Source: Fulvivirga marina
GTDB lineage: Bacteria; Bacteroidota; Bacteroidia; Cytophagales; Cyclobacteriaceae
Assembly: GCF_016775155.1 (NCBI RefSeq)
Contig: NZ_JAEUGD010000066.1
Coordinates: forward strand, 1,073,202 to 1,137,201
Length of the DNA: 64,000 nucleotides
Direction of reading: 5' to 3'
Shown in pieces: positions 1-64,000 of the stretch. The position numbers were made by a program, and so were the translations under genes. The first letter of the stretch is position 1. Every line of letters begins with the position of its first letter. The notes beneath the pieces are model-generated. The model was given only the letters and a program-made list of their open reading frames with translations. It ran no database searches and was not told the DNA's origin.

Positions 1-15
1 TAATTAGGAGGAAGC

Positions 16-915
16 ATGGCGAAAAAAGATTTGAAGAGAAGAAACGCATTGGGCAGAGGACTTGGCGCTTTATTAGAAGATTCCCCTGCAAAAGGTCAAT
101 CTGAGGAGCAAAAAGAATACCCTTCAGCGGGTTCAATGAACTCAATTCCTCTTGATGAAATTGAGGTAAACCCGTTTCAGCCAAGAACACACTTTGACCA
201 AGAGGCCCTGCAAGAGCTATCAGAATCCATTAAGATTCAAGGAATTATCCAGCCCATTACTGTAAGGAAACTATCCAAAAACAAGTATCAGCTTATATCA
301 GGAGAACGAAGGTTTCAGGCCTCAAAGCTAGCAGGACTGGAAATGATACCCGCCTATGTAAGAACTGCTGATGACCAGCAAATGCTGGAAATGGCGTTGA
401 TAGAAAATATTCAGAGGGAAAACTTAAACTCCATTGAAATCGCTTTGAGTTACCAAAGGTTACTCACCGAATGTGATCTAAAACAAGAAGAATTAGGCGA
501 CAGGGTTGGAAAGAACAGGACTACAGTTAATAACTACCTTCGATTACTAAAACTTCCACCAGACATTCAGGCTGCTCTTAGAGACAAAAAACTGTCTATG
601 GGACATGCTCGGGCTCTAGTCAACATTGAAAATATAGATACTCAACTAGATATTTTCAAAAAAGTAATAGAACATGATCTTTCTGTTCGAAAGGTAGAGG
701 AATTGGTACGCCTGGCCATGGCTCCTCGTAAAGAAGGAAAAGAAGAAAAAGCTGCCCCTGAAGGTGGCAAGGAAATTGCTAACCTACAGACAAAATTGGC
801 TTCCCATTTTGGCACGAGGGTACAGGTAAAGTCAAATGGCAAAAAAGGAGAAATTAAAATACCTTTTATTTCTGTTGAAGATCTCAACAGGATTCTTGAG
901 ATCCTGAATGTTTAA
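16..915 (+). CDS. parB: ParB-type chromosome partitioning protein
   Basis: This is the centromere-binding partner of ParA in chromosome segregation. It nucleates on parS sites and spreads by CTP-dependent clamping. The 299-residue product has the usual basic N-terminus with the LGRGLGALL motif (residues about 12-20), a ParB/Srx nuclease-like domain from about residue 44 (ISGERRFQASKLAG is the typical GERR CTP-binding motif), a KorB-type HTH near residues 150-190, and a C-terminal dimerisation segment. A strong AGGAGG ribosome-binding site lies 4-9 bases before the ATG, unusual in this window. The preceding gene, cut off by the window edge, is presumably parA. The next gene begins directly after the stop, so they form one operon. 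Confidence 0.96.
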   Translation: MAKKDLKRRNALGRGLGALLEDSPAKGQSEEQKEYPSAGSMNSIPLDEIEVNPFQPRTHFDQEALQELSESIKIQGIIQPITVRKLSKNKYQLISGERRFQASKLAGLEMIPAYVRTADDQQMLEMALIENIQRENLNSIEIALSYQRLLTECDLKQEELGDRVGKNRTTVNNYLRLLKLPPDIQAALRDKKLSMGHARALVNIENIDTQLDIFKKVIEHDLSVRKVEELVRLAMAPRKEGKEEKAAPEGGKEIANLQTKLASHFGTRVQVKSNGKKGEIKIPFISVEDLNRILEILNV

Positions 916-1524
916 ATGAAGAGTATTTACCTCATATTTGTAGCTGTTGCATTCAGCTACTCTCTGGCTATAGGGCAGATCACACCTCCGTCGGTAAATC
1001 CAGACACGGTAAAAAATACAGAGACAGAGGAAATCATTATAGAAAATAGTGCAAGTGTTGATGTAAAGGAGATTGAAACATATGCAGACCGATTTGTGCC
1101 CCGTAAGGCATCACTTTATGCAGCTATCCTTCCTGGTGCAGGTCAGGTCTATAACAAAAAGTACTGGAAGCTGCCTATCGTATATGGAGGGTTTGTAGCA
1201 CTCGGTTTTACTGTAGACTTCTATAACGATCGATATAAACTACTAAGAAAAGAACTCTTTAAAACACTTAACGAATCTGGTTACTCATCTCCCTATGGAA
1301 ATGAAAGCCAGTTACGCAACAACCTTGACAGTGAACGGAGAGACCGTGATTTCTACGTGATCATGATAGGTGTATTATATCTGCTTCAAATTGCTGATGC
1401 ACATATTGATGCTCACTTGAAAGAATTTGACTTGAACCCTAATTTACAAGTATCCCTTGAACCTGCGTTTAGCAACGAATCGTTTGGCTATAATGCTGGT
1501 CTTTCCTTAAAACTAAAATTCTAG
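916..1524 (+). CDS. DUF5683 domain-containing membrane protein
   Basis: A protein of 202 residues with an N-terminal signal peptide (about residues 1-20), a conserved segment around PRKASLYAAILPGAGQVYNKKYWK (residues 61-84) and two hydrophobic stretches. This matches the DUF5683 family of Bacteroidota, whose function is unknown. The start codon directly abuts the parB stop, and dapB follows after one base, so the gene sits in a tight parB-DUF5683-dapB operon. That arrangement recurs in this phylum (family knowledge). No catalytic residues can be pointed out. The family call is fairly secure; the role is not. Confidence 0.85.
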   Translation: MKSIYLIFVAVAFSYSLAIGQITPPSVNPDTVKNTETEEIIIENSASVDVKEIETYADRFVPRKASLYAAILPGAGQVYNKKYWKLPIVYGGFVALGFTVDFYNDRYKLLRKELFKTLNESGYSSPYGNESQLRNNLDSERRDRDFYVIMIGVLYLLQIADAHIDAHLKEFDLNPNLQVSLEPAFSNESFGYNAGLSLKLKF

Positions 1525-1525
1525 T

Positions 1526-2242
1526 ATGAATATACTACTACTCGGTTATGGCAAAATGGGCAGAGCCATAGAAGCTATTGCCACAGAACGCGGGCACAAC
1601 ATTGCTGGAAAAATCAATGAGAATAATCTAGATGATATTAAAAAATTCAGTAGTACAAATGCAGATGTTGCCATTGAATTTAGTCAGCCCGATGCCGCCT
1701 TTGATAATATCAAATATTGCCTTGAAAACGGAATACCTGTTTTAAGTGGTACCACCGGATGGTTGGATAAACTCCAGGATATTGAAAGCCTTTGTCAACA
1801 AGCTAATGGTACATTCTTTTATGCTTCCAATTACAGCATAGGTGTAAACCTATTTTTTAAGCTCAATGAACAGCTTGCCGAGCTAATGAAAAATTTTGGT
1901 GAGTATAATGTGGACATTGAAGAAATACACCATACTGAGAAAAAAGATTCTCCAAGTGGTACTGCCATCACTCTGGCCGAAGGCATTCTTAAACATGCCT
2001 CTTCTAAAAAACAGTGGATTAACAAGCCTTATGGTAGTAAAGAGGACCTTGTTATCAACTCAATAAGAGAAGATAAAGTCCCTGGTACGCATACTATCAA
2101 ATATGGTTCGGCCGTAGACGACATAGAAATAAAACATACTGCTCACTCCAGAGAAGGTTTTGCTAAAGGTGCTGTAATGGTAGCAGAGTGGCTAAAAGAC
2201 AAAAAAGGAGTTCTAAGTATGAACGACTTTCTTAAACTTTAA
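1526..2242 (+). CDS. dapB: 4-hydroxy-tetrahydrodipicolinate reductase
   Basis: This enzyme reduces 4-hydroxy-tetrahydrodipicolinate with NAD(P)H in the diaminopimelate/lysine pathway, feeding peptidoglycan and lysine synthesis in the cytoplasm. Visible motifs are the Rossmann loop GYGKMGRAIE (residues 7-16), SGTTGW (74-79), and the catalytic/substrate-binding segment EIHHTEKKDSPSGTA (133-147), with His135 and Lys139/140 as the expected general acid residues. At 238 residues it is close to the usual length of about 240-270. It lies one base after the DUF5683 gene and shares its operon. lepB follows after 74 bases and may be co-transcribed. Confidence 0.96.
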   Translation: MNILLLGYGKMGRAIEAIATERGHNIAGKINENNLDDIKKFSSTNADVAIEFSQPDAAFDNIKYCLENGIPVLSGTTGWLDKLQDIESLCQQANGTFFYASNYSIGVNLFFKLNEQLAELMKNFGEYNVDIEEIHHTEKKDSPSGTAITLAEGILKHASSKKQWINKPYGSKEDLVINSIREDKVPGTHTIKYGSAVDDIEIKHTAHSREGFAKGAVMVAEWLKDKKGVLSMNDFLKL

Positions 2243-2316
2243 ATAAAAAATACTTTTCGTTGTAAGCTTTGACTTCGAAGTAATACTAATCAACTAGTGT
2301 TTCAAACATAAAAAAA

Positions 2317-3465
2317 ATGAACTGGAAATTCTGGAAAAAGAAAAAAGACGAAAAACCTAAGTCGAAAACCAGAGAATGGGTAGATGCCATTGTTTTCGCA
2401 GTCATTGCGGCCACCATCATCAGGTGGTTATTAATGGAAGCATTTACTATTCCTACCCCTTCAATGGAAAAATCACTTTTAGTTGGTGATTTCCTATTTG
2501 TAAGTAAATTCCATTATGGTACCCGGACACCGGCCACACCTTTACAGGTACCATTGACTCACCAGAAAATATGGGGTACAAATATTCCATCATATGTGGA
2601 TTGGGTTCAGTTACCACAATACAGGCTTCCAGGCATTTCTGAAGTTAAAAGAAATGACGTAGTGGTATTTAATGTGCCAGGTATAGAAGAAAACAACTTT
2701 GAAGAGCCCAACAGGAATAAGTGGATTGATTACCCGGTTGACTTAAAGACCAATTACATTAAAAGGTGTGTAGGTATGCCAGGTGATATCCTGAAAATAG
2801 TTGATCGGCAGATTGAAATCAACGGGAAACCTCTGGATAACCCTGAAAAAATGCAATTTTCATATGTTGTTCTGTCTGAAACAAAATTAAGTGAAAGAGT
2901 GCTTGAAAATCTAAGCATATCAAAACCGGAGGCTATTGATATTAGAGAAAGTGGGGTTTATCAACTCTTTTATTTAACGGATGAAGAAGTTGCTCGCCTT
3001 AAAGAACAATCATTTATTAAGGAGATCAAACCATACAAAACCTATGAAGAAGGAGAATGGGAACCTAGAATTTTCCCTAACGACAAAGAACTCTTCCCTT
3101 GGAATGCCGACTGGTATGGACCTCTGGAAATACCCAAAGAAGGACAAACGATAACTATCGATAAAAAGTCTTTGCTCACTTATGGTAAAATCATTACCCT
3201 TTACGACCATAATGATGACGCAAAAATTGTAGACAATAAGCTTCTGATAAATGGTAAAGAAGTGAATGAATACACTTTCAATCAGAACTATTACTTCATG
3301 ATGGGTGACAATCGCCACAACTCTTTGGATTCAAGGTACTGGGGCTTTGTCCCAGAAGATCACATTGTCGGTAAGGGATTCTTTATCTGGCTATCTCTTG
3401 ACCCTCAAGAAGGTCTGTTTGGTGGAAAAATACGCTGGAGAAGATTTTTCAACCTTATAGAGTAA
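2317..3465 (+). CDS. lepB: Signal peptidase I
   Basis: This is the inner-membrane serine protease that removes signal peptides from exported proteins. A transmembrane segment at about residues 24-42 is followed by the catalytic Ser49 in PTPSMEKSL. The catalytic Lys149 lies in TNYIKRCVGMPGD, and the box-E motif MMGDNRHNSLDSRYWGFVP is near residue 327. At 382 residues it is longer than E. coli LepB because of an insert of about 120 residues between boxes D and E, which is usual in Bacteroidota. The ATG follows an A-rich leader. A strong hairpin directly after the stop ends the parB-to-lepB gene run. Confidence 0.95.
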   Translation: MNWKFWKKKKDEKPKSKTREWVDAIVFAVIAATIIRWLLMEAFTIPTPSMEKSLLVGDFLFVSKFHYGTRTPATPLQVPLTHQKIWGTNIPSYVDWVQLPQYRLPGISEVKRNDVVVFNVPGIEENNFEEPNRNKWIDYPVDLKTNYIKRCVGMPGDILKIVDRQIEINGKPLDNPEKMQFSYVVLSETKLSERVLENLSISKPEAIDIRESGVYQLFYLTDEEVARLKEQSFIKEIKPYKTYEEGEWEPRIFPNDKELFPWNADWYGPLEIPKEGQTITIDKKSLLTYGKIITLYDHNDDAKIVDNKLLINGKEVNEYTFNQNYYFMMGDNRHNSLDSRYWGFVPEDHIVGKGFFIWLSLDPQEGLFGGKIRWRRFFNLIE

Positions 3466-3475
3466 GAACATTATT

Positions 3476-3513
3476 AAATATGATTTGGGACAGTGTTGTT
3501 CCAAATCATATTT
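3476..3513. terminator. Bidirectional terminator between lepB and ung
   Basis: A perfect 13-bp inverted repeat (3476-3488 AAATATGATTTGG with 3501-3513 CCAAATCATATTT) encloses a 12-base loop. It lies between the stop codons of the convergent genes lepB and ung, so it can serve both strands. The A/T-rich ends of the arms supply the U-tract in each direction. Confidence 0.8.
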
Positions 3514-3525
3514 AACTCCCCCCTA

Positions 3526-4188
3526 TCACCAATTTATTTCCGATTTACCAATCTTCTTCAAGTACTCGTTGGTCTTACTAAAGTGCTTATTGCCAAAGAA
3601 TCCCCGATCCGCAGCAAAGGGGGACGGGTGTGCGGACTTGAGTACATAATGTTTCTTTTCATCGATAACAGCTCCTTTCTTTTGTGCATATGCACCCCAC
3701 AAAAGAAAAACCAGACCTTCCTTTTCGTTAGAAAGTTTTTGAATAACTGCATCAGTAAATGCCTCCCACCCTTTATTCTGGTGAGAACCAGCCGTATTCG
3801 CCCTAACAGTCAATGTAGCATTAAGAAGTAAAACCCCCTGATCAGCCCACTTTTCTAAGTTTCCTGATTCAGGTATTTCTTTGCCAAGGTCACTCTTAAT
3901 TTCTTTAAAAATATTGAGTAATGACGGAGGCTTTCTAACACCATCTCTCACCGAAAAACAAAGGCCATTGGCCTGCCCAGGCCCATGATATGGGTCTTGC
4001 CCTATTATAACCACCTTTACATCGTCAAAATCACAATGCTCAAATGCATTAAATATTTCCTTCCCAGGAGGATAAACCGTATGGCTTTTATATTCACTTT
4101 TTACAAAATCTACCAAATTGTGGAAATAAGGCTTAGTAAACTCATTTTCAAGGTATTGTTTCCAGGAAGAAGCTATTTTTACATCCAT
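3526..4188 (-). CDS. ung: Uracil-DNA glycosylase, family 1
   Basis: This enzyme excises uracil from DNA to start base-excision repair. The 220-residue product shows the water-activating motif GQDPYHGPGQANGL (residues 63-76, with Asp65 as catalytic base and His68) and the DNA-intercalation loop HPSPFAADRGFFG near residue 187, with the catalytic His first in the motif. The length matches the family (about 220-230). The gene is convergent with lepB and shares the hairpin at 3476-3513. No operon partner is seen on this strand. Confidence 0.96.
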   Translation of the reverse strand: MDVKIASSWKQYLENEFTKPYFHNLVDFVKSEYKSHTVYPPGKEIFNAFEHCDFDDVKVVIIGQDPYHGPGQANGLCFSVRDGVRKPPSLLNIFKEIKSDLGKEIPESGNLEKWADQGVLLLNATLTVRANTAGSHQNKGWEAFTDAVIQKLSNEKEGLVFLLWGAYAQKKGAVIDEKKHYVLKSAHPSPFAADRGFFGNKHFSKTNEYLKKIGKSEINW

Positions 4189-4370
4189 ATTTTTTCAGTA
4201 ACTTTTATTTGAGATTTAAATTTAAAACTTCTTATATTTCATATCCGTTTTTATAAAGGGAAATGAGGATAAACTTTTAAATAAGTTATAGATATGCACA
4301 GTACGGAAGAAAATTCACTTAAAATTTCATACAGCAATAGGCAATCTATTTTTCTCACTACAATAATTAA

Positions 4371-4763
4371 ATGACTATGGTAACTGAAATAACTAAAGGC
4401 ATCAAGGTAACTGTGGAAACAGAATATCAGCCGGCCTATTCAAGCCCGAGTCAGTATCATTATGTATTTACCTATAAGGTTACCATTGAAAATCAAAGTG
4501 AAAACACCATACAATTACTAAGACGACATTGGCACATACATGATGCAGGCTTTATTTCAAGAGAAGTGGAAGGTGAAGGTGTTGTAGGTCAACAGCCAAT
4601 ATTAGAACCGAGCCAATACCATCAATATGTCTCCGGATGCAACCTAAAATCAGGACTCGGCAAAATGCATGGCACCTATCTTATGGAAAGAATCGTTGAT
4701 GGTCATAGGTTTGAAGTGACTATCCCTGAATTTAACATGGTAGCCCCATTCAAATTAAACTAA
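4371..4763 (+). CDS. apaG: ApaG family protein
   Basis: A protein of 130 residues and ApaG type, a fibronectin-III-like beta-sandwich. Typical segments are VTIENQSENTIQLLRRHWHI (about residues 37-56), EGEGVVGQQPILEP (64-77) and SGCNLKSGLGKMHGTY (86-101). In proteobacteria the family is linked to cobalt/magnesium resistance and Ap4A metabolism, but its biochemistry is unsettled. ATG codons at 4371 and 4377 are both possible starts; the first is given. A methyltransferase begins one base after the stop, suggesting co-transcription. Confidence 0.9.
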   Translation: MTMVTEITKGIKVTVETEYQPAYSSPSQYHYVFTYKVTIENQSENTIQLLRRHWHIHDAGFISREVEGEGVVGQQPILEPSQYHQYVSGCNLKSGLGKMHGTYLMERIVDGHRFEVTIPEFNMVAPFKLN

Positions 4764-4764
4764 A

Positions 4765-5550
4765 TTGTCAAAACTACACCAGCTTGCCAGCTACTTTAGG
4801 TATTGGTTAAATGCAGTAGATAAACACTCTTTGCAAGCTCCTTTCATTTATGAGTTGTATACCTCAGTTATCAAACCTAATATTCATAATGATCATTTCA
4901 AGGAGATTGAAAGCATACGAGATCAGTATAAAACAAGTGATCAGCGTATTCCTATAATTGACTTTGGTGCAGGCTCCAAAGTCTCCAATAATCATATAAG
5001 ACAGGTCAAAGATATTGCATCTACAGGCCTTACAAAAAAAAAATACTCTGAAGTATTATACCGGTTATGCAACTTTTCAGAGGCTAAAAATATCCTGGAA
5101 CTTGGCACTTCATTGGGCGTAAATACTTTGTATTTAGCCATGAGTTCGACTGAAAGCAGGGTTACAACTTTTGAAGGCTCTCCTGCCCTATGCGATGTAG
5201 CCAGGGATACATTCAGACAGTTTGGAGCAAACAATATAAATATTATAGAGGGTAATATAGATGACAACCTACAACCGTTTGTAGATAGCTCCTCGCCCAT
5301 AGATATCGCCTTCATAGATGCCAATCACCGCTACAAGCCAACATTATCCTACTTCAACACCATTCGTCAAAAAGCCCATGACCAGTCATGTTTCATCTTT
5401 GATGATATTCACTGGTCTAAAGAAATGGAAAAAGCTTGGCGTGAGATCCGTACACACTACAGTGTAAGTCTAAGCATAGACCTTTATCAAATGGGATTGG
5501 TTTTTTTTACTCCTGATTTAAGAAAACAACATTACATGCTGCAGTTTTAA
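4765..5550 (+). CDS. Class I SAM-dependent methyltransferase
   Basis: The 261-residue protein carries a Rossmann methyltransferase domain in its C-terminal two thirds. Motif I is NILELGTSLGVNTLYLAMSS (about residues 109-128), followed by an acidic motif II (VTTFEGSP) and the post-motif IDIAFIDANHRYKPTL typical of the O-methyltransferase family 3/24 group. It uses a TTG start one base after the apaG stop; no ATG offers a better start before motif I. The substrate is unknown. In Bacteroidota such enzymes often modify small phenolic or catechol-like molecules, but nothing here identifies one. Confidence 0.85.
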   Translation: MSKLHQLASYFRYWLNAVDKHSLQAPFIYELYTSVIKPNIHNDHFKEIESIRDQYKTSDQRIPIIDFGAGSKVSNNHIRQVKDIASTGLTKKKYSEVLYRLCNFSEAKNILELGTSLGVNTLYLAMSSTESRVTTFEGSPALCDVARDTFRQFGANNINIIEGNIDDNLQPFVDSSSPIDIAFIDANHRYKPTLSYFNTIRQKAHDQSCFIFDDIHWSKEMEKAWREIRTHYSVSLSIDLYQMGLVFFTPDLRKQHYMLQF

Positions 5551-6403
5551 GTTCTTCTCTGGCAGATCAGCCATGGACGAGGATATAGTATTTTTTAAGT
5601 TTGATAATGGTTTGCTCAACCAGATTACTAATAATAATTTTCAGTCTTTCACCCCAATATGATGACATTCAATGGTTAATGAAAAACTCCACCGATCTCA
5701 GCAAACACACACTCAAAGACTTATCATTAGATCATTTCATTAGCAAAATAAGGCATGTATAAAACACACTGACTGATTCTATCATTAATTAATAAAGCCT
5801 TTAAGAAATATCCTACTTCTGTATATCTGTTTGAAGAGAAAGGTATAAGTATATAAAAAGTGGAATAGTAGAGACATGGATAGTGCAATTGTGCCGCTAT
5901 TATATTTCACAAACTAATCAACCAGTGATATTGTCAAATGTTTTGTGAAATAAGTATTCTTATAAGGGGTTCCCATATCACTCTTCAGAATTATGAGTAG
6001 AAAAAATAACTACTTTTAAGTTTTTACTCAGCATTATCTCCATAGGGTCTGAAGACTATCTGTTTTTTAGGCGTATTTAATCCAAAAGTACTATTGATAA
6101 CAGGTCAGCATTATCTCTTAGCCTGGTAATCAGCTCCTCCCAGTCAGATACGAATCGAAGGATATGTTATCCTAACTTAAAGTGCCCCTCTCAAAAGTCT
6201 ATCACAAGAATAATCCTCCGCAATAATTATTGAAGTTATTTTTAGCATATGTTTTTATTCAATTAGTATTTGTCTAACTTTTGAAAGCTTAGCGATGATT
6301 TACCCACTTTTTAGGCTAAGATACAAGTCCACGTGAATGTATCCAGTACGCTACAATATCACAAGACTAATATCAGGATGTTTTATAAGTTTAATTATAA
6401 ATA
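5551..6403. other. Gene-poor intergenic region
   Basis: About 850 bases without a recognisable gene on either strand. The longest plus-strand reading frame noted starts at 5573 and has 29 codons with no recognisable features. No tRNA, insertion sequence end or terminator was seen. The only clear structure is the dyad at 5903-5952. The region is AT-rich and lies upstream of an XRE/S24 repressor, so it could be decayed mobile DNA, but no homology supports that. Confidence 0.5.
5903..5952. repeat. 11-bp perfect inverted repeat
   Basis: TATTTCACAAA at 5903-5913 is matched by TTTGTGAAATA at 5942-5952, separated by 28 bases. It has no U-tract to make it a terminator and is about 450 bases upstream of the XRE/S24 repressor gene. 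It could be an operator pair or a remnant end repeat; its role is unknown. Confidence 0.5.
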
Positions 6404-7195
6404 ATGAAGAAAGGAACAAAATTTGAACCCAAAAGGATAACTATGTTAAGAGAATTACTACAGTTGTCTCAGGTAAAATTTGCAGAAAAAATAAGAATTT
6501 CTCAAGGAGCCCTTTCTCAGATAGAAAGTGGTAAATCTCAAATATCATTGGATACTTTGCGTAATTTAAGTAATGAACTTAATGTAAACTGTAACTGGGT
6601 AGTTAATGGTGTTGGTGAAATCTTTTATGACGACACAAAACAACCCGACACGACTGATAAACAAAAAGTTTTCATTGATGTAAAAAAGGCCAATGACCTT
6701 TCACTCATCCCTTTGGTGCAAGAGGAAGCCCACGCTGGATATATTGATGGGTTTGAAAGCCCCGAATACATCAAAACGCTAAAAGTTTACCAAATACCAG
6801 GGTTTGAAAATGGAAGTTACCGACTATTCGAAATTGATGGGGAGAGTATGATACCCACAATTTACCCGCGAGAGATAGTTATTTGTGAATTTATTGAGGA
6901 TAAGGAATTGGTAGAAAATGGCACTTTATGTGTAGTAATTACAAAGGATGGGATAGTCGCGAAAAGAATTCACTACTATGAAAACGACAAAAAACTTCTA
7001 ATCCTTAAAAGTGACAATAGCCATTTTAAAACATATAGTCTAGAGAGTAATAAAATACTAGAGCTATGGAAAATCAAAGGAAAAATTACGTCAGTTTTTA
7101 TTGAATCGGGATTGGTTGATGCCAAAAGAATGGAAAAGCTTGAAAATGATCTTGAAATGCTAAAAAAAGAAGTAAGAATGCTTTCTGACAGGTAA
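6404..7195 (+). CDS. XRE-family repressor with S24/LexA-type peptidase domain
   Basis: A transcriptional repressor of the phage CI/LexA-like type. Residues about 10-70 form an HTH_3 domain (MLRELLQLSQVKFAEKIRIS, then QGALSQIESGKSQIS). A candidate Ala111-Gly112 self-cleavage site lies in EEAHAGYIDG. The S24 domain has Ser148 in DGESMIPT and Lys187 in DGIVAKRI, the expected Ser/Lys dyad. Residues about 235-263 form a coiled coil (LENDLEMLKKEVRML), an addition to the usual fold. The protein could respond to DNA damage through RecA, as in relatives. It stands alone beside a gene-poor stretch, so it could be either a cellular regulator or the survivor of a lost prophage. Confidence 0.9.
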   Translation: MKKGTKFEPKRITMLRELLQLSQVKFAEKIRISQGALSQIESGKSQISLDTLRNLSNELNVNCNWVVNGVGEIFYDDTKQPDTTDKQKVFIDVKKANDLSLIPLVQEEAHAGYIDGFESPEYIKTLKVYQIPGFENGSYRLFEIDGESMIPTIYPREIVICEFIEDKELVENGTLCVVITKDGIVAKRIHYYENDKKLLILKSDNSHFKTYSLESNKILELWKIKGKITSVFIESGLVDAKRMEKLENDLEMLKKEVRMLSDR

Positions 7196-7247
7196 GCACA
7201 AATACAGTGTTTGGCTAAAATGCCTCCAATGAGACCGAATAAAAAAA

Positions 7248-7706
7248 CTACTTATTCGAAAAATACTGAGCAACTTGCCTCACTACGTAATTAATTATAA
7301 TAACCAAAAAGGTAACCCCTACAGCAAGTACATACTGCTTTAACGCTGTACCAGCACCAATCCCACAACTGAATAATAGAGTAGCCGCAGTTGTAAGTCC
7401 TATAACACGCTCTTTATGCTCTGCTTTGATAATAGTGCCTGCACCAATGAAACTCACTCCTACTACTATAGCTTGCAATACCCTAATAGGATCGGCTCTG
7501 ATAATTTCGGATGGAATATGCTCATTAATAAATTTGATTAATGGCACTACAATAGATACGATCAAGCAAGTGGCCCCTCCAACAATCATGTTAGTTCGCA
7601 TGCCAGCCGGTTTATGAGCACTCTCCCTTTCAAATCCGACAACAGCGGTTAATACAGTAGCGATTAAAACATCTAATAAAATATACAGATCGTCCCTGAA
7701 CTCCAT
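7248..7706 (-). CDS. MgtC/SapB family membrane protein
   Basis: A 152-residue inner-membrane protein with about four hydrophobic segments and the MgtC signature VVGFERESAHKPAGMRTNMIVG (starting near residue 22) followed by a GAGTIIK segment near residue 94. MgtC proteins modulate F-type ATP synthase and magnesium homeostasis in Salmonella. This copy lacks the C-terminal cytoplasmic ACT-like domain of Salmonella MgtC and so resembles the shorter SapB-like subgroup. It is convergent with the XRE repressor and is not obviously in an operon. Confidence 0.88.
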   Translation of the reverse strand: MEFRDDLYILLDVLIATVLTAVVGFERESAHKPAGMRTNMIVGGATCLIVSIVVPLIKFINEHIPSEIIRADPIRVLQAIVVGVSFIGAGTIIKAEHKERVIGLTTAATLLFSCGIGAGTALKQYVLAVGVTFLVIIINYVVRQVAQYFSNK

Positions 7707-7793
7707 AAATTATACATTATAAGTATGAATGGGCCATACATTAACCCTCAATAGCACTCAGTCTTAATAAGAACAAGTTAAGCACCTTATTTA

Positions 7794-9161
7794 TCATTTA
7801 ATATAGACTGTTTTAATATTGACAAATTCTCTGATACCAAAAATGCCAAGTTCACGACCATAGCCACTCTCCTTAATGCCTCCAAAGGGCAAACGTGGAT
7901 CAGACTTAACGAAGGAATTAACAAAACAACTACCCGCTTCCAGCTCTTTTGCTGCAATTTGCTCTCCTTTATGCTTATCACGGGTGAAAATTGCAGCTCC
8001 TAATCCAAAACTTGTGTCATTAGCTATCCTTATAGCATCTTGCTCGTCTTGTGCTTCAATGATGGCTGCAACCGGGCCAAACAATTCTTCATCGTATGCA
8101 GGAGTACCTGACCTTACATCCGTTAATACTGTAGCAGAGTAATAAGCTCCCTGCATATCAGGTACCTCTCCGCCCAAAAGGCACTTTGCACCTAAGTTAA
8201 TACTTTGCTGAACCTGTTTGTGTAACTCATCTCTAAGGTCCTCTCTTGCCATCGGCCCCAAATCTGTCATATCGTTTGCTGGATCTCCTAACACTTTAGA
8301 TCTCATCTGCTCAACCATCATTCTTTCGAACTGTGCCTTCAGCTCTTTTACTACAATAAATCGCTTGGCAGCAATACAGCTTTGGCCTGCATTTATTAAT
8401 CTGCTGGTAACACAAGTTTCTACAGTTGCCTCCAGATCAGCATCTTTTAAAATCACATAAGGATCACTGCCTCCAAGCTCCAGTACAGTCTTCTTTAGCA
8501 TTTCTCCTGCCCTGGAGGCTACTGCCTTGCCTGCCGGAGTACTTCCCGTTAGCGTAACTGCCCTTATTTTTTCATGTCCGATAATATCATTGACCTTATC
8601 TGATCCTATCAACAGGGTAGTAAACAGGTTTTCAGGGAAACCAGCCCTTCTAAATATTTCTTCGATTGCATTGGCACACCCTGGTACATTAGAGGCATGC
8701 TTGAGCACTCCGGCATTACCAGCCATCAATGTTGGAGCAGCGAAACGTAGTACCTGCCAGAACGGAAAATTCCAAGGCATTACTGCAAGTACAACTCCAA
8801 TAGGCTGATATGAAACATAACTTTTAGAAGCATCCGTTTCAACGACCTTAGCTTCAAGAAACTTCTCAGCGTTATTGGCATAATATTCACATACCCAAGC
8901 GCACTTTTCTGCTTCTGCTATGCCCGACTTAGTCACCTTACCCATTTCCTCAGTCATAAGCTTTGCCCACTTGTTCTTTTCATCCTTTAATATTCGAGCC
9001 GCATTGTGCATGCATTCCGCACGTTCTTTAAAGGTGGTGCTTCTCCATCGCTTCCATGCCTCATTCGTTTTATCTACGGCTTTTAACGCTTCATCGGTTG
9101 ACATTTCGTTGTAGTTTCTGATCTTCTTGCCTGTTGCCGGATTAATTACTTCACTACTCAT
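7794..9161 (-). CDS. NAD(P)-dependent succinate-semialdehyde dehydrogenase-like aldehyde dehydrogenase
   Basis: This protein oxidises an aldehyde, probably succinate semialdehyde, to its acid. It has 455 residues with the ALDH landmarks PWNFPFW (129-135), TGSTPAGKAVA (205-215), the general base Glu228 in LELGGSDP and the nucleophile Cys262 in NAGQSCIAAKR. The GQSCIAAKR form and the length near 455-460 resemble the Sad/YneI type of succinate-semialdehyde dehydrogenase rather than the longer GabD. No gab operon partner is present, so the substrate is inferred. The gene is followed downstream by the mgtC-like gene with about 90 bases between. Confidence 0.9.
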   Translation of the reverse strand: MSSEVINPATGKKIRNYNEMSTDEALKAVDKTNEAWKRWRSTTFKERAECMHNAARILKDEKNKWAKLMTEEMGKVTKSGIAEAEKCAWVCEYYANNAEKFLEAKVVETDASKSYVSYQPIGVVLAVMPWNFPFWQVLRFAAPTLMAGNAGVLKHASNVPGCANAIEEIFRRAGFPENLFTTLLIGSDKVNDIIGHEKIRAVTLTGSTPAGKAVASRAGEMLKKTVLELGGSDPYVILKDADLEATVETCVTSRLINAGQSCIAAKRFIVVKELKAQFERMMVEQMRSKVLGDPANDMTDLGPMAREDLRDELHKQVQQSINLGAKCLLGGEVPDMQGAYYSATVLTDVRSGTPAYDEELFGPVAAIIEAQDEQDAIRIANDTSFGLGAAIFTRDKHKGEQIAAKELEAGSCFVNSFVKSDPRLPFGGIKESGYGRELGIFGIREFVNIKTVYIK

Positions 9162-9199
9162 TTTTCTTTTATTATTTCTTTAACAAATAGTCTTAAAAT

Positions 9200-10654
9200 C
9201 TAAGAAAAGTGCTTTAGAAAACTAATTTTGAAAGCGGTGCCTTCGCCCACCTTACTTTCAACATTAATTCGTGCATGGTGACTGTTAATTATATTTTGAG
9301 TTGATGTAAGCCCTAGTCCCATTCCTCCCTTTTTGCCTGTAAAAAATGGATCAAACAGCTTCTTTATTTCCTCTTTCGGAATGCCCTTGCCATTATCTGC
9401 GATGCAAACCAGTACAGATTCACTATTAGAGGTTGTCTCCACTCGCAACACCCCCTCCTGCTCTTTCATGGCTTCTATTGCATTAATTATAACATTAAGA
9501 AAAGCTGTTTTTAACTGCTCTTTATCTAAAGATACCAAAGGAATATTCTCCTCAAAGTTCTTCATAAGCTTTATACCTCTGAGTTTTCTCCTGTCTTCAG
9601 TCATTTCCAGAGCCTCATCCAGCACTTCATTAATGCTTCTTACCTCAGGGTTAAGCTGCTTTGGTTTAGATGATTTAAGCATTTCCGTGATCAACTGCTC
9701 AATACGATCAGCATTTCTTCTAATAATATCAAAATACAAGGCTGTATCATCTCCGTCTACCACCTCTTCCCGCAGTTGCTCCAAAGCCAGATTAAGGTTA
9801 GTAAGAGGGTTACGAACCTCATGAGCCATACTTCTGGCTATCTGGCCGGTCATAGTTAGTTTCTCCGCCATCAACAGCTCCTCCTCAGCTCGTTTTCTCA
9901 TAGTCAGATCATGGATTATACCCTGATACCCATAAGTATTCCCCAGGTTATCATTAAGGGCAATACCATTAATCAGACAAATAATATCAGTCCCATCCTT
10001 TTTTACCATGTGCACCTCCAAATCTTTGAGATGCCCCTCTTTTGTAAGCCTGTCATGATAATACCTGTACTGCTCGTCACTCTGAAATATATCTTTCATA
10101 TTCATTTCGAGGAATTCACTTTTGGAGTATCCTAGCAGCCTCATCATGCTATCGTTAACATCAAGAAACAAGCATTTTTTATTGATCATATAGATAGCAT
10201 CAACAGACCTCTCAAAGAGTGATCTGTACTTTTCTTCTTTTGTATTTAATTCCTTTATAGAATTGCTATGATTAATTGCATACCTAATACTTCGCCCCAG
10301 CATCCCGGCATCAATTTCGGTCTTTATCAGGTAATCTGAGGCTCCTAACCTCATCGCCTGATAGTCAATTTCTTTGTCTCCCTTACCTGTTAGCAGTATC
10401 AAAGGGGTGTCGCAGCCTCTAAACCGAACACTTCTGATAAAATCAAGGCCATTCTTTTCTCCCAGTCGGTAATCGACAAGACATATGTTATATTGTTGTG
10501 TGCAAACAGTATCAAGAGCCCTATTAAAATCAGGCTCCCAGTCCAGGCTAAAGGTGGCACTACCATTTAACTCAGAAAGATAGTCTTTGACAATAACGAA
10601 ATCATCTTCATCATCATCAATCAAAAACACCTTGATACTTTTTTGCATTACCAT
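9200..10654 (-). CDS. Response regulator-PAS-histidine kinase hybrid
   Basis: A soluble histidine kinase of 484 residues with its own N-terminal receiver. The receiver spans residues 7-125 with phospho-acceptor Asp61 in LVDYRLG. A PAS domain follows (about 143-258), then HisKA with His278 in SMAHEVRNPL and a HATPase_c domain with NIINAIEA and DNGKGIPKEE motifs in the last 150 residues. There is no membrane segment. It begins two bases after the stop of the upstream single-receiver gene on the same strand and closes a three-gene signalling operon (11129-14224, 10657-11136, 9200-10654). The likely flow is from the CHASE3 kinase through the small receiver to this protein, but the order is inferred. 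MVM offers two ATG starts; the first is used. Confidence 0.93.
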   Translation of the reverse strand: MVMQKSIKVFLIDDDEDDFVIVKDYLSELNGSATFSLDWEPDFNRALDTVCTQQYNICLVDYRLGEKNGLDFIRSVRFRGCDTPLILLTGKGDKEIDYQAMRLGASDYLIKTEIDAGMLGRSIRYAINHSNSIKELNTKEEKYRSLFERSVDAIYMINKKCLFLDVNDSMMRLLGYSKSEFLEMNMKDIFQSDEQYRYYHDRLTKEGHLKDLEVHMVKKDGTDIICLINGIALNDNLGNTYGYQGIIHDLTMRKRAEEELLMAEKLTMTGQIARSMAHEVRNPLTNLNLALEQLREEVVDGDDTALYFDIIRRNADRIEQLITEMLKSSKPKQLNPEVRSINEVLDEALEMTEDRRKLRGIKLMKNFEENIPLVSLDKEQLKTAFLNVIINAIEAMKEQEGVLRVETTSNSESVLVCIADNGKGIPKEEIKKLFDPFFTGKKGGMGLGLTSTQNIINSHHARINVESKVGEGTAFKISFLKHFS

Positions 10655-10656
10655 AA

Positions 10657-11136
10657 CTAGTTGTTTTTATCTCCTTTAGGCAACTCTACTATTCCAAACC
10701 AGTAATCGCCAATGCGTCGGGTTACATCCACAAGCTCCTCAAAGGTTACCGGCTTCGAAATAAAAGAGTTGACCCCCAGATCATAACTCTTGACAATATC
10801 TTGTTGGGCTTTAGAGGTGGTAAGTACAACAACCGGTATTCGCTTTAGTTCTGCATCACTTTTAATACGCCTAAGAGCCTCCCTTCCATCCATTTTAGGC
10901 ATATTCAGATCAAGAAGTATTAATCCAGGTTTTGGTGCATTATCAACATTATATTTGCCTCTTTTATATAAATAGTCTAGAAGCTCTTCCCCATCTTCAA
11001 CGAAATGTAAATCATTGGCCAACCGGTTTTCAGAAAGAGCCTCCTGCGCCAGCATCCTATCATCAGGGTCATCATCAGCCATAAGAATCGTGATTGTTTT
11101 TGCCATATTTTGATTACCTATGATTTGATTATTCAT
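10657..11136 (-). CDS. Single-domain response regulator (Rcp1-like)
   Basis: A receiver-only protein of 159 residues: acidic pocket ADDDPDDR (20-27), phospho-acceptor Asp76 in LLDLNMPKMDG, Thr in VVLTTS and Lys in FISKPV. This is the form seen in Rcp1-type regulators that pair with phytochrome-like kinases. It overlaps the 3' end of the upstream CHASE3 kinase gene by 8 bases, consistent with translational coupling, and is followed after 2 bases by the hybrid kinase. ATG at position 11106 (before MAKT) is an alternative start that would remove a non-conserved 10-residue tail. Confidence 0.93.
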   Translation of the reverse strand: MNNQIIGNQNMAKTITILMADDDPDDRMLAQEALSENRLANDLHFVEDGEELLDYLYKRGKYNVDNAPKPGLILLDLNMPKMDGREALRRIKSDAELKRIPVVVLTTSKAQQDIVKSYDLGVNSFISKPVTFEELVDVTRRIGDYWFGIVELPKGDKNN

Positions 11137-14100
11137 GATTATTGTTATTTATTGGTAATATAATTGTAAAGGTGGCTCCGTCCCCTTTCTTACTACTAGC
11201 TTTTATTATGCCTCCATGGTTTTGCACCACTTTCTGGCTTATGGCAAGACCAATACCCGTACCTTTAAATTGATTCCTACCATGTAACCGTTCAAATATA
11301 TTGAATATACGTTCTGCATATTTAGAGTCAAACCCAATCCCATTATCTTTTATTTTTATTTCAACAAAATACTCCATCGGGTTTGAATTAACATCAAACT
11401 GCTCTTTAATTTCAGCTCCTTTTATGCACTTGCCCTTTATTATGATGAGCGGACTCCTGTCATCGGGCGTGAATTTTATAGCGTTGCTAATCAGATTTTG
11501 AAACAACTGCCTCAACTGCATATTATCCCCATCAATTACCGGTAGTTGATCAACCATAATTTCGGCATGGTGCTCACGGATTCTAACCTCCAAGTCCCCC
11601 AATACTTCGTCTACGACCTCATTGAGTTCAACTTTGGCAAATGACTTGATATTTCGAGCCACCCGTGAATATTTCAGCAAGTCATCAATCAAAGACTGCA
11701 TCCTTTCAGCTGCTCCCTGCATTCTGGAAACATAGTCCAGACCTCGCTCATCAAGAGTTTCAGCGTATTTTGTCACCAACCGATCACCAAAAGCTCTTAT
11801 CTTTCTTAAGGGCTCCTGAAGATCATGCGAAGCTACATAGGCAAACTGTTCAAGATTTTCATTAGACTTCTTTAACTCTTGATTCTTGAGCAACAATTCA
11901 TGCTCAAACTTCTTTTGTCGAGTTATATCCTGAACGGTACCATAAAAACTTTCCACCTTACCTCCTGAATCAATTTTTGGCGTAGCTAAAGCACTATGGG
12001 TTCTTACTTCATTATTATTGAGCTGTACCCTGAATTCAACTTGATATCCTGTTCCATGCTTCACAGCTTCACTCAACTCTTTTTCAAAATGCTCCCTGTC
12101 CTCATCGTAGAGATATTTAAAAAAGGTATCATAGGTCGGCGTTAAATCCTCAGGGCTTGTGTTATACAGTTCATACATGCCTTTAGACCATTTCATTTTA
12201 TTCTGGTGAAGGCTCCACTCCCAACTTCCCATCTTGGCCATAGATTCGGCCGCAGCAAGAATGATGTTATTCTTTTCGATTTCATCTTGTGTTCTTTTTC
12301 GTATCAATAAGGCCCCCAGCGAGGAAGAAATCTGAGTGATAGCATTTATAATATCCTCAATCTCCTTCATTGGCTTTTTCGAAAAAAAAACTGAAACCAA
12401 TACTAACTCACTATTAAATATTATTGGAATACCAAAAGCAGAAACGAAACTTAGCTCTGTAGCCTGTCGTTTTCTAATCAGATGCTTATCAGAAACCTGA
12501 CTGATATCAGCGATATATTCCAATTTGTGGGTTTTCATGACATTAGCAGGAAAGCCTTGCTCTCCAGTTATCACCATTGAACTAGAGTATTCATGGAACT
12601 TCTCAAGCTCTGGGTCCCGGGCATAAAAAATGTCTGACATATACAATTTATTTTCTTCCGGTAGCCACACTTCATTGTAGTCGAGGTCGAAGCGTTCTGC
12701 AATCTGCTGAAAAACCCGGTTTACAGCCTCTTCAAAAGAGTTAGAATTAGCAATGATCAGACTCAACTTCAGGGTAAAAGATCGCTCAGCTTCAGCCTTT
12801 TTTAACTCCGACAAATCTCTCCCTTCCAGTATGATCATTTCTACTTCCCCCATATCATTTTTTATCGGCTTTAATGAAAAGTCTATAGTGAGTAATTCAC
12901 GCATCCCCCCTGATATTTCCATCTCATACCTTACAAAATCGCCATCAGATGCTCTTTTTACAGCATTTTTCAATAATTGCGTTGAACCTTGAGACTGCTT
13001 CCATAGAGGGGCGTTCCAAAGGTATTCATCAATAATAGACTCCTTAGGAGTATCTCCCAGAGCCAATGATGTGTGGTTGGCATCGAGCCAGCGACCAGCA
13101 TGGTCCAACAAGCCTATAAACTGGAAAGTCTGGTTAAAAATAGCTTCAAATTTTCGCTGGTTTTCTTTAATAAGCTCCGCATCTCTTTTCCTTTCCGTAA
13201 TATCCGTACTGGTTGTAACACATCCATCTTCCAGTTTAACGGCTGACATATCAAACCAGGTATTATAACCAGCCTTATCATAAAACACCTCCTTTTTTTG
13301 AGTCCTTCCGGTATTGACAACCTCTTTATACATCTCAAAAAGTCCGGTATCTTTTACGCCAGGATAAGATTCTAATAAGCTATGGTTATTTCCATTTTGT
13401 TTTTTTGCTTCCCCCTTTCTGTTTGAGAGCACAATCTCAAAGTCAAAAATCTCATTTCGTTCATCCCTTAGGGCTTTAAGGAAGGTTATCTCACTGCCGG
13501 AGTTATCAAGCACCTTTTGCAGCGATTCCTGAACTAACTCCTTTGTATTGACTTCCTCACTGAGCTGCATCAAATTTCTTTCGAGTTCAATTTCAGTGAC
13601 CATCCTTTTTTTTAGCGACTTATAGACTTGAGAAAACAGATAAGCCACGGCAATAATTGCAAACACAAGACTCAAAAAAATGAGCAATGGAACAATACCA
13701 CTGGAATAGTCTTGTTGAGAGGTTCTCTCTCTTAACAGTTTCCACTCATGGTCTTCCATCCTATTGACCAGACTACGCAAAGCAGCCATATTATCACGCC
13801 CAGCGTAGAGCAAGCTATCACCAAATTCACTGAAGTCCTCTTGCTTGTCTCTTTTAATAATCTCCTCTATGATAGCATACTGCTTCTCCACCAGCCTACT
13901 TAACGAATCAACTTTCGGCCTCTGAACGTCTTCAATAATCAAACTATCTATCATTGCTACTTTAGATAGCGCCATCCACTTACTATTGTAGTACGGTGTC
14001 AGGTAAGTAGAATCTTGTGTAAGAAGGTAGCCACGCTGAGCATTCTCACCGTCTTTCACATATGAAATCACCTTCTCTAGTTCCCTTAAACTTATATTAG

Positions 14101-14224
14101 TATTATTAACCCATCTTGCATTTTCCATAAATACATTCAGGCTTCTGTATGCTACAGAAGACAAAATCAGAAGGATACCGATAATTACCCCAAAAATTAT
14201 TCTTAAAGACTTTATTGATGCCAT
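11129..14224 (-). CDS. CHASE3-PAS-GAF-PAS membrane histidine kinase
   Basis: A large sensor kinase. After a first membrane segment (about residues 5-27) comes a periplasmic CHASE3 domain, recognisable by the segment SYVKDGENAQRGYLLTQD, then a second membrane segment. Cytoplasmic PAS domains, a GAF-like domain and a further PAS/PAC follow. The kinase core is of phytochrome type: VASHDLQEPLRK holds the phospho-accepting His, which is residue 800 from the start given here. The HATPase domain ends in GTGIGLAISQKVVQNHGG. The start at 14224 (MASIKSLR) was preferred to an in-frame ATG at 14269, because a TATTTTTG promoter box covers 14269-14276 on this strand. The signal sensed is unknown. It overlaps the next receiver gene and leads its operon. 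Confidence 0.92.
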   Translation of the reverse strand: MASIKSLRIIFGVIIGILLILSSVAYRSLNVFMENARWVNNTNISLRELEKVISYVKDGENAQRGYLLTQDSTYLTPYYNSKWMALSKVAMIDSLIIEDVQRPKVDSLSRLVEKQYAIIEEIIKRDKQEDFSEFGDSLLYAGRDNMAALRSLVNRMEDHEWKLLRERTSQQDYSSGIVPLLIFLSLVFAIIAVAYLFSQVYKSLKKRMVTEIELERNLMQLSEEVNTKELVQESLQKVLDNSGSEITFLKALRDERNEIFDFEIVLSNRKGEAKKQNGNNHSLLESYPGVKDTGLFEMYKEVVNTGRTQKKEVFYDKAGYNTWFDMSAVKLEDGCVTTSTDITERKRDAELIKENQRKFEAIFNQTFQFIGLLDHAGRWLDANHTSLALGDTPKESIIDEYLWNAPLWKQSQGSTQLLKNAVKRASDGDFVRYEMEISGGMRELLTIDFSLKPIKNDMGEVEMIILEGRDLSELKKAEAERSFTLKLSLIIANSNSFEEAVNRVFQQIAERFDLDYNEVWLPEENKLYMSDIFYARDPELEKFHEYSSSMVITGEQGFPANVMKTHKLEYIADISQVSDKHLIRKRQATELSFVSAFGIPIIFNSELVLVSVFFSKKPMKEIEDIINAITQISSSLGALLIRKRTQDEIEKNNIILAAAESMAKMGSWEWSLHQNKMKWSKGMYELYNTSPEDLTPTYDTFFKYLYDEDREHFEKELSEAVKHGTGYQVEFRVQLNNNEVRTHSALATPKIDSGGKVESFYGTVQDITRQKKFEHELLLKNQELKKSNENLEQFAYVASHDLQEPLRKIRAFGDRLVTKYAETLDERGLDYVSRMQGAAERMQSLIDDLLKYSRVARNIKSFAKVELNEVVDEVLGDLEVRIREHHAEIMVDQLPVIDGDNMQLRQLFQNLISNAIKFTPDDRSPLIIIKGKCIKGAEIKEQFDVNSNPMEYFVEIKIKDNGIGFDSKYAERIFNIFERLHGRNQFKGTGIGLAISQKVVQNHGGIIKASSKKGDGATFTIILPINNNNHE

Positions 14225-14268
14225 TTGTAGTGTCGCGTAAACTTTACCCATGTGTAGAAAAAACTCCA

Positions 14269-14297
14269 CAAAAATAACTATATGTTAAAGTTGTAAA
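14269..14297 (-). promoter_or_regulatory. Predicted Bacteroidota promoter of the CHASE3 kinase operon
   Basis: On the minus strand TATTTTTG (14276-14269) fits the -7 consensus TAnnTTTG. TTTA at 14297-14294 is one mismatch from the -33 TTTG, with a 17-base spacer. Transcription would begin near 14262, giving a leader of about 38 bases before the ATG at 14224. Confidence 0.5.
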
Positions 14298-14426
14298 GTT
14301 CAGGTTGGCTGTTAAGCATAAACTTAAGTGGAATAAATATGAAGGCGTTATAAAGAAGTTTAATACTGTCATTCTAACTTTATCTATAGCAGTAACACTT
14401 AAAACAGCTATTCATACTGATAAATA

Positions 14427-15815
14427 TTACACATTAATATCATAGGCCTTCAATTTATTGTAAAGCGTTTTGCGATCAATATTCAATACTTCTGCAGCTT
14501 TAGTTTTATTATACCCAGTCTTTTCGAGCACACTGATGATCGCACTCCGTTCGGCATTTTCAGAAACTGATTTCAAGTTGGTGACATCCGCAACCTGCCC
14601 GTCATAGGATGTAAGGGCCGATGACAGGTAATCTGGAGAGATAATCTCGGAAGGAAGGCACTCTAAGCTTACACTTTCTCCCTGACATAACAAGACTGAA
14701 CGTTTCACAACATTTTGAAGTTCTCGCAGATTGCCATGCCAATAATAGTTTCGCAGCTTTTCTTCCACTTCACTGTCAAACTTCTCCACATTTTTATCAA
14801 GCTGACTGTTAGCTAGCTGTAAGAAATGCTCAGCAAATATGAGGATATCCGTTTTCCTCTCTCTTAAGGGTGAAAGCTCAATTTTAAACTCATTCAAGCG
14901 ATGGTATAGATCCTCCCTGAACTTACCATTTCTAACAACTTCCTTTAGGTCTTCATTGGTAGCTGCTATCACCCTTACATCTATTTCTATATCTCTTACT
15001 CCTCCAAGTCGCTTTATTTTCCTTTCTTGCAGTACTCGGAGTAGCTTAATTTGATTTTCATAGGTTAGGTTACCAATCTCATCCAGAAACAGCGTGCCAC
15101 CATTAGCTAACTCGAAACTACCCTGCTTATCCGCCAATGCTCCTGTAAATGCACCCTTCATGTGACCAAAAAGTTCGCTTCCAGCTAATTCTTTAGGCAA
15201 GGCACCACAATCTATGGCTATAAAGGGTTCATTCTTACGTTGACTTTTATTATGAATAGCATTGGCAACAAACTCCTTTCCTGTACCTGTTTCCCCTGTA
15301 ATGATCACTGACATGTCGGTAGGAGCAATAAGTTCAATATGCTTTTGCACTATCTCTGCCTGACTACTTCTACCTGTCACATATTGCTTTGTCAATGTTT
15401 TGGACTTCCCTCTGCTCTTATTGGTGCTTGTCCTTACCACATGTTGTTGCTCCTTTTGTTGCTTTATGGCATCCTTAACCGTGACCAATATTTCATCTGG
15501 GTACAAAGGCTTGGTTACATAATCATAGGCTCCATGTTTCAAAGTTTGAACAGCTATTCTCACATCAGAATAACCTGTTATTATAATTACCGCAGTATCT
15601 GGGTTAATAATCTTGATTTTTCTCAACAGACTTACTCCGTCTTCATCTGGTAACCTGTAATCACTAATTACCAGATCAAAGGCCTTCTTTCTGAGCAATC
15701 TTATCGCCTCTTCTCCGGTGTTTACATACTCTACTTCATAGTTGTTCTTCGTCAGGAATTTATTCAATAGTAGACAAATATCATTGTCATCGTCAATTAT
15801 TAATATTTTCTCCAT
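14427..15815 (-). CDS. NtrC-family sigma-54-dependent response regulator
   Basis: An activator of sigma-54 promoters with 462 residues. The receiver covers residues 1-120 with Asp52 in ISDYRLPDEDG. The AAA+ domain has Walker A GETGTGKE (about 175-182), the sigma-54-contacting GAFTGA loop and Walker B GGTLFLDEIGN. The C-terminus has a Fis-type HTH (KTKAAEVLNIDRKTLYNKLK). It lies on the same strand and 36 bases downstream of a single-domain receiver gene, so the two are probably one transcript. Its kinase is not certain; the flanking PAS kinases are candidates. Confidence 0.95.
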   Translation of the reverse strand: MEKILIIDDDNDICLLLNKFLTKNNYEVEYVNTGEEAIRLLRKKAFDLVISDYRLPDEDGVSLLRKIKIINPDTAVIIITGYSDVRIAVQTLKHGAYDYVTKPLYPDEILVTVKDAIKQQKEQQHVVRTSTNKSRGKSKTLTKQYVTGRSSQAEIVQKHIELIAPTDMSVIITGETGTGKEFVANAIHNKSQRKNEPFIAIDCGALPKELAGSELFGHMKGAFTGALADKQGSFELANGGTLFLDEIGNLTYENQIKLLRVLQERKIKRLGGVRDIEIDVRVIAATNEDLKEVVRNGKFREDLYHRLNEFKIELSPLRERKTDILIFAEHFLQLANSQLDKNVEKFDSEVEEKLRNYYWHGNLRELQNVVKRSVLLCQGESVSLECLPSEIISPDYLSSALTSYDGQVADVTNLKSVSENAERSAIISVLEKTGYNKTKAAEVLNIDRKTLYNKLKAYDINV

Positions 15816-15851
15816 CGGTATATATTGTATCTGAATCTATGTTTTTAATAT

Positions 15852-16223
15852 TCAGGAAGAATATGGTATTTCCAGTTCTTCCAGAGCATTTACAATCATT
15901 TGTTTGTTAAATGGTTTGGGAATAAAAAAATGTGCACCCTCTGATATGGCTCTTTGCCTTTCAATGCTACCATCATAAGCGCTGATAATTATTACCTTGG
16001 AGTTAGGGTTAGCCTTTTTCACTTTAGGTATTAAATGGAAACCCAGACCATCAGGAAGGTTCAGGTCCAGGAATACGATGTCATATTTCCTTTTGCCTAT
16101 CTTATCAATTCCTTCAGAAACACTGTGGGCATACTCAGCTCCAAATCCCATTTTCCTCAACATACCAGATAGTAATAAACATATCTCCACCTCATCATCT
16201 ACCACCAGTATCTGTTCCTTCAT
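15852..16223 (-). CDS. Single-domain response regulator
   Basis: A receiver-only protein of 123 residues. Asp10/Glu11 lie in VVDDEVE, the phospho-acceptor is Asp53 in FLDLNLPDG, a switch Ser is in IIISAYDG and Lys in FFIPKPF. No output domain is present, so it must act by protein contact or as a phosphate relay. It lies 36 bases upstream of the NtrC-type regulator gene on the same strand and probably shares its transcript. Confidence 0.92.
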   Translation of the reverse strand: MKEQILVVDDEVEICLLLSGMLRKMGFGAEYAHSVSEGIDKIGKRKYDIVFLDLNLPDGLGFHLIPKVKKANPNSKVIIISAYDGSIERQRAISEGAHFFIPKPFNKQMIVNALEELEIPYSS

Positions 16224-16812
16224 CTAGTCGCTAATTATTAATTTTAGATGTCCTTATTTTGCCCTCGGGTACGTGGTCACTCATGTTTACTTTTTCAAAA
16301 AATAGCTTCAAAAACAAGTAAACTGCACTCTAAAAACCACAAATATTATCAATACAGCCAGCACAACCTTAACTACTATCATGGTTGCCAGCATGATTTA
16401 CCTTTCTCCTTAAAGAGAAAAATCTATACCAATATCACAAAATGCACCCTTATACCATTTGGGACGCATATATATATTTAATAATACAAAAAAATAATTC
16501 AAAAACGGGGAATTATCTCCACACTTAAGAGGATCATTATTCTCAAACATGCCTTTATCAAATCACTCCATATCTCATAAAGTCATTATCCGACTATGGC
16601 ACAACCTTTTCTATATAACTCTTACAACTTCAAAAATCTGACACGTTATGAGTAACATATCATAAATTATAGCGGCTACCCTGATTTATCAGATAGCTGC
16701 TCTTGGTATTTGTTTTCAGTTTTGGAGCTCTCATTCATGTGCTTCTGATTTTTGTGATAACAGTGATACTTTTCAGGGTAATTCGGTGGCCACAGATTAT
16801 AAACAACTTACT
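16224..16812. other. Intergenic region without recognisable genes
   Basis: About 590 bases between the divergent receiver gene and the GIY-YIG-like gene. Reading frames here are short and lack recognisable motifs. The stretch presumably holds promoters for both flanking genes, but no convincing TAnnTTTG box was found. No tRNA or repeat was seen. Confidence 0.45.
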
Positions 16813-17316
16813 ATGATAACTTCAACTACCATGAACAACTTTGAGCATACTTTTGAAGAGTATACCCAAGAGTATCTTCCTAAGAGGTTGGAGGTTTTTA
16901 AATCATTGATAGGAAAAGCATTCAAGGTAAAGGACCTCTTTGGCAAAGGGCAAGGAGAAAAGAGTATAATAAAAAAGCTAGGCAGACTTTCGGACTTCAA
17001 AGGTGTCTATGCTTTTATTGACGATGGTGAGGTGATCTATGTTGGCACTTCAGAAAAAGTTATTAACCGATTAAGCTATCATGTAAAAGGTTATACAAAA
17101 TACCAAGCTCATCTGGCATGGGAACTGGCAAAAGAAAACAATCTCTACACCGACAAAAAGAATAAAGTTCCCAACCTCGACAAAACAAAAAGAATGATCA
17201 TGAATATGAAAGTGCTGTTCATGGAAGTGACCTCTCCTGTCGAACGGCACCTTCTGGAAATATACAGTTGTATGTACTTTGACTGTAAGTTCAATTTCTT
17301 TGAAACCCACAGGTAA
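16813..17316 (+). CDS. GIY-YIG nuclease-like protein
   Basis: A short protein with a probable GIY-YIG fold. FKGVYAFIDDGEVIYVGTSE (about residues 59-78 from this start) carries GVY and YVG in place of GIY and YIG, followed by the conserved Arg in KVINRLSYHVKG and a C-terminal Glu in VERHLLEIYSCMYF. GIY-YIG domains cut DNA or act in restriction, repair or homing. This protein has no second recognisable domain, and its N-terminal 50 residues are not recognised. Starts are uncertain: GTG at 16786 and ATG at 16813 or 16831 are all in frame. The middle one has an A-rich leader. It stands alone inside a signalling island and may be of mobile origin. Confidence 0.7.
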   Translation: MITSTTMNNFEHTFEEYTQEYLPKRLEVFKSLIGKAFKVKDLFGKGQGEKSIIKKLGRLSDFKGVYAFIDDGEVIYVGTSEKVINRLSYHVKGYTKYQAHLAWELAKENNLYTDKKNKVPNLDKTKRMIMNMKVLFMEVTSPVERHLLEIYSCMYFDCKFNFFETHR

Positions 17317-17634
17317 AGGGTTAGATAGCTTTCTACAACTTGACCAATGTTGACTCCATCCAAAAGAAAACCCAATATACCGCTTATATGGATGCTCACA
17401 GGTTTCCTATCTAGTACTGGGGTCAAGACTCCTAAGGTGACCATTGACATAAATTAGATGAATTTACCCAGGTATCCCGGGTTGCAAAACTTATATGGTT
17501 AAAATACTAGTCTCCTTCCCCAACTCTTGTTATTCTGACAGCTGGTAGCATCATCCTGCTACAATAGATAAGGCAAATACTATTTTGTCAAAAAACTCAT
17601 CCTGATGTCAACACCTGAAGTATTTACTCTGATT
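17317..17634. other. Intergenic region without recognisable features
   Basis: About 320 bases between the stop codons of the convergent GIY-YIG-like and Usp genes. No hairpin with a U-tract, no coding frame with recognisable content and no repeat was found. Confidence 0.4.
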
Positions 17635-18498
17635 TTATATATTATGCAGATTTATAGTTACGACGGGTGTTTCTGAGTGCATACTTAAGTGCTCGGACAA
17701 ACTACTCCTTAATATTCTGAAGAAGCCATCCTCAGCGTGTGTAAATACGGCTAATAAACCGGCGTTTCGCTCGCTTGCAAAATTGATAAGGCCTTTTTCT
17801 TTATCATGATACGGCACCACACTAATAGTATAATTTCTTAGATCAAATTTGCTTGCAAATTCGCTGAGTTCTTTTTCCCTTTCAATTTTACTATCCTTAC
17901 CAGGATCAACAACATTCACAATCTCAATCTCTGCATTTAAGCTCTCAGCTAGATCATTTAGATAGTTGGTGGCCTTAAGAAAGTTGTCCTTCCTATCCCT
18001 TTCAGTGCTTAAGCCCAAAACTATTTTTGAAAGATCTCCTTTCTTATAGTTCTCTTTAATTGATATTACCGGACATGTGGCTACCTCAATTACTTGTTCC
18101 GTATGGTTGCCCGAAAAAAATTCTTCTGCAGATTCTTCACCACTTGTACCCATTATGATCAGGTCAATATCATTTTCTTTTACAAATTTAGTAACACCTT
18201 TTTTCAACACTGAGTCATAAATTTTGTAATGGATTGGGCGTGTTTCTGTACTATACCTGGTGGCAAGTTCAGCCAATTGTTTATAATATCTTTTCACCAA
18301 ACTGATAGCATAGACATTGTCTTCATTTACATATTTTTTATCTACATCACCAGTAACTGCAAAAGACTCACCCAGTGGATGCTTGGTAAAGTTTACCAGA
18401 TATATTTCAGCGTTAAAAGTTTCTGGCATATCCATGGCCAGGCGCAGTGCATTTTCAGAAATGTCAGTAAGATCAGAAGGGATAAGTATTTTTCTCAT
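17635..18498 (-). CDS. Universal stress protein with two tandem UspA domains
   Basis: A cytoplasmic protein of 287 residues made of two Usp folds. The first (1-150) begins MRKILIPSDLTDISENALRLA and ends with the nucleotide-binding-like segment LIIMGTSGEESAEEFFSGNHTEQVIEVATCPVISI, where G-x2-G-x9-G(S/T) is only partly kept. The second (about 158-287) is more degenerate. Usp proteins help survival under stress and starvation; the binding partner is unknown. It lies among response-regulator genes, a common setting for Usp proteins. Confidence 0.9.
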   Translation of the reverse strand: MRKILIPSDLTDISENALRLAMDMPETFNAEIYLVNFTKHPLGESFAVTGDVDKKYVNEDNVYAISLVKRYYKQLAELATRYSTETRPIHYKIYDSVLKKGVTKFVKENDIDLIIMGTSGEESAEEFFSGNHTEQVIEVATCPVISIKENYKKGDLSKIVLGLSTERDRKDNFLKATNYLNDLAESLNAEIEIVNVVDPGKDSKIEREKELSEFASKFDLRNYTISVVPYHDKEKGLINFASERNAGLLAVFTHAEDGFFRILRSSLSEHLSMHSETPVVTINLHNI

Positions 18499-18691
18499 AA
18501 CTACATGTATGTTTATTGCTCCCTTTTAGAAGAGAAAAAATCGATCCAACAGATCATATAAGAGCAATAACAAGCATTAGACACAAATAAATACTGCTTA
18601 TCATTTCATAGTTATACCTGAAAAATACATTACGTAGACAATTTTCTACACGGATGAAGAAGAATAGCCTTTTAATACTGTAACAAACCTG

Positions 18692-19084
18692 TCAGGCGAC
18701 GAATGCCATCTCCAGAATTTCCTTAGAAATATCGGGTGTAAGAGGCTTAACAAAGTATTTAGCCACTCCAAGTTCAACACATTCCAAACGATCGTAGGAG
18801 CTACTCGAAGAGCTCAACACCACCACGGGTAACTGCTTTAACTCATCATCTTTTCCCATTTCTGCCAAAAACTCCTTACCACCCATAAATGGCATAATAA
18901 GATCTAGCAAAACAACAGAAGGGCGTTCGTTTTCAGTGTTTTTAAAATATTCAGTAGCTTCCGCCCCGTTTCTAACACGCTTAATATCACATTGCTCGCA
19001 AAACTTCGGAAGCATTGTGTTTACTATAAATGCATCAATATCATCATCCTCAACCAACAAGATCAGTGGTTTTTTACTGTCCAT
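18692..19084 (-). CDS. Single-domain response regulator
   Basis: A receiver-only protein of 130 residues with acidic pocket VEDDDIDA (11-18), phospho-acceptor Asp61 in LLDLIMPFMGG, Ser-rich switch VVLSSSSSS and Lys in YFVKPLTP. The VEDDDIDAFI start is typical of Rcp-like regulators. It lies about 190 bases upstream of the Usp gene on the same strand and is the last member of the signalling island. Its cognate kinase is unknown. Confidence 0.92.
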   Translation of the reverse strand: MDSKKPLILLVEDDDIDAFIVNTMLPKFCEQCDIKRVRNGAEATEYFKNTENERPSVVLLDLIMPFMGGKEFLAEMGKDDELKQLPVVVLSSSSSSYDRLECVELGVAKYFVKPLTPDISKEILEMAFVA

Positions 19085-19658
19085 ATAAAAAGTTTAAAGG
19101 CCTCTTTTCATTTGCCTCGTAGACGAACCCACGAGACTATCAATGCCAATGATACCATATCATTCATAAATGACAATGACGTTTATAATATAAAATTATC
19201 TCCGTGTATTTTCAAATATTTTTGAGTTTTAACCTGCATTTTCTTGTAGTATTTTTTATATCCTATTCCAGCTGAGAATGCCATCATATTCTAAACTACA
19301 GGTAATCAAAGAAGTAACGATAAAGAGGTTAATTTAACAGCATGATGAGATTTTACCAAATTTCAGACGAGCAACCATATATATTCGCGACTTCTGTCAG
19401 AAACTATCAAGAAATGATGGCAGTTATAAACTATGATTCCCTCCTGTACGCTATCAGTAAACCTCCTCTTGTTTTTCGCTGATCTCCCAGACAAGCTTTA
19501 TAGGTTTATAACAACCTAACGACACTTTTAGGCGTAAGCCTTGAAATGGAAATACTTGGCCTTGCTATAAAGAGTACAAATAACATGAATTCAGGAATAA
19601 TCCAGAATTAATTTCTTTTCATCGTTTAAACATTATTCAATATCTTCACACCATTCCC
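19085..19658. other. Intergenic region between divergent genes
   Basis: About 570 bases separating the receiver gene from the MFS transporter gene. It should hold both promoters, but no clear -33/-7 pair was found. No coding frame, repeat or RNA gene is supported. Confidence 0.4.
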
Positions 19659-20879
19659 ATGACTAAAGAACGACTCCTCCTTTTTATACTAGCAGCAGCT
19701 TTATTTACTCACATCATGGATTTTATGATCATGATGCCATTGGGGCCACAACTTATGCGTCTATTTGACATTTCCCCTCAGCAATTTAGCCTGCTGGTTT
19801 CCTCTTATTCTTTCTCAGCTGGTGCCTCTGGATTTTTTGCTGCCTTTTTGATTGACCGTTTTGATCGCAAAACATGCCTTACCTTTATATATATTGGTTT
19901 TACACTAGGTACCTTGGCTTGTGCCTTCGCACCCAGCTATGAGGTATTACTTCTAACCAGATGCATTGCCGGAGCCTTCGGAGGGATACTGGGGGCTCTA
20001 ATATTGTCCATAGTAAGTGATGCCATTCCACTGGAAAGAAGAGCTGCCGGAATTGGTTTTGTAATGGCTGCATTTTCAGTAGCCTCTGTATTAGGGGTGC
20101 CTTTCGGACTCTACCTGGCCACCATCTTTAGCTGGCATGCCCCATTTCTGCTGCTGGCTTTGCTAGGTGTTATTATTAACATTCTGATACTTAATTATAT
20201 ACCCTCCATGCGCCAGCACATTGCCACTGAAAGCAATGTTTCCATTTGGCAAAGTGTCGTATCTATCATCAAGGTCATTTTTGGAAGGAGAAACCCACTT
20301 ATGGGGCTGATCTTTACCTCCATGCTTATGCTGGGCCACTTTACCATCATCCCCTTCATTGCACCCTATATGGTGGGTAATGTAGGTTTTTCTGAGCAAC
20401 AACTTACCTATATTTATCTGGTAGGAGGTGGTCTAACAATATTTACATCACCCATGGTAGGCAGGCTGGCGGACAAATACGGTCGCCTGAACGTATTTAC
20501 TATTTTTGGAATATTGGTTATGCTACCTATCCTGATCATTACTCATTTGCAGCCAGTACCTTTATGGGAAGCATTAGTCTTTACCGGGGTATTCTTTATT
20601 CTTGCGAATGGAAGAATAGTACCTTCAACTACCATGGTAACATCGGTTATCAAGCCTGAAAACCGAGGGAGCTTTATGTCTATAAGATCATCTGTGCAAC
20701 AGGTATCCTCAGGGCTAGCAGCTTTGATCGGAGGATTTATCGTTACAGAAACCCCCTCCACGGTTACTCCTGACGCTAAAGCGCTGTTGAATTACGAATA
20801 TGTAGGGTATTTTGCTCTGGTTTTTAGCGTGGTAGCCATATTAATAGCCAGAACATTACGAGTAGAAAAGGGAGCGTAA
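19659..20879 (+). CDS. MFS transporter
   Basis: A 406-residue inner-membrane transporter with about 12 hydrophobic segments. It has the DHA1-type signature between TM2 and TM3 (FFAAFLIDRFDRKTCLT) and a second copy between TM8 and TM9 (GRLADKYGRLNV). The architecture resembles drug or sugar efflux carriers of the AraJ/YdhP type. The substrate is unknown. A small gene on the opposite strand begins at the base after the stop, so the 3' ends abut. Confidence 0.92.
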   Translation: MTKERLLLFILAAALFTHIMDFMIMMPLGPQLMRLFDISPQQFSLLVSSYSFSAGASGFFAAFLIDRFDRKTCLTFIYIGFTLGTLACAFAPSYEVLLLTRCIAGAFGGILGALILSIVSDAIPLERRAAGIGFVMAAFSVASVLGVPFGLYLATIFSWHAPFLLLALLGVIINILILNYIPSMRQHIATESNVSIWQSVVSIIKVIFGRRNPLMGLIFTSMLMLGHFTIIPFIAPYMVGNVGFSEQQLTYIYLVGGGLTIFTSPMVGRLADKYGRLNVFTIFGILVMLPILIITHLQPVPLWEALVFTGVFFILANGRIVPSTTMVTSVIKPENRGSFMSIRSSVQQVSSGLAALIGGFIVTETPSTVTPDAKALLNYEYVGYFALVFSVVAILIARTLRVEKGA

Positions 20880-21122
20880 TTAATCTTCCTCACCTGAGGC
20901 TATATGCACAAAACGAGATAGCACAACCAAAGCACCGGATAGCATTGTTGCATTATTTCTAATTTGCTTAACCGTACGTACTTCCTCAGATACAGCACTT
21001 TCAACAAGGATAGGTTCGTCGCCATTACCATCTAATAATATTTTCCCCCAACATAAACAGGAAAGAAACATTATTGAAAACATGGTTATCAATAAAAGCT
21101 TATCAAGATATTGGTTAGACAT
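20880..21122 (-). CDS. Small putative membrane or secreted protein
   Basis: An 80-residue frame with a hydrophobic N-terminus (LLLITMFSIMFLSCLCWGK, about residues 9-27) that could be a signal anchor or a lipoprotein signal (LSCL resembles a lipobox). A polar remainder contains VRTVKQIRNNATMLSGALVVLSRFVHIASG. No family is recognised. It abuts the MFS gene tail to tail. Its composition looks protein-like, but no homology can be claimed, so it may be spurious. Confidence 0.45.
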   Translation of the reverse strand: MSNQYLDKLLLITMFSIMFLSCLCWGKILLDGNGDEPILVESAVSEEVRTVKQIRNNATMLSGALVVLSRFVHIASGEED

Positions 21123-21355
21123 GGGGCTTGTGGCTTGGTTGCTTTTAGTTATTTAGACTGTACAAGTGGCAAATTTGTTACACAAAACATCACTTTTTTT
21201 AACGAAAAATAAACGTTCAAACATGCAAGTTTTATATATATATATATGAAACTAGTCAAGCAAATAAGGAACAGGAAACGCTCAAGGTAATCGGAATTTG
21301 GAGAAACATAAAGTAATAAACCAGGAGTGCCCTAACAAATTAATTTCAAGGAGAA

Positions 21356-22054
21356 TTACTCCCTACCCAATCTTTTTACTTCGGAGGTGTTGATTATTTC
21401 CTTCAGAAAACATTTTTTACTAGCATATAAGTTTGTCTGAGGCATTTCAGTATCATCAAATGAATCAGAATATTCACCCAAAGGCTTGAACCCCGCTATA
21501 AGTTGATCTAAATCATTCTGAGTAGCAAACCCATATAATGAAGGTGCGTCATTCTTCTCAACACTAGCTAACTCTGCAATTTTTTTCAGATTCAGGTTAA
21601 CCTGTCTTTTTCCATCTGATGATTTCCACCGCCCTTTGATCTCCTTGGCGAAGTTGTTATCCTCAGAGATAAGCTTTGCTTCAATAGTAGCGATAAATTG
21701 ATTTTCTTCGTCAAAAATTATAAGGCCAATACCACTTTTATCGGATGCCATTCTGCCACTAAAGGTAAACAGTACCCCTGTACGCTCTATAATATACGAC
21801 CCTGATACTGTAGGACCGTTGAGTTGTAGGTTAAACTCAACTTTTTCGGTAATTCCCAGATGTCCGCTATAATAAAACATGTGATTGGTAGTCCCTACCT
21901 CATCATACTGTGCATTTGCCATATTGACAAATAGTATTTGTGTACTAAGAAGAGAAAACAAGAGTATTTGTTGGAAGCGACTCACGAGCGTATATTTAAC
22001 ATGCAAAAATATGACAAAAAAACTTTCTTCAAAATTCGTACTACAGTGTAACAT
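21356..22054 (-). CDS. Secreted protein of unknown function
   Basis: A 232-residue protein with an N-terminal hydrophobic stretch ending in NMANAQ (about residue 49), which fits a signal peptidase I site. The true start may lie downstream of the first ATG, because about 20 polar residues precede the signal. The mature part is beta-rich (YYSGHLGITEKVEFNLQLNG, GSYIIERTGVLFTFSGRM), resembling small beta-sandwich or lipocalin-like secreted proteins. A C-terminal stretch follows. No family is recognised. It is divergent from the ECF sigma-factor gene, with which it may share a regulatory region. Confidence 0.7.
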   Translation of the reverse strand: MLHCSTNFEESFFVIFLHVKYTLVSRFQQILLFSLLSTQILFVNMANAQYDEVGTTNHMFYYSGHLGITEKVEFNLQLNGPTVSGSYIIERTGVLFTFSGRMASDKSGIGLIIFDEENQFIATIEAKLISEDNNFAKEIKGRWKSSDGKRQVNLNLKKIAELASVEKNDAPSLYGFATQNDLDQLIAGFKPLGEYSDSFDDTEMPQTNLYASKKCFLKEIINTSEVKRLGRE

Positions 22055-22138
22055 CCTTAGTCTCGAAATAATTTAGCATTTTTTTGTAAGAAATAGTTCT
22101 TTTAAGACACTATTAAATAGAGAATCGTTGTAATTAAA

Positions 22139-22618
22139 GTGAAACAGGAAGAAAAAGAGTTTTTAGATCAGATAGATCTGCACCAAAATATTGTACATAA
22201 GGTATGTAGAATGTACACTAATAATAAAGATGATCACGATGACCTTTTTCAGGAAATTCTTCTGCAATTATGGCAGGCATACCCCAGATTTAAAGGTAAC
22301 TCAAAACTTACTACTTGGATGTATCGTGTAGCTTTATATACTGCTATATCCAGAAATAAAAAGAAGCAACGCCTCGTAAGTGAAAGCATAGACAGCAAAG
22401 CCTATGAATACTATGAAAACCATGACCCTTATCGCTATGAAAACTTACGCATGGCCATTTCCACGCTATCCGAAACAGACAAAGCTTTGGTAATGCTCTA
22501 TCTCGAAGAAAAACCATATAAGGAAATTGCTGATATCATGGGCCTCACAGAAACTAACGTTGGTGTAAGACTCAACAGAGTAAAGAAAAAACTAAAAGAA
22601 ATATTGGTTATAAGATAA
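22139..22618 (+). CDS. ECF-type RNA polymerase sigma factor
   Basis: A 159-residue sigma-70 family protein of the extracytoplasmic-function group. Region 2 has DDLFQEILLQLWQAYPRFKGNSKLTTWMYRVALYTAI (about residues 34-70). Region 4 has LSETDKALVMLYLEEKPYKEIADIMGLTETNVGVRLNRVKKKLK. The start is GTG. The next gene starts within the stop codon (TAATG, one-base overlap), implying coupled translation with a membrane protein that may act as its anti-sigma factor. The target promoters are unknown. Confidence 0.92.
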   Translation: MKQEEKEFLDQIDLHQNIVHKVCRMYTNNKDDHDDLFQEILLQLWQAYPRFKGNSKLTTWMYRVALYTAISRNKKKQRLVSESIDSKAYEYYENHDPYRYENLRMAISTLSETDKALVMLYLEEKPYKEIADIMGLTETNVGVRLNRVKKKLKEILVIR

Positions 22619-23217
22619 TGGAACTTAACGAACTAAAAAAAACTTGGCAAGAAGCCAAACCTGTTCAATATAGCAGAAAAGAGCTCGATAGCATCTTTGA
22701 GATCAAAACAAGAAGATCTCTTAAAAGCATAAACAGGTCGATGCTAACTGATGCGGTTTTTATGGTACTGGTAACAGCAGGTTTTGTATCGATTACTTTT
22801 ATACTGGGGCTGAAAAGCAGGTATATCATCAGTGGAGAACTGCTGTTTATAGCTATCCTGCTGTGCCTGCATTACCGAATAAAGCACCTGACTTTAAGCA
22901 GGATAAACCTCAGTGAAAACAATATTACAGAAGCCATTTTACAGATCATAAAAAAGGTAAAGGGTTATTTGCTCCTTTACAAAGTATTGACTCCGCTCAT
23001 TGCTGGGGGGTTGTTTATTCTCTATCAGGTTAATACGAATTTTTATAATACTGGCATTTATTCTCTGCCACGGCCAGCTTTCACCATAGGTATAGCTTTG
23101 AGTACAGGTATTTTAGTACTTGCTCTAACTCATTTCATTACAACTACCATGTATGGAAAAGAGCTCAAACGCCTTAAACAGATGTATAAAGACTTGGCAC
23201 ATGGCAAGAATTATTGA
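22618..23217 (+). CDS. Membrane protein coupled to the ECF sigma factor
   Basis: A 199-residue protein with a cytoplasmic N-terminus (MELNELKKTWQEAKPVQYSRKELDSIFEIKTRR) and about four hydrophobic segments from residue 45 on. It overlaps the sigma-factor stop by one base. Position and topology suggest an anti-sigma or signal-transmitting partner. It has no recognised anti-sigma domain such as a zinc-binding HxxxCxxC motif, so this is inference. It overlaps the convergent DUF3667 gene by 7 bases at the 3' end. Confidence 0.78.
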   Translation: MELNELKKTWQEAKPVQYSRKELDSIFEIKTRRSLKSINRSMLTDAVFMVLVTAGFVSITFILGLKSRYIISGELLFIAILLCLHYRIKHLTLSRINLSENNITEAILQIIKKVKGYLLLYKVLTPLIAGGLFILYQVNTNFYNTGIYSLPRPAFTIGIALSTGILVLALTHFITTTMYGKELKRLKQMYKDLAHGKNY

Positions 23218-23996
23218 CCCAATATGGATCTGGCCAGTTCGTTATCAACAACCAGCATTAAAATAACAAATGCGGCAATCAAAAATGCAAACAATATAAA
23301 GCCAAAAGTAAAACCCAATAGCCCTTTAACAAAGTTCATGACCTTATTGCCGCTATAAAAGCTGGCGCATCCAAATGCATAGAAAAAAATGGATATAGGG
23401 AAGACATAGCTATTACCTGATACTCCCCAAAACTTAAAGGCAAAAAGTGCCATAAAGGACAGCAACAGCGGATGGGCATGTGTATAAAAAATCAACACAG
23501 ATGTTTCCAGTAGGTTGTATCCCTTTTTCCTAAACAAAATATAGGTACTAAGAGTAAAAAAGGGAATCAATGCAAATGACACTATTTTTAAGTTATCCAT
23601 TAGCATCCGATGCAACCCTTCGGCCTTAGTTCCCTGAGCATTTTGCCCCGTAAATATATCGCTGGTGTTTCTGGTAAATTCAACCATATCCACATTGAGT
23701 ATGGATACACACAATACATAAATGGTGCTTAATATAAATAAATACCCCACAGGCCCAATGTATTTTACTCGGTTACCATCTATAAATAACTGTACCACAT
23801 GGCCTGGCCTTATGGTCAAATCTCTCACTGTTTTGGCAAACTTATTATCGAGCCCTAAAACCCGTTGATTTACTTCGGAAAGAATTGTATTCCACTTCAA
23901 CTTATTAACCTCAACCTTTTGTCCGCATTGACTGCAATATACGGCTTCAACTTTTGCAGAACAGTTGATACAGTGTGATGAAGGCTTTTGTTCCAT
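23211..23996 (-). CDS. DUF3667 membrane protein with zinc-ribbon N-terminus
   Basis: A 261-residue protein. The N-terminus has two CxxC pairs (CINC at 11-14 and CSQCGQK at 22-28) forming a small zinc ribbon. TVRDLTIRPGHVVQLFIDGNRVKYIGPVGYLFI (about 58-90) is the hallmark of DUF3667. About five transmembrane segments follow. The function of the family is unknown. It is common in Bacteroidota. Confidence 0.88.
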   Translation of the reverse strand: MEQKPSSHCINCSAKVEAVYCSQCGQKVEVNKLKWNTILSEVNQRVLGLDNKFAKTVRDLTIRPGHVVQLFIDGNRVKYIGPVGYLFILSTIYVLCVSILNVDMVEFTRNTSDIFTGQNAQGTKAEGLHRMLMDNLKIVSFALIPFFTLSTYILFRKKGYNLLETSVLIFYTHAHPLLLSFMALFAFKFWGVSGNSYVFPISIFFYAFGCASFYSGNKVMNFVKGLLGFTFGFILFAFLIAAFVILMLVVDNELARSILGQ

Positions 23997-24082
23997 AGGG
24001 ATGTAAAAATTCGAAATTAAATATAATTGATTTTTGAATTCATTTCCCCTTTTGAAAAATTAAAATGTTGGCTATAAACCAC

Positions 24083-24841
24083 CTATCTGTCCAACCAACT
24101 TTTAAAATCATTTACCCGCTCACGGCTCACGATTACATCCTCATCGGTGCAGTTTTGCAGCACTACCCTCAACCTGCTGTTGGAGTAACTGATTATATCT
24201 TCAATAGCTTCTAGTGATATCAGGTATTTCCTGCTAATTCTAAAGAAAATCTCAGGGTCCACCATTCCCTCAATCTGCTCCAGGGAATAGTCCAGCAAGT
24301 AATTTTTTGCATCTTCTAAGCAACAGAAAGAAGCTTTATCCCTGCTGAAAAAATATTGAATTTCATCTACAGCGATCGACTTAATATGTTCTCCCACCTT
24401 GACCACGAACCTGCTTTTATATTTATTCGTGAGCATAGTCATTGCCTGATTAATCTGAGCCAGGGTATTACTTTGAGATTGATGGTTATTAGCAAGACGA
24501 TCTAACTTTTTAAATGCATTATCAAGCTCCTCTTCATCGATCGGTTTTAACAAATAATCAATGCTATTAACCTTAAATGCTTTCAAAGCATACTCATCGT
24601 AAGCAGTGGTAAATATAACAGGTGCCTGGATGTCTACATGCTCAAAAATCTCAAAGCTTAAGCCATCAGCTAGTTGTATATCCATGAATATAATCTCAGG
24701 GTCGTGTGATTGTAGCCACTTGATTGCTTTCTTGACTGAGTCAATCTTAGCCAATACATTGATCTCTCCGTTGTAATTTTTAAGTAGCCTTTCCAGCCGT
24801 GCTGCAGCTGGCTTCTCATCTTCAATTATAAATACATCCAT
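24083..24841 (-). CDS. LytTR-family response regulator
   Basis: A 252-residue transcription regulator with a receiver (1-120; Asp54 in IFMDIQLADG, Lys in LLKPIDEEEL) and a C-terminal LytTR DNA-binding domain (RFVVKVGEHIKSIAVDEIQYFFSRDKASFC, then RISRKYLISLEAI). It lies three bases after the LytS-type kinase gene on the same strand, so the pair is a two-component system. In Bacteroidota such pairs often control neighbouring membrane genes. The genes at 25899-27019, upstream on the same strand, are candidates. Confidence 0.94.
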   Translation of the reverse strand: MDVFIIEDEKPAAARLERLLKNYNGEINVLAKIDSVKKAIKWLQSHDPEIIFMDIQLADGLSFEIFEHVDIQAPVIFTTAYDEYALKAFKVNSIDYLLKPIDEEELDNAFKKLDRLANNHQSQSNTLAQINQAMTMLTNKYKSRFVVKVGEHIKSIAVDEIQYFFSRDKASFCCLEDAKNYLLDYSLEQIEGMVDPEIFFRISRKYLISLEAIEDIISYSNSRLRVVLQNCTDEDVIVSRERVNDFKSWLDR

Positions 24842-24844
24842 AGC

Positions 24845-25885
24845 TTATTTCAATAATGGCAACCCAACGGTAAACTTATGATCACTATCATCTATTATCA
24901 CCGGGTGTTCTGTAAAAAAGGAATACCTGGCCTTAATATTCGCAAGTCCCATTTCAGATGACTCACTTTTAATTATGTTTTTCTTTTGAAGATTGTTAAC
25001 CACGAATAAATAGCCTCCTTCCTGATATATGTCTATTTGCAATGGCTCATCTTCTGAAATGATATTATGCTTAATGGCATTTTCCAGCAACATCTGAATA
25101 CTCAAAGGAGGAATTCTTACCCCCTTTGGCTCCATTTTCTGTTTAGAAACCTGAAGACTATCACTATACCTTATTTTTTGTAAAAAAAGATACGACTCTG
25201 CAAATTTCAATTCCATTTCCAACTCCTCCAAATCTTTATCTCTCGACTCCAATACATACCTATAAACATCAGAAAGCTTTTTTATAAATTTGACTGCCTG
25301 ATCCTGATCCTCATAAACGAGGTTGGTAAGTGCATTCAGGCTGTTAAAAAGGAAGTGTGGGTTTACTTGATTTTTCAAAGATTCGTACTTCGAACTTATG
25401 ACCTCCTTTTTCATTCGTTCGCTCTCTACAGCCAATTCTCTCCACGATCTCAAAAAAGAAACACTATACAGTATCAGAGAAATCAACATGGTAAACACTA
25501 CAGAGTAAGTAAGGATATTTTTGATGTTTCCCATTGATATGTCAAACAAATACTCGAGGGCATAGAAAATACAAACTATAGCAATGCATGTATATATAAC
25601 ATGGCCTAAAATACCAAGCATAAGTCTTTTCACAGGATATTTTACCCAGTAGTAGCGAGTATCTATCAAGTCTGCAACGTATGAGTTCCCTTTCCATAAA
25701 GTAACCCATGCAATGGAGTTTATAAAAAAGACCCAGCCCAGATGTTCAGGATTCTTAAAACAATCTGGACAAGACACAAATGCAAAGGGTAAACTGATCA
25801 AAATAATAACACCAATCTCTTTTAACTGCTTAACCCAAAAGCTTTTCTTGCTAACAATACCAATCATAGAAGGTGAAATTATCAA
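24845..25885 (-). CDS. LytS/YehU-type sensor histidine kinase
   Basis: A 346-residue kinase with about four membrane segments in the first 145 residues, a short linker helix and a His_kinase domain. The phospho-acceptor is His177 in LKNQVNPHFLFNSLNALTN, followed by a HATPase part (PPLSIQMLLENAIKHNI, MGLANIKARY). It has no large periplasmic sensor loop, so the stimulus is probably sensed within the membrane. It pairs with the LytTR regulator three bases downstream and follows the DUF2306-like gene after 13 bases, so all may be in one operon. Confidence 0.93.
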   Translation of the reverse strand: MIISPSMIGIVSKKSFWVKQLKEIGVIILISLPFAFVSCPDCFKNPEHLGWVFFINSIAWVTLWKGNSYVADLIDTRYYWVKYPVKRLMLGILGHVIYTCIAIVCIFYALEYLFDISMGNIKNILTYSVVFTMLISLILYSVSFLRSWRELAVESERMKKEVISSKYESLKNQVNPHFLFNSLNALTNLVYEDQDQAVKFIKKLSDVYRYVLESRDKDLEELEMELKFAESYLFLQKIRYSDSLQVSKQKMEPKGVRIPPLSIQMLLENAIKHNIISEDEPLQIDIYQEGGYLFVVNNLQKKNIIKSESSEMGLANIKARYSFFTEHPVIIDDSDHKFTVGLPLLK

Positions 25886-25898
25886 AATATTTTAAGAC

Positions 25899-26588
25899 TC
25901 AACTTTTGATCGTTACCAAATCTTCGACTTTATGATCCCCGCTGATTTTCTTTTTATATTTATAAATGGTGTAAGTGATAACAGGCACACCGATTATGGA
26001 AGGCCATACCCATTGCCAAAGGCCAGGCATAAATGTAAAAACCTGAGAGGAGAATGCCGTAACAGCTGCTATATAACTCCCCAACATGCCTCCAATATGT
26101 TCGAACAACCACTTGTTTTTATCTTTATTACTCAAAAAGCTTCGTAGATTCCCCAAAGCAACAATCAAGCCTCCAATTCCAAAACCTATAGCCAGATACG
26201 CATAGAACCCTAATTCATTTCCCATAGCCTGCACGATACCCCACCCAATAAATACAAGATTGAAAGCCAGTGCAATGACAAGCGCTATCCAGTCCAACAT
26301 AGCCGGAGCGGCACCTCGCCCCAGCCTTTTAAGATATAACCAACGGTAACCACTTACTACCCAATAGTAACTGAATACTGCAATCATCAACAAAAATGGA
26401 ATCCATTTAAAAATAGAGAGCACCAGGGCTGTGACAAAAATTGCAGACATAGTCCAAAAATATACTTTACCCCATATTCTGTGAGTATTTGCACCTTTAC
26501 TGACCACCATCGCCACCGGAGCAGCAATAAGGGCAATACATCCGGCCAGTATATGGATCAACAACATGCTATTAACGAGATCTTCCAT
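25899..26588 (-). CDS. DUF2306-like multi-spanning membrane protein
   Basis: A 229-residue integral membrane protein with about seven hydrophobic segments. The start SMLLIHILAGCIALIAAPVAMVVSKGANTHRIWGKVYFWTM has the conserved His and the KGxxxHRxxG motif seen in DUF2306-type and related uncharacterised membrane proteins. The function is unknown. It lies two bases downstream of the DUF2141 gene and upstream of the LytS/LytTR pair, all on one strand with very short gaps, so it is likely one operon of four genes. Confidence 0.75.
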   Translation of the reverse strand: MEDLVNSMLLIHILAGCIALIAAPVAMVVSKGANTHRIWGKVYFWTMSAIFVTALVLSIFKWIPFLLMIAVFSYYWVVSGYRWLYLKRLGRGAAPAMLDWIALVIALAFNLVFIGWGIVQAMGNELGFYAYLAIGFGIGGLIVALGNLRSFLSNKDKNKWLFEHIGGMLGSYIAAVTAFSSQVFTFMPGLWQWVWPSIIGVPVITYTIYKYKKKISGDHKVEDLVTIKS

Positions 26589-26590
26589 TT

Positions 26591-27019
26591 TTATAGTTTG
26601 ATTGTAATTACCTCATCATATTCTACATAAAAAGAAGCATCACTATAAGTAGCCGGCCCAAACATACCCCTTGCATTATTGGAAAAACCATATTTTTCAG
26701 TAGGCCCCATCATTCCCATATCAAGTTCACCATTATTGTTTTTATCATGGATCACCGCTATGGCATAAGTACCAACAGACAGACCTTCAATATGAAAGGT
26801 ATGGTTATCATCTTGCGCAACATCAATATATAGCGTTTTCATTTCATTCTTTAACCAATCGTTTTCTGAGCTATACAACGCCAATTGAAGCTTACCAGCG
26901 GATGCAATGCTACCCTCTATTTTAACGGTTAAATTTGCAACCATTTGCTCATCTCCTTGTGCCTTAAGGCTTACCATACTTATAAAAACTATTAGGAATA
27001 CTAAAGTTAATCTGGTCAT
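26591..27019 (-). CDS. DUF2141 domain-containing secreted protein
   Basis: A 142-residue protein with a signal peptide (about 1-20, ending in LKAQG) and a DUF2141 beta-sandwich: NLTVKIEGSIASAGKLQLALY, GTYAIAVIHDKNNNGELD (with an Asp/Asn-rich loop that could bind calcium) and GPTEKYGFSNNARG. The family is common in the envelope of Bacteroidota and proteobacteria; its function is unknown. It is the first gene of the run leading into the LytS/LytTR pair. Confidence 0.88.
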   Translation of the reverse strand: MTRLTLVFLIVFISMVSLKAQGDEQMVANLTVKIEGSIASAGKLQLALYSSENDWLKNEMKTLYIDVAQDDNHTFHIEGLSVGTYAIAVIHDKNNNGELDMGMMGPTEKYGFSNNARGMFGPATYSDASFYVEYDEVITIKL

Positions 27020-27136
27020 GATTATTTCATTTTTTCTTTAAACATGATGTAAAAGTGCAGCTCCTAATGACCTCTTTCAAAAAATAACTACTCGGTTGTA
27101 GAATCCGTTAGATGAACTGTAACATAGAATAACCCA

Positions 27137-27655
27137 ATGGAATTTAACCTCAAACAATCCACTGAAATACTTTCAAAAACCCCTGCTATCCTTAGTACGT
27201 GGCTCAGCGATCTACCTCCGGACTGGACACACAAAAATGAAGGTGAAGATACCTGGAGTGCCTTTGATATTGTCGGGCATTTGATCCATGGAGAAAGAAC
27301 GGACTGGATAGCTCGCACCAGACTTATTATAGAAAAGGGGGAAGACAAACCGTTTGAACCATTCGACAGGTTTGCTCAATTTAACAGCAGCAAAGGAAAG
27401 TCATTAAAGGACCTGCTGCAGGAATTTGAAAAGCTGCGCAGCGAAAACCTCAGAATACTAAGTACTTTGCCTGTTGCTAAAAACCTAAATAAGAAAGGAA
27501 GACACCCTGCTCTGGGGACAGTCACATTGAAGCAGTTGCTGGCTACCTGGGTGGTACACGACCTCAACCATTTACATCAGATGAGCCGGGTAATGGCGTT
27601 TCAATATCGTTATGAAGTCGGGGTTTGGAGAGAATACCTTGGAGTGATAAAGTAA
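27137..27655 (+). CDS. DinB/YfiT-like putative metal-dependent hydrolase
   Basis: A 172-residue four-helix-bundle protein of the DinB_2 superfamily. His residues at the expected metal-binding places occur in FDIVGHLIHGERTDW (about 43-57) and WVVHDLNHLHQMSRVMA near the C-terminus. Members include thiol-S-transferases and many proteins of unknown activity; the substrate cannot be told from sequence. It is convergent with the TPR protein gene, and a hairpin separates them. Confidence 0.86.
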   Translation: MEFNLKQSTEILSKTPAILSTWLSDLPPDWTHKNEGEDTWSAFDIVGHLIHGERTDWIARTRLIIEKGEDKPFEPFDRFAQFNSSKGKSLKDLLQEFEKLRSENLRILSTLPVAKNLNKKGRHPALGTVTLKQLLATWVVHDLNHLHQMSRVMAFQYRYEVGVWREYLGVIK

Positions 27656-27664
27656 TGATCAAAA

Positions 27665-27707
27665 ATAAAGGCTTTGCTAAACTTCCAAGGTTAAGCAAAG
27701 CCTTTAT
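27665..27707. terminator. Bidirectional terminator between dinB-like and TPR genes
   Basis: A perfect 14-bp inverted repeat, ATAAAGGCTTTGCT (27665-27678) with AGCAAAGCCTTTAT (27694-27707), has a loop of 15 bases. It lies between two convergent stop codons. The A/T-rich outer ends serve as U-tracts on both strands. Confidence 0.8.
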
Positions 27708-27726
27708 CATAGGCCCATAGCCGCTT

Positions 27727-28365
27727 CTACTTACACATTTCCGACGCAGCTATTGCCCCTCCCTTTCCCCAGGCAGGGGCCAAGGGGCTATCCGGCGTGT
27801 ACACATCAAACTTACTAACTGCTGCCTGTATCTTCGTGCATGCCTCACTCGTATCAGCCCCAAAAAACTTGGCTGTACCAAACTCCATTTGGCCCATAAG
27901 ATACAATGCCCTAGGGTTATCAGGGTTAATCTCCAGCGCCTTACTGAAAGCCTGCATAGATAGCCCTGAATACTGAGCCCCGCGGGTAGCCGGATCTACA
28001 GTTACTCTGATCATATGTACAAACCCCTCAAGGGCAATTATTTCCGATTCCTTAGGAGCAATTGCCTTCCCAGCATTGATCCTCTCAAGCGCAAGGTCAA
28101 GATATTTATCCTTCATGGAAACTTCATCAGCGTTTGTGGCCATCATGATGTACCCAAAGCCGGCATAATATAGAGGCCCCCACTTATCTGTTTCTTTCGC
28201 CGCTATGCGATCAAACTTGTTAATTACAGTCTGATATTCTTCAATGGTTCTTGATTCATAAAGTTTCTCAATATTCTCTTTCATCACCTCTTCATATTTT
28301 GATGGTGCCGCCTGACTCAAATGTGCAGCAAAAAGCATGGTTGCAATCAAAACTATAGTTCTCAT
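27727..28365 (-). CDS. Secreted TPR-like protein
   Basis: A 212-residue protein with a signal peptide (1-19, LSQAAPS) and helical repeats of TPR character, clearest in SMQAFSKALEINPDNPRALYLMGQMEFG (about 142-169). Two conserved-looking Cys residues lie in SEACTKI and SEMCK near the C-terminus. It lies 50 bases downstream of the TonB-dependent receptor gene on the same strand. In Bacteroidota such a periplasmic TPR partner beside a receptor is common; the substrate is unknown. Confidence 0.8.
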   Translation of the reverse strand: MRTIVLIATMLFAAHLSQAAPSKYEEVMKENIEKLYESRTIEEYQTVINKFDRIAAKETDKWGPLYYAGFGYIMMATNADEVSMKDKYLDLALERINAGKAIAPKESEIIALEGFVHMIRVTVDPATRGAQYSGLSMQAFSKALEINPDNPRALYLMGQMEFGTAKFFGADTSEACTKIQAAVSKFDVYTPDSPLAPAWGKGGAIAASEMCK

Positions 28366-28415
28366 AATGCTTGTATTTTTAATTGTTTATAATGTTTAAT
28401 ATGCTACAAATTCAC

Positions 28416-30590
28416 TTACAGTGTGGGTAGCTGATTAACCGATTTATCCTTAGATAACGTTATGAATACCCCTAGGAAAATAAACCTGGGTGCCGCTTGC
28501 TTTACAGGTCTTAATATGAATTCACCATTTTCATTGGGTTCGTTACTGCTCTCGAAACCAAATATGTTATCAAACCCAAATACATTGGTAACAGAGCCAT
28601 GGATAATGACATTGGACTTCAACAAATAGCTGGCATTAAGACTTAAATCATGATAGTCAGCCGTTTTCTCTGAATTAAATAATTCAAGATTAGGATTATT
28701 AAAAGGCCGGCCACTAGCGTAACTGTAGGTACCCCCCAGCTGTGTTTTCAAGGCGTTGATAAAATATTTAAATACCGCTGAAAAGTTATGCTCCGAAGCA
28801 AAAGTTGGTGCCGCCTGGTAAGGGAAATTATGATAATCCCTTTCTGTATCAAGGTAAGAATAAGACAACCAGTAGTCTACGCCTTTCAAAGTCTTGTTAT
28901 CTCTCCAAAAAACGTCTATACCTCTGGCATATCCATCGCCATTGTTCGTATAACTATCAGGGTTATAGCTCTGGGAAAACTTAATCAAGTTATCATAGTT
29001 TTTGTAGTAAGCCTCAACCCTAAAAGTCCTTCCGTTTTCCTCTCTTTGGTAGTTAATGATATAATGATCTGCTCTCTCATCTTCCAGACTGTTTTTTATT
29101 CTTACAAGGTCATTCCTGCCGGTTTGATTAAACTGACCATACGCCACTGACATCTGACTGTTTTCCCCTGTTTTATAAGCAATTGACAATCTAGGCACAA
29201 CATAGAACATATCCTGCATCCAGTTATATTCACCTCTAATACCTGCTCTGGTTACAAAACGGTTTGAAGTATACAGATCCATCTCTGCAAAGAGGGCTGT
29301 TAACCCCAAGTCAATTCCAAGTTCCTCATCGGGTTGCACTATATTTTCATAGGAATAGTCTCTTATGAAATGCTCGCCTCCAAACTGTAATGATAACTCG
29401 TCAGAAACATCATCAGCTATCACTGTTTTAAGGTGGATTCCCTCTTCACGCTCCTGATACTTTTCATCGTTAACATGGGTTCTTTCATTACTCTTGGTAT
29501 AGGAAATACCTGAAAACACGCTCCATTGATCATTAATGATACTTCTTAATGAAGTATTGATATATTGATAATTATTGGTCAGGTCCATTTTATCCTTAGC
29601 TGATGTATATATGATCCGGGGCTGGTAAACAACGAAGTCTGACCAGCTAAAATTTGAGTACATCTTAAGCTCATGCATATCGTTGAGTGCTTTTCTCAAC
29701 ATGAAGTTTCCTTCAATAGATTGTGGAGCCCGGTCCCAATCCAAATTTTGATCTACAGCCTTAAAGTAAGGTGTCAGATTAGTGTACTGAAGTTTTCCTG
29801 CAAAGGCGCCTTCTTTCATTTCACGAGTATGAGACACATCCGCCCCAACTGTCATTAGTGAAATATCGGTCCTTGTCTCATCAGGTACATCTTTGCTATT
29901 AAGAACTAACGCCGAGGAAAGTGCCTGGCCATACTCTGCGGAATACCCCCCCGTACTGAAGCTTGTCCCTCTAAACATGAAAGGGGAAAACCTTCCTCGT
30001 CCGGGCGTATTGGGTGCAGATGAAGAGTAAGGATTAAGCACTTCAATACCATCAATAAAAGTTTTAGTTTCATTACCCTCACCTCCTCGTACAAAAAGCC
30101 GACCTGTCTCCCCAACTATTTGCGTACCAGGCAAGGTATTTAACGCACCAGAAATATCGGCAGTAGCTCCCGCCGTAGTAACGATATCCAATGACTTAAG
30201 CACCTCTCGACTACTTTCTTCCCCGGCTGTAAATAATCCTGCACTAATTACTACAGCATCCAGTCGGTTTACTTTCTCTGTCAGAGTTATATCAAGAACT
30301 ACAGCTTCTGATGGCAGTTCAATAGGCATTTCATAGGTTTCATAACCTATATATGTAATCCTTAGCGCCAGACTCCCCTGTTCTGAAGTTGAAAAACTGA
30401 AAAAACCCTGCACATCCGAAGACGTACCATCATAGCTGTCAACAATAAAAATATTGGCTCCTATAACTGGCTCTCCCCTACTGTCCGTTACCCTCCCAGA
30501 AATATTGCTTTGGGCAAGGCCTGTCATTGTTATAATGCATAAACTAAAAATGGTAATAATATCTTTCATGGAGATTGTGTTTATTTTCAT
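28416..30590 (-). CDS. TonB-dependent outer-membrane receptor
   Basis: A 724-residue outer-membrane transporter. A signal peptide (about 1-27) is followed by a CarboxypepD_reg-like domain (about 29-115, SGRVTDSRGEPVIGANIFIV and GFFSFSTSEQGSLALRITYIGYE). A plug domain has the motif LFVRGGEGNETKTFIDGIEVLNP near residue 163. A 22-strand barrel ends in a typical aromatic-rich terminal region. The size is short for a SusC protein (about 1000), and no SusD gene is adjacent, so import of a siderophore or metal complex is likelier than of glycans. The ligand is not known. Confidence 0.93.
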   Translation of the reverse strand: MKINTISMKDIITIFSLCIITMTGLAQSNISGRVTDSRGEPVIGANIFIVDSYDGTSSDVQGFFSFSTSEQGSLALRITYIGYETYEMPIELPSEAVVLDITLTEKVNRLDAVVISAGLFTAGEESSREVLKSLDIVTTAGATADISGALNTLPGTQIVGETGRLFVRGGEGNETKTFIDGIEVLNPYSSSAPNTPGRGRFSPFMFRGTSFSTGGYSAEYGQALSSALVLNSKDVPDETRTDISLMTVGADVSHTREMKEGAFAGKLQYTNLTPYFKAVDQNLDWDRAPQSIEGNFMLRKALNDMHELKMYSNFSWSDFVVYQPRIIYTSAKDKMDLTNNYQYINTSLRSIINDQWSVFSGISYTKSNERTHVNDEKYQEREEGIHLKTVIADDVSDELSLQFGGEHFIRDYSYENIVQPDEELGIDLGLTALFAEMDLYTSNRFVTRAGIRGEYNWMQDMFYVVPRLSIAYKTGENSQMSVAYGQFNQTGRNDLVRIKNSLEDERADHYIINYQREENGRTFRVEAYYKNYDNLIKFSQSYNPDSYTNNGDGYARGIDVFWRDNKTLKGVDYWLSYSYLDTERDYHNFPYQAAPTFASEHNFSAVFKYFINALKTQLGGTYSYASGRPFNNPNLELFNSEKTADYHDLSLNASYLLKSNVIIHGSVTNVFGFDNIFGFESSNEPNENGEFILRPVKQAAPRFIFLGVFITLSKDKSVNQLPTL

Positions 30591-30692
30591 AAGGCTAAAT
30601 TGCTCATAGCCCAGACCTATTAAAAAAAAGTGTTACCGAACCGTAGAATAACCGGGAAGAGTTGATAATTTTAATAGAAGAGCAGACAAGCT

Positions 30693-31430
30693 ATGTCCGT
30701 AAAAGATAATTTTTCCAGGCAATCCGATCTATATGCTGCATACCGGCCACATTACCCTCCCATGCTTTATAATTATCTATTTGATAAAATAAAGAATTTT
30801 AATTACGCTTGGGACTGTGGTACTGGTAACGGTCAGGTAGCATACCAGCTATCGAAACGTTTTAAAAAGGTATGTGCAACCGACATAAGCAGCAAACAAC
30901 TCGAAAATGCCGTCAAAGTCCCAAATATTCAGTACATGCTGGCTCCTGCCGAAAGCACCTCCATTCCCTCATCATGTGTTGATCTCATCACAGTAGCCCA
31001 GGCGTTGCACTGGTTTGAAGTAGAGTCTTTTTATAAAGAAGTATTGAGAGTAGCCAGCCCCGATGCTACACTGGCTTACTGGGGTTATAATATATTACAA
31101 GTGAATGAAAGCATTGATCCTATTATTAGGCATTTCCATAATCATGTCGTAGGTGATTATTGGGACCCTGAGCGAAAGGTATTGCTGAAAGAATATGCAG
31201 ATATTAATTTTCCATTAATTAACCCTCGGCAAACCTACTTCCATTATGCTATACAATGGAACCTGAGTCACTTAAAAGGCTACCTGGAGTCCTGGTCTGC
31301 AGTACAGCATTATATACAGCAAAAGCGGCATAACCCCGTAGAAGCTCTGATAGACCAGATCCAAAGCCAATGGGATGACAATCAAGCTGTAACCTTTCCA
31401 ATATTTCTTGTATATGGAAGGATCAGTTGA
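30693..31430 (+). CDS. Class I SAM-dependent methyltransferase (UbiE/Methyltransf_11 type)
   Basis: A 245-residue protein with SAM motif I NYAWDCGTGNGQVAYQLSKR (about residues 37-56), an acidic motif II (CATDISSKQLENA) and the post-motif SCVDLITVAQALHWFEVESFYKEVLRV typical of Methyltransf_11 enzymes. The family methylates small molecules; the YRPHYPPMLYNYL start is also seen in trans-aconitate-type methyltransferases. The substrate is unknown. The terC gene starts 33 bases downstream, and its promoter lies within this gap. Confidence 0.88.
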   Translation: MSVKDNFSRQSDLYAAYRPHYPPMLYNYLFDKIKNFNYAWDCGTGNGQVAYQLSKRFKKVCATDISSKQLENAVKVPNIQYMLAPAESTSIPSSCVDLITVAQALHWFEVESFYKEVLRVASPDATLAYWGYNILQVNESIDPIIRHFHNHVVGDYWDPERKVLLKEYADINFPLINPRQTYFHYAIQWNLSHLKGYLESWSAVQHYIQQKRHNPVEALIDQIQSQWDDNQAVTFPIFLVYGRIS

Positions 31431-31458
31431 CCCGAAAAAGAAATTTCTTATATCTTTG
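31426..31458 (+). promoter_or_regulatory. Predicted promoter of terC
   Basis: TATCTTTG at 31451-31458 matches the Bacteroidota -7 element TAnnTTTG. GTTG at 31426-31429 is a weak -33 element with a 21-base spacer. The start codon at 31464 lies only about five bases past the box, so the mRNA would have almost no leader. Confidence 0.42.
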
Positions 31459-31463
31459 AGGCC

Positions 31464-32201
31464 ATGGAAATCTTTTTACTACCGGAAACGTGGGTTGCTC
31501 TGCTTACCTTGACATTTCTTGAGATAGTATTGGGTATAGACAACATCATATTTATTTCTATTGTCTCCAACAAACTTCCACAAAACCAACAGACTAAAGC
31601 CAGAAACCTAGGTCTCTCCCTTGCTCTGGTATTTAGAATCGGACTCTTACTGGGTATCACCTGGATTATCACTTTTACAGAGCCCCTATTCACCTTATTT
31701 GATCTGGGTTTTAGTGGACGTGATCTCATTCTATTTGCCGGAGGTATCTTTCTGATCATCAAAAGTACTTTGGAGATCCACCAAAAAATGGAAGGTGAAG
31801 AGCACTTGGATATCAGCAAAGGTAGTACTACAATGCTTTTGGTAATTTTTCAAATCATATTATTGGATGTCATCTTTTCGTTTGACTCGATATTAACGGC
31901 AATAGGTTTAACTGACCAGGTTATTCTTATGATCGTTGCTGTTATAATATCTATCGCTGTGATGATGCTATTCTCAAAAAAAATAAGTGGCTTTATTAGC
32001 AAACACCCTACTCTGGAGGTATTGGCATTGTCTTTCCTCATTCTTATAGGTTTTATGCTTGCCATAGAAGCTTTGCATTACCATGTCCCTAAAGGGTACA
32101 TCTATTTTGCTGTATTCTTCTCTCTTATGGTTGAGTTCCTTAATATGAAAATGAGAAAAAGTAAGAATCCTGTAAAACTCAAAAAAAGATTGAGGGAATA
32201 A
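31464..32201 (+). CDS. TerC family integral membrane protein
   Basis: A 245-residue protein with about seven transmembrane segments and the TerC signature LEIVLGIDNIIFISIVSNKLP (about residues 19-39) plus VIFSFDSILTAIGL (around residue 138). The conserved acidic residues within membrane helices fit a metal-ion carrier. Family members take part in tellurite resistance and in manganese efflux that supplies exoenzymes. No ter operon is present, so a role in manganese handling is the more likely one here. Confidence 0.93.
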   Translation: MEIFLLPETWVALLTLTFLEIVLGIDNIIFISIVSNKLPQNQQTKARNLGLSLALVFRIGLLLGITWIITFTEPLFTLFDLGFSGRDLILFAGGIFLIIKSTLEIHQKMEGEEHLDISKGSTTMLLVIFQIILLDVIFSFDSILTAIGLTDQVILMIVAVIISIAVMMLFSKKISGFISKHPTLEVLALSFLILIGFMLAIEALHYHVPKGYIYFAVFFSLMVEFLNMKMRKSKNPVKLKKRLRE

Positions 32202-32312
32202 TTGAGAGAATAATAAAATAGCTATTGGTAGTTCTACCTAAAGTATTTTTTTTTTAACTTTTAGGTTACCATAAGCTAAATGGTGATATGAATTTTAATA
32301 TTGCAAACCTAA

Positions 32313-33602
32313 ATGAGCAAATTTAAAGGGGTCTTAAAGGGTATAAAAGATACCAAAAAAGACATTTTCGATCTTATTGAAAAAATTGAAAAGGCTGCGC
32401 CTCATGCAGACGGAAACCAAATACTTGAGATACTCGAGGCATATAAGGAAAAGGTAGCTTCGAACATTATCTCTATCGAAGACCAATCAAAGTCTTTAAA
32501 ATCTGAATATAATCAAACCCTTGACTTAAAAACCCAAGAGCTAAAGAAGGAGATTAACCTGCTTAAAAAGACTAACGAAACTGTGGTATCCAATAATTAT
32601 CTGTTGGAGTATAAGAAAAAGGATCTCATGTTACTGGCTGATAACCTTGAAGAAGCCTATGAGGAAATCTCCCAGAAGAATGATGAACTCCGGGAGCAAA
32701 AAAAGCAGATAACAGAACAAACAGAAAAGTTAAGAATAGCTCACGAGCAGATCCTAAAGAAAAACAAAGAACTGGAAATGCAGAAAGAGTCAATCATGGA
32801 TCAGGCAGAATACCTCCATGAAGCGAATAAGACTATTTCAAACATGCATGCCGAAGTTGAAAAACAAAAGGATGAAATTCTTAAAAAAAACAGAGAGCTC
32901 ATTAACCTCAACAATGAAAAAAATAACCTGATAGGTATTGTAGCACATGATCTCAAAAGCCCTTTAAACCAGATAAAAGGTTTTACAACAATCATAAAAC
33001 TTACCTCTGAGCTGGATGATGATACGCTGAAGTACCTGGAAAGCATAGAAGTAAGCGCTAACCGCCTTAATGAAATGATTGCTAAAATACTTGATATTGA
33101 AGCTATTGAATCCAGAAAACTCAATATTAAGCTTGAGGAGACCAACCTTACGGAGGTTATCAAAGAGTGTGTATCAAGATACAGAATTACTGCCAAAGAA
33201 AAAGGCATAGTCATTAATGAGCAAATAGATGACAATGTGCGCGTCAATATTGACATCAGCTTTGTGAACCAGGTTTTTGAAAACTTGCTCTCCAATGCTA
33301 TTAAATTTTCACCTAGCGACACAGCTATATCTGTAAGCTTAGTTCAGAAAGGTGATAAGGTTACTTTTAATATTTCAGATCAGGGGCCTGGTATAAGTGA
33401 GGAAGACCAAAAGAAACTGTTTGGTAAATATCAGAAGCTAACTGCAAAACCTACTGGCAACGAAACCTCCACCGGTCTTGGCCTCTCTATTGTCAAACAA
33501 TTTGTTGAAGCCATGGGCGGAACCATACGATGTGAGAGCACCCTTGGAGAAGGCACCTCTTTCATTGCTGAATTTGAGGCCATGGTACCTGCCAAGTACT
33601 GA
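32313..33602 (+). CDS. Coiled-coil cytoplasmic histidine kinase
   Basis: A 429-residue kinase with no membrane segment. A long coiled coil (about residues 60-205, repeats such as EQTEKLRIAHEQILKKNKELEMQKES) leads directly into HisKA with His212 in GIVAHDLKSPLNQIKGF, and a HATPase_c domain (NLLSNAIKFS, DQGPGISEED, STGLGLSIVKQFVEAMGG). It lacks a PAS or GAF sensor, so its signal probably comes through protein contact. No response-regulator gene is adjacent, making it an orphan kinase. Confidence 0.93.
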   Translation: MSKFKGVLKGIKDTKKDIFDLIEKIEKAAPHADGNQILEILEAYKEKVASNIISIEDQSKSLKSEYNQTLDLKTQELKKEINLLKKTNETVVSNNYLLEYKKKDLMLLADNLEEAYEEISQKNDELREQKKQITEQTEKLRIAHEQILKKNKELEMQKESIMDQAEYLHEANKTISNMHAEVEKQKDEILKKNRELINLNNEKNNLIGIVAHDLKSPLNQIKGFTTIIKLTSELDDDTLKYLESIEVSANRLNEMIAKILDIEAIESRKLNIKLEETNLTEVIKECVSRYRITAKEKGIVINEQIDDNVRVNIDISFVNQVFENLLSNAIKFSPSDTAISVSLVQKGDKVTFNISDQGPGISEEDQKKLFGKYQKLTAKPTGNETSTGLGLSIVKQFVEAMGGTIRCESTLGEGTSFIAEFEAMVPAKY

Positions 33603-33663
33603 AATGAATATGAACTAAAACCAGTTAGAAAAGAACGGCAATGAGAATCTATACTCCAAACTC

Positions 33664-33792
33664 ATGAAAAAACTCAAAAAACTTTACGAAAAATATAAGG
33701 AGTACGTCCGAGTGGACCTGATCATGTATGCGGCAATGTTCCTGATGATAATCCTTTACTTTTTATACACTGCTCTTTTTGCAGCCCGCTAG
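33664..33792 (+). CDS. Small single-span membrane protein (42 aa)
   Basis: A 42-residue frame: a basic amphipathic start (MKKLKKLYEKYKEYVRVDL) followed by one hydrophobic span (IMYAAMFLMIILYFLYTALF) and a short end AAR. Charge pattern and topology fit a genuine small membrane protein with the N-terminus in the cytoplasm. It lies 61 bases after the histidine kinase gene on the same strand, so it may be co-transcribed. No function can be given. Confidence 0.6.
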   Translation: MKKLKKLYEKYKEYVRVDLIMYAAMFLMIILYFLYTALFAAR

Positions 33793-33902
33793 CCTTTTTT
33801 CAAATTCATAAATACAGGATCAATAATTAGCTTCATTGATTACTGGTTTTTTACATAATGTAGCTTATATTGTGGGTTGAATTATGATGAAAAAAGTTAA
33901 AC

Positions 33903-34817
33903 ATGACAGTGTCCAACCTTAAAAAATTCCTAATATCATTAACCCTGATCATAGTCTCCCCCCATATCAGCCATGGACAGATTAATGATAATAATACCCA
34001 TGCAGTACTTTGGAAAATCTCCGGAAACGGATTGAGCAAACCTTCATACCTATACGGGATTGTAAATTTCCTTCCTAAAAAAGAATATTCAGTTCCCCGA
34101 AAGGTTAAAAACGCTATGAAGGACTGTGAAGTATTCGCTACCAAACTAATTTCCGACAACTCATCTCAGAAGAAATTTAACAAAGCAGTAAGGATCCCAA
34201 ATGATGGATGGATCAATGATTACCTGACGGATGATGAGTTGAACCAGCTCAGATTGCTGCTAATGATGAGGTTTGATGTCCGTGAACATGCCTACCACTT
34301 CAACTATAGCCGCCTGCAGCCTATCATATTGGTTACAACAACTACAGCATTAAACCTCGATAAGAATATAATCTTCCCTGAAGAAGAACTTTCGGATATT
34401 GCCAGAAAAAATAAAATGACAACCAAGGGACTGGGAACCATACAGGAAGAAATCAATGCCTTTGAAAAGTTCCCTATAAAAGACCAGGTAGAAGCGCTTA
34501 AATATACAGTGAATAATTTCGAGCAACACCTGAAGAATTATGATCAACTGGTGAAGTTCTACATAGAAGAAGAAAATCTGGAAAAGGTTAAAGAAGAAAC
34601 TTTAAAAGCTACCAATGAAAGTAAGCCTTTCCAGCAATATTATTATTCTGAGAGGGTGAAAAACTGGTACCCTGAAATCAAAAAAACCATCCAGAATAAC
34701 AGCACTTTTTTTGCCTTGGGCGCCCCCTTTCTTTCAGGAAAAGGTGGTCTGATCCAAATGCTTAAACAAGAGGGGTTTGAAGTACAGCCAATAACTATAG
34801 CCAAAGAGAAAAAGTAG
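33903..34817 (+). CDS. TraB/GumN family protein lacking the metal-binding residues
   Basis: A 304-residue secreted protein (signal peptide about 1-25, ending in SHGQ) with TraB/GumN layout: VLWKISGNGLSKPSYLYGIVNFLP near the start and FFALGAPFLSGKGGLIQMLKQEGFEVQPI near the end. Active relatives carry His in the first motif (YGTMH or GTIH), Glu shortly after, and His in the last motif (GAGHL). Here they read GIVN, ATKL and GAPF, so all three are replaced. It is therefore probably a catalytically dead member. Related TIKI proteins are metalloproteases. The gene stands alone. Confidence 0.82.
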   Translation: MTVSNLKKFLISLTLIIVSPHISHGQINDNNTHAVLWKISGNGLSKPSYLYGIVNFLPKKEYSVPRKVKNAMKDCEVFATKLISDNSSQKKFNKAVRIPNDGWINDYLTDDELNQLRLLLMMRFDVREHAYHFNYSRLQPIILVTTTTALNLDKNIIFPEEELSDIARKNKMTTKGLGTIQEEINAFEKFPIKDQVEALKYTVNNFEQHLKNYDQLVKFYIEEENLEKVKEETLKATNESKPFQQYYYSERVKNWYPEIKKTIQNNSTFFALGAPFLSGKGGLIQMLKQEGFEVQPITIAKEKK

Positions 34818-34896
34818 TGATATACAACGCTCTGCGTCCCAGGCAAATCTCTGATAAAAATTCAGATATATTTCTAGGCCGGTAAATTATCGGTGA

Positions 34897-34904
34897 TATC
34901 TTTG
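34897..34904 (+). promoter_or_regulatory. Predicted -7 box for the DUF4494 gene
   Basis: TATCTTTG fits TAnnTTTG. The -33 element is weak (TTTC at 34871-34874, 22-base spacer). Transcription would start near 34911, 38 bases before the ATG at 34949. Confidence 0.42.
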
Positions 34905-34948
34905 CAGTCCTCGAAAAATATCTTGTAAAACAAAAATCAGAAAGAAGA

Positions 34949-35449
34949 ATGAAGACCTGGTACTCATGCAAAGTTAAGCACAACAAAGAAGGGGATGATG
35001 GACTATTAAAGCAGGTAACGGAAGCATTTTTGCTAGACGCCGTATCTTACACCGATGCTGAAGCAAGGATCAATGAAGTGACTGCCAGAGATATTTCGGG
35101 TGAGTTCAGCGTTACCCATATAGCCAAGACTAATATCGCAGAAGTTATTAACTATGAGGATTCCGACACATGGTTTAAATGTAAAGTATCATACTCCACA
35201 GTAGATGGTGATAGCGAAAAAGAAGTAAAGGTCAATACATACCTGCTGGTTTGTGCCTTGCATGTAAAGCAAGCGTTTGAAAGAATTGAAAAGCACTTTG
35301 AAGGCATGCTTGTACCTTACGATATTCCTTCAATCACACAAACAAACTTTATAGAGGTTTATCCTTATATAGCTGATGAGATTCCTTCAAACCTGAAGCC
35401 GATCTCTGAGGTAGAAATAGAAGAAGAAACAGAAGAAGTAGAAGAGTAG
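34949..35449 (+). CDS. DUF4494 domain-containing protein
   Basis: A 166-residue protein of the DUF4494 family, restricted to Bacteroidota. The start MKTWYSCKVKHNKEGDDGLLKQVTEAFLLDAVSYTDAEARI is the family signature, followed by the segment WFKCKVSYSTVDGDSEKEVKVNTYLLV. An acidic tail (EVEIEEETEEVEE) ends it. There is no signal peptide, so it is cytoplasmic. The function is unknown. A strong terminator follows directly, so the gene is probably monocistronic. Confidence 0.9.
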   Translation: MKTWYSCKVKHNKEGDDGLLKQVTEAFLLDAVSYTDAEARINEVTARDISGEFSVTHIAKTNIAEVINYEDSDTWFKCKVSYSTVDGDSEKEVKVNTYLLVCALHVKQAFERIEKHFEGMLVPYDIPSITQTNFIEVYPYIADEIPSNLKPISEVEIEEETEEVEE

Positions 35450-35467
35450 AACTAATTGAAAATAAAA

Positions 35468-35506
35468 AGAAAAAGGCTATCATTGATTCAGTGATAGCCT
35501 TTTTCT
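35468..35506. terminator. Bidirectional terminator after the DUF4494 gene
   Basis: AGAAAAAGGCTATCA (35468-35482) pairs perfectly with TGATAGCCTTTTTCT (35492-35506) across a 9-base loop. It separates the DUF4494 gene from the convergent bestrophin gene. The stem core GGCTATCA recurs in the terminator at 47693-47733. Confidence 0.85.
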
Positions 35507-35526
35507 TTTAAAGGGTTTTCTAACAT

Positions 35527-36402
35527 CTAGTCTCTAAGCAAAATCTCCCTCACATTATTCTTGATCTTCTCAGCAAGTTCGTCAATAGGCAAGTCATTAG
35601 TATCACCACCAAACGGATCCTCAATTTCTTCAGCTATTAACTCTACACTAACCAGAATAAAAAATATCAATAGCACAATGGGTATGGTCCAGTAACCAAA
35701 CTCCGTTATAAAAGCAAAAGGCAGTGTAACGGTAAAAGTAAATATAAACTTCTTAATGTACATACTATAAGAATATGGTATCGGAGTATTTTTTATCCTT
35801 TCACAGCCACCAAGAATATCGGAAAACTCCTTTATCTCTTTATCTATCACGAATAGTTGTTCCCCAGTCAATACCTTCCCTTTATAAAGCTTATTCACAC
35901 GCTCATAAAGCATTAATGAGATCATATTTGGGATATGCTCCTTTCCTTTAAGTCTCTTGAGAAAATCATCTTCAACAATATCGAGATCATTGAGGTTAAC
36001 CCCCTTGCGGAGATGCTCTTTCATAGCCACCACAAAATTGGGTATCATCTGGGCAAAGAACCCACGCGAAGCAGCATCATTATCAGGCACAAATGCACTC
36101 ACTTTCGCAGCCAGATTCCTGGTATTATTTACCAATAGTCCCCATAGTTTTCTCCCCTCCCACCAACGGTCATAAGCTGAGTTGACTCTAAAAACCAGGA
36201 ACAAACCCAAAACAATACCTAAAAGGGAATGTACAGCCGTAGTACTTACAAAATTTAGCTTAAAATAATCTAGTATAAAATAAGCAATTATAAAGGTATA
36301 AATCAGCATAAATATCAAACCAGGCAAAAGCAACCTGAGCACCTGCCTGCTGTAAGAATGAAAGATGAGACCAAACCAAGTCTTGGGGTCATATTTTACC
36401 AT
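35527..36402 (-). CDS. Bestrophin-like ion channel (UPF0187)
   Basis: A 291-residue membrane protein of the bacterial bestrophin family: VKYDPKTWFGLIFHSYSRQVLRLLLPGL at the N-terminus, SLLGIVLGLFLVFRVNSAYDRWWEGRKLWGLLVNNTRNLA (about 79-118, the family hallmark), IPYSYSMYIKKFIFTF and the acidic end EEIEDPFGGDTNDLPIDELAEKI. Bacterial homologues form pentameric cation-selective channels, while animal ones pass chloride. Its length is normal. It is convergent with the DUF4494 gene. Confidence 0.93.
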   Translation of the reverse strand: MVKYDPKTWFGLIFHSYSRQVLRLLLPGLIFMLIYTFIIAYFILDYFKLNFVSTTAVHSLLGIVLGLFLVFRVNSAYDRWWEGRKLWGLLVNNTRNLAAKVSAFVPDNDAASRGFFAQMIPNFVVAMKEHLRKGVNLNDLDIVEDDFLKRLKGKEHIPNMISLMLYERVNKLYKGKVLTGEQLFVIDKEIKEFSDILGGCERIKNTPIPYSYSMYIKKFIFTFTVTLPFAFITEFGYWTIPIVLLIFFILVSVELIAEEIEDPFGGDTNDLPIDELAEKIKNNVREILLRD

Positions 36403-36535
36403 AGCATATCAAATATTTGGGTTAGCAAATTAAACTCAGTTTTCTATTAAAACCAAAACACGAAACCTGTCGGTGATCTACTGCGTATATGAATTTATAA
36501 TAGTATATATATGATATCATTTTAATATCAAAATT

Positions 36536-37390
36536 ATGAATCAGGAAAAAGAAACCAGTCCCGTATCAGGTTACATCATGTTAATCATTGTTGCATTACT
36601 TTTCTTTTCAAGTTTGTTCATCTTAATTGCTACCAAAAACCCGTTTTTCATTTTAGGCATACTCATAAGCATCATTTTATGCCCAGGCTTCTTCTTTGTA
36701 AACCCCAATAGTTCTCGTGTACTTGTACTTTTTGGAGATTACAAAGGAACCGTAAAGAAAAATGGATTCTTTTGGGTAAATCCATTTTTCGTAAAAACTA
36801 ACATTTCACTAAGGGCCAGAAATTTTGATAGTGAGCGGGTCAAAGTGAATGATAAAGTCGGTAACCCAATACTCATCGGGGTTATTTTGGTATGGCAAGT
36901 AAAAAACACCTTCAAAGCCGCCTTTGAAGTGGATAATTACGAGGAGTTTGTGCGTATTCAAAGTGATGCTGCTGTAAGAAAGCTGGCAGGGCAATACCCT
37001 TACGACAACTTTGAAGACAATGAAGCAGAGATCACCTTGAGATCAGGGCTAGATGAGGTAAATCATGCCCTGGAAGAGAACCTCAGCCAAAGATTAGATA
37101 TTGCCGGCATTAAAGTCATAGAGGCCCGCATTGGCTACCTGGCATATGCATCGGAAATTGCCAGTGCCATGTTGAGAAGACAACAAGCCACGGCCATTGT
37201 TGCAGCACGACATAAAATTGTAGAAGGAGCGGTAAGCATGGTGGAGATGGCGCTGGACGACCTTTCAAAAAGAGAGGTAATAGATCTCGATGAAGAAAGA
37301 AAAGCTGCCATGGTAAGTAACCTGATGGTAGTGTTATGTGCTGATAAGGATGTAACGCCCGTGGTGAATTCAGGCACACTAAACCACTAA
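36536..37390 (+). CDS. SPFH-domain membrane protein
   Basis: A 284-residue protein with two hydrophobic segments (about 10-32 and 34-52) followed by an SPFH/band-7 domain (PNSSRVLVLFGDYKGTVKKNGFFWVNPFF, then VKVNDKVGNPILIGVILVWQVKNTFKAAFEVDNYEEFVRIQSDAAVR). A C-terminal helical part contains SAMLRRQQATAIVAARHKIVEGAVSM. SPFH proteins form membrane scaffolds that regulate proteases or membrane order. It is followed after 4 bases by a frameshifted membrane gene and then an Arc-type regulator gene, an arrangement found elsewhere in Bacteroidota (recalled, not checked here). Confidence 0.9.
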   Translation: MNQEKETSPVSGYIMLIIVALLFFSSLFILIATKNPFFILGILISIILCPGFFFVNPNSSRVLVLFGDYKGTVKKNGFFWVNPFFVKTNISLRARNFDSERVKVNDKVGNPILIGVILVWQVKNTFKAAFEVDNYEEFVRIQSDAAVRKLAGQYPYDNFEDNEAEITLRSGLDEVNHALEENLSQRLDIAGIKVIEARIGYLAYASEIASAMLRRQQATAIVAARHKIVEGAVSMVEMALDDLSKREVIDLDEERKAAMVSNLMVVLCADKDVTPVVNSGTLNH

Positions 37391-37394
37391 CATA

Positions 37395-37922
37395 ATGATT
37401 TACTATAAGGAGGAACAGCCTTTTGAAACCGTTAAACTGTGGATCATCCTGATGACATTATCGCTTTTAACCGTTATTGTAATATTTTCGTCTCCTTATA
37501 GGATACTTCAAGCCAGCCAGACAGGTAGCACACTTCCTGATGAACTGCTGATAGTCATAGCCACCCTGGCATTTTTAATAGTAGCTTTTGCTGATAGGGC
37601 TTCTGCTATCTGGCAAACTTCAGGTGGAGATAAAGAGCAGGCATACCCTTTACCGGTTTCCTCTATTTATGTTATTTATGTGGAAGGGAAAAGCCATAAA
37701 ACGGGAGAATATTCAGGACTATGAAATAAGGAAATACAACTCCAGAAAAGAGTATAAAGGACATGGTTATCGCATAATAGCAAAGCATTGACCGAATCGG
37801 GTAATACAGGTTTACAACTGACACTTTATAGCGGAAAAAAGCTACTTTTGGGCACACAAAAACCTGGCAAATTTAAAAAGATCATGGACCAGTTAATGAA
37901 AAAGGGAACAGATCATGGCTAA
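37395..37922 (+). pseudogene. Membrane protein gene of the SPFH operon, interrupted by two frameshifts
   Basis: Three consecutive reading frames together make one plausible protein of about 175 residues. Frame 0 from the ATG at 37395 encodes MIYYKEEQPFETVKLWIILM and two membrane spans up to about 37580. Frame +1 (about 37585-37775) continues with LQVEIKSRHTLYRFPLF and DYEIRKYNSRKEYKGHGYRI. Frame 0 then resumes with SKALTESGNTGLQLTLYSGKKLLLGTQKP to the stop at 37920-37922. The pieces match the order of a protein commonly encoded after SPFH genes in this phylum (family memory). As written, translation from the first ATG stops at 37724. Two compensating indels could be real decay or sequencing error. 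It overlaps the Arc-type gene by 8 bases. Confidence 0.72.
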
Positions 37923-38085
37923 GAAAAAGCCTTTCGTATTACGTATAGACCCTGACCTGCTTGAAGGGGTTGAAAAATGGGCGGCAGATGAATTCCGTAG
38001 TACAAACGGACAACTGGAGTGGATTATCCATAATGCACTGAAGAATGCCGGACGTCTCAAGAAAAGTGGTAAAAGTGGTAATTAA
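37915..38085 (+). CDS. Arc-family ribbon-helix-helix DNA-binding protein
   Basis: A 56-residue protein: MAKKKPFVLRIDPDLLEGVE, then KWAADEFRSTNGQLEWIIHNALKNAGR and a Gly/Ser/Lys tail. The KPFVLRIDPDLLEGVEKWAADEFRSTNGQLEWII segment fits the Arc/MetJ ribbon-helix-helix fold (strand FVLRI, then two helices). It overlaps the 3' end of the frameshifted membrane gene by 8 bases and so belongs to the SPFH operon. It may regulate that operon, but this is inference. Confidence 0.82.
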   Translation: MAKKKPFVLRIDPDLLEGVEKWAADEFRSTNGQLEWIIHNALKNAGRLKKSGKSGN

Positions 38086-38088
38086 TTC

Positions 38089-38096
38089 TATTTTTG
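38089..38096 (+). promoter_or_regulatory. Predicted -7 box for the 38114 gene
   Basis: TATTTTTG fits TAnnTTTG. Transcription would start near 38103, which supports the ATG at 38114 over the upstream in-frame ATG at 38045. No convincing -33 box was found. Confidence 0.4.
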
Positions 38097-38113
38097 TGAC
38101 AAAAATAAAGCTT

Positions 38114-38911
38114 ATGAAAAAAGGTATTGCGGCTGTCTTATGTCTGCTTTCTTTCTGGTGTTATGGACAAACTGATTATGTTGTAACTACCCATAGGGAC
38201 ACCATCCAGGGCGAAGTACAAATATTGCTACCCTCGGAGAGATATGAAGAGGTAACTATCAAAACCGAAGATGCCACCAGGAGATTCAAAGCTTATCAAT
38301 TTTTAGAGGTAGGCAAAGATAGCTTGATATATCGCTCTGTTAAATTTGGTGAGATATACAAAATCATGCAGTTAGAAGTAGAAGGTTATCTGAGCCTGCT
38401 ATCATTCCGTTCTGATGGCAATTACTCTTTCGGGTCAAAGTACCTGCTAAAAAAGACTGGTGACGGTATTGAAGTACCCACTCTACTTTTTAAAAAAATA
38501 ATGTCCGACTTCCTATCAGACTGTAATGAAGTCGAAAAGAAAATAGAGAATAAAACATACAAGAGAAGTGATATTGATGCAGTTGTTACTCATTACAACA
38601 ACTGCATTCAAGTTCAAACGCAGGACTTGTATGCTGACACCTCCTCAAAAAAGAAGGTAGAACCTACAGTAATATCAGAAGTTAGTCCTGCTGGCGCCAA
38701 ACTGGCCGATATAAAGAAAAAGCTACAAACCATCAGATCTGCCGAAGCACCCGAGTTAATGGTACTTTTAAATGATATTGAATCAAAACTTACCAATCAT
38801 CGAACTGTGCCTCCATATATGATCGCAGCTTTACGAGAGCAGGGTGCTAAACTCAGTGACATCAATACTGACATAACTGAATTAATTGAACTTATCAACC
38901 AGCAAGACTGA
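38114..38911 (+). CDS. Secreted protein of unknown function
   Basis: A 265-residue protein with a clear signal peptide (MKKGIAAVLCLLSFWCYGQT) followed by a basic-acidic domain beginning DYVVTTHRDTIQGEVQI, which resembles the small beta-rich domains often seen after signal peptides in Cytophagales. A helical C-terminal third (DIKKKLQTIRSAEAPELMVLLNDIESKL) ends it. ATG 38114 was chosen because it places the signal peptide at the N-terminus; an in-frame ATG at 38045 would add a non-signal extension overlapping the Arc-type gene. No family is recognised. The alpha/beta hydrolase gene follows after 2 bases, so they share an operon. Confidence 0.75.
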   Translation: MKKGIAAVLCLLSFWCYGQTDYVVTTHRDTIQGEVQILLPSERYEEVTIKTEDATRRFKAYQFLEVGKDSLIYRSVKFGEIYKIMQLEVEGYLSLLSFRSDGNYSFGSKYLLKKTGDGIEVPTLLFKKIMSDFLSDCNEVEKKIENKTYKRSDIDAVVTHYNNCIQVQTQDLYADTSSKKKVEPTVISEVSPAGAKLADIKKKLQTIRSAEAPELMVLLNDIESKLTNHRTVPPYMIAALREQGAKLSDINTDITELIELINQQD

Positions 38912-38913
38912 TT

Positions 38914-39603
38914 ATGTCTCAAACCATTCTTATTCTTCACGGAGCCTTAGGCAGTAAAGAACAGCTGCTCCCTGTTACAGAAGCTTTAGGCTCTGCGTTT
39001 AATACCAAAAGCATATCTTTTTCAGGACACGGAGGAGTTCCATTCGATGGTACTTTTGATATTAACGGTTTTACAGAAGAGGTGTTGACCTTCATGGCTA
39101 CCGAAAACCTGGAAAAGGTTGATATTTTTGGTTATAGCATGGGAGGGTATGTGGCCTTGAATCTAGCCCTTAAGCATCCTGAAAAGGTTGGTAAAATATA
39201 TACCTTAGGCACAAAGCTTGAGTGGTCACAGGACATAGCGCAAAAAGAGATCAAATTGCTGGATGCTGAAAAAATTGAGGAGAAGGCACCTGCCTTTGCC
39301 AAAACACTTAATGACCGCCACGCTCCTACTGACTGGAAAGAAGTACTTCAAAAAACATCTCAAATGATGATCTCCCTTGGTGATGGTGCTGCATTAAGTC
39401 TAGAAGAGTTCAAAAACATATCACACCAGGTAATTGTAGGCATTGGAGATGAAGATAACATGGTAACTATTGAAGAGTCCGAAAAAGTTGCTAACCTTTT
39501 GCCTCAGGGTTCACTACAAATTTTCAAGGGGTTCAAACATCCTATCGAACAGATAGATGTAGCTCTGCTAACGGCCAAAATCACAAGCTTCATGCAGGGG
39601 TAG
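38914..39603 (+). CDS. Alpha/beta-hydrolase fold protein
   Basis: A 229-residue hydrolase-fold protein: oxyanion-hole segment LILHGALGS (residues 6-14), nucleophile elbow GYSMGGY with Ser75, acid in a GIGDEDNMV turn and a catalytic His in GFKHPIEQ. It has no signal peptide. Its length is typical of the small esterase/MenH-like group, and the substrate cannot be assigned. It lies 2 bases after the secreted-protein gene and 120 bases before leuS, which has its own promoter-like box. Confidence 0.86.
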   Translation: MSQTILILHGALGSKEQLLPVTEALGSAFNTKSISFSGHGGVPFDGTFDINGFTEEVLTFMATENLEKVDIFGYSMGGYVALNLALKHPEKVGKIYTLGTKLEWSQDIAQKEIKLLDAEKIEEKAPAFAKTLNDRHAPTDWKEVLQKTSQMMISLGDGAALSLEEFKNISHQVIVGIGDEDNMVTIEESEKVANLLPQGSLQIFKGFKHPIEQIDVALLTAKITSFMQG

Positions 39604-39692
39604 AAATCAGCGACTCTCGCTAGCTGCGATTTATGAGCTTTTCTGACTACCAACTTTTTCATCATCATGTCCCAAATTGATGATAAATCTGT

Positions 39693-39700
39693 TAATTTTG
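39693..39700 (+). promoter_or_regulatory. Predicted -7 box for leuS
   Basis: TAATTTTG fits the TAnnTTTG consensus and lies 25 bases upstream of the leuS ATG at 39726. The -33 element is not convincing. Confidence 0.4.
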
Positions 39701-39725
39701 AGCCTTTAATAAAGGTAGACAAACA

Positions 39726-42656
39726 ATGGCAGAATACAATTTCAACGAGATTGAAAAGAAATGGCAAAAATACTGGGCGGATAATGAAAGCTACAAGGCT
39801 GAAATAGACCCTTCCAAACCTAAGTTTTATGCACTGGATATGTTTCCGTACCCTTCAGGGGCCGGTCTGCATGTAGGTCATCCACTGGGATATATTGCCT
39901 CCGATATCGTTTCGCGTTTCAAGAAACTCAAGGGCTTCAATGTACTGCACCCTATGGGTTTTGATGCATTCGGGTTGCCTGCAGAGCAATATGCCATCCA
40001 GACGGGACAGCACCCCGCCATTACTACCGAACAGAACATTACGAGATATAAAGAGCAGCTTAAGAATATTGGGTTTAGCTTCGACTGGGACAAAGAGGTA
40101 CAAACTTCGGATCCGAAGTTTTATCAATGGACCCAGTGGATCTTTATGCAGCTTTTCAATAGTTGGTATAACAAAAAGACCGACAAAGCAGAGCCTATCT
40201 CAGAGTTGATCGCTTCTTTTGAAAAAGAAGGAAACACCAAAGTTGAAGCTACATGCGATGAAAAAACTCCTCTTTTCAGTGCTCAGGTATGGGCTGAGTA
40301 TGATGAAAAACAACAGCAGCAAATACTGCTGAACTACAGACTAGCCTATCTGGCAGACACTACGGTAAACTGGTGTCCTGCTTTAGGTACCGTGCTCTCC
40401 AATGATGAGGTAAAAGATGGATACTCAGAAAGAGGCGGGCATCCGGTAATCAGGAAAAACATGATGCAGTGGATGATGCGTATCACCGCATATGCCGAAA
40501 GGTTATTGCAAGGCCTGGAGACTATCGACTGGCCCGAACCCCTCAAGGAGATGCAACGCAACTGGATAGGAAAATCCATTGGTGCTGAGCTAGACTTCCA
40601 TGTAGAGGATAAAGGTGTTGACATCCGTGTGTTCACTACCCGTATTGATACAGTTTATGGAGTTACCTATCTCGCCATTGCTCCTGAAAGTGACCTGGTC
40701 AATCAATTAGTTACGGAAGATCAGAAGGCTGAAATCACATCATACATAGACGTAGCTAAAAACAGGTCTGAACGTGACAGGATGACTGATGTAAAACATA
40801 TTACAGGAGCCTTTACAGGGTCTTACGCTACGCATCCATTCAGTGGCGAAAAAATACCTGTCTGGGTAGCTGACTATGTTTTAGCAGGTTATGGAACCGG
40901 CGCAGTAATGGCCGTACCTGCAGGAGACCAAAGAGATTATGACTTTGCCAAGCATTTTGATCTTCCCATTATACCCATCAACGAATCAGCAAACATCGAA
41001 AAAGCGGCTGACCCTACTAAAGAAGGTAAGGTTATTAACTCCGACTTCCTGAACGGCCTCACTCCTATTGAAGCCATCAAAAAAGGGGTGGAAGAACTTG
41101 AAAAAAGAGGTATTGGTAAAGGTAAGATCAACTACAGAATGCGTGATGCCATATTTACACGCCAAAGATATTGGGGCGAACCTCTTCCGGTTTATTATAA
41201 AGATGGCTTGCCTTATTTGATGGATGAATCCGAATTACCACTGGTATTGCCAGAAGTGGATAAATATCTACCTACAGAAGATGGTGCACCTCCACTTGGA
41301 AGAGCTGAAAAATGGGAAACCAAAGAGGGTCACCCTATAGAATTAAGCACTATGCCAGGCTGGGCAGGTTCAAGCTGGTATTTCTTCCGCTACATGGATG
41401 CTCATAACGACAAGGAGTTTGTAAGCAAGGAAGCTCAACAATACTGGGAAAATGTAGACTTATACATTGGTGGATCAGAGCATGCTACCGGCCACTTGTT
41501 ATATTCCCGCTTCTGGAATAAGTTCCTTTATGACATGGGACTTATCACGGTTAAAGAGCCTTTCAAAAAGCTGATAAACCAGGGAATGATCCAGGGAAGA
41601 TCTAACTTTGTGTACAGGCTCACACTCACCTATACTATGTCATCAGAGTTGGAATCGGCTGACAACCCTGAGATTTTCTTATCAAAAGGTATAGTCGACC
41701 GAGTTAAGAAATCCAACATAACAAAAGCTGAGACTGAAATTATTCACAGGCTTATCACTGAAGGCATCGAAAAACATAACGAAAAGCATGGAACTGACTT
41801 TGCTCCCAAAGAAATTAACTTCAATACGATAACCCCTATTCACGTTGACGTAAATATCGTTAACAATGACTTATTGAATATTGATAAGTTTAGAAAATGG
41901 AGAGCCCCATATGAGGATGCTATAATTATTACAGAACCTGACCATAATTATATGTGTGGGCACGAGGTTGAAAAAATGTCCAAGTCCAAATACAACGTTG
42001 TTAACCCAGATGACATTATAGAAAGATATGGAGCAGATACTTTAAGACTTTATGAGATGTTCCTCGGGCCCTTGGAGCAATTTAAGCCATGGAACACGAA
42101 TGGTATAGATGGCGTATTTAAGTTTTTAAGAAAGCTTTGGAATCTTTTCCACAACAATAATGATAGCTTCGAAGTATCCGATGCTGAGCCTACAAAAGAG
42201 GAATTAAAAGTACTACACAAAACGATCAAAAAAGCACAAGAGGATATCGAACGGTACTCCTTCAATACTTCTGTCAGTGAATTTATGATCTGTGTAAATG
42301 AGCTTTCCACTTTGAAGTGTAACAAGAGAGCTATCCTGGAACAATTGATTATAGTGGTAGCACCATACGCTCCACATATAGCTGAGGAGTTATGGCATAA
42401 ATTAGGCCATGAAACCAGCATTACGGTTGCCGCATACCCTATGTATGATGAAAATTACCTGACCGAAAGCCAACATGAGTATCCGGTTTCCGTTAATGGT
42501 AAGATGAGAGCCAAAATGAGTTTCCCTACAGATATGCCACGCGAGGACATTGAGAAGCAGGTATTGGCATCTGAAGCAATTCAGAAATGGCTTGAAGGAA
42601 AATCTCCTAAGAAGGTAATCGTTGTGCCTAAGAAAATTGTAAATGTCGTCATTTGA
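39726..42656 (+). CDS. leuS: Leucyl-tRNA synthetase
   Basis: This enzyme charges tRNA-Leu. It has 976 residues with the class I signatures HVGHPLG (about 50-56) and KMSKS, the latter just after MCGHEVE in the C-terminal third. The editing domain lies between ([19 protein letters not shown]) and anticodon-binding helices end the protein. It is longer than E. coli LeuS (860). Part of the excess is a region after QGRSNFVYR (starting near residue 620), about 45 residues that are not present in some relatives from memory. The next gene starts right after the stop. Confidence 0.96.
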
Positions 42657-42658
42657 TC

Positions 42659-43411
42659 ATGAACAAGAAGTTTACTTTAATTTTTGCTATTGCTGCCTGT
42701 GCTTTCAGTGCAGCAATGGCTCAAGACTACCCCTACTACGATAAGAACTGGAAAGATTCTGTTCAGGAAGAAAGCGTACAAAAAAAGGAAAAAGAAATTG
42801 AAGTACTTCAACCTGAAAAGCCGCAATCTAGACTAGATGAAGCAGGCACCATCCGCGCAGCAATAAACATAGGTGTGGGGGTTATGGACTCCCCGGAGAT
42901 CAACAACTATATCAGAGACGACCTTGCCAACCGCAGTATTACACTGTTAAGTGGCAGCCCTGATATGAACTCCGTCTTTATGATCGGTGGTCAGGTAAGC
43001 TATGCTGTGCGCCCCCGATTACAAGTCAAAGGTATCTTTGACTTTGCCATTGGAATAAGTTCGACCGAGCTGGTGAATCAATATTCATATCAAAACGATT
43101 ACATAAACTACACTGCCACTAGGATATCCGCCGGTGCGGGAGCCAATTACTTTTTTGGCCAAAGAAAAGTAAGTCCTTATGTTGGCTTAGCCTTACTGTA
43201 TCATACATTAGCATTTGAAGGCTTTAAAGGAGGTACAGTTGGTCCCAGAGGTGAAGCCGGAGCAACATTTAATTTTAGCAACAAGTTTAAAATGGAAGCA
43301 TTCCTTCAGGCTGATGTAGCTGAAACTAAGGCTAAAAACCTGGGGCAAAGCATGACCATTGATTTCAGTACTTTAAACCTCGGGGCACGGTTCCTGTTTA
43401 GGCTAAACTAA
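42659..43411 (+). CDS. Outer-membrane beta-barrel-like protein
   Basis: A 250-residue protein with a signal peptide (MNKKFTLIFAIAACAFSAAMAQ), a Lys/Glu-rich linker (about 32-50) and a beta-rich body (IRAAINIGVGVMDSP, VSYAVRPRLQVKGIFDFAIGIS, ISAGAGANYFFGQRKVSPYVGLALLYH) ending in LGARFLFRLN, an aromatic-terminated strand usual for small outer-membrane barrels. The function is unknown. The start ATG 42659 lies 2 bases after the leuS stop; a TTG two codons earlier is possible. It is probably co-transcribed with leuS. Confidence 0.78.
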   Translation: MNKKFTLIFAIAACAFSAAMAQDYPYYDKNWKDSVQEESVQKKEKEIEVLQPEKPQSRLDEAGTIRAAINIGVGVMDSPEINNYIRDDLANRSITLLSGSPDMNSVFMIGGQVSYAVRPRLQVKGIFDFAIGISSTELVNQYSYQNDYINYTATRISAGAGANYFFGQRKVSPYVGLALLYHTLAFEGFKGGTVGPRGEAGATFNFSNKFKMEAFLQADVAETKAKNLGQSMTIDFSTLNLGARFLFRLN

Positions 43412-43413
43412 GC

Positions 43414-44307
43414 CTATTTCTTTCTGCTTACCAGAATAATACCGCCAATGACAACAATTGCCCCTACTACCTGCAAGTAGGAAAGTCTTTCATCCAAAAA
43501 GATATTAGCCAGCACAATCGTTGAGATCGGTCCAAGACTTCCAATGATCGAAAAGTTAGGAGCCCCCAAATGCTTTATAGCATAGGAGATCATATATGAT
43601 GGTATTACTGTAGATATCATGGCCATTAAAAACCCTAACCAGTAAACCTCTGACGGATATGACAAAAGATTATCATTGGAGGTAACGGCATAGTGTATAA
43701 CCACACATACACAGGAAATAATCATAGCATATGAAGTGAATACTACAACGCCAAACTTCGGAATAAGGTACCCGCTACCTACAAGATAGGATGCATAGGT
43801 AAATGCACTCATAAAAACCAACACCCCTCCTAGCAAAACATTCTCATCTCCGGCCACCCCCAGTTCTTCACTAAAGGTGATAAAAACACCGGCATATGAA
43901 AGCAATATAGCCATTATCTGAACCCGAGTAGGCGCCTTTTTAAAGAAAATCCAAGTAATAAGTATTACCAGCGTAGGGTAGACAAAAAGTATGATCCGCT
44001 CCAGGCTGGCCTTAACATATTGCAGCCCCAGAAAATCAAATAAACTGGCCAGGTAGTAACCTATGATACCAAAAGCTATCAACCACAGATAGTCTTTACC
44101 TTTAATTTGTTCGGGCGAAGAGGGCTTCCTGATCAATGCAATAATGACATAAACCGGAAAGGCGAAAGACATTCTCAGCAAAAGCAGCGATACTGCGGGC
44201 ACCTCATATACATAGGCCAGCTTCACGATTACAGCCTTAGCCGAAAAGAATATGATCCCCACTACAGCTACAATAACCGCGACTAACTGAGCTTTAGATA
44301 ACTTCAT
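43414..44307 (-). CDS. EamA/DMT-family transporter
   Basis: A 297-residue inner-membrane protein with ten hydrophobic segments in two EamA repeats, visible in YLASLFDFLGLQYVKASLERIILFVYPTLVILITWIFF and APNFSIIGSLGPISTIVLANIFLDERLSYLQVVGAIVVIGGIILV. DMT carriers export metabolites or amino acids; the substrate is not predictable here. It is convergent with the preceding beta-barrel gene, 2 bases apart. Confidence 0.9.
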   Translation of the reverse strand: MKLSKAQLVAVIVAVVGIIFFSAKAVIVKLAYVYEVPAVSLLLLRMSFAFPVYVIIALIRKPSSPEQIKGKDYLWLIAFGIIGYYLASLFDFLGLQYVKASLERIILFVYPTLVILITWIFFKKAPTRVQIMAILLSYAGVFITFSEELGVAGDENVLLGGVLVFMSAFTYASYLVGSGYLIPKFGVVVFTSYAMIISCVCVVIHYAVTSNDNLLSYPSEVYWLGFLMAMISTVIPSYMISYAIKHLGAPNFSIIGSLGPISTIVLANIFLDERLSYLQVVGAIVVIGGIILVSRKK

Positions 44308-44399
44308 ATGAATTTGACGACTGGAATTCGTGCGAAATTGAGTTTTTAATTACTAAATAGGAAATTAGAAAAAGTAAACTTTATGATAACATCAACGGA

Positions 44400-44430
44400 T
44401 TTGTTCAAAATAAAATAAAATCTATTTTTG
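44400..44430 (+). promoter_or_regulatory. Predicted Bacteroidota promoter of the T9SS cargo gene
   Basis: TTTG at 44400-44403 and TATTTTTG at 44423-44430 match the -33 (TTTG) and -7 (TAnnTTTG) elements with a spacer of exactly 19 bases, the preferred value. Transcription would start near 44437, leaving a leader of about 96 bases before the ATG at 44533. Confidence 0.62.
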
Positions 44431-44532
44431 TTGTTATACAAATAATTGTTTTATCCCAATAACTATCATTTCCAGGACTTACTTTTTCCCCTTAAAAGTA
44501 TTATCCACTGACTATAATCTTAAGCACTAATT

Positions 44533-47500
44533 ATGAACAAACTTTTACCTACTTTATTTTTTTTATTACTCTTTTTTCAACTTAAAGCACAACAACTTCC
44601 CTACAACCCGGCAAAAGAAGGCCTTCATGATAAACCCAACATTTCAAAAACCGGAATACCAGGTAATTCCAGAGAGGCACAGGAGAGCACCTTTGGTACC
44701 CCGCCATCAGTAAAATCTGTAAGCACTCCTGGTGGAAGCGGAGGAGCATCTGGCAGGTATATCATCACAGATGCTTCCAACAACGTATACATTATTGGCA
44801 AGTACAGCAATGAAGTTAAACTGGATGTCACCACCCTAACCGGAAGTGCTTATAAATCCTATTTTCTAGCCAGGTATAATACAGACGGCAGCCTGACCAG
44901 CTCAATTAATTTAATCGATGGGCCTGATGCCGATATAAGTGTGGAAAGTGCAGAACCTTTTCTTACCGGGTTTGTAACAAGTGGAACTTTAGAGGATGGC
45001 ACCTACGATTTCGGAAATCAATCAGTCACAATTACAGGTATAAAAGCCTTCATAGCCTATTTTAATTTTGACGGTTCTGTTAATTGGGTGAAAACGTTTG
45101 ACAATGATCTTAGCCGATCGAATCATTCAGTGGCTCCAATAGCTGTAAGGAATGACTCCATTTTTGCCAGCTTCAACCATGCGGAAGTATCCCTCCTCAA
45201 CAGCTCAGGAAACAACATCAAAACTTACTACTTCACGACCATGGAAGTACTTGACCTTAAAGTTCATGGAGACGCTCTCATCATAGGGGGCCAATTTTTC
45301 AATGAAATGAGCATCGATGACATTACTCTGTTGTCAGAAGCAACCTTTGAAACGGCTTTCGTTGGTTCTATTGCCATTGCCGACGGATCAGCCAACTGGG
45401 CCTATGAGGCTGGAGAAAACCCAACCTGGCAATCTGCTGTGAATAAAATTGCTATCGCTCAGGACAATTCAATAATTGTTAGCGGTGGCTTCAAAGGTGG
45501 TGCCTCGTGGGGAGATTATAGCTATGGCGGTACAGGAAGCTTTATCACTCATATTACAGCACAAGGGGGTATTGACACCACATTTACCCAGTCTGCTGAT
45601 TATTATTACTTCTCCCGAGGTTTCAATTGCTTAATAACTACAACTGACTCTGTCCTGTTTGCCATGGATAATTCCCTAATGATCAATCAGACGGACAATG
45701 GTTTTAACGAACATGTCGACCGACCGCTATTTTCCGAGGAGCATACTGGTGGCATTGAAGCAGGCGTATATAAAAATGGAAAGATTTACCTTACAGGCAC
45801 CTTGGATAACAACATGTTTTTAATGACCTTAACGGAAGATCCTCTCACGATTGCATCAACCTTCCAAAGTGGAGGAAGTTCAGGTACTTTTCAGGTTAGG
45901 TCTCTTGAGCCCGGCAATAGTCAGAGTACACTTATTCTTGGGACATTGTATGGAAAAGCAGATCTGTATGGGGAAACTTTAACAGCCAATGAAGCCCTTG
46001 TTTTAGCAAAAAAGGATTACAATAATCAAATAGAATGGGTAAACACCATTCATAATACAAATGGTTCTAAGGGAATAAGCAACGATCTGGCTATAGACAA
46101 AAGCAGCAATAGTACCGTAATAACAGGTGAAGCAACGGGTGAGGTTACTATCAACGGAGTAACTTACCCTGAGCTACAAGACAACTTCGTAGGAAAATTC
46201 ACGGAAACTGGTACAGTTGAATGGGTGATTAACATCCCTATGACAGAAACCCATACAGTATCGGTCGACGGCGAAGGTTCCATATATGTCAGTGGCTCAT
46301 TTTCAGAGTCGGTAGAACTTGGTGGCACAACCTATACCCCTACCCTGGGAGTAAGTGGTTTCATTGCAAAGTATAATGACAAGGGGCAATTTCAATGGCT
46401 CAAACAACTCGATGCCGATGGAGTCTACCTCGTGAGTGCAAATGCCTCCGCACAAACCATTTCATTTTCGGCCGAAATGATTGGTACATCCGTTTCTTTT
46501 TCGGGTACCGATTACCCAATAGGCCAGGCACATGGAAAGAATTTACTTGGTAGCCTTTCTCCTGAAGGCATTGTTAATTGGGCATTTACTTATGGTGCAG
46601 ATGCTGAACCTGATGACGAGTATGATTATATCGCTGACTACTGCTGGGCCACAACTATAGATGTTGATCATAATGGCAACACTTTTGTAAGTGGAATAAC
46701 CGGAAGAAGTAACATTTTTGGAGACACCTCATTGTACAGCCCATTCAGATACAACCATTTTTCACTTAAGGTAGATACTAATGGCGATGTAAACTGGGCC
46801 AGAATAATAAAAACAGGAGAAAGACTTGCCCTTAACTATAATGAAGCAGGGCTGGATAAAAATGGTAATTACTACCTTTATGGAGCTGCTGCAGATTCGG
46901 TTGAGTTCAACGACAATGTTAAATTTAAAGCAGCTACTTCAGGCAGCTATGGGGCTTATGTAGCGCAAATTGATGCCGCAGGAGATCTTGCCTGGGTTTA
47001 CTATTTTGATGCAGGAAGTATGAACACCAGCGGTGTTGCTATACATGGTGAAAACGCCTTTGAAATTGCAGGTAAAGCCTCTCCATATATTGAACTGGAT
47101 CAGACTTACAATACATATTACGGTTCAAGCTTTATTATTGGTTTTTGTGAACTGGAGCAAGCCCCCGTTGCAACAGGAAATGTGGAGGTACTCAACACAG
47201 ATACAACAACTTACCAGATAGACTTATCGACAAGCTCACAGGTCAACTGGATATTAGAACCCACGAGTGCAGGCAAGGTCCTTGATTCAGGAAATGAAAC
47301 GCGCATAGCATGGAGCGACTCCTTCTCTGGCGAAGCTAAACTTTCTGTTAACATTGATAATTTTTGCGGCACATCATCTGCCAGACCTGTTCTTACTATC
47401 AATGTTAGCGGCCTGACTTCTGGACTGAATAATAAAGTTATTGAAAGTCTACAGGCATTCCCCAACCCTGTTGATGAACAACTAACCCTGAAGATCAAAA

Positions 47501-47691
47501 ATGATGAACTTAAAAAGTTGGACATTGCCATTTATGACCTGCTTGGTAAAAAACACTTGTTACTGGAAGAAGGTAATAATAATGCCAACATCAACAAAAC
47601 TTACAACCTGAGTAATCTGGCCAAAGGGACTTACATCCTGCTGATTAAGGATGGGCAAGTTTCAGAGTCTAGGTTGATATTTAAGCAATAA
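44533..47691 (+). CDS. Large secreted T9SS cargo protein
   Basis: A 1052-residue protein with a signal peptide (MNKLLPTLFFLLLFFQLKAQ), a long body of repeated beta-strand modules of SBBP/beta-propeller type (for example KSYFLARYNTDGSL, KAFIAYFNFDGSVNWVKTF, GFIAKYNDKGQFQWLKQL and YGAYVAQIDAAGDLAWVYYF) and a C-terminal type A T9SS sorting domain (about residues 975-1052, FPNPVDEQLTLKI through KGTYILLIKDG). It should be exported through the type IX secretion system and attached to the surface. The ligand or activity is unknown. It has its own promoter and terminator. Confidence 0.88.
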   Translation: MNKLLPTLFFLLLFFQLKAQQLPYNPAKEGLHDKPNISKTGIPGNSREAQESTFGTPPSVKSVSTPGGSGGASGRYIITDASNNVYIIGKYSNEVKLDVTTLTGSAYKSYFLARYNTDGSLTSSINLIDGPDADISVESAEPFLTGFVTSGTLEDGTYDFGNQSVTITGIKAFIAYFNFDGSVNWVKTFDNDLSRSNHSVAPIAVRNDSIFASFNHAEVSLLNSSGNNIKTYYFTTMEVLDLKVHGDALIIGGQFFNEMSIDDITLLSEATFETAFVGSIAIADGSANWAYEAGENPTWQSAVNKIAIAQDNSIIVSGGFKGGASWGDYSYGGTGSFITHITAQGGIDTTFTQSADYYYFSRGFNCLITTTDSVLFAMDNSLMINQTDNGFNEHVDRPLFSEEHTGGIEAGVYKNGKIYLTGTLDNNMFLMTLTEDPLTIASTFQSGGSSGTFQVRSLEPGNSQSTLILGTLYGKADLYGETLTANEALVLAKKDYNNQIEWVNTIHNTNGSKGISNDLAIDKSSNSTVITGEATGEVTINGVTYPELQDNFVGKFTETGTVEWVINIPMTETHTVSVDGEGSIYVSGSFSESVELGGTTYTPTLGVSGFIAKYNDKGQFQWLKQLDADGVYLVSANASAQTISFSAEMIGTSVSFSGTDYPIGQAHGKNLLGSLSPEGIVNWAFTYGADAEPDDEYDYIADYCWATTIDVDHNGNTFVSGITGRSNIFGDTSLYSPFRYNHFSLKVDTNGDVNWARIIKTGERLALNYNEAGLDKNGNYYLYGAAADSVEFNDNVKFKAATSGSYGAYVAQIDAAGDLAWVYYFDAGSMNTSGVAIHGENAFEIAGKASPYIELDQTYNTYYGSSFIIGFCELEQAPVATGNVEVLNTDTTTYQIDLSTSSQVNWILEPTSAGKVLDSGNETRIAWSDSFSGEAKLSVNIDNFCGTSSARPVLTINVSGLTSGLNNKVIESLQAFPNPVDEQLTLKIKNDELKKLDIAIYDLLGKKHLLLEEGNNNANINKTYNLSNLAKGTYILLIKDGQVSESRLIFKQ

Positions 47692-47692
47692 C

Positions 47693-47733
47693 ATAAAAAG
47701 GCTATCACAATATTCTTGTGATAGCCTTTTTAT
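47693..47733. terminator. Bidirectional terminator after the T9SS cargo gene
   Basis: The 18-bp arms ATAAAAAGGCTATCACAA (47693-47710) and TTGTGATAGCCTTTTTAT (47716-47733) pair perfectly across a 5-base loop. It lies between the cargo gene and the convergent permease gene. It shares the stem core GGCTATCA with the terminator at 35468-35506. Confidence 0.88.
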
Positions 47734-47751
47734 CTCTTAACTTGAATTTAA

Positions 47752-50157
47752 TTATTCATACCTAAGCGACTTCACTGGATTAACTTTCGCGGCTTTTAAA
47801 GATTGGTAACTTACAGTCAGCCAGGCTATCAAAAAGGCCACCATCCCACTGATTAAAAATATCCACATGCTGATCTCTACCCGATTAGCAAAACCATTAA
47901 GCCACTGATCCATGGCATAATAAGCTGGATATATAGCCAACACAAAAGCTATAATGACTAGCTTCGCAAACTCTTTGGACATCAGCGAAGTCACACTCCA
48001 AACGCTTGCTCCCATTACTTTGCGAATGCCAATTTCCTTGGTACGCTGCTCAGCCATAAAGGCCGCCAAACCAAACAACCCAAGACAGGCTATGAATATA
48101 GCAATGATGGTAAAGACCGTAAAAACCATCCCTAACCTTTGCTCTGCTCTAAATAATGCATCATAATCTTCATCGAGGAATGAGTATTGAAGAGGTTCTC
48201 CCGGAGCATAGTTTTCCCACCTGCCCGCTATAGTATTGATCACTTCGTTCGGATTTTCTCCTGAAAATCTGGCATATAAAATATTGCCTTCTTTAGTGAG
48301 CTGAATTACAAGAGGCCTCACATTCATCTTCAAACTCTCGAAATTAAAGTCCTTAACAACCCCTACCACTCTCATTTCAACAGGCTGATCACCATTGAAG
48401 TTTATTATTTTTTCCTCTAATGGATTCTCCCATTCCAACTCTTTCACAGCAGCTTCATTCAGTACCACTGCACCCGAATCGGAAGGAAAATCTCTTGAAA
48501 AGAACCTTCCTTCAACCAGTTCAAAGTCAAGGGTTTTTAAGTGATCATAATCACCAAAATAGGTAGCCATAATATGGTCTCGCTCATCACCCACAGCCCT
48601 GAAAATAGTAGTGTTATTTACCCCCGGAACCATATTATTAGAATAGCTCGTACCCAAAATACCGGTACCAGCATCCAGATCATTTTTGAAGGCCATTTTA
48701 TTATTTTCCAGTCTGTCGGTATCTTCAATGATCAGGATATGCTCTTTATCAATACCCAGATTTTTATTCTGCACATATTGCAACTGCTGATATACAACCA
48801 CAGTACAGATGATAAGCACTATTGAAATCCAAAACTGAAATGTAACCAGGAAACTTCGTATAGAACCACTTTTCATACCTGCTCTTAATCTACCTTTCAA
48901 CACTTCCGTGATCTTAAAGCCAGTAAGATAAAATGCAGGATAACTCCCCGCCAAAATGCCTACAAACAACACGAGCGCTACTAAAACCCAGGCTATTGAA
49001 GGTTCGCCCAGTATGCCAAATGTTAAAGTCTTTCCTGATAACAAATTAAATGATGGTAATAGTACATAAACCACCCCAAGCGCCAGCAAGGCCGCACTAA
49101 TGGAGTAAATCATGGATTCAGTCAGAAACTGTGCAATGAGTGTACTTCTCAGCGAACCAAGCGTTTTTCTGAGACCTACTTCCTTAGCTCTACCTGCCGA
49201 CTTCGCTGTGGTCAGGTTCATGAAATTGATACAGGCTAGTATAACTATAAAAATGCCAATGCCGGCTAGTATAAAAACATATGATATATCACCTGGAGGT
49301 TCTGCTTCATCCTGCACCTCCGATTGAAGATGAATATCATACATAGGGAAACTATAATAGTCATAGATACCACCTTCAGCCCTGAACTCCTCTAACGATT
49401 TTCCCATAAACTCTTGCAGAACCGGAGTTACGTTTCGTTCCGTTATGGGCGCAAGCTTTTCATCCACACTTTTGGAGGTACCTTTTTCATTGAGCACATA
49501 GTAAGTGAACAAACTATTACTTAACCAATTGCCTCTATTCATCCAAGGAAAAGAGCTACTTGAAAGTAACGCATTAAATTTTAAATGAGAATCTCCCCTA
49601 CTATTCTCCATTACCCCCGTAATCTTATACTCAGTTTTATCATTACCGATAGACAGTGATTTATCCAGAGCAGACTCATCTCCAAAATATTTATGAGCCA
49701 ATGCTTCACTCAAAACCAGGCTATTAGGGTTTTTAAGTGCTGTTTCCGGATTTCCTTCCAGGAGTTTAAAGCTAAAAACGCTAAAGAAATTAGAGTCAGC
49801 AGCCATGATACCCTCCTCATTAAAGGCAAGGTCTCCATTACGGAATATCCACTCCCCCATTTCATTTACACGGGTGGCTTCTTCAACTTCAGGAATTTCC
49901 GCCACCAGAGCTTTTGCCATCGGAAAGCTGGTACTTGCCGTATAAATTTCCTGTCCCCCCAACTTCCCATGAAGGTTTACTCTGTATATCCGCTCTCCTT
50001 TGACATGAAAGTGATCATAGTTCAGCTCATCGTAAATATACATGGTTACGAACAAGCAGGCGGCGACACCTATCGTTAGACCCAATATATTAATAATTGA
50101 GAAAAACTTGTGTTTGGTTATGTTGCGCAAAGCAACCTTGATGTAATTTTTGACCAT
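47752..50157 (-). CDS. MacB/FtsX-type ABC transporter permease
   Basis: An 801-residue permease with a MacB_PCD N-domain (TM near 20-40, IINILGLTIGVAACLFV) and two FtsX domains (FKITEVLKGRLRAG and, at the end, EQRTKEIGIRKVMGASVWSVTSLMS and VSYQSLKAAKVNPVKSLRYE). About eight membrane segments are visible. Such paired permeases of about 800 residues are common in Bacteroidota. An ATPase gene is absent, so the ATPase must be elsewhere. It lies 71 bases downstream of a second permease of the same kind on the same strand, so the two are probably one transcript. The substrate is unknown. Confidence 0.92.
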   Translation of the reverse strand: MVKNYIKVALRNITKHKFFSIINILGLTIGVAACLFVTMYIYDELNYDHFHVKGERIYRVNLHGKLGGQEIYTASTSFPMAKALVAEIPEVEEATRVNEMGEWIFRNGDLAFNEEGIMAADSNFFSVFSFKLLEGNPETALKNPNSLVLSEALAHKYFGDESALDKSLSIGNDKTEYKITGVMENSRGDSHLKFNALLSSSSFPWMNRGNWLSNSLFTYYVLNEKGTSKSVDEKLAPITERNVTPVLQEFMGKSLEEFRAEGGIYDYYSFPMYDIHLQSEVQDEAEPPGDISYVFILAGIGIFIVILACINFMNLTTAKSAGRAKEVGLRKTLGSLRSTLIAQFLTESMIYSISAALLALGVVYVLLPSFNLLSGKTLTFGILGEPSIAWVLVALVLFVGILAGSYPAFYLTGFKITEVLKGRLRAGMKSGSIRSFLVTFQFWISIVLIICTVVVYQQLQYVQNKNLGIDKEHILIIEDTDRLENNKMAFKNDLDAGTGILGTSYSNNMVPGVNNTTIFRAVGDERDHIMATYFGDYDHLKTLDFELVEGRFFSRDFPSDSGAVVLNEAAVKELEWENPLEEKIINFNGDQPVEMRVVGVVKDFNFESLKMNVRPLVIQLTKEGNILYARFSGENPNEVINTIAGRWENYAPGEPLQYSFLDEDYDALFRAEQRLGMVFTVFTIIAIFIACLGLFGLAAFMAEQRTKEIGIRKVMGASVWSVTSLMSKEFAKLVIIAFVLAIYPAYYAMDQWLNGFANRVEISMWIFLISGMVAFLIAWLTVSYQSLKAAKVNPVKSLRYE

Positions 50158-50228
50158 TATGTTATTGTTGTTAATTGAGTACTCGTAAGACGCTATAAAC
50201 CAGCTAGAAGTTACACCCTGTCTCCTTT

Positions 50229-52604
50229 TTATTCATCTCTTAATGTATGTGCAGGACTCATAGATGCTGCATTGTACACCTTAAAGCCAACGGTTAAAGC
50301 AGAAACAATTGTGATCAGTGCAATGCCCGCCAAAAAGGTTATCATTCCCGCTCCTGTGTAATAAGTCCATATGCTGGCCATCAAGGAATCTACCATGTAA
50401 TAACTAGTCAGTGACCCCAGAAATGAAGCTATGACTAAAATGATGATGAACTGTTTATTCAATTTTTTTGCGATATTACCAACAGACGCCCCCAACACTT
50501 TCCTTACTCCAATTTCCTTCATTCTCTTTATGATGTTCAGAGATACCATGGTGAAGAGTCCTGATGCTGAGAGAAGAGTGGCTATTATTCCCAAGAATAT
50601 AAACAGCTTCAATATATTATTATTCACAGTGGCCGCCTCCTTCAACTCCTCATCCATATAACGACCATTATAAAGTCTGTTAGGAAACACTTCTCTCCAT
50701 TTAGACTCCATAAATTCATTAACTGCTACCAACTTATTAGCATCAGCTTTGACAAGTATGCGACTATACTCTTCGGGTTTATTTAGCCTCAACATAACCG
50801 GATCCACAGCATCCCAGAGTCCGTTACCATAATAATCTTTAAAAACACCTACTACATATAATTGCACGGTATCTCTCCATATCACTTTTTTACCAATAGC
50901 ATTATCCCATCCAAAAGCTGTCATCATAGTCTCATTCACAATCACGGATTCACTCCTATCCGTTTCCGAATCTCTTTTAAACTGCCTTCCCTCAAGCAGC
51001 GTCATTCCCATGATGTCCATGTAATTTTCGCTCACTTCCATAATATCTACCTCTCGCTCTGCACCTTCAAAGCGAACAGGATCATTGATATAGGTTGACA
51101 TAATATGGTGCTTTGTACCAGTTATAGCTTCTATATCACTATTTCCTGCCAGGGCATTTTTATAAACTTCATATTCATTTTCTCCATTGATATTGGTATA
51201 TATAACCCCTTGCCGGTCAAAGCCAAGATCTATCTCCTCCTGATATTTAGCATTTTGAATGAATGCTACCGCTGATATCAAAGCGATCAATGAAATGCTG
51301 TATTGGAGGGTTAGCAGCAATTTTGTAAAACCAGTAATACCGCCAAACTTTGTAGTACCTTTCAATATACTAGTTGGTTCAAAACTGCTGATATAAAAGG
51401 CTGGATAACTTCCTGCCAGTAGGCCTGTAACGATCAACAATCCAAACATAAAAAGAAAAAAACCTGCATTACCCAGGTAATCCATATTCAGTTCCATGAA
51501 TTCCCACATCTGGTTATAGGCTGGTACCAGTATCTCTGCCAGTAGAATAGCTACAATACCTGCTAAAAAACATAAGGTAAGATTTTCTGCCATGAACTGC
51601 CCAATCAACTGTTTACGACGACTCCCCATCACTTTACGGATACCTATTTCCTTCAACCGACGACTAGACATGGCTATGGCAGTATTGGTAAAGTTAAATA
51701 TAGCTATGAGTAACACCAGGAATGCCATAACAGCCGGCGCAACGACAGCGGCAGTGGGCAGGCTATTTCTAAACCAATGGTTCCGTACATCTTCCAACTC
51801 AGATCGGATAGCTATCCCCTCAAAGGGGTCGAGGTAAAACTCGGACACCATAAAATCTTCTTTAGCTTTGTTTTGGTTGGCTTTATACTTTTGAAGTTCA
51901 CTTTCTATGAACGGAATTTTAGACTTATCCTCCACCTCAATTAAAAGGGTATTCCAGTACTTCCAGTTACTTTCATCATACTCGTCATAAGCATCGAAAA
52001 AACTATCAAAATGAAAAAGCGCATCAAACTGTATACTAGAGTTTAAAGGCATTTTCTCGAATACTCCAGCAACAATAAATTCAAGTGTGCTGCTATCTAG
52101 CACCTGCGTTATTTGCTTTCCAAGTGCGTCCTCCTGTCCAAAATACTTAGTCGCCAGTTCGCTGCTAATAAATATCTTCGTTTTATCACCAAAGTCACTC
52201 TTAACGCCGGATTTCAACGGAAAATTAAAAAGGTCGAACAACCCCTCATCCGCATAGGCAATATCTGTCCTAAACAGTTCATCTTTGATTCTAATATTAC
52301 TCCCATAGGGAATATAGCGTATTACCCTGCCCACTCCGGCTATATTGTCACGTATACTTTCTCCCAACGGCATAGGGGCTATACCATTTTTAGTCTTATT
52401 GCCTTGAAAGTCTCTGATAAAGTTTACTCTGTAGACATTGCCTGCATTTACATGCTGCTGGTCATAACTTGCGTTGTAATCGTAGTTGATATATGCTACG
52501 ATACAACATGCCATTGCTATGCCCAGACCGAATACATTAATAATTACATAGGTCTTGCTCTTTAATAGGCTCCTAATCGTGATTTTGAGGTAGTTTTTCA
52601 GCAT
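50229..52604 (-). CDS. MacB/FtsX-type ABC transporter permease
   Basis: A 791-residue paralogue of the downstream permease, also with MacB_PCD (MLKNYLKITIRSLLKSKTYVIINVFGLGIAMAC) and two FtsX domains (SSRRLKEIGIRKVMGSRRKQLIGQFMAENL; IIKRMKEIGVRKVLGASVGNIAKKLNKQF; NAASMSPAHTLRDE). Overall similarity to its neighbour is moderate, so the pair is an old duplication. No ATP-binding subunit is nearby. Their place directly downstream of the lanthipeptide genes on the same strand allows a role in self-protection, but that is only a guess. Confidence 0.92.
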   Translation of the reverse strand: MLKNYLKITIRSLLKSKTYVIINVFGLGIAMACCIVAYINYDYNASYDQQHVNAGNVYRVNFIRDFQGNKTKNGIAPMPLGESIRDNIAGVGRVIRYIPYGSNIRIKDELFRTDIAYADEGLFDLFNFPLKSGVKSDFGDKTKIFISSELATKYFGQEDALGKQITQVLDSSTLEFIVAGVFEKMPLNSSIQFDALFHFDSFFDAYDEYDESNWKYWNTLLIEVEDKSKIPFIESELQKYKANQNKAKEDFMVSEFYLDPFEGIAIRSELEDVRNHWFRNSLPTAAVVAPAVMAFLVLLIAIFNFTNTAIAMSSRRLKEIGIRKVMGSRRKQLIGQFMAENLTLCFLAGIVAILLAEILVPAYNQMWEFMELNMDYLGNAGFFLFMFGLLIVTGLLAGSYPAFYISSFEPTSILKGTTKFGGITGFTKLLLTLQYSISLIALISAVAFIQNAKYQEEIDLGFDRQGVIYTNINGENEYEVYKNALAGNSDIEAITGTKHHIMSTYINDPVRFEGAEREVDIMEVSENYMDIMGMTLLEGRQFKRDSETDRSESVIVNETMMTAFGWDNAIGKKVIWRDTVQLYVVGVFKDYYGNGLWDAVDPVMLRLNKPEEYSRILVKADANKLVAVNEFMESKWREVFPNRLYNGRYMDEELKEAATVNNNILKLFIFLGIIATLLSASGLFTMVSLNIIKRMKEIGVRKVLGASVGNIAKKLNKQFIIILVIASFLGSLTSYYMVDSLMASIWTYYTGAGMITFLAGIALITIVSALTVGFKVYNAASMSPAHTLRDE

Positions 52605-52995
52605 GGTAATTTATTTGAGTTTGTTGACTATTGACCTGTTTGCCTTATTTCCTAAAGACTACCACACATGCCTGAAGGTTGCATAACCATAGCATACTTA
52701 TTTAACACAGTACTATGTCATACATAATAGTAATACGTAAAGAGTTGTAAAATGTTTTATATCAGCGGACTACTAAACCTTCAGACTGGGTAGTTCTATA
52801 AAAAATCAATGTATTTACGCCTGTGTAGTTTAAAAGCTTCTCTACAGACATGAGTAAAAAAGGGAAGGACAATATAATAGGTGAGTAATCACCTATTAGT
52901 GCAACTTCTATGATAGTTAGGCAATATCCATGGGATGCCTGCTGTGAGCAAACAGTTCCTTGCAAAGCTGAGCCATCGCTCAGCTTTGCTTTTTC
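52605..52995 (+). other. Intergenic region with an orphan terminator and a second hairpin
   Basis: About 390 bases between the permease gene and the cyclase gene, both on the minus strand. It contains a 10-bp palindrome TAATAGGTGA/TCACCTATTA at 52875-52884 and 52889-52898 with a 4-base loop, then the plus-strand terminator-like hairpin at 52962-52994. The longest frame, MSKKGKDNIIGE (starting at 52850), is too short to call. A small RNA on the plus strand ending at 52994 is possible but unproven. Confidence 0.4.
52962..52994 (+). terminator. Plus-strand terminator-like hairpin with no plus-strand gene
   Basis: GCAAAGCTGAG (52962-52972) pairs perfectly with CTCAGCTTTGC (52979-52989) across a 6-base loop and is followed by TTTTT (52990-52994). 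The U-tract exists only on the plus strand, while both neighbouring genes run on the minus strand. It therefore suggests a small plus-strand transcript, or it may simply act as a barrier. Confidence 0.6.
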
Positions 52996-54942
52996 TTATT
53001 GATGCACAACCGGAGAATGATCTATAAACAATATTCCCTGATGCAGCGCTTCAGTGATTTGATAAATTGTTACCTCTTTGACCTGATCAATCTCCGACTG
53101 CTCGGTAACTTCAAATTCATCAACCATTTCCACTATTACCTGTTCAACTCTATTTGGCTGCTCAAATTTTTTAATCACGGTGTATGCAAAATCGTTTAAT
53201 GGGAATTCTAATAAAAACTCTGGTGTTGGAATAAATATAGCATACTCTTCACCCTCATTATCTTTGGCAACCTCCTCTGGTAATTCAAGTAACACATGCT
53301 CTTCTGGCAACACCAGTTGCGTATGGATAAGCTCAGCCTCAGTCTTTAAGCATACCTGATTTTTCTCTATCTCTACAATTCTTCGTATCCTGTTATACGA
53401 ATGACTCTCTATGGCACTGTCTAGCTCTTCCTTTTTAAGCTCGTACTCCCACACTTGCTGAATAGCATCATCATCTTTGGCAGAAATCGCATTTTGAATG
53501 GCCTGCCTTAGTTTAAGCATAAACGAGCCTCCACCTTTAAGGATATTTAAATCAATATCTTTTTTGACTTTTTCGAATGTTAAGGGATAAAGACCATTGG
53601 CTAATCTGACAAAAACTCCCTCATAACCGGAGGCCAACTCTCCGTCAACTTTTCCACTAAATACTTGATTTAAATCTGGCTTCAGTATACTCGCTTTTTC
53701 CTGTTTTTCATCTGATAGCATCAAATAGAAGTAACCTATGCCACTATCTCCCATAAACAAACTAATATCATTATCAGTACCGGCAAATGAATACCCTGAA
53801 AGGTATTTCCCTTTTTCCGCGACATAATCAAGAGCCCTGTCCCCTGCCTGCCTAGCCATATCAATGTAGGTAGTATCCCCAAGGACTCTAGCTGCCTCCA
53901 GGAACAAAATGGCATTACCTCCTATTCCATGACAAAGTATGCATGATGCAACTGACATTTCACCATCAAGAGTTGCTATTCCCGTTTTTTCAACCGCTCT
54001 GTCGATATCTCTCTTGTATATATCATCCTTTAGCACCTCATATGCCCGTATTCTGGACAATCCTATCCCAGGCGCTCCATGACACCAGGCCGACATATCT
54101 CCAGGCAGCAAAAAGTAATCTTTCTCGCCGTTTAGATATTTATCTCTATTCTCATTCAATGTTTTTTCATCGTAAAACCCTCTTCTGAAATCCGGCCAGT
54201 TTTTAAACTCCTCATGAAAAAAGTGGTTTTCATAGGCAAAAGCTCTCTTGGCTATCCAGTAAAAACTTTCATTATCAAAATATTTACCCAGTTCAAGAAA
54301 GACGTAGCCAATTCCGGATGCACCATGCGAAAAACCACAAAGACCTTTAATGTTGGTACCTACTCGATCCCAATAAAAACCATGTGGAGTTATATTGGCA
54401 CGTTCAATTAATCGACGAGTATAACTTTCTATATTCTTAAGTACTCCCTCATCTCCGGTAGCTGCATGCAAGTGTAAAAGACATAATAATGCACCAGAAT
54501 ACCCATTGATCAGATCATCAACCTTGCGACTAGTATGTAAAAAAGCTTCACATCCCTCTGCTATCTTCAGGGCCTTAGCCTTATAACTTTCATCCTTCAG
54601 GTAATCGGCAAGAACCAGCATCAGGTATGAAACCCCCATTCTTCCGGTATAGAAAGCATAATATTCAGTGCTGTTGGTAGCACAATAGTTTTCCAGCCAC
54701 CGCGCCCCTTCAGTTACTGCCTCCAAATACTTATCATCATTTGTTCTTCGGTGGAGTTCCAAAAAGAAGTATACAATACCTGCTGTACCAGAGTACAAGC
54801 TTTCTGAAACCACCCATTGAATTTCAAAATCCCCTGTAGAAGTCATAGTTTTCCAGACATATCCCTCATCAGTTTTTTCAACTCTCCGGAGTATTTCATC
54901 TCCTATCCGTATCGCTTCCTCCAAATATTTATTTCTATCCAT
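52996..54942 (-). CDS. LanC-type lanthionine synthetase with RRE-like C-terminal extension
   Basis: This enzyme joins Cys thiols to dehydrated Ser/Thr to form (methyl)lanthionine rings. It has 648 residues. The cyclase part (about 1-412) has the alpha-toroid repeats GFSHGASGIGYVFLELG (203-219), the zinc ligands Cys287 in SAWCHGAPG and Cys337-His338 in ILCHGIGGN, and a last G-x-x-G repeat. Ordinary LanC proteins end here. Residues about 413-648 are extra; the last 65, from LNDFAYTVIKKFEQPNRVEQ to ITEALHQGILFID, look like a PqqD-type RiPP recognition element (inference from pattern). It overlaps the SpaB_C-like gene by 8 bases, so the two are translationally coupled. It is the last gene of the minus-strand lan operon. 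Confidence 0.9.
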   Translation of the reverse strand: MDRNKYLEEAIRIGDEILRRVEKTDEGYVWKTMTSTGDFEIQWVVSESLYSGTAGIVYFFLELHRRTNDDKYLEAVTEGARWLENYCATNSTEYYAFYTGRMGVSYLMLVLADYLKDESYKAKALKIAEGCEAFLHTSRKVDDLINGYSGALLCLLHLHAATGDEGVLKNIESYTRRLIERANITPHGFYWDRVGTNIKGLCGFSHGASGIGYVFLELGKYFDNESFYWIAKRAFAYENHFFHEEFKNWPDFRRGFYDEKTLNENRDKYLNGEKDYFLLPGDMSAWCHGAPGIGLSRIRAYEVLKDDIYKRDIDRAVEKTGIATLDGEMSVASCILCHGIGGNAILFLEAARVLGDTTYIDMARQAGDRALDYVAEKGKYLSGYSFAGTDNDISLFMGDSGIGYFYLMLSDEKQEKASILKPDLNQVFSGKVDGELASGYEGVFVRLANGLYPLTFEKVKKDIDLNILKGGGSFMLKLRQAIQNAISAKDDDAIQQVWEYELKKEELDSAIESHSYNRIRRIVEIEKNQVCLKTEAELIHTQLVLPEEHVLLELPEEVAKDNEGEEYAIFIPTPEFLLEFPLNDFAYTVIKKFEQPNRVEQVIVEMVDEFEVTEQSEIDQVKEVTIYQITEALHQGILFIDHSPVVHQ

Positions 54943-55969
54943 TGTTTACTGAATTTCTTAAAGCCTTAATACTTTCTCTTACCAAATACGCAAGATACCC
55001 TTCGTCACGGTTCATAATGCCCATTCTATTGTTGATCATGTGTATGTAACTGTCATAAATAGCCCACAACTCTTGCGTCTCGGCAGGCACTTCCTCATCT
55101 CTTTTTGATAAGTAGCGTTGGGGGGCAATAAGTTTTTTATCTTCCTGCAATGCTTGCAGGTCAGACTTTATACTTTTCATGTCCACAAGCCAATTATTCA
55201 GCCATTCCTGATCAAAACTTTGCCCCTCTTCAAATGCCTCCCACACAGTCTCAAAAAATGGAATGAGACTTTCTTTATGACCTTTAAAGTTTTTCTCAAA
55301 AGCTTTAAGTGTCTCCTCCTTTCTCTTTGCCAGTTCCTCCTTTGATATATCCTTCTCAAAAAAGTAATAGGCTCTGGGCAACCAGTTCTGAAACACATCT
55401 GAAAAGAACTTTGACGCTTCCTGCTGATCCATGCCAACACCATGAGCAAAACCCAGATGAAGCTGTATAGCAGCTCCAAGAGCTCTGTTATAATCCCAAG
55501 CCTCAAGTCCATCTTCTACAATGGCCAGAGTAGCGTCTGATGAGGCCTGAAATTGTCGTTCAGAAACCTGTAAAGCATGCTCCCCTCCGTAACGTTCTGT
55601 TTCGGGTTCATATTCAATGAATTGCACAGAATTATTTGGGTACCATTTATATTCCTCAGAGGCTTCCTTTAACCAATCGGGATCCTGCCTTTCGGAAGGA
55701 ACATTTTTGAAGTATTTATTAAAATGATCTATAATCAGTGGTTTTACCTTCTTTTCAAGCACATTGGGATTACCTTTAAACCTTAGCCTGATATGTGGGC
55801 CCTTCTCCCAATATCTGATAAAAAAGTATTGATCGGCGAGTTTTTCTCCCATTACCTGGTCTATCAAAGGTTTTACTCCTTGAATAAGGAACTCTTCCCA
55901 AGGCTCAGCATAGTACAGAAAAGCTGCCAACCATTTTTTATCAGGTGTGGAATTGGTTTTTTGAGACAT
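54935..55969 (-). CDS. Thiopeptide-type bacteriocin biosynthesis (SpaB_C/LanB C-terminal) protein
   Basis: A free-standing elimination domain of a split class I dehydratase. It has 344 residues matching the Lant_dehydr_C family: KKWLAAFLYYAEPWEEFLIQGVKPLID, then YFFIRYWEKGPHIRLRFKGNP (about residues 45-68, the conserved R-x-x-G-x-H-x-R-x-R pattern), and ALGAAIQLHLGFAHGVGMD. In LanB this domain removes glutamate from glutamylated Ser/Thr to give dehydroalanine or dehydrobutyrine. It starts 10 bases after the dehydratase gene and overlaps the LanC gene by 8 bases. Such a split of LanB into two proteins is typical of pinensin-like clusters of Bacteroidota. Confidence 0.9.
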   Translation of the reverse strand: MSQKTNSTPDKKWLAAFLYYAEPWEEFLIQGVKPLIDQVMGEKLADQYFFIRYWEKGPHIRLRFKGNPNVLEKKVKPLIIDHFNKYFKNVPSERQDPDWLKEASEEYKWYPNNSVQFIEYEPETERYGGEHALQVSERQFQASSDATLAIVEDGLEAWDYNRALGAAIQLHLGFAHGVGMDQQEASKFFSDVFQNWLPRAYYFFEKDISKEELAKRKEETLKAFEKNFKGHKESLIPFFETVWEAFEEGQSFDQEWLNNWLVDMKSIKSDLQALQEDKKLIAPQRYLSKRDEEVPAETQELWAIYDSYIHMINNRMGIMNRDEGYLAYLVRESIKALRNSVNNG

Positions 55970-55979
55970 TATTTTCTTT

Positions 55980-58955
55980 TTATTTATTATACCATTGAAC
56001 TACAAACTCCGATACGAACCTGGAGTCATCAACCTTAAGCATCTGTTTTGAGTTAGGAAGCATTTCCACTATTTTCATACTGGCTGGCACCCTATCGATC
56101 AGCTTTTCCAGCAAATGGACCAACAACGGATTGGTAAAGTCAATATACTGTGGTTTGTAATCATCTCTAGTCAGTTTTTTCATAGCATCTTCATCCATAC
56201 CCTCATCTCCCCAGCGGTTAGTATTAACAAACACAAATACTTCATCAGGTATGTTATTATCCTTTCTCCAGATGTTGACATTCTTGAAGTACTGCCAATC
56301 GCTGTCGTTCGGGTGTCTCTGAGGCAATAGCGCTTTAGGAACCAGCCATGATTTCCTTTGTAAAACCAACACATCTTTATACATGATCCGAGGCAATACA
56401 CTTATTTTATACTTTGCAGCTGATTTCTCCTTATCCTCGTCGGGTGTATTAAACTGATTAACAACATTCACTAAAGGCTGGGTAAACAGGTATTCTGCTT
56501 TTGTAAACCTTTCAAGGAGCTGGAACAGTTGCGACCTGCCTCCATGCCCCTGAAAACCCAGGTCAAAAACATAAGCTCTTTTGCCTGTAGCCTTATGAAC
56601 CAGGTTTAGTTCCCCCGCATCAGCATTATACATGACACAAAAGTCGGTGATGGGAATTTGCTTATCCGCAGGCAAAGAATTATGCCCCCCTGGCATCCAT
56701 ACCTCATAAGGCATAAGTGTAGGGTGCAGGTTAGCGTTGAAGTATGATGCATCACAATCTTCAATAAAAATGGAATCACCATCGCACAGCTCAACATTCC
56801 TGTTCCTGATTTCCTCCGTTAGTTCATGCTGAAAAATGTGAAGAAAGCGGCTCATCATTTTGCCATAACCAGGGAATGTACTATTAACACTGGCCTTAAG
56901 CTTACCCTCTTCATAATAGAACTGTAAAAATGACCCATAAGAATTGGCTTCTCCAGCAGTATCTATGAATCCAACTTTCTCATTAGCATGCTGAACAGGA
57001 GTCTGGTCAACAATTATCTCATTCTCATTCCATTGCACCGTCTTGCTAAGCTGTTCCTTCACTGCTGTTCTCCAATTTTGAACCCTCTCCTTCTTCTCTT
57101 TCCCTCCTGGTAATTCAAACTCATCAACCGTATCCTTTTCCTGATCTTTATCTACACGCTGTTTAGCATCCTGTTCGCCTTTAACCTTATCGGAACCACC
57201 TGCTTCTTTTATTTGCTTTTGCTTTTCACGAGCTTTCTTCTTTCTCTGCTCTTCCCGCTCCTTTTCAGGCTTCTTAAACTCCCTGAAGTAATCTTCATAA
57301 AAGGTAAGTAAATCCACCTTTTCTTGCTCACCGTACTTTTTTAGAAAGTATACCTGCATCTTCAACTTTTCATCCTCATTGCCCTTGAAAAACCTCATTT
57401 CATTGAGCAACTCATTGAGTTGGGAAATAACCTCATGTATTTCCCCTTTACTCAATAATGCATTGACCTCACGAGTAGTGTCCTCGTAAAATATCTGCTC
57501 AGGTTTCATAGAAAAGTAAGTAGAGGTCTCATGTTTAAAGGTTACTTCCTCTTCCTTCCCTTCTTCTTCAACCTCCTTTTCTTTCTTGTCATCTTTTTTT
57601 TTCGTCTCCTCTTCCTTTTTCTTTTTTGCCTCTTCTATTAACTCCTTCTCTGTCTTTCTTTCATCTGCAGGCAAACCAGCTTCTTCGTGTATCTTCATAA
57701 AGATAGCCCTAAACTCATCATATGCATTTTGTAGTAAATCGTGTCGACCTTTCACATCACTTTCGGCATATTTGTTCCCCAGTTTTCTGATAGCCTTCAG
57801 CGTTTCCAATAGTTCATTTATATACTTTACACCTTGTTTCGCCTGACTACCCAAAGCTTCAATAAGTTTTACATCCCAGTCAGGGTCAACACCAGAAACT
57901 CCTATATTATATTCCAGAAGGCCGAACTCCACCAATTGCTTAACATAACTCTCAACTTCCTCTGCAGGAGCATCAATATCATTTTGCAGACTTTCAATAA
58001 GATCTAAAAACCTGATGCCTTCGGTATACTCTTGAACTACGCCCGCTATATGCTCTACAACAGGGTTATAAGGTATACGCTGGAAGGATTCAATATTATT
58101 ATTATTAGTAAGATATAAAAAGTGATCACCTCGATTTTGGTAGGTTGGGTTACAACGCAGAGGAAACAAAATATAGGAAGGTCTATAGTTTTTTAGCAGG
58201 TCCATTATAAACTTCAACAAATAGTTGTTTAACCTGATATGGCCTGTCACCTGTTGCCCATTCACCGTATTGATCTGTATACCTTGCATACTTTCATCTA
58301 TTTTACCAATAGACAGATTAGTAAATGTACTGAAGGGTGACGTTTTCGCATACATACGTGTCAGATACTGAAGCAGACTCTGTTCAACCTGGTGTTCCTT
58401 CTTTCTGAATTTATCCACTGGTCTTTTTTGGAAAGAATCCAGACGATTTAATAATGTTCGACTAGACAAAATCAACCCCTTCTTAAGAAGATCTGAGTTA
58501 ACCAGTTTCTTTAAATCCTCTCTACCCATTTTGAGCTCATCCGCGTAGATGGACTCCCCAGCCTGAGCTTTCTCTTTTAGTTCCTTTAGCAATTGAACAT
58601 AACTTTGAAGATCTTCTTTAAGTAATTGCGGAAGCACCTCAAGAGCCTTATTCAATTTACTATTTTTCAGCTTCCTCTCATTGAATATATCTCTTCTCAG
58701 ATTCTGAACTATATTCTGAACTTCAGCACTTTTGCTGCTACTTATAAACTCAAATAGACTATCACACAATACTTCCTTTGATTCTTTTTGCTTTTGATGA
58801 AGCTCGCATATGGCATTCACTATTTCATCTGATTCAGGAAATTTCAACCGTGCCCATTCTTCAAACGAGTCACCTCCAACCCTGATCAGGGCATATGGAA
58901 ATAGTTGCATAGTTTTTTTACTATTAGTAGTGTAGGCTGTTAACGTGTTACCCAT
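55980..58955 (-). CDS. Lantibiotic dehydratase, glutamylation (LanB N-terminal) protein
   Basis: This protein attaches glutamate from Glu-tRNA to Ser/Thr of the precursor. From this start it has 991 residues. FPYALIRVGGDSFEEWARLKFP at the N-terminus and RMYAKTSPFSTFTNLSIG (near residue 203 of the 994-codon frame) are family landmarks, followed by LPRIMYKDVLVLQRKSWLVPKALLP and RWGDEGMDEDAM near the C-terminus. Two very charged Lys/Glu-rich segments (about residues 436-475 and 563-632 in the long frame) are not part of the conserved fold. Starts are uncertain: TTG at 58964, ATG at 58955, and ATG at 58910, just before QLFPYALIRVGG, which suits the family best. It leads the lan operon and lacks the elimination domain. 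Confidence 0.92.
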   Translation of the reverse strand: MGNTLTAYTTNSKKTMQLFPYALIRVGGDSFEEWARLKFPESDEIVNAICELHQKQKESKEVLCDSLFEFISSSKSAEVQNIVQNLRRDIFNERKLKNSKLNKALEVLPQLLKEDLQSYVQLLKELKEKAQAGESIYADELKMGREDLKKLVNSDLLKKGLILSSRTLLNRLDSFQKRPVDKFRKKEHQVEQSLLQYLTRMYAKTSPFSTFTNLSIGKIDESMQGIQINTVNGQQVTGHIRLNNYLLKFIMDLLKNYRPSYILFPLRCNPTYQNRGDHFLYLTNNNNIESFQRIPYNPVVEHIAGVVQEYTEGIRFLDLIESLQNDIDAPAEEVESYVKQLVEFGLLEYNIGVSGVDPDWDVKLIEALGSQAKQGVKYINELLETLKAIRKLGNKYAESDVKGRHDLLQNAYDEFRAIFMKIHEEAGLPADERKTEKELIEEAKKKKEEETKKKDDKKEKEVEEEGKEEEVTFKHETSTYFSMKPEQIFYEDTTREVNALLSKGEIHEVISQLNELLNEMRFFKGNEDEKLKMQVYFLKKYGEQEKVDLLTFYEDYFREFKKPEKEREEQRKKKAREKQKQIKEAGGSDKVKGEQDAKQRVDKDQEKDTVDEFELPGGKEKKERVQNWRTAVKEQLSKTVQWNENEIIVDQTPVQHANEKVGFIDTAGEANSYGSFLQFYYEEGKLKASVNSTFPGYGKMMSRFLHIFQHELTEEIRNRNVELCDGDSIFIEDCDASYFNANLHPTLMPYEVWMPGGHNSLPADKQIPITDFCVMYNADAGELNLVHKATGKRAYVFDLGFQGHGGRSQLFQLLERFTKAEYLFTQPLVNVVNQFNTPDEDKEKSAAKYKISVLPRIMYKDVLVLQRKSWLVPKALLPQRHPNDSDWQYFKNVNIWRKDNNIPDEVFVFVNTNRWGDEGMDEDAMKKLTRDDYKPQYIDFTNPLLVHLLEKLIDRVPASMKIVEMLPNSKQMLKVDDSRFVSEFVVQWYNK

Positions 58956-59112
58956 AAGGTGCAATTTTAGTGTTTTTCACCCTTCAAAATCCTAATGGTA
59001 TTCAGGGATATTGAACTTTAACAAGAACTGAGGAATATTCTATTTTCCCCATGTATCTATGTCTAAAGTTATGAACTAAGACTTTTATTCTATAGTTTAT
59101 TTGGGTTTTATA

Positions 59113-59146
59113 TAAAAAAACAAAGCAGGTTAAAATAACCTGCTTT
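59113..59146 (-). terminator. Terminator downstream of the HlyD-family gene
   Basis: On the minus strand AAAGCAGGTTA (59146-59136) and TAACCTGCTTT (59132-59122) pair across 3 bases and are followed by GTTTTTTTAT. It lies between the HlyD gene and the dehydratase gene, which suggests that the lan genes have their own promoter, or that the hairpin attenuates read-through. Confidence 0.75.
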
Positions 59147-59180
59147 AAAATTTCTATTATTTAAGAGAGGATAAAATTGA

Positions 59181-60479
59181 CTAATTGACCCTGTCGATAA
59201 TGTTCCTTAATTGATTAAATACCCTCTCTATCAACCTCTTATCTTTAGTTATAATCTCAGCTGTTCCTTGCATTTCCTGCTTAAAATCCAGCTGTTTATT
59301 ATAAGTACTTTTCAATCCATCAGGCAGACTTATTCTGATACTATACAAATTATCTCTAGGCACAAGCGATATGGACTCTACCTTACCTATAACCATACCA
59401 TACTCATTTGAAGGGTAATTATTGATCATAATATTCACTTTCTGACCGACCGCTACCTTACCTGACCCCTGTACCGGCATTGCCACGTTTCCTATCACAT
59501 TTTCCGACTCTGGCACAACAGTCATCACTTCCTCACCTGCCTGAACATACTGATTATCACTCCAGAACTTTGAAAATGCCACTTTTCCTTCAACAGGTGT
59601 TAACAACAGGAAGTTTTGCTTCCATGCTATAAGGTCACTTTCCAATTTCTCAAGCGCTTCAACCATGCTCGTGAACATTTGATCCGTTTCCTGCTCCTCT
59701 TTCAGTATGAGTTCGTTAATCTGCCCTTGCAACTGTGCAATTTGAATGCTATTCTGAATAATGGATGATTCAATACTCTCCTTATTCCTTTTGTTCTGCA
59801 AATGACTAGCCTTAGACCGGTTCATAACTGGTTTGGTACCCGCGCCGCGTTGATATAACAGAGAATCATCATGGTAAATAGTCTCTGATATTTTTATTTC
59901 CTCATCCACCAATGCCAGCTGTTCATTTAGGCCTTTGTTTAAGGCTCTATAGTACTTCACTCGTTTACTAAGTGCTTCTCTTTGATTATGGTAAAAAGAA
60001 ATAGCAATGTATCGTTTTGCATCTTCTACAATTGAACTAAACGAAGAATATGTACTTTGCAGAGCACCTAAATTCAGAGACTCATCCAACTTAATGGCCT
60101 CAATATCTATGGGCCTTCTATATATTAATGTCCGTATTTTTTCAAGTTGCCTGTCCAGCTTTAATACATCTTCCGTAGAAGCCGGGTTTTCAATTACACC
60201 CAGCAATGCCTCTTCTTTTACATATTGTTTATCCTCAACCTGCAAGCTAATCCGCCCGTTAGACCTGGCTACCAGGTGTACCGGAGGAGTTTGTGTAGTT
60301 AGTACGACCTGGGCAGCTACAGTGTCAGGGTATTTTATGAACCAACTCGCTGCTATTAATATGAGTATAATTATGAAAACGAGGGTAATACCCCACCTAA
60401 TCAGCCAATGTGGTATATGGCTCAGTATTTCTTGTACTTCCTCGCTCCTAAGTTGTATTTGTTCTTCAGTGTTAGGCAT
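59181..60479 (-). CDS. HlyD-family secretion adaptor
   Basis: A 432-residue membrane-fusion protein for type I secretion-like export, inserted by one transmembrane helix (RWGITLVFIIILILIAASWFI, about 28-48) with a large periplasmic part. Two lipoyl-like half motifs (HLVARSNGRISLQVEDKQYVKEEALLGVI and, after the coiled coil, VEGKVAFSKFWSDNQYVQAGEEVMTVVPES) flank long helices. ATG 60479 is chosen because the in-frame ATG at 60551 would add 24 residues before the usual cytoplasmic start. In Bacteroidota such adaptors work with peptidase-ABC exporters of ribosomal peptides. No such ABC gene lies in the window. A terminator follows. Confidence 0.9.
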   Translation of the reverse strand: MPNTEEQIQLRSEEVQEILSHIPHWLIRWGITLVFIIILILIAASWFIKYPDTVAAQVVLTTQTPPVHLVARSNGRISLQVEDKQYVKEEALLGVIENPASTEDVLKLDRQLEKIRTLIYRRPIDIEAIKLDESLNLGALQSTYSSFSSIVEDAKRYIAISFYHNQREALSKRVKYYRALNKGLNEQLALVDEEIKISETIYHDDSLLYQRGAGTKPVMNRSKASHLQNKRNKESIESSIIQNSIQIAQLQGQINELILKEEQETDQMFTSMVEALEKLESDLIAWKQNFLLLTPVEGKVAFSKFWSDNQYVQAGEEVMTVVPESENVIGNVAMPVQGSGKVAVGQKVNIMINNYPSNEYGMVIGKVESISLVPRDNLYSIRISLPDGLKSTYNKQLDFKQEMQGTAEIITKDKRLIERVFNQLRNIIDRVN

Positions 60480-60777
60480 AGCTCTTTTATGGGGTACCAA
60501 AATACATATTGCTCTCCTAGTGTAAAAATCTATTAGTAAGTTTATGTTCAAAGTATCAGTTTTTAGGGATAAGCTATAGCTTCTTGATTAGCTGATAAAA
60601 ATCCATACCTGAATACGGCTATTTTCAATTTTACCACATGACAGGTATTTTTAAATTACAACCCTTAAAAACCCGCATTTACACACCTTGTAAGTTTAAG
60701 ATCTAACTTTCCACGGCCTCCAATTGAAGTATTTGCTATATTAGCCCTATTATTTAGCACATTTCAATCCCTGTACT

Positions 60778-61440
60778 ATGCTTGATTCTACGGCAAAAAC
60801 CATAGAACTGATGATCGTAGATGATCATAAATTATTCCTTGATGGTATAGTTTCCCTATTGAAAGATTCTCCAAAAATATCAATTGCTGCTTGTGCCAGC
60901 GATGGAAATCAAGCACTGGAACTACTCCAGCAGAATGTCAATATCAATGTATTGATCACCGACATAAGTATGCCTAACCTCAATGGAGAAGAGTTATGCA
61001 AAGAGGTAAAGAAAAAATACCCCAATGTTCACATTTTAGTGCTTTCAATGCATAGTGATAGCAAAAGCATAAAGAGAATACTTAAAAATGGAGCAACCGG
61101 TTATATACTTAAAAATACGGGTAAAGAAGAGCTAATTGAAGCCATAGAACATGTAGCCAATGGGCAGGCATACTTTAGTGAAAGTGTGAAAAACAATATA
61201 ATGGCCGGAATTACAGGCATGGAAGAAAGTGATGAAAATGTAAACGTAAGGCTTACAAAACGCGAGGTTGAAATATTAAAGTTAATATCTTCTGAATTTA
61301 CTACCAACCAAATAGCTGACACGCTTTTTATAAGCCTGCACACAGTTGAAAGCCACCGAAAGAATATCATGCGCAAGACAAAGGCCAAAAACATGGCCGG
61401 ACTTATTAAGTATGCTGTTAAAGCCGGAATAGTAGAATGA
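60778..61440 (+). CDS. NarL/FixJ-type response regulator
   Basis: A 220-residue regulator with a receiver (1-125; Asp62 in LITDISMPNLNG, Lys in GYILKNTGKEEL) and a LuxR-type HTH (TKREVEILKLISSEFTTNQIADTLFISLHTVESHRKNIMRKTKAKNMAGLI). It overlaps the TPR histidine kinase gene by four bases (ATGA), so the two make a coupled two-component system. It sits between the lan biosynthesis genes and the precursor genes, which suggests control of that system. The binding site cannot be named. Confidence 0.94.
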   Translation: MLDSTAKTIELMIVDDHKLFLDGIVSLLKDSPKISIAACASDGNQALELLQQNVNINVLITDISMPNLNGEELCKEVKKKYPNVHILVLSMHSDSKSIKRILKNGATGYILKNTGKEELIEAIEHVANGQAYFSESVKNNIMAGITGMEESDENVNVRLTKREVEILKLISSEFTTNQIADTLFISLHTVESHRKNIMRKTKAKNMAGLIKYAVKAGIVE

Positions 61441-63431
61441 ATAGACTTAAAATACTCATTCTGAGCGGATTCATACTTTGGAACATGATAGTGAGTGCGC
61501 AAAATAAGGCTATTGATAGTCTTAACCATCTAATTGAGAATAAAAAAATAAGCGATTCATTAAGAATTGAAGCTATAGTAGAGTTATCCTCCATACTGCG
61601 ATATTCCAACTTTGAGGAGGCCATAAAAGTAAACAATAAAGCGTTGGTAGAAAGTCGAAGGGTCAAACTGACCTCAACTGAAGCCTCGGCTTATATCACA
61701 CGAGCCCTTATTCATGCCCAAACAGGGAACCTGGATTCTGCAAAACAGTTTTGCCAAGATGCTATAGCATTATCGAAACGTATTGCGGACGACCTGCATA
61801 TGGCTTTGGCCTACAATGTTCTTGGCTCTGTAAATCTCTCACAAGGGAATTATGCCAACTCCTTGCGAGCATATATGGATGGTTTAGAAAGGTTTGAATC
61901 AATTTCTCACGAAAGCGGGACAGCTGCAACATTGAACAGAATTGGCAACTTTTACCTGAAAAGAAAACATTATAACAACTCTCGGCATTACTATGAACAG
62001 TCTCTTTCTGTTTTTGAAAAATTAAAAAGATATGATCAAGTTACCGGAATCCTGAACAACATAGGTGTTTCATACTATCAGGAGAATAACTTCTCTGAGG
62101 CATTAGAGTATTTCTCCAGATCCATTAAAATACTTGATGAAATTAATATGCCTGAAAGACTCGCCATTAGAGAGTTAAATATAGGAAAAACAAATACTCA
62201 TCTCGAAAAATATCATGAGGCAGATCAATATCTAAAAAAGGCACTGGATCACTCAAACCAATACAATGACAAAAAAGTAAAGTGCCAATCTCTTCTAAAC
62301 CTAGGCATACTCAAAAGACTACAACATGACAACACCAAGGCTATCGCCTACCTTCAGGAAGGATTAACGTTGGCCAAAAGCATGCATGACCATGATACCG
62401 AAATAGAGTTTTATGAAACAATTGCTAAATCATATGCTCGACTTAACAACTATAAACAGGCGTATAACTACTATCAAAAGTTTGACTTATTAAAAGACAG
62501 TCTACTTAACCTGGAAAAAGACCGTGAAGTACTCATACTTCAAAACCAATTTGAAGCCAAACAGAATGAGCAAAAGATATCTATACTTCAACACGAAGCT
62601 GAAAAGAAGAATATTATCCTTTTAGCGTTGGTTATTGGCTCCATCCTGCTTATGCTTTCAATGGTCCTGGTATTGATAAATTACAACAATAAACAGAGGA
62701 GTCTAAGGCTAATACATACTCAAAAAGAAGAAATTAGTCGTCAAAAAATAACAGAATTACTTAAAGATCAGGAGCTCAACTCTATTAAAAACAAACTTGA
62801 AGGCCAGGAAAACGAAAGAAAAAGGGTTGCACAGGAACTTCACGATGGTATTGGCGGCACCTTAGCCAGTATAAAGATGAATCTTCTTAGCCTCAAAACT
62901 GAAGATACCCCCCTAAATGAAAGGTTAACTGATATTACTTTTAAGTTAGATAATGCTTGCGAAGAGGTACGAATGATTTCTCATAACTTAATACCACCTA
63001 TATTACATAATTCCGCATTAACAGAAGTAATTAAAAACTTTGTCGACGAGATTGTTGGCAACCGTGAAATAGTAGTTAATTATGAGTTCTACCCAAAAAA
63101 ACAGATTGAGGCTATTGATAAAAACATTCAGGTTGATATTTACAGGATTATACAGGAATTAGTAACAAATGCAATTAAACATGCTAAAGCCAGTGAAATC
63201 AGTATTTACTTAACCATGCATGATGATTACGTCAACCTAATGGTTGAGGATGATGGAACAGGGTTCAGAAACGATGGCAAACAAACTGGTATAGGACTAA
63301 AAAACATTCAGTCACGCGTTGCTGCTCTGGATGGAAAAATCACCATAGACACCAGTATTGGCAAAGGGACAAATATTATTATTGACCTTTCATTACCTCA
63401 TAGCAAGGAAGTTATCTCTCAAATAAGTTAG
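61437..63431 (+). CDS. TPR-containing sensor histidine kinase (HisKA_3 type)
   Basis: A 664-residue kinase with a signal peptide (1-21, MIVSAQNKA), six or more TPR motifs (about residues 85-350, e.g. LAYNVLGSVNLSQGNYANSLRAY) in the periplasm, one membrane span (393-415) and a cytoplasmic coiled coil. The HisKA_3 domain has His469 in VAQELHDGIGGTLASIKMNLLSL and the HATPase has VTNAIKHAKASE and VEDDGTGFRNDGKQTGIGLKN. It is coupled to the LuxR-type regulator. The TPR part probably recognises a peptide or protein signal, possibly from the peptide encoded just downstream (inference). Confidence 0.93.
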   Translation: MNRLKILILSGFILWNMIVSAQNKAIDSLNHLIENKKISDSLRIEAIVELSSILRYSNFEEAIKVNNKALVESRRVKLTSTEASAYITRALIHAQTGNLDSAKQFCQDAIALSKRIADDLHMALAYNVLGSVNLSQGNYANSLRAYMDGLERFESISHESGTAATLNRIGNFYLKRKHYNNSRHYYEQSLSVFEKLKRYDQVTGILNNIGVSYYQENNFSEALEYFSRSIKILDEINMPERLAIRELNIGKTNTHLEKYHEADQYLKKALDHSNQYNDKKVKCQSLLNLGILKRLQHDNTKAIAYLQEGLTLAKSMHDHDTEIEFYETIAKSYARLNNYKQAYNYYQKFDLLKDSLLNLEKDREVLILQNQFEAKQNEQKISILQHEAEKKNIILLALVIGSILLMLSMVLVLINYNNKQRSLRLIHTQKEEISRQKITELLKDQELNSIKNKLEGQENERKRVAQELHDGIGGTLASIKMNLLSLKTEDTPLNERLTDITFKLDNACEEVRMISHNLIPPILHNSALTEVIKNFVDEIVGNREIVVNYEFYPKKQIEAIDKNIQVDIYRIIQELVTNAIKHAKASEISIYLTMHDDYVNLMVEDDGTGFRNDGKQTGIGLKNIQSRVAALDGKITIDTSIGKGTNIIIDLSLPHSKEVISQIS

Positions 63432-63534
63432 TACATACCTGAAAACCGTTATTTTTTTGTTTACCTGAAAACAGCCAGATATTCCTCCCTCATAAAGTTG
63501 TAAATTTCAGAAACCTAATACATTATTGTGCGTT

Positions 63535-63755
63535 ATGAAAAAAGAAGATTAAGCCTTAATGCATTATAGGTACAAAGTTACATTACCAGTCTGAACAATG
63601 CCATATACATTAAAGGTGGTAGAATTTCAAATAATGATCAATTAGACGATTCGGAAGTAGATGACAGCTTTATAGACCCAACGCCCTTGAATAGTATTAG
63701 CCGTTTAAAGACCGTAATCTCAGAATTTAACACATATCAACCGTCGTATTTATGA
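63535..63755 (+). pseudogene. Decayed pinensin-type lanthipeptide precursor
   Basis: As written the ATG at 63535 gives five residues and a stop. If the six-A run after the ATG had seven A, the frame would read MKKRRLSLNAL, a TAG codon (63567-63569), then VQSYITSLNNAIYIKGG and a 44-residue tail, ending with TGA at 63753-63755. The leader aligns position by position with that of the next gene (MKKRNLKLESLKIKSFITS), with Lys12 replaced by the TAG. So two independent lesions, one indel and one nonsense, are present. The tail after KGG has no Cys. The stop overlaps the ATG of the intact precursor (ATGA), so both once formed a coupled tandem. Sequencing error cannot explain both lesions easily. Confidence 0.7.
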
Positions 63756-63910
63756 AAAAGCGAAACCTCAAACTGGAATCATTGAAAATTAAAAGTTTTA
63801 TAACTTCTGAAGAGAGCAAACATATCAAAGGTGCTGGGTCAGAAGTTGAACCTACAACAACTATGCCCTACAGGGTGAGTAGTCTTAAGATTTACTGTAA
63901 GAGCATATAA
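63752..63910 (+). CDS. Pinensin-type class I lanthipeptide precursor
   Basis: A 52-residue peptide. The leader MKKRNLKLESLKIKSFITSE carries the LKxKSFxTS pattern seen in pinensin-family leaders of Bacteroidota (family memory), followed by HIKGAG (24-29), a double-Gly-like cleavage region. The core, about residues 30-52, is SEVEPTTTMPYRVSSLKIYCKSI. It has several Ser/Thr (30, 35-37, 43, 44, 51) for dehydration but only one Cys (49), so at most one ring, most simply to Ser43, Ser44 or Thr35-37. The gene lies 320 bases after the TPR kinase and is followed by a terminator. It is the best candidate substrate of the dehydratase and cyclase at 52996-58955. Confidence 0.82.
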   Translation: MKKRNLKLESLKIKSFITSEESKHIKGAGSEVEPTTTMPYRVSSLKIYCKSI

Positions 63911-63943
63911 AATTTAAACTCTCAACGTATTACAAAAAAGAGG

Positions 63944-63979
63944 CCGTCTCAAAAGTCATTTTGGGACGGTTTTCTTTTT
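63944..63979 (+). terminator. Terminator after the lanthipeptide precursor genes
   Basis: CCGTCTCAAAA (63944-63954) pairs with TTTTGGGACGG (63959-63969), one G-T wobble, across 4 bases, followed by TTTTCTTTTT. It lies 33 bases after the precursor stop. The GAGGCCGTCTCAAAAGTC wording also resembles the ends of some IS elements in Bacteroidota (recalled only), so an IS-derived hairpin is an alternative. Confidence 0.72.
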
Positions 63980-64000
63980 CAACAGATTTAGATGTTTTTA

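Follow-up and report, generated by a model that had tools for sequence, protein, structure and literature searches.

A split-LanB lanthipeptide enzyme set in Fulvivirga marina and a candidate library of precursors encoded across the genome

The pinensin system of Chitinophaga combines precursors with the common NF038180 leader, separate glutamylation and elimination proteins and a LanM-like LanC of the kind seen in Bacteroidetes (PMC7268733; here and below, citations refer to the consulted sections of each paper). Split LanB proteins and GG leaders in Bacteroidetes are already published in the same source, and the pinensin product itself is two-component with two methyllanthionine rings (PMC13060382). 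The lanthipeptides of Pedobacter lusitanus, likened to the present system by description, are also of class I and from Bacteroidetes, PedA15.2 having been processed with the GG protease LahT150 (PMC12328550). ProcM and SyncM provide another model, in which one enzyme serves many scattered GG-leader precursors (29 and 79, respectively) with a conserved leader and hypervariable cores (PMC10783134). Cluster-based mining has used a window of seven genes from LanC (PMC7268733). Class I precursors scattered over a genome would escape such mining, which reaches only a few genes away from LanC, and no report of them was found in the openly accessible literature that we searched.

The window analysed here is a stretch of 64,000 nucleotides which forms the final 64 kb of contig C63 in the 6.78-Mb, 69-contig assembly of the host (G000). 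As judged from its domain content, it encodes a set of class I lanthipeptide enzymes in which LanB is divided between two proteins (Table 1). The split LanB, LanC, HlyD adaptor, LuxR-type regulator and TPR kinase reported in the initial annotation were all recovered by profile search, and the family models (PF04738, PF14028, PF05147 and NF038180) agree with a split LanB and LanC accompanied by a pinensin-family leader. Indeed, the glutamylation and elimination domains both score over their cut-offs on separate proteins, the LanC has the C-C-H ligands, and a precursor core with Ser/Thr and Cys was found on contig C58. Both zinc-ligand motifs of LanC are present as CHG at residues 287 and 337 (C287, C337-H338), which corresponds to the C-gap-CH triad of LanC zinc ligands (PMC10352776). 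The best NCBIfam model for this protein is the LanM model TIGR03897, below cut-off (259 vs 304 bits), which fits the published likeness of Bacteroidetes class I LanCs to those of LanM (PMC7268733). All enzyme frames in the window are open, and the response regulator and histidine kinase genes overlap by 4 nt. The LanB glutamylation protein has a TTG start in the ORF list and a K/E-rich insert.

Table 1. Features of the lanthipeptide locus in the window (contig C63) and of its continuation on contig C58
Feature	Position	Strand	Evidence
LanC-like cyclase, 648 aa	52996..54942	-	PF05147, E 1.9e-60, 204.8 bits
LanC C-terminal domain, residues 530-648	52999..53355	-	predicted to fold like RRE/PqqD domains, which bind leaders
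LanB elimination protein, separate polypeptide, 344 aa	54935..55969	-	PF14028, E 2.9e-45, 155.9 bits (cut-off 24.4)
LanB glutamylation protein, separate polypeptide, 994 aa	55980..58964	-	PF04738, E 1.4e-37, 129.6 bits (cut-off 28)
HlyD-type membrane adaptor of exporter	59181..60551	-	PF13437, 42.3 bits (cut-off 22.2)
Response regulator, LuxR-type DNA-binding domain	60778..61440	+	PF00072, PF00196
TPR sensor histidine kinase	61437..63431	+	PF13424, PF07730, PF02518
Broken precursor gene	about 63535..63755	+	leader match 19.5 bits, in-frame TAG, frame shift
Intact 52-aa precursor ORF, one Cys	63752..63910	+	NF038180 (leader_pinensin), 31.7 bits (cut-off 24)
End of repeat, insertion-sequence-like	63940..64000	+	matching inverted end on C58
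83-aa precursor, six Cys (outside window)	C58:86-352	-	NF038180, 42.3 bits (cut-off 24)
C39-type ABC exporter (outside window)	C58:499-2715	-	PF03412, PF00664, PF00005 (C39 peptidase, ABC membrane, ATPase)

A leader-binding domain of RRE-like fold is predicted within the LanC itself. In the predicted model, residues 530-648 take a fold similar to that of RRE/PqqD domains, positioned here at the C-terminus of LanC. By sequence the resemblance is weak: PF05402 reached 15.8 bits, under its cut-off of 23.4, and matched three of 20 members at E<=1 (best 0.0012); this model retrieves RREs of few classes only (PMC7470986). A Foldseek search with the predicted domain gave no match at E<=0.001; a methyltransferase chain heads one of the fold-match lists. 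No LanC-RRE fusion is described in the consulted sections of PMC7470986 or PMC12710340.

The locus had been described as complete-looking, but it is cut by the assembly. The window and contig C63 end together inside a repeat that matches 17 places in the genome; at least nine of these lie no more than 100 bases from the end of a contig. The repeat sits between convergent genes. No exporter ABC gene was seen among the listed ORFs of window positions 48000-64000. In the complete genome G014, the gene order is exporter, precursor, three mini-precursors, kinase, regulator, HlyD, LanB, LanB elimination protein and LanC. The alignment of contig C63 to G014 reaches one edge of a short stretch; on the far side of it contig C58 takes over, from base 84 onwards, and the match continues across the exporter and the genes beside it as far as base 12,000, leaving about 140 bp of G014 between the two alignment ends. 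Since the two contigs flank one short stretch of G014, the exporter that the window lacks is at the start of C58, together with an 83-aa precursor. The lanC of G014 is split into two frames, though this genome has 19 leader matches.

Two small precursor genes had been proposed within the window, one of which stands. The 52-aa ORF is intact with its single Cys, and the suggested profile search returned the pinensin leader model above cut-off; the gene upstream is broken, its counterpart frame being open in G014 (ORF L034 3190-3402(-)). The middle one of the three G014 mini-precursors had no aligned counterpart in the host in the C63/C58 alignment. Both the 52-aa ORF and the C58 precursor match NF038180, which together with the split LanB places the locus with the pinensin family. 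The system differs from the pinensin system as described in that most leader genes lie outside the cluster and in its C58 core, which has six Cys, seven Ser/Thr and a run of eight Gly. This core is nearly identical in G014 (50/52 residues), and similar ones occur in G001 (41/52), G004 and G007. The 52-aa peptide, implied as the main product in the initial annotation, is thus better seen as a minor paralogue, and the main in-cluster precursor would be the six-Cys C58 peptide, whose gene adjoins the exporter. Because its core is kept in G014 (15/24 identical) with a core pN/pS of 0.22, the 52-aa ORF may be a working minor peptide.

Counting precursor genes by the NF038180 leader model at E<=0.001, we found 14 leader-type genes on ten contigs of the host genome, two in the cluster and 12 elsewhere; 13 of them lie outside the window, which was all that the initial annotation covered. 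The in-cluster and scattered leaders score on this one model, and leaders are conserved while the cores, mostly Cys-rich, differ widely within a genome. The PF05147 domain is also carried by LanM, LanKC and LanL. The genome has a single PF05147 match and a single PF04738 match, so that no second LanC-type cyclase was found there. Examined by eye in eleven stretches (one of which surrounds a sub-threshold leader match), the neighbours of the scattered precursors look like ordinary chromosomal genes. Two of the twelve scattered precursors are side by side on contig C6. One member (C1:45446) has neither Cys nor GG, and another (C38:24222) is probably broken because no in-frame ATG precedes its leader.

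Although widely variable within a genome, the cores are conserved between species, Cys most of all. Twelve of the 14 host precursors have a G014 counterpart whose core outscored no fewer than 199 of 200 shuffles. In these twelve pairs, identity is 302/353 in leaders and 331/423 in cores, where Cys is kept at 48 of 50 positions (44/45 without the C38 precursor), Ser/Thr at 62 of 67 and other residues at 224 of 302; counting either residue as kept makes the Ser/Thr measure less strict than identity, and gaps lower the values for Cys and core but not the others. Leader and core alike have a pooled dN/dS of about 0.09, a rough value as dS is near or above 1. In six genomes, 10-12% of the core residues are Cys.

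Within a set of 58 genomes, including the host, the leader was found in 13 and a LanC match in 16, all 13 being among the 16; no leader occurs in any of the 42 genomes without a LanC match. All 13 leader genomes have the long form of LanC (split over two frames in G014), and the other three LanC genomes (G024, G025 and G030) have frames of 408-457 aa, which leave no room for the extra C-terminal domain. Copy numbers are 14 in G000, 22 in G001, 31 in G002, 19 in G014, 87 in G027, 19 in G033 and one each in G004, G006, G007, G009, G013, G051 and G052. In the complete genome G014, of the 18 leader genes listed out of 19, three are no further than 25 kb from LanC and the rest are spread across 7 Mb. 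PF05147 matches number one in G000, G014 and G033, two in G001 and G002 and five in G027. These relatives are not independent, as four of the six multi-precursor genomes belong to one genus. G001, G002 and G007 are of the host's genus, a contig of G001 being letter-for-letter identical to a record of Fulvivirga kasyanovii JCM 16186 (L032, L180), while stretches of G002 and G007 recur in the F. imtechensis AK7 and F. sediminis 2943 records. For F. kasyanovii, a lanthipeptide class is among 16 BGCs (PMC12565237).

All 18 genomes chosen by a matching LanC carry the leader (1-44 copies), including Acidobacteriota and Aminicenantes MAGs; this sample is one-sided, was drawn from 20 of 39 LanC loci, and has three genomes that repeat others by coordinates (G449, G464 and G465, equal to G033, G439 and G088). 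Nine PF05147 matches were found in G462 and five in G452. In a phylum sample of 395 genomes, the leader was present in four, the LanB N domain in 35 and both in two (G000 and G439). As 33 of the 35 LanB N genomes lack the leader, the link is with the long LanC type and not with LanB at large. Three of the four leader genomes (G000, G088 and G439) carry the matching LanC, G088 giving no LanB N match in the PF04738 search. The fourth, G337, has five leader-type Cys-rich peptides that look real, with neither a PF05147 nor a PF04738 match found.

To our knowledge, the DUF805b RNA (RF02914) is an orphan RNA without known function. It lies 25-53 nt upstream of the leader match in three of the 14 genes of the host, in three of the 18 listed in G014 and in the single precursor of G006, G009, G013 and G051, with a chance expectation of at most 1.4e-3 per genome; it was not found upstream of the precursor in G004, G007 and G052. 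Other small genes are preceded by it too, including GG-peptide genes of G026 and G031, two genomes with no match to LanC or to the leader, making it a shared but not a specific control element. A subset of precursors has DUF805b directly ahead of the start codon, and the element likely controls their expression.

One enzyme set and fourteen shared-leader genes on ten contigs point to a likely library of ring-shaped peptides. We consider it fairly probable that this set modifies the in-cluster precursors together with about twelve encoded elsewhere, acting on the latter in trans. Briefly, the RRE-like domain of LanC would bind the leader, the two LanB proteins would glutamylate core Ser/Thr from Glu-tRNA and then eliminate the glutamate, and LanC would add the Cys thiols; the C39-type exporter and HlyD would cut after the GG motif and export the product. 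The two-component pair would control the cluster, and DUF805b is likely to regulate part of the precursors. With slightly more reserve, we lean towards a class I counterpart of the prochlorosins, in which a split LanB and an RRE-bearing LanC make a combinatorial lanthipeptide library from up to tens of scattered genes, some under DUF805b, both in Fulvivirga and in other Cytophagales, and even in Acidobacteriota and Aminicenantes. Like the prochlorosins and synechococsins, the system has many unlinked GG-leader precursors (C1:45446 being without GG) with a conserved leader and a variable core. However, those peptides depend on a class II synthetase and Nif11-type leaders, whereas here a two-protein LanB and a LanC with an RRE-like domain are found with a pinensin-type leader; modification of a pool is shown for them and we infer it for Fulvivirga. 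Since the sole PF05147 match is the 648-aa LanC and the LanB domains are separate, we suggest that the system works like that of the prochlorosins, not that it is one.

Some observations count against a single enzyme set: the G337 peptides without LanC, the lanC of G014 in two frames, the additional PF05147 matches in G001, G002 and G027, the relatedness of the multi-precursor genomes, the poor members C1:45446 and C38:24222, and the weak sequence match of the RRE-like domain. The first two would also be expected if the leader were a general GG export leader, the scattered Cys-rich peptides being unmodified, disulfide-bonded or otherwise modified and LanBC serving the in-cluster precursors only. 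In G337 such peptides occur although LanC and LanB N matches are both lacking, G014 keeps its 19 leader matches, and the GG peptides behind DUF805b in G026 and G031 are of other kinds. We nevertheless regard a general export leader as unlikely, given that in the 58-genome set every genome with the leader matches LanC (13/13) and the leader is absent wherever a LanC match is lacking (0/42), that core Ser/Thr are kept as well as Cys, and that one model scores in-cluster and scattered leaders alike.

Two further explanations concern the cluster itself and both seem very improbable to us. A self-contained pinensin-like antifungal cluster with the 52-aa peptide as its main precursor would account for the leader match of that ORF, its position and some core conservation with G014, but hardly for its one Cys or for the strongly conserved C58 precursor beside the exporter, G004 and G007 each having a gene of this kind as their single leader gene. 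The repeat insertion, the broken mini-precursor, the scattered gene without an in-frame ATG and the divided lanC of G014 might instead mark a decaying system that no longer works; against such decay, the enzyme frames in the window are all open, the repeat has landed between convergent genes, and the precursor cores have a pooled dN/dS of about 0.09.

If true, modification of in-cluster and scattered precursors by one LanB/LanC set would be a second solution to set beside ProcM, and the shared leader and the extra LanC domain make the question of one enzyme with many substrates directly testable. If this set accepts such different cores, it would offer a natural means, dependent on Glu-tRNA, of producing libraries of cyclic peptides. 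The link with DUF805b would provide a physiological context for an orphan RNA.

The C-C-H zinc ligands are absent from the LanC homologues of four loci (L040 in genome G009, L041 in G051, L042 in G006 and L043 in G013), where WTHG or WAHG replaces WCHG and LQG, TNG or ANG replaces CHG. Each of these ligand-less homologues is still accompanied by a split LanB and by one leader gene. The lanC of the relative G014, a complete genome with 19 leader matches, falls in two frames. Downstream of lanC in the window lie two large proteins which, judged by eye, are putative paired permeases; ORFs resembling this pair occupy an equivalent position relative to lanC in G002 and G014.

Five Cys-rich peptides of G337 (L276-L279) carry a leader related to the pinensin type, and neither a LanC nor a LanB N match was found in that genome. 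In three genomes in which no LanC match was found, the orphan RNA DUF805b lies upstream of small genes: in G031 and G026 these encode other types of GG-leader peptide, and in G016 they are small genes of other sorts.

Positions of the features discussed
Feature	Genome	Locus	Position
Putative permease pair	G000	window	47752-52604
lanC in two frames	G014	L034	12002-13947
DUF805b sites, genomes without LanC match	G031, G026, G016	L263, L264, L256-L261	

Beyond Bacteroidota, the long LanC of the window type occurs in Aminicenantes and Acidobacteriota MAGs (L188, L207, L209), whose genomes hold 10 and 44 leader matches (MAG assignment as binned).
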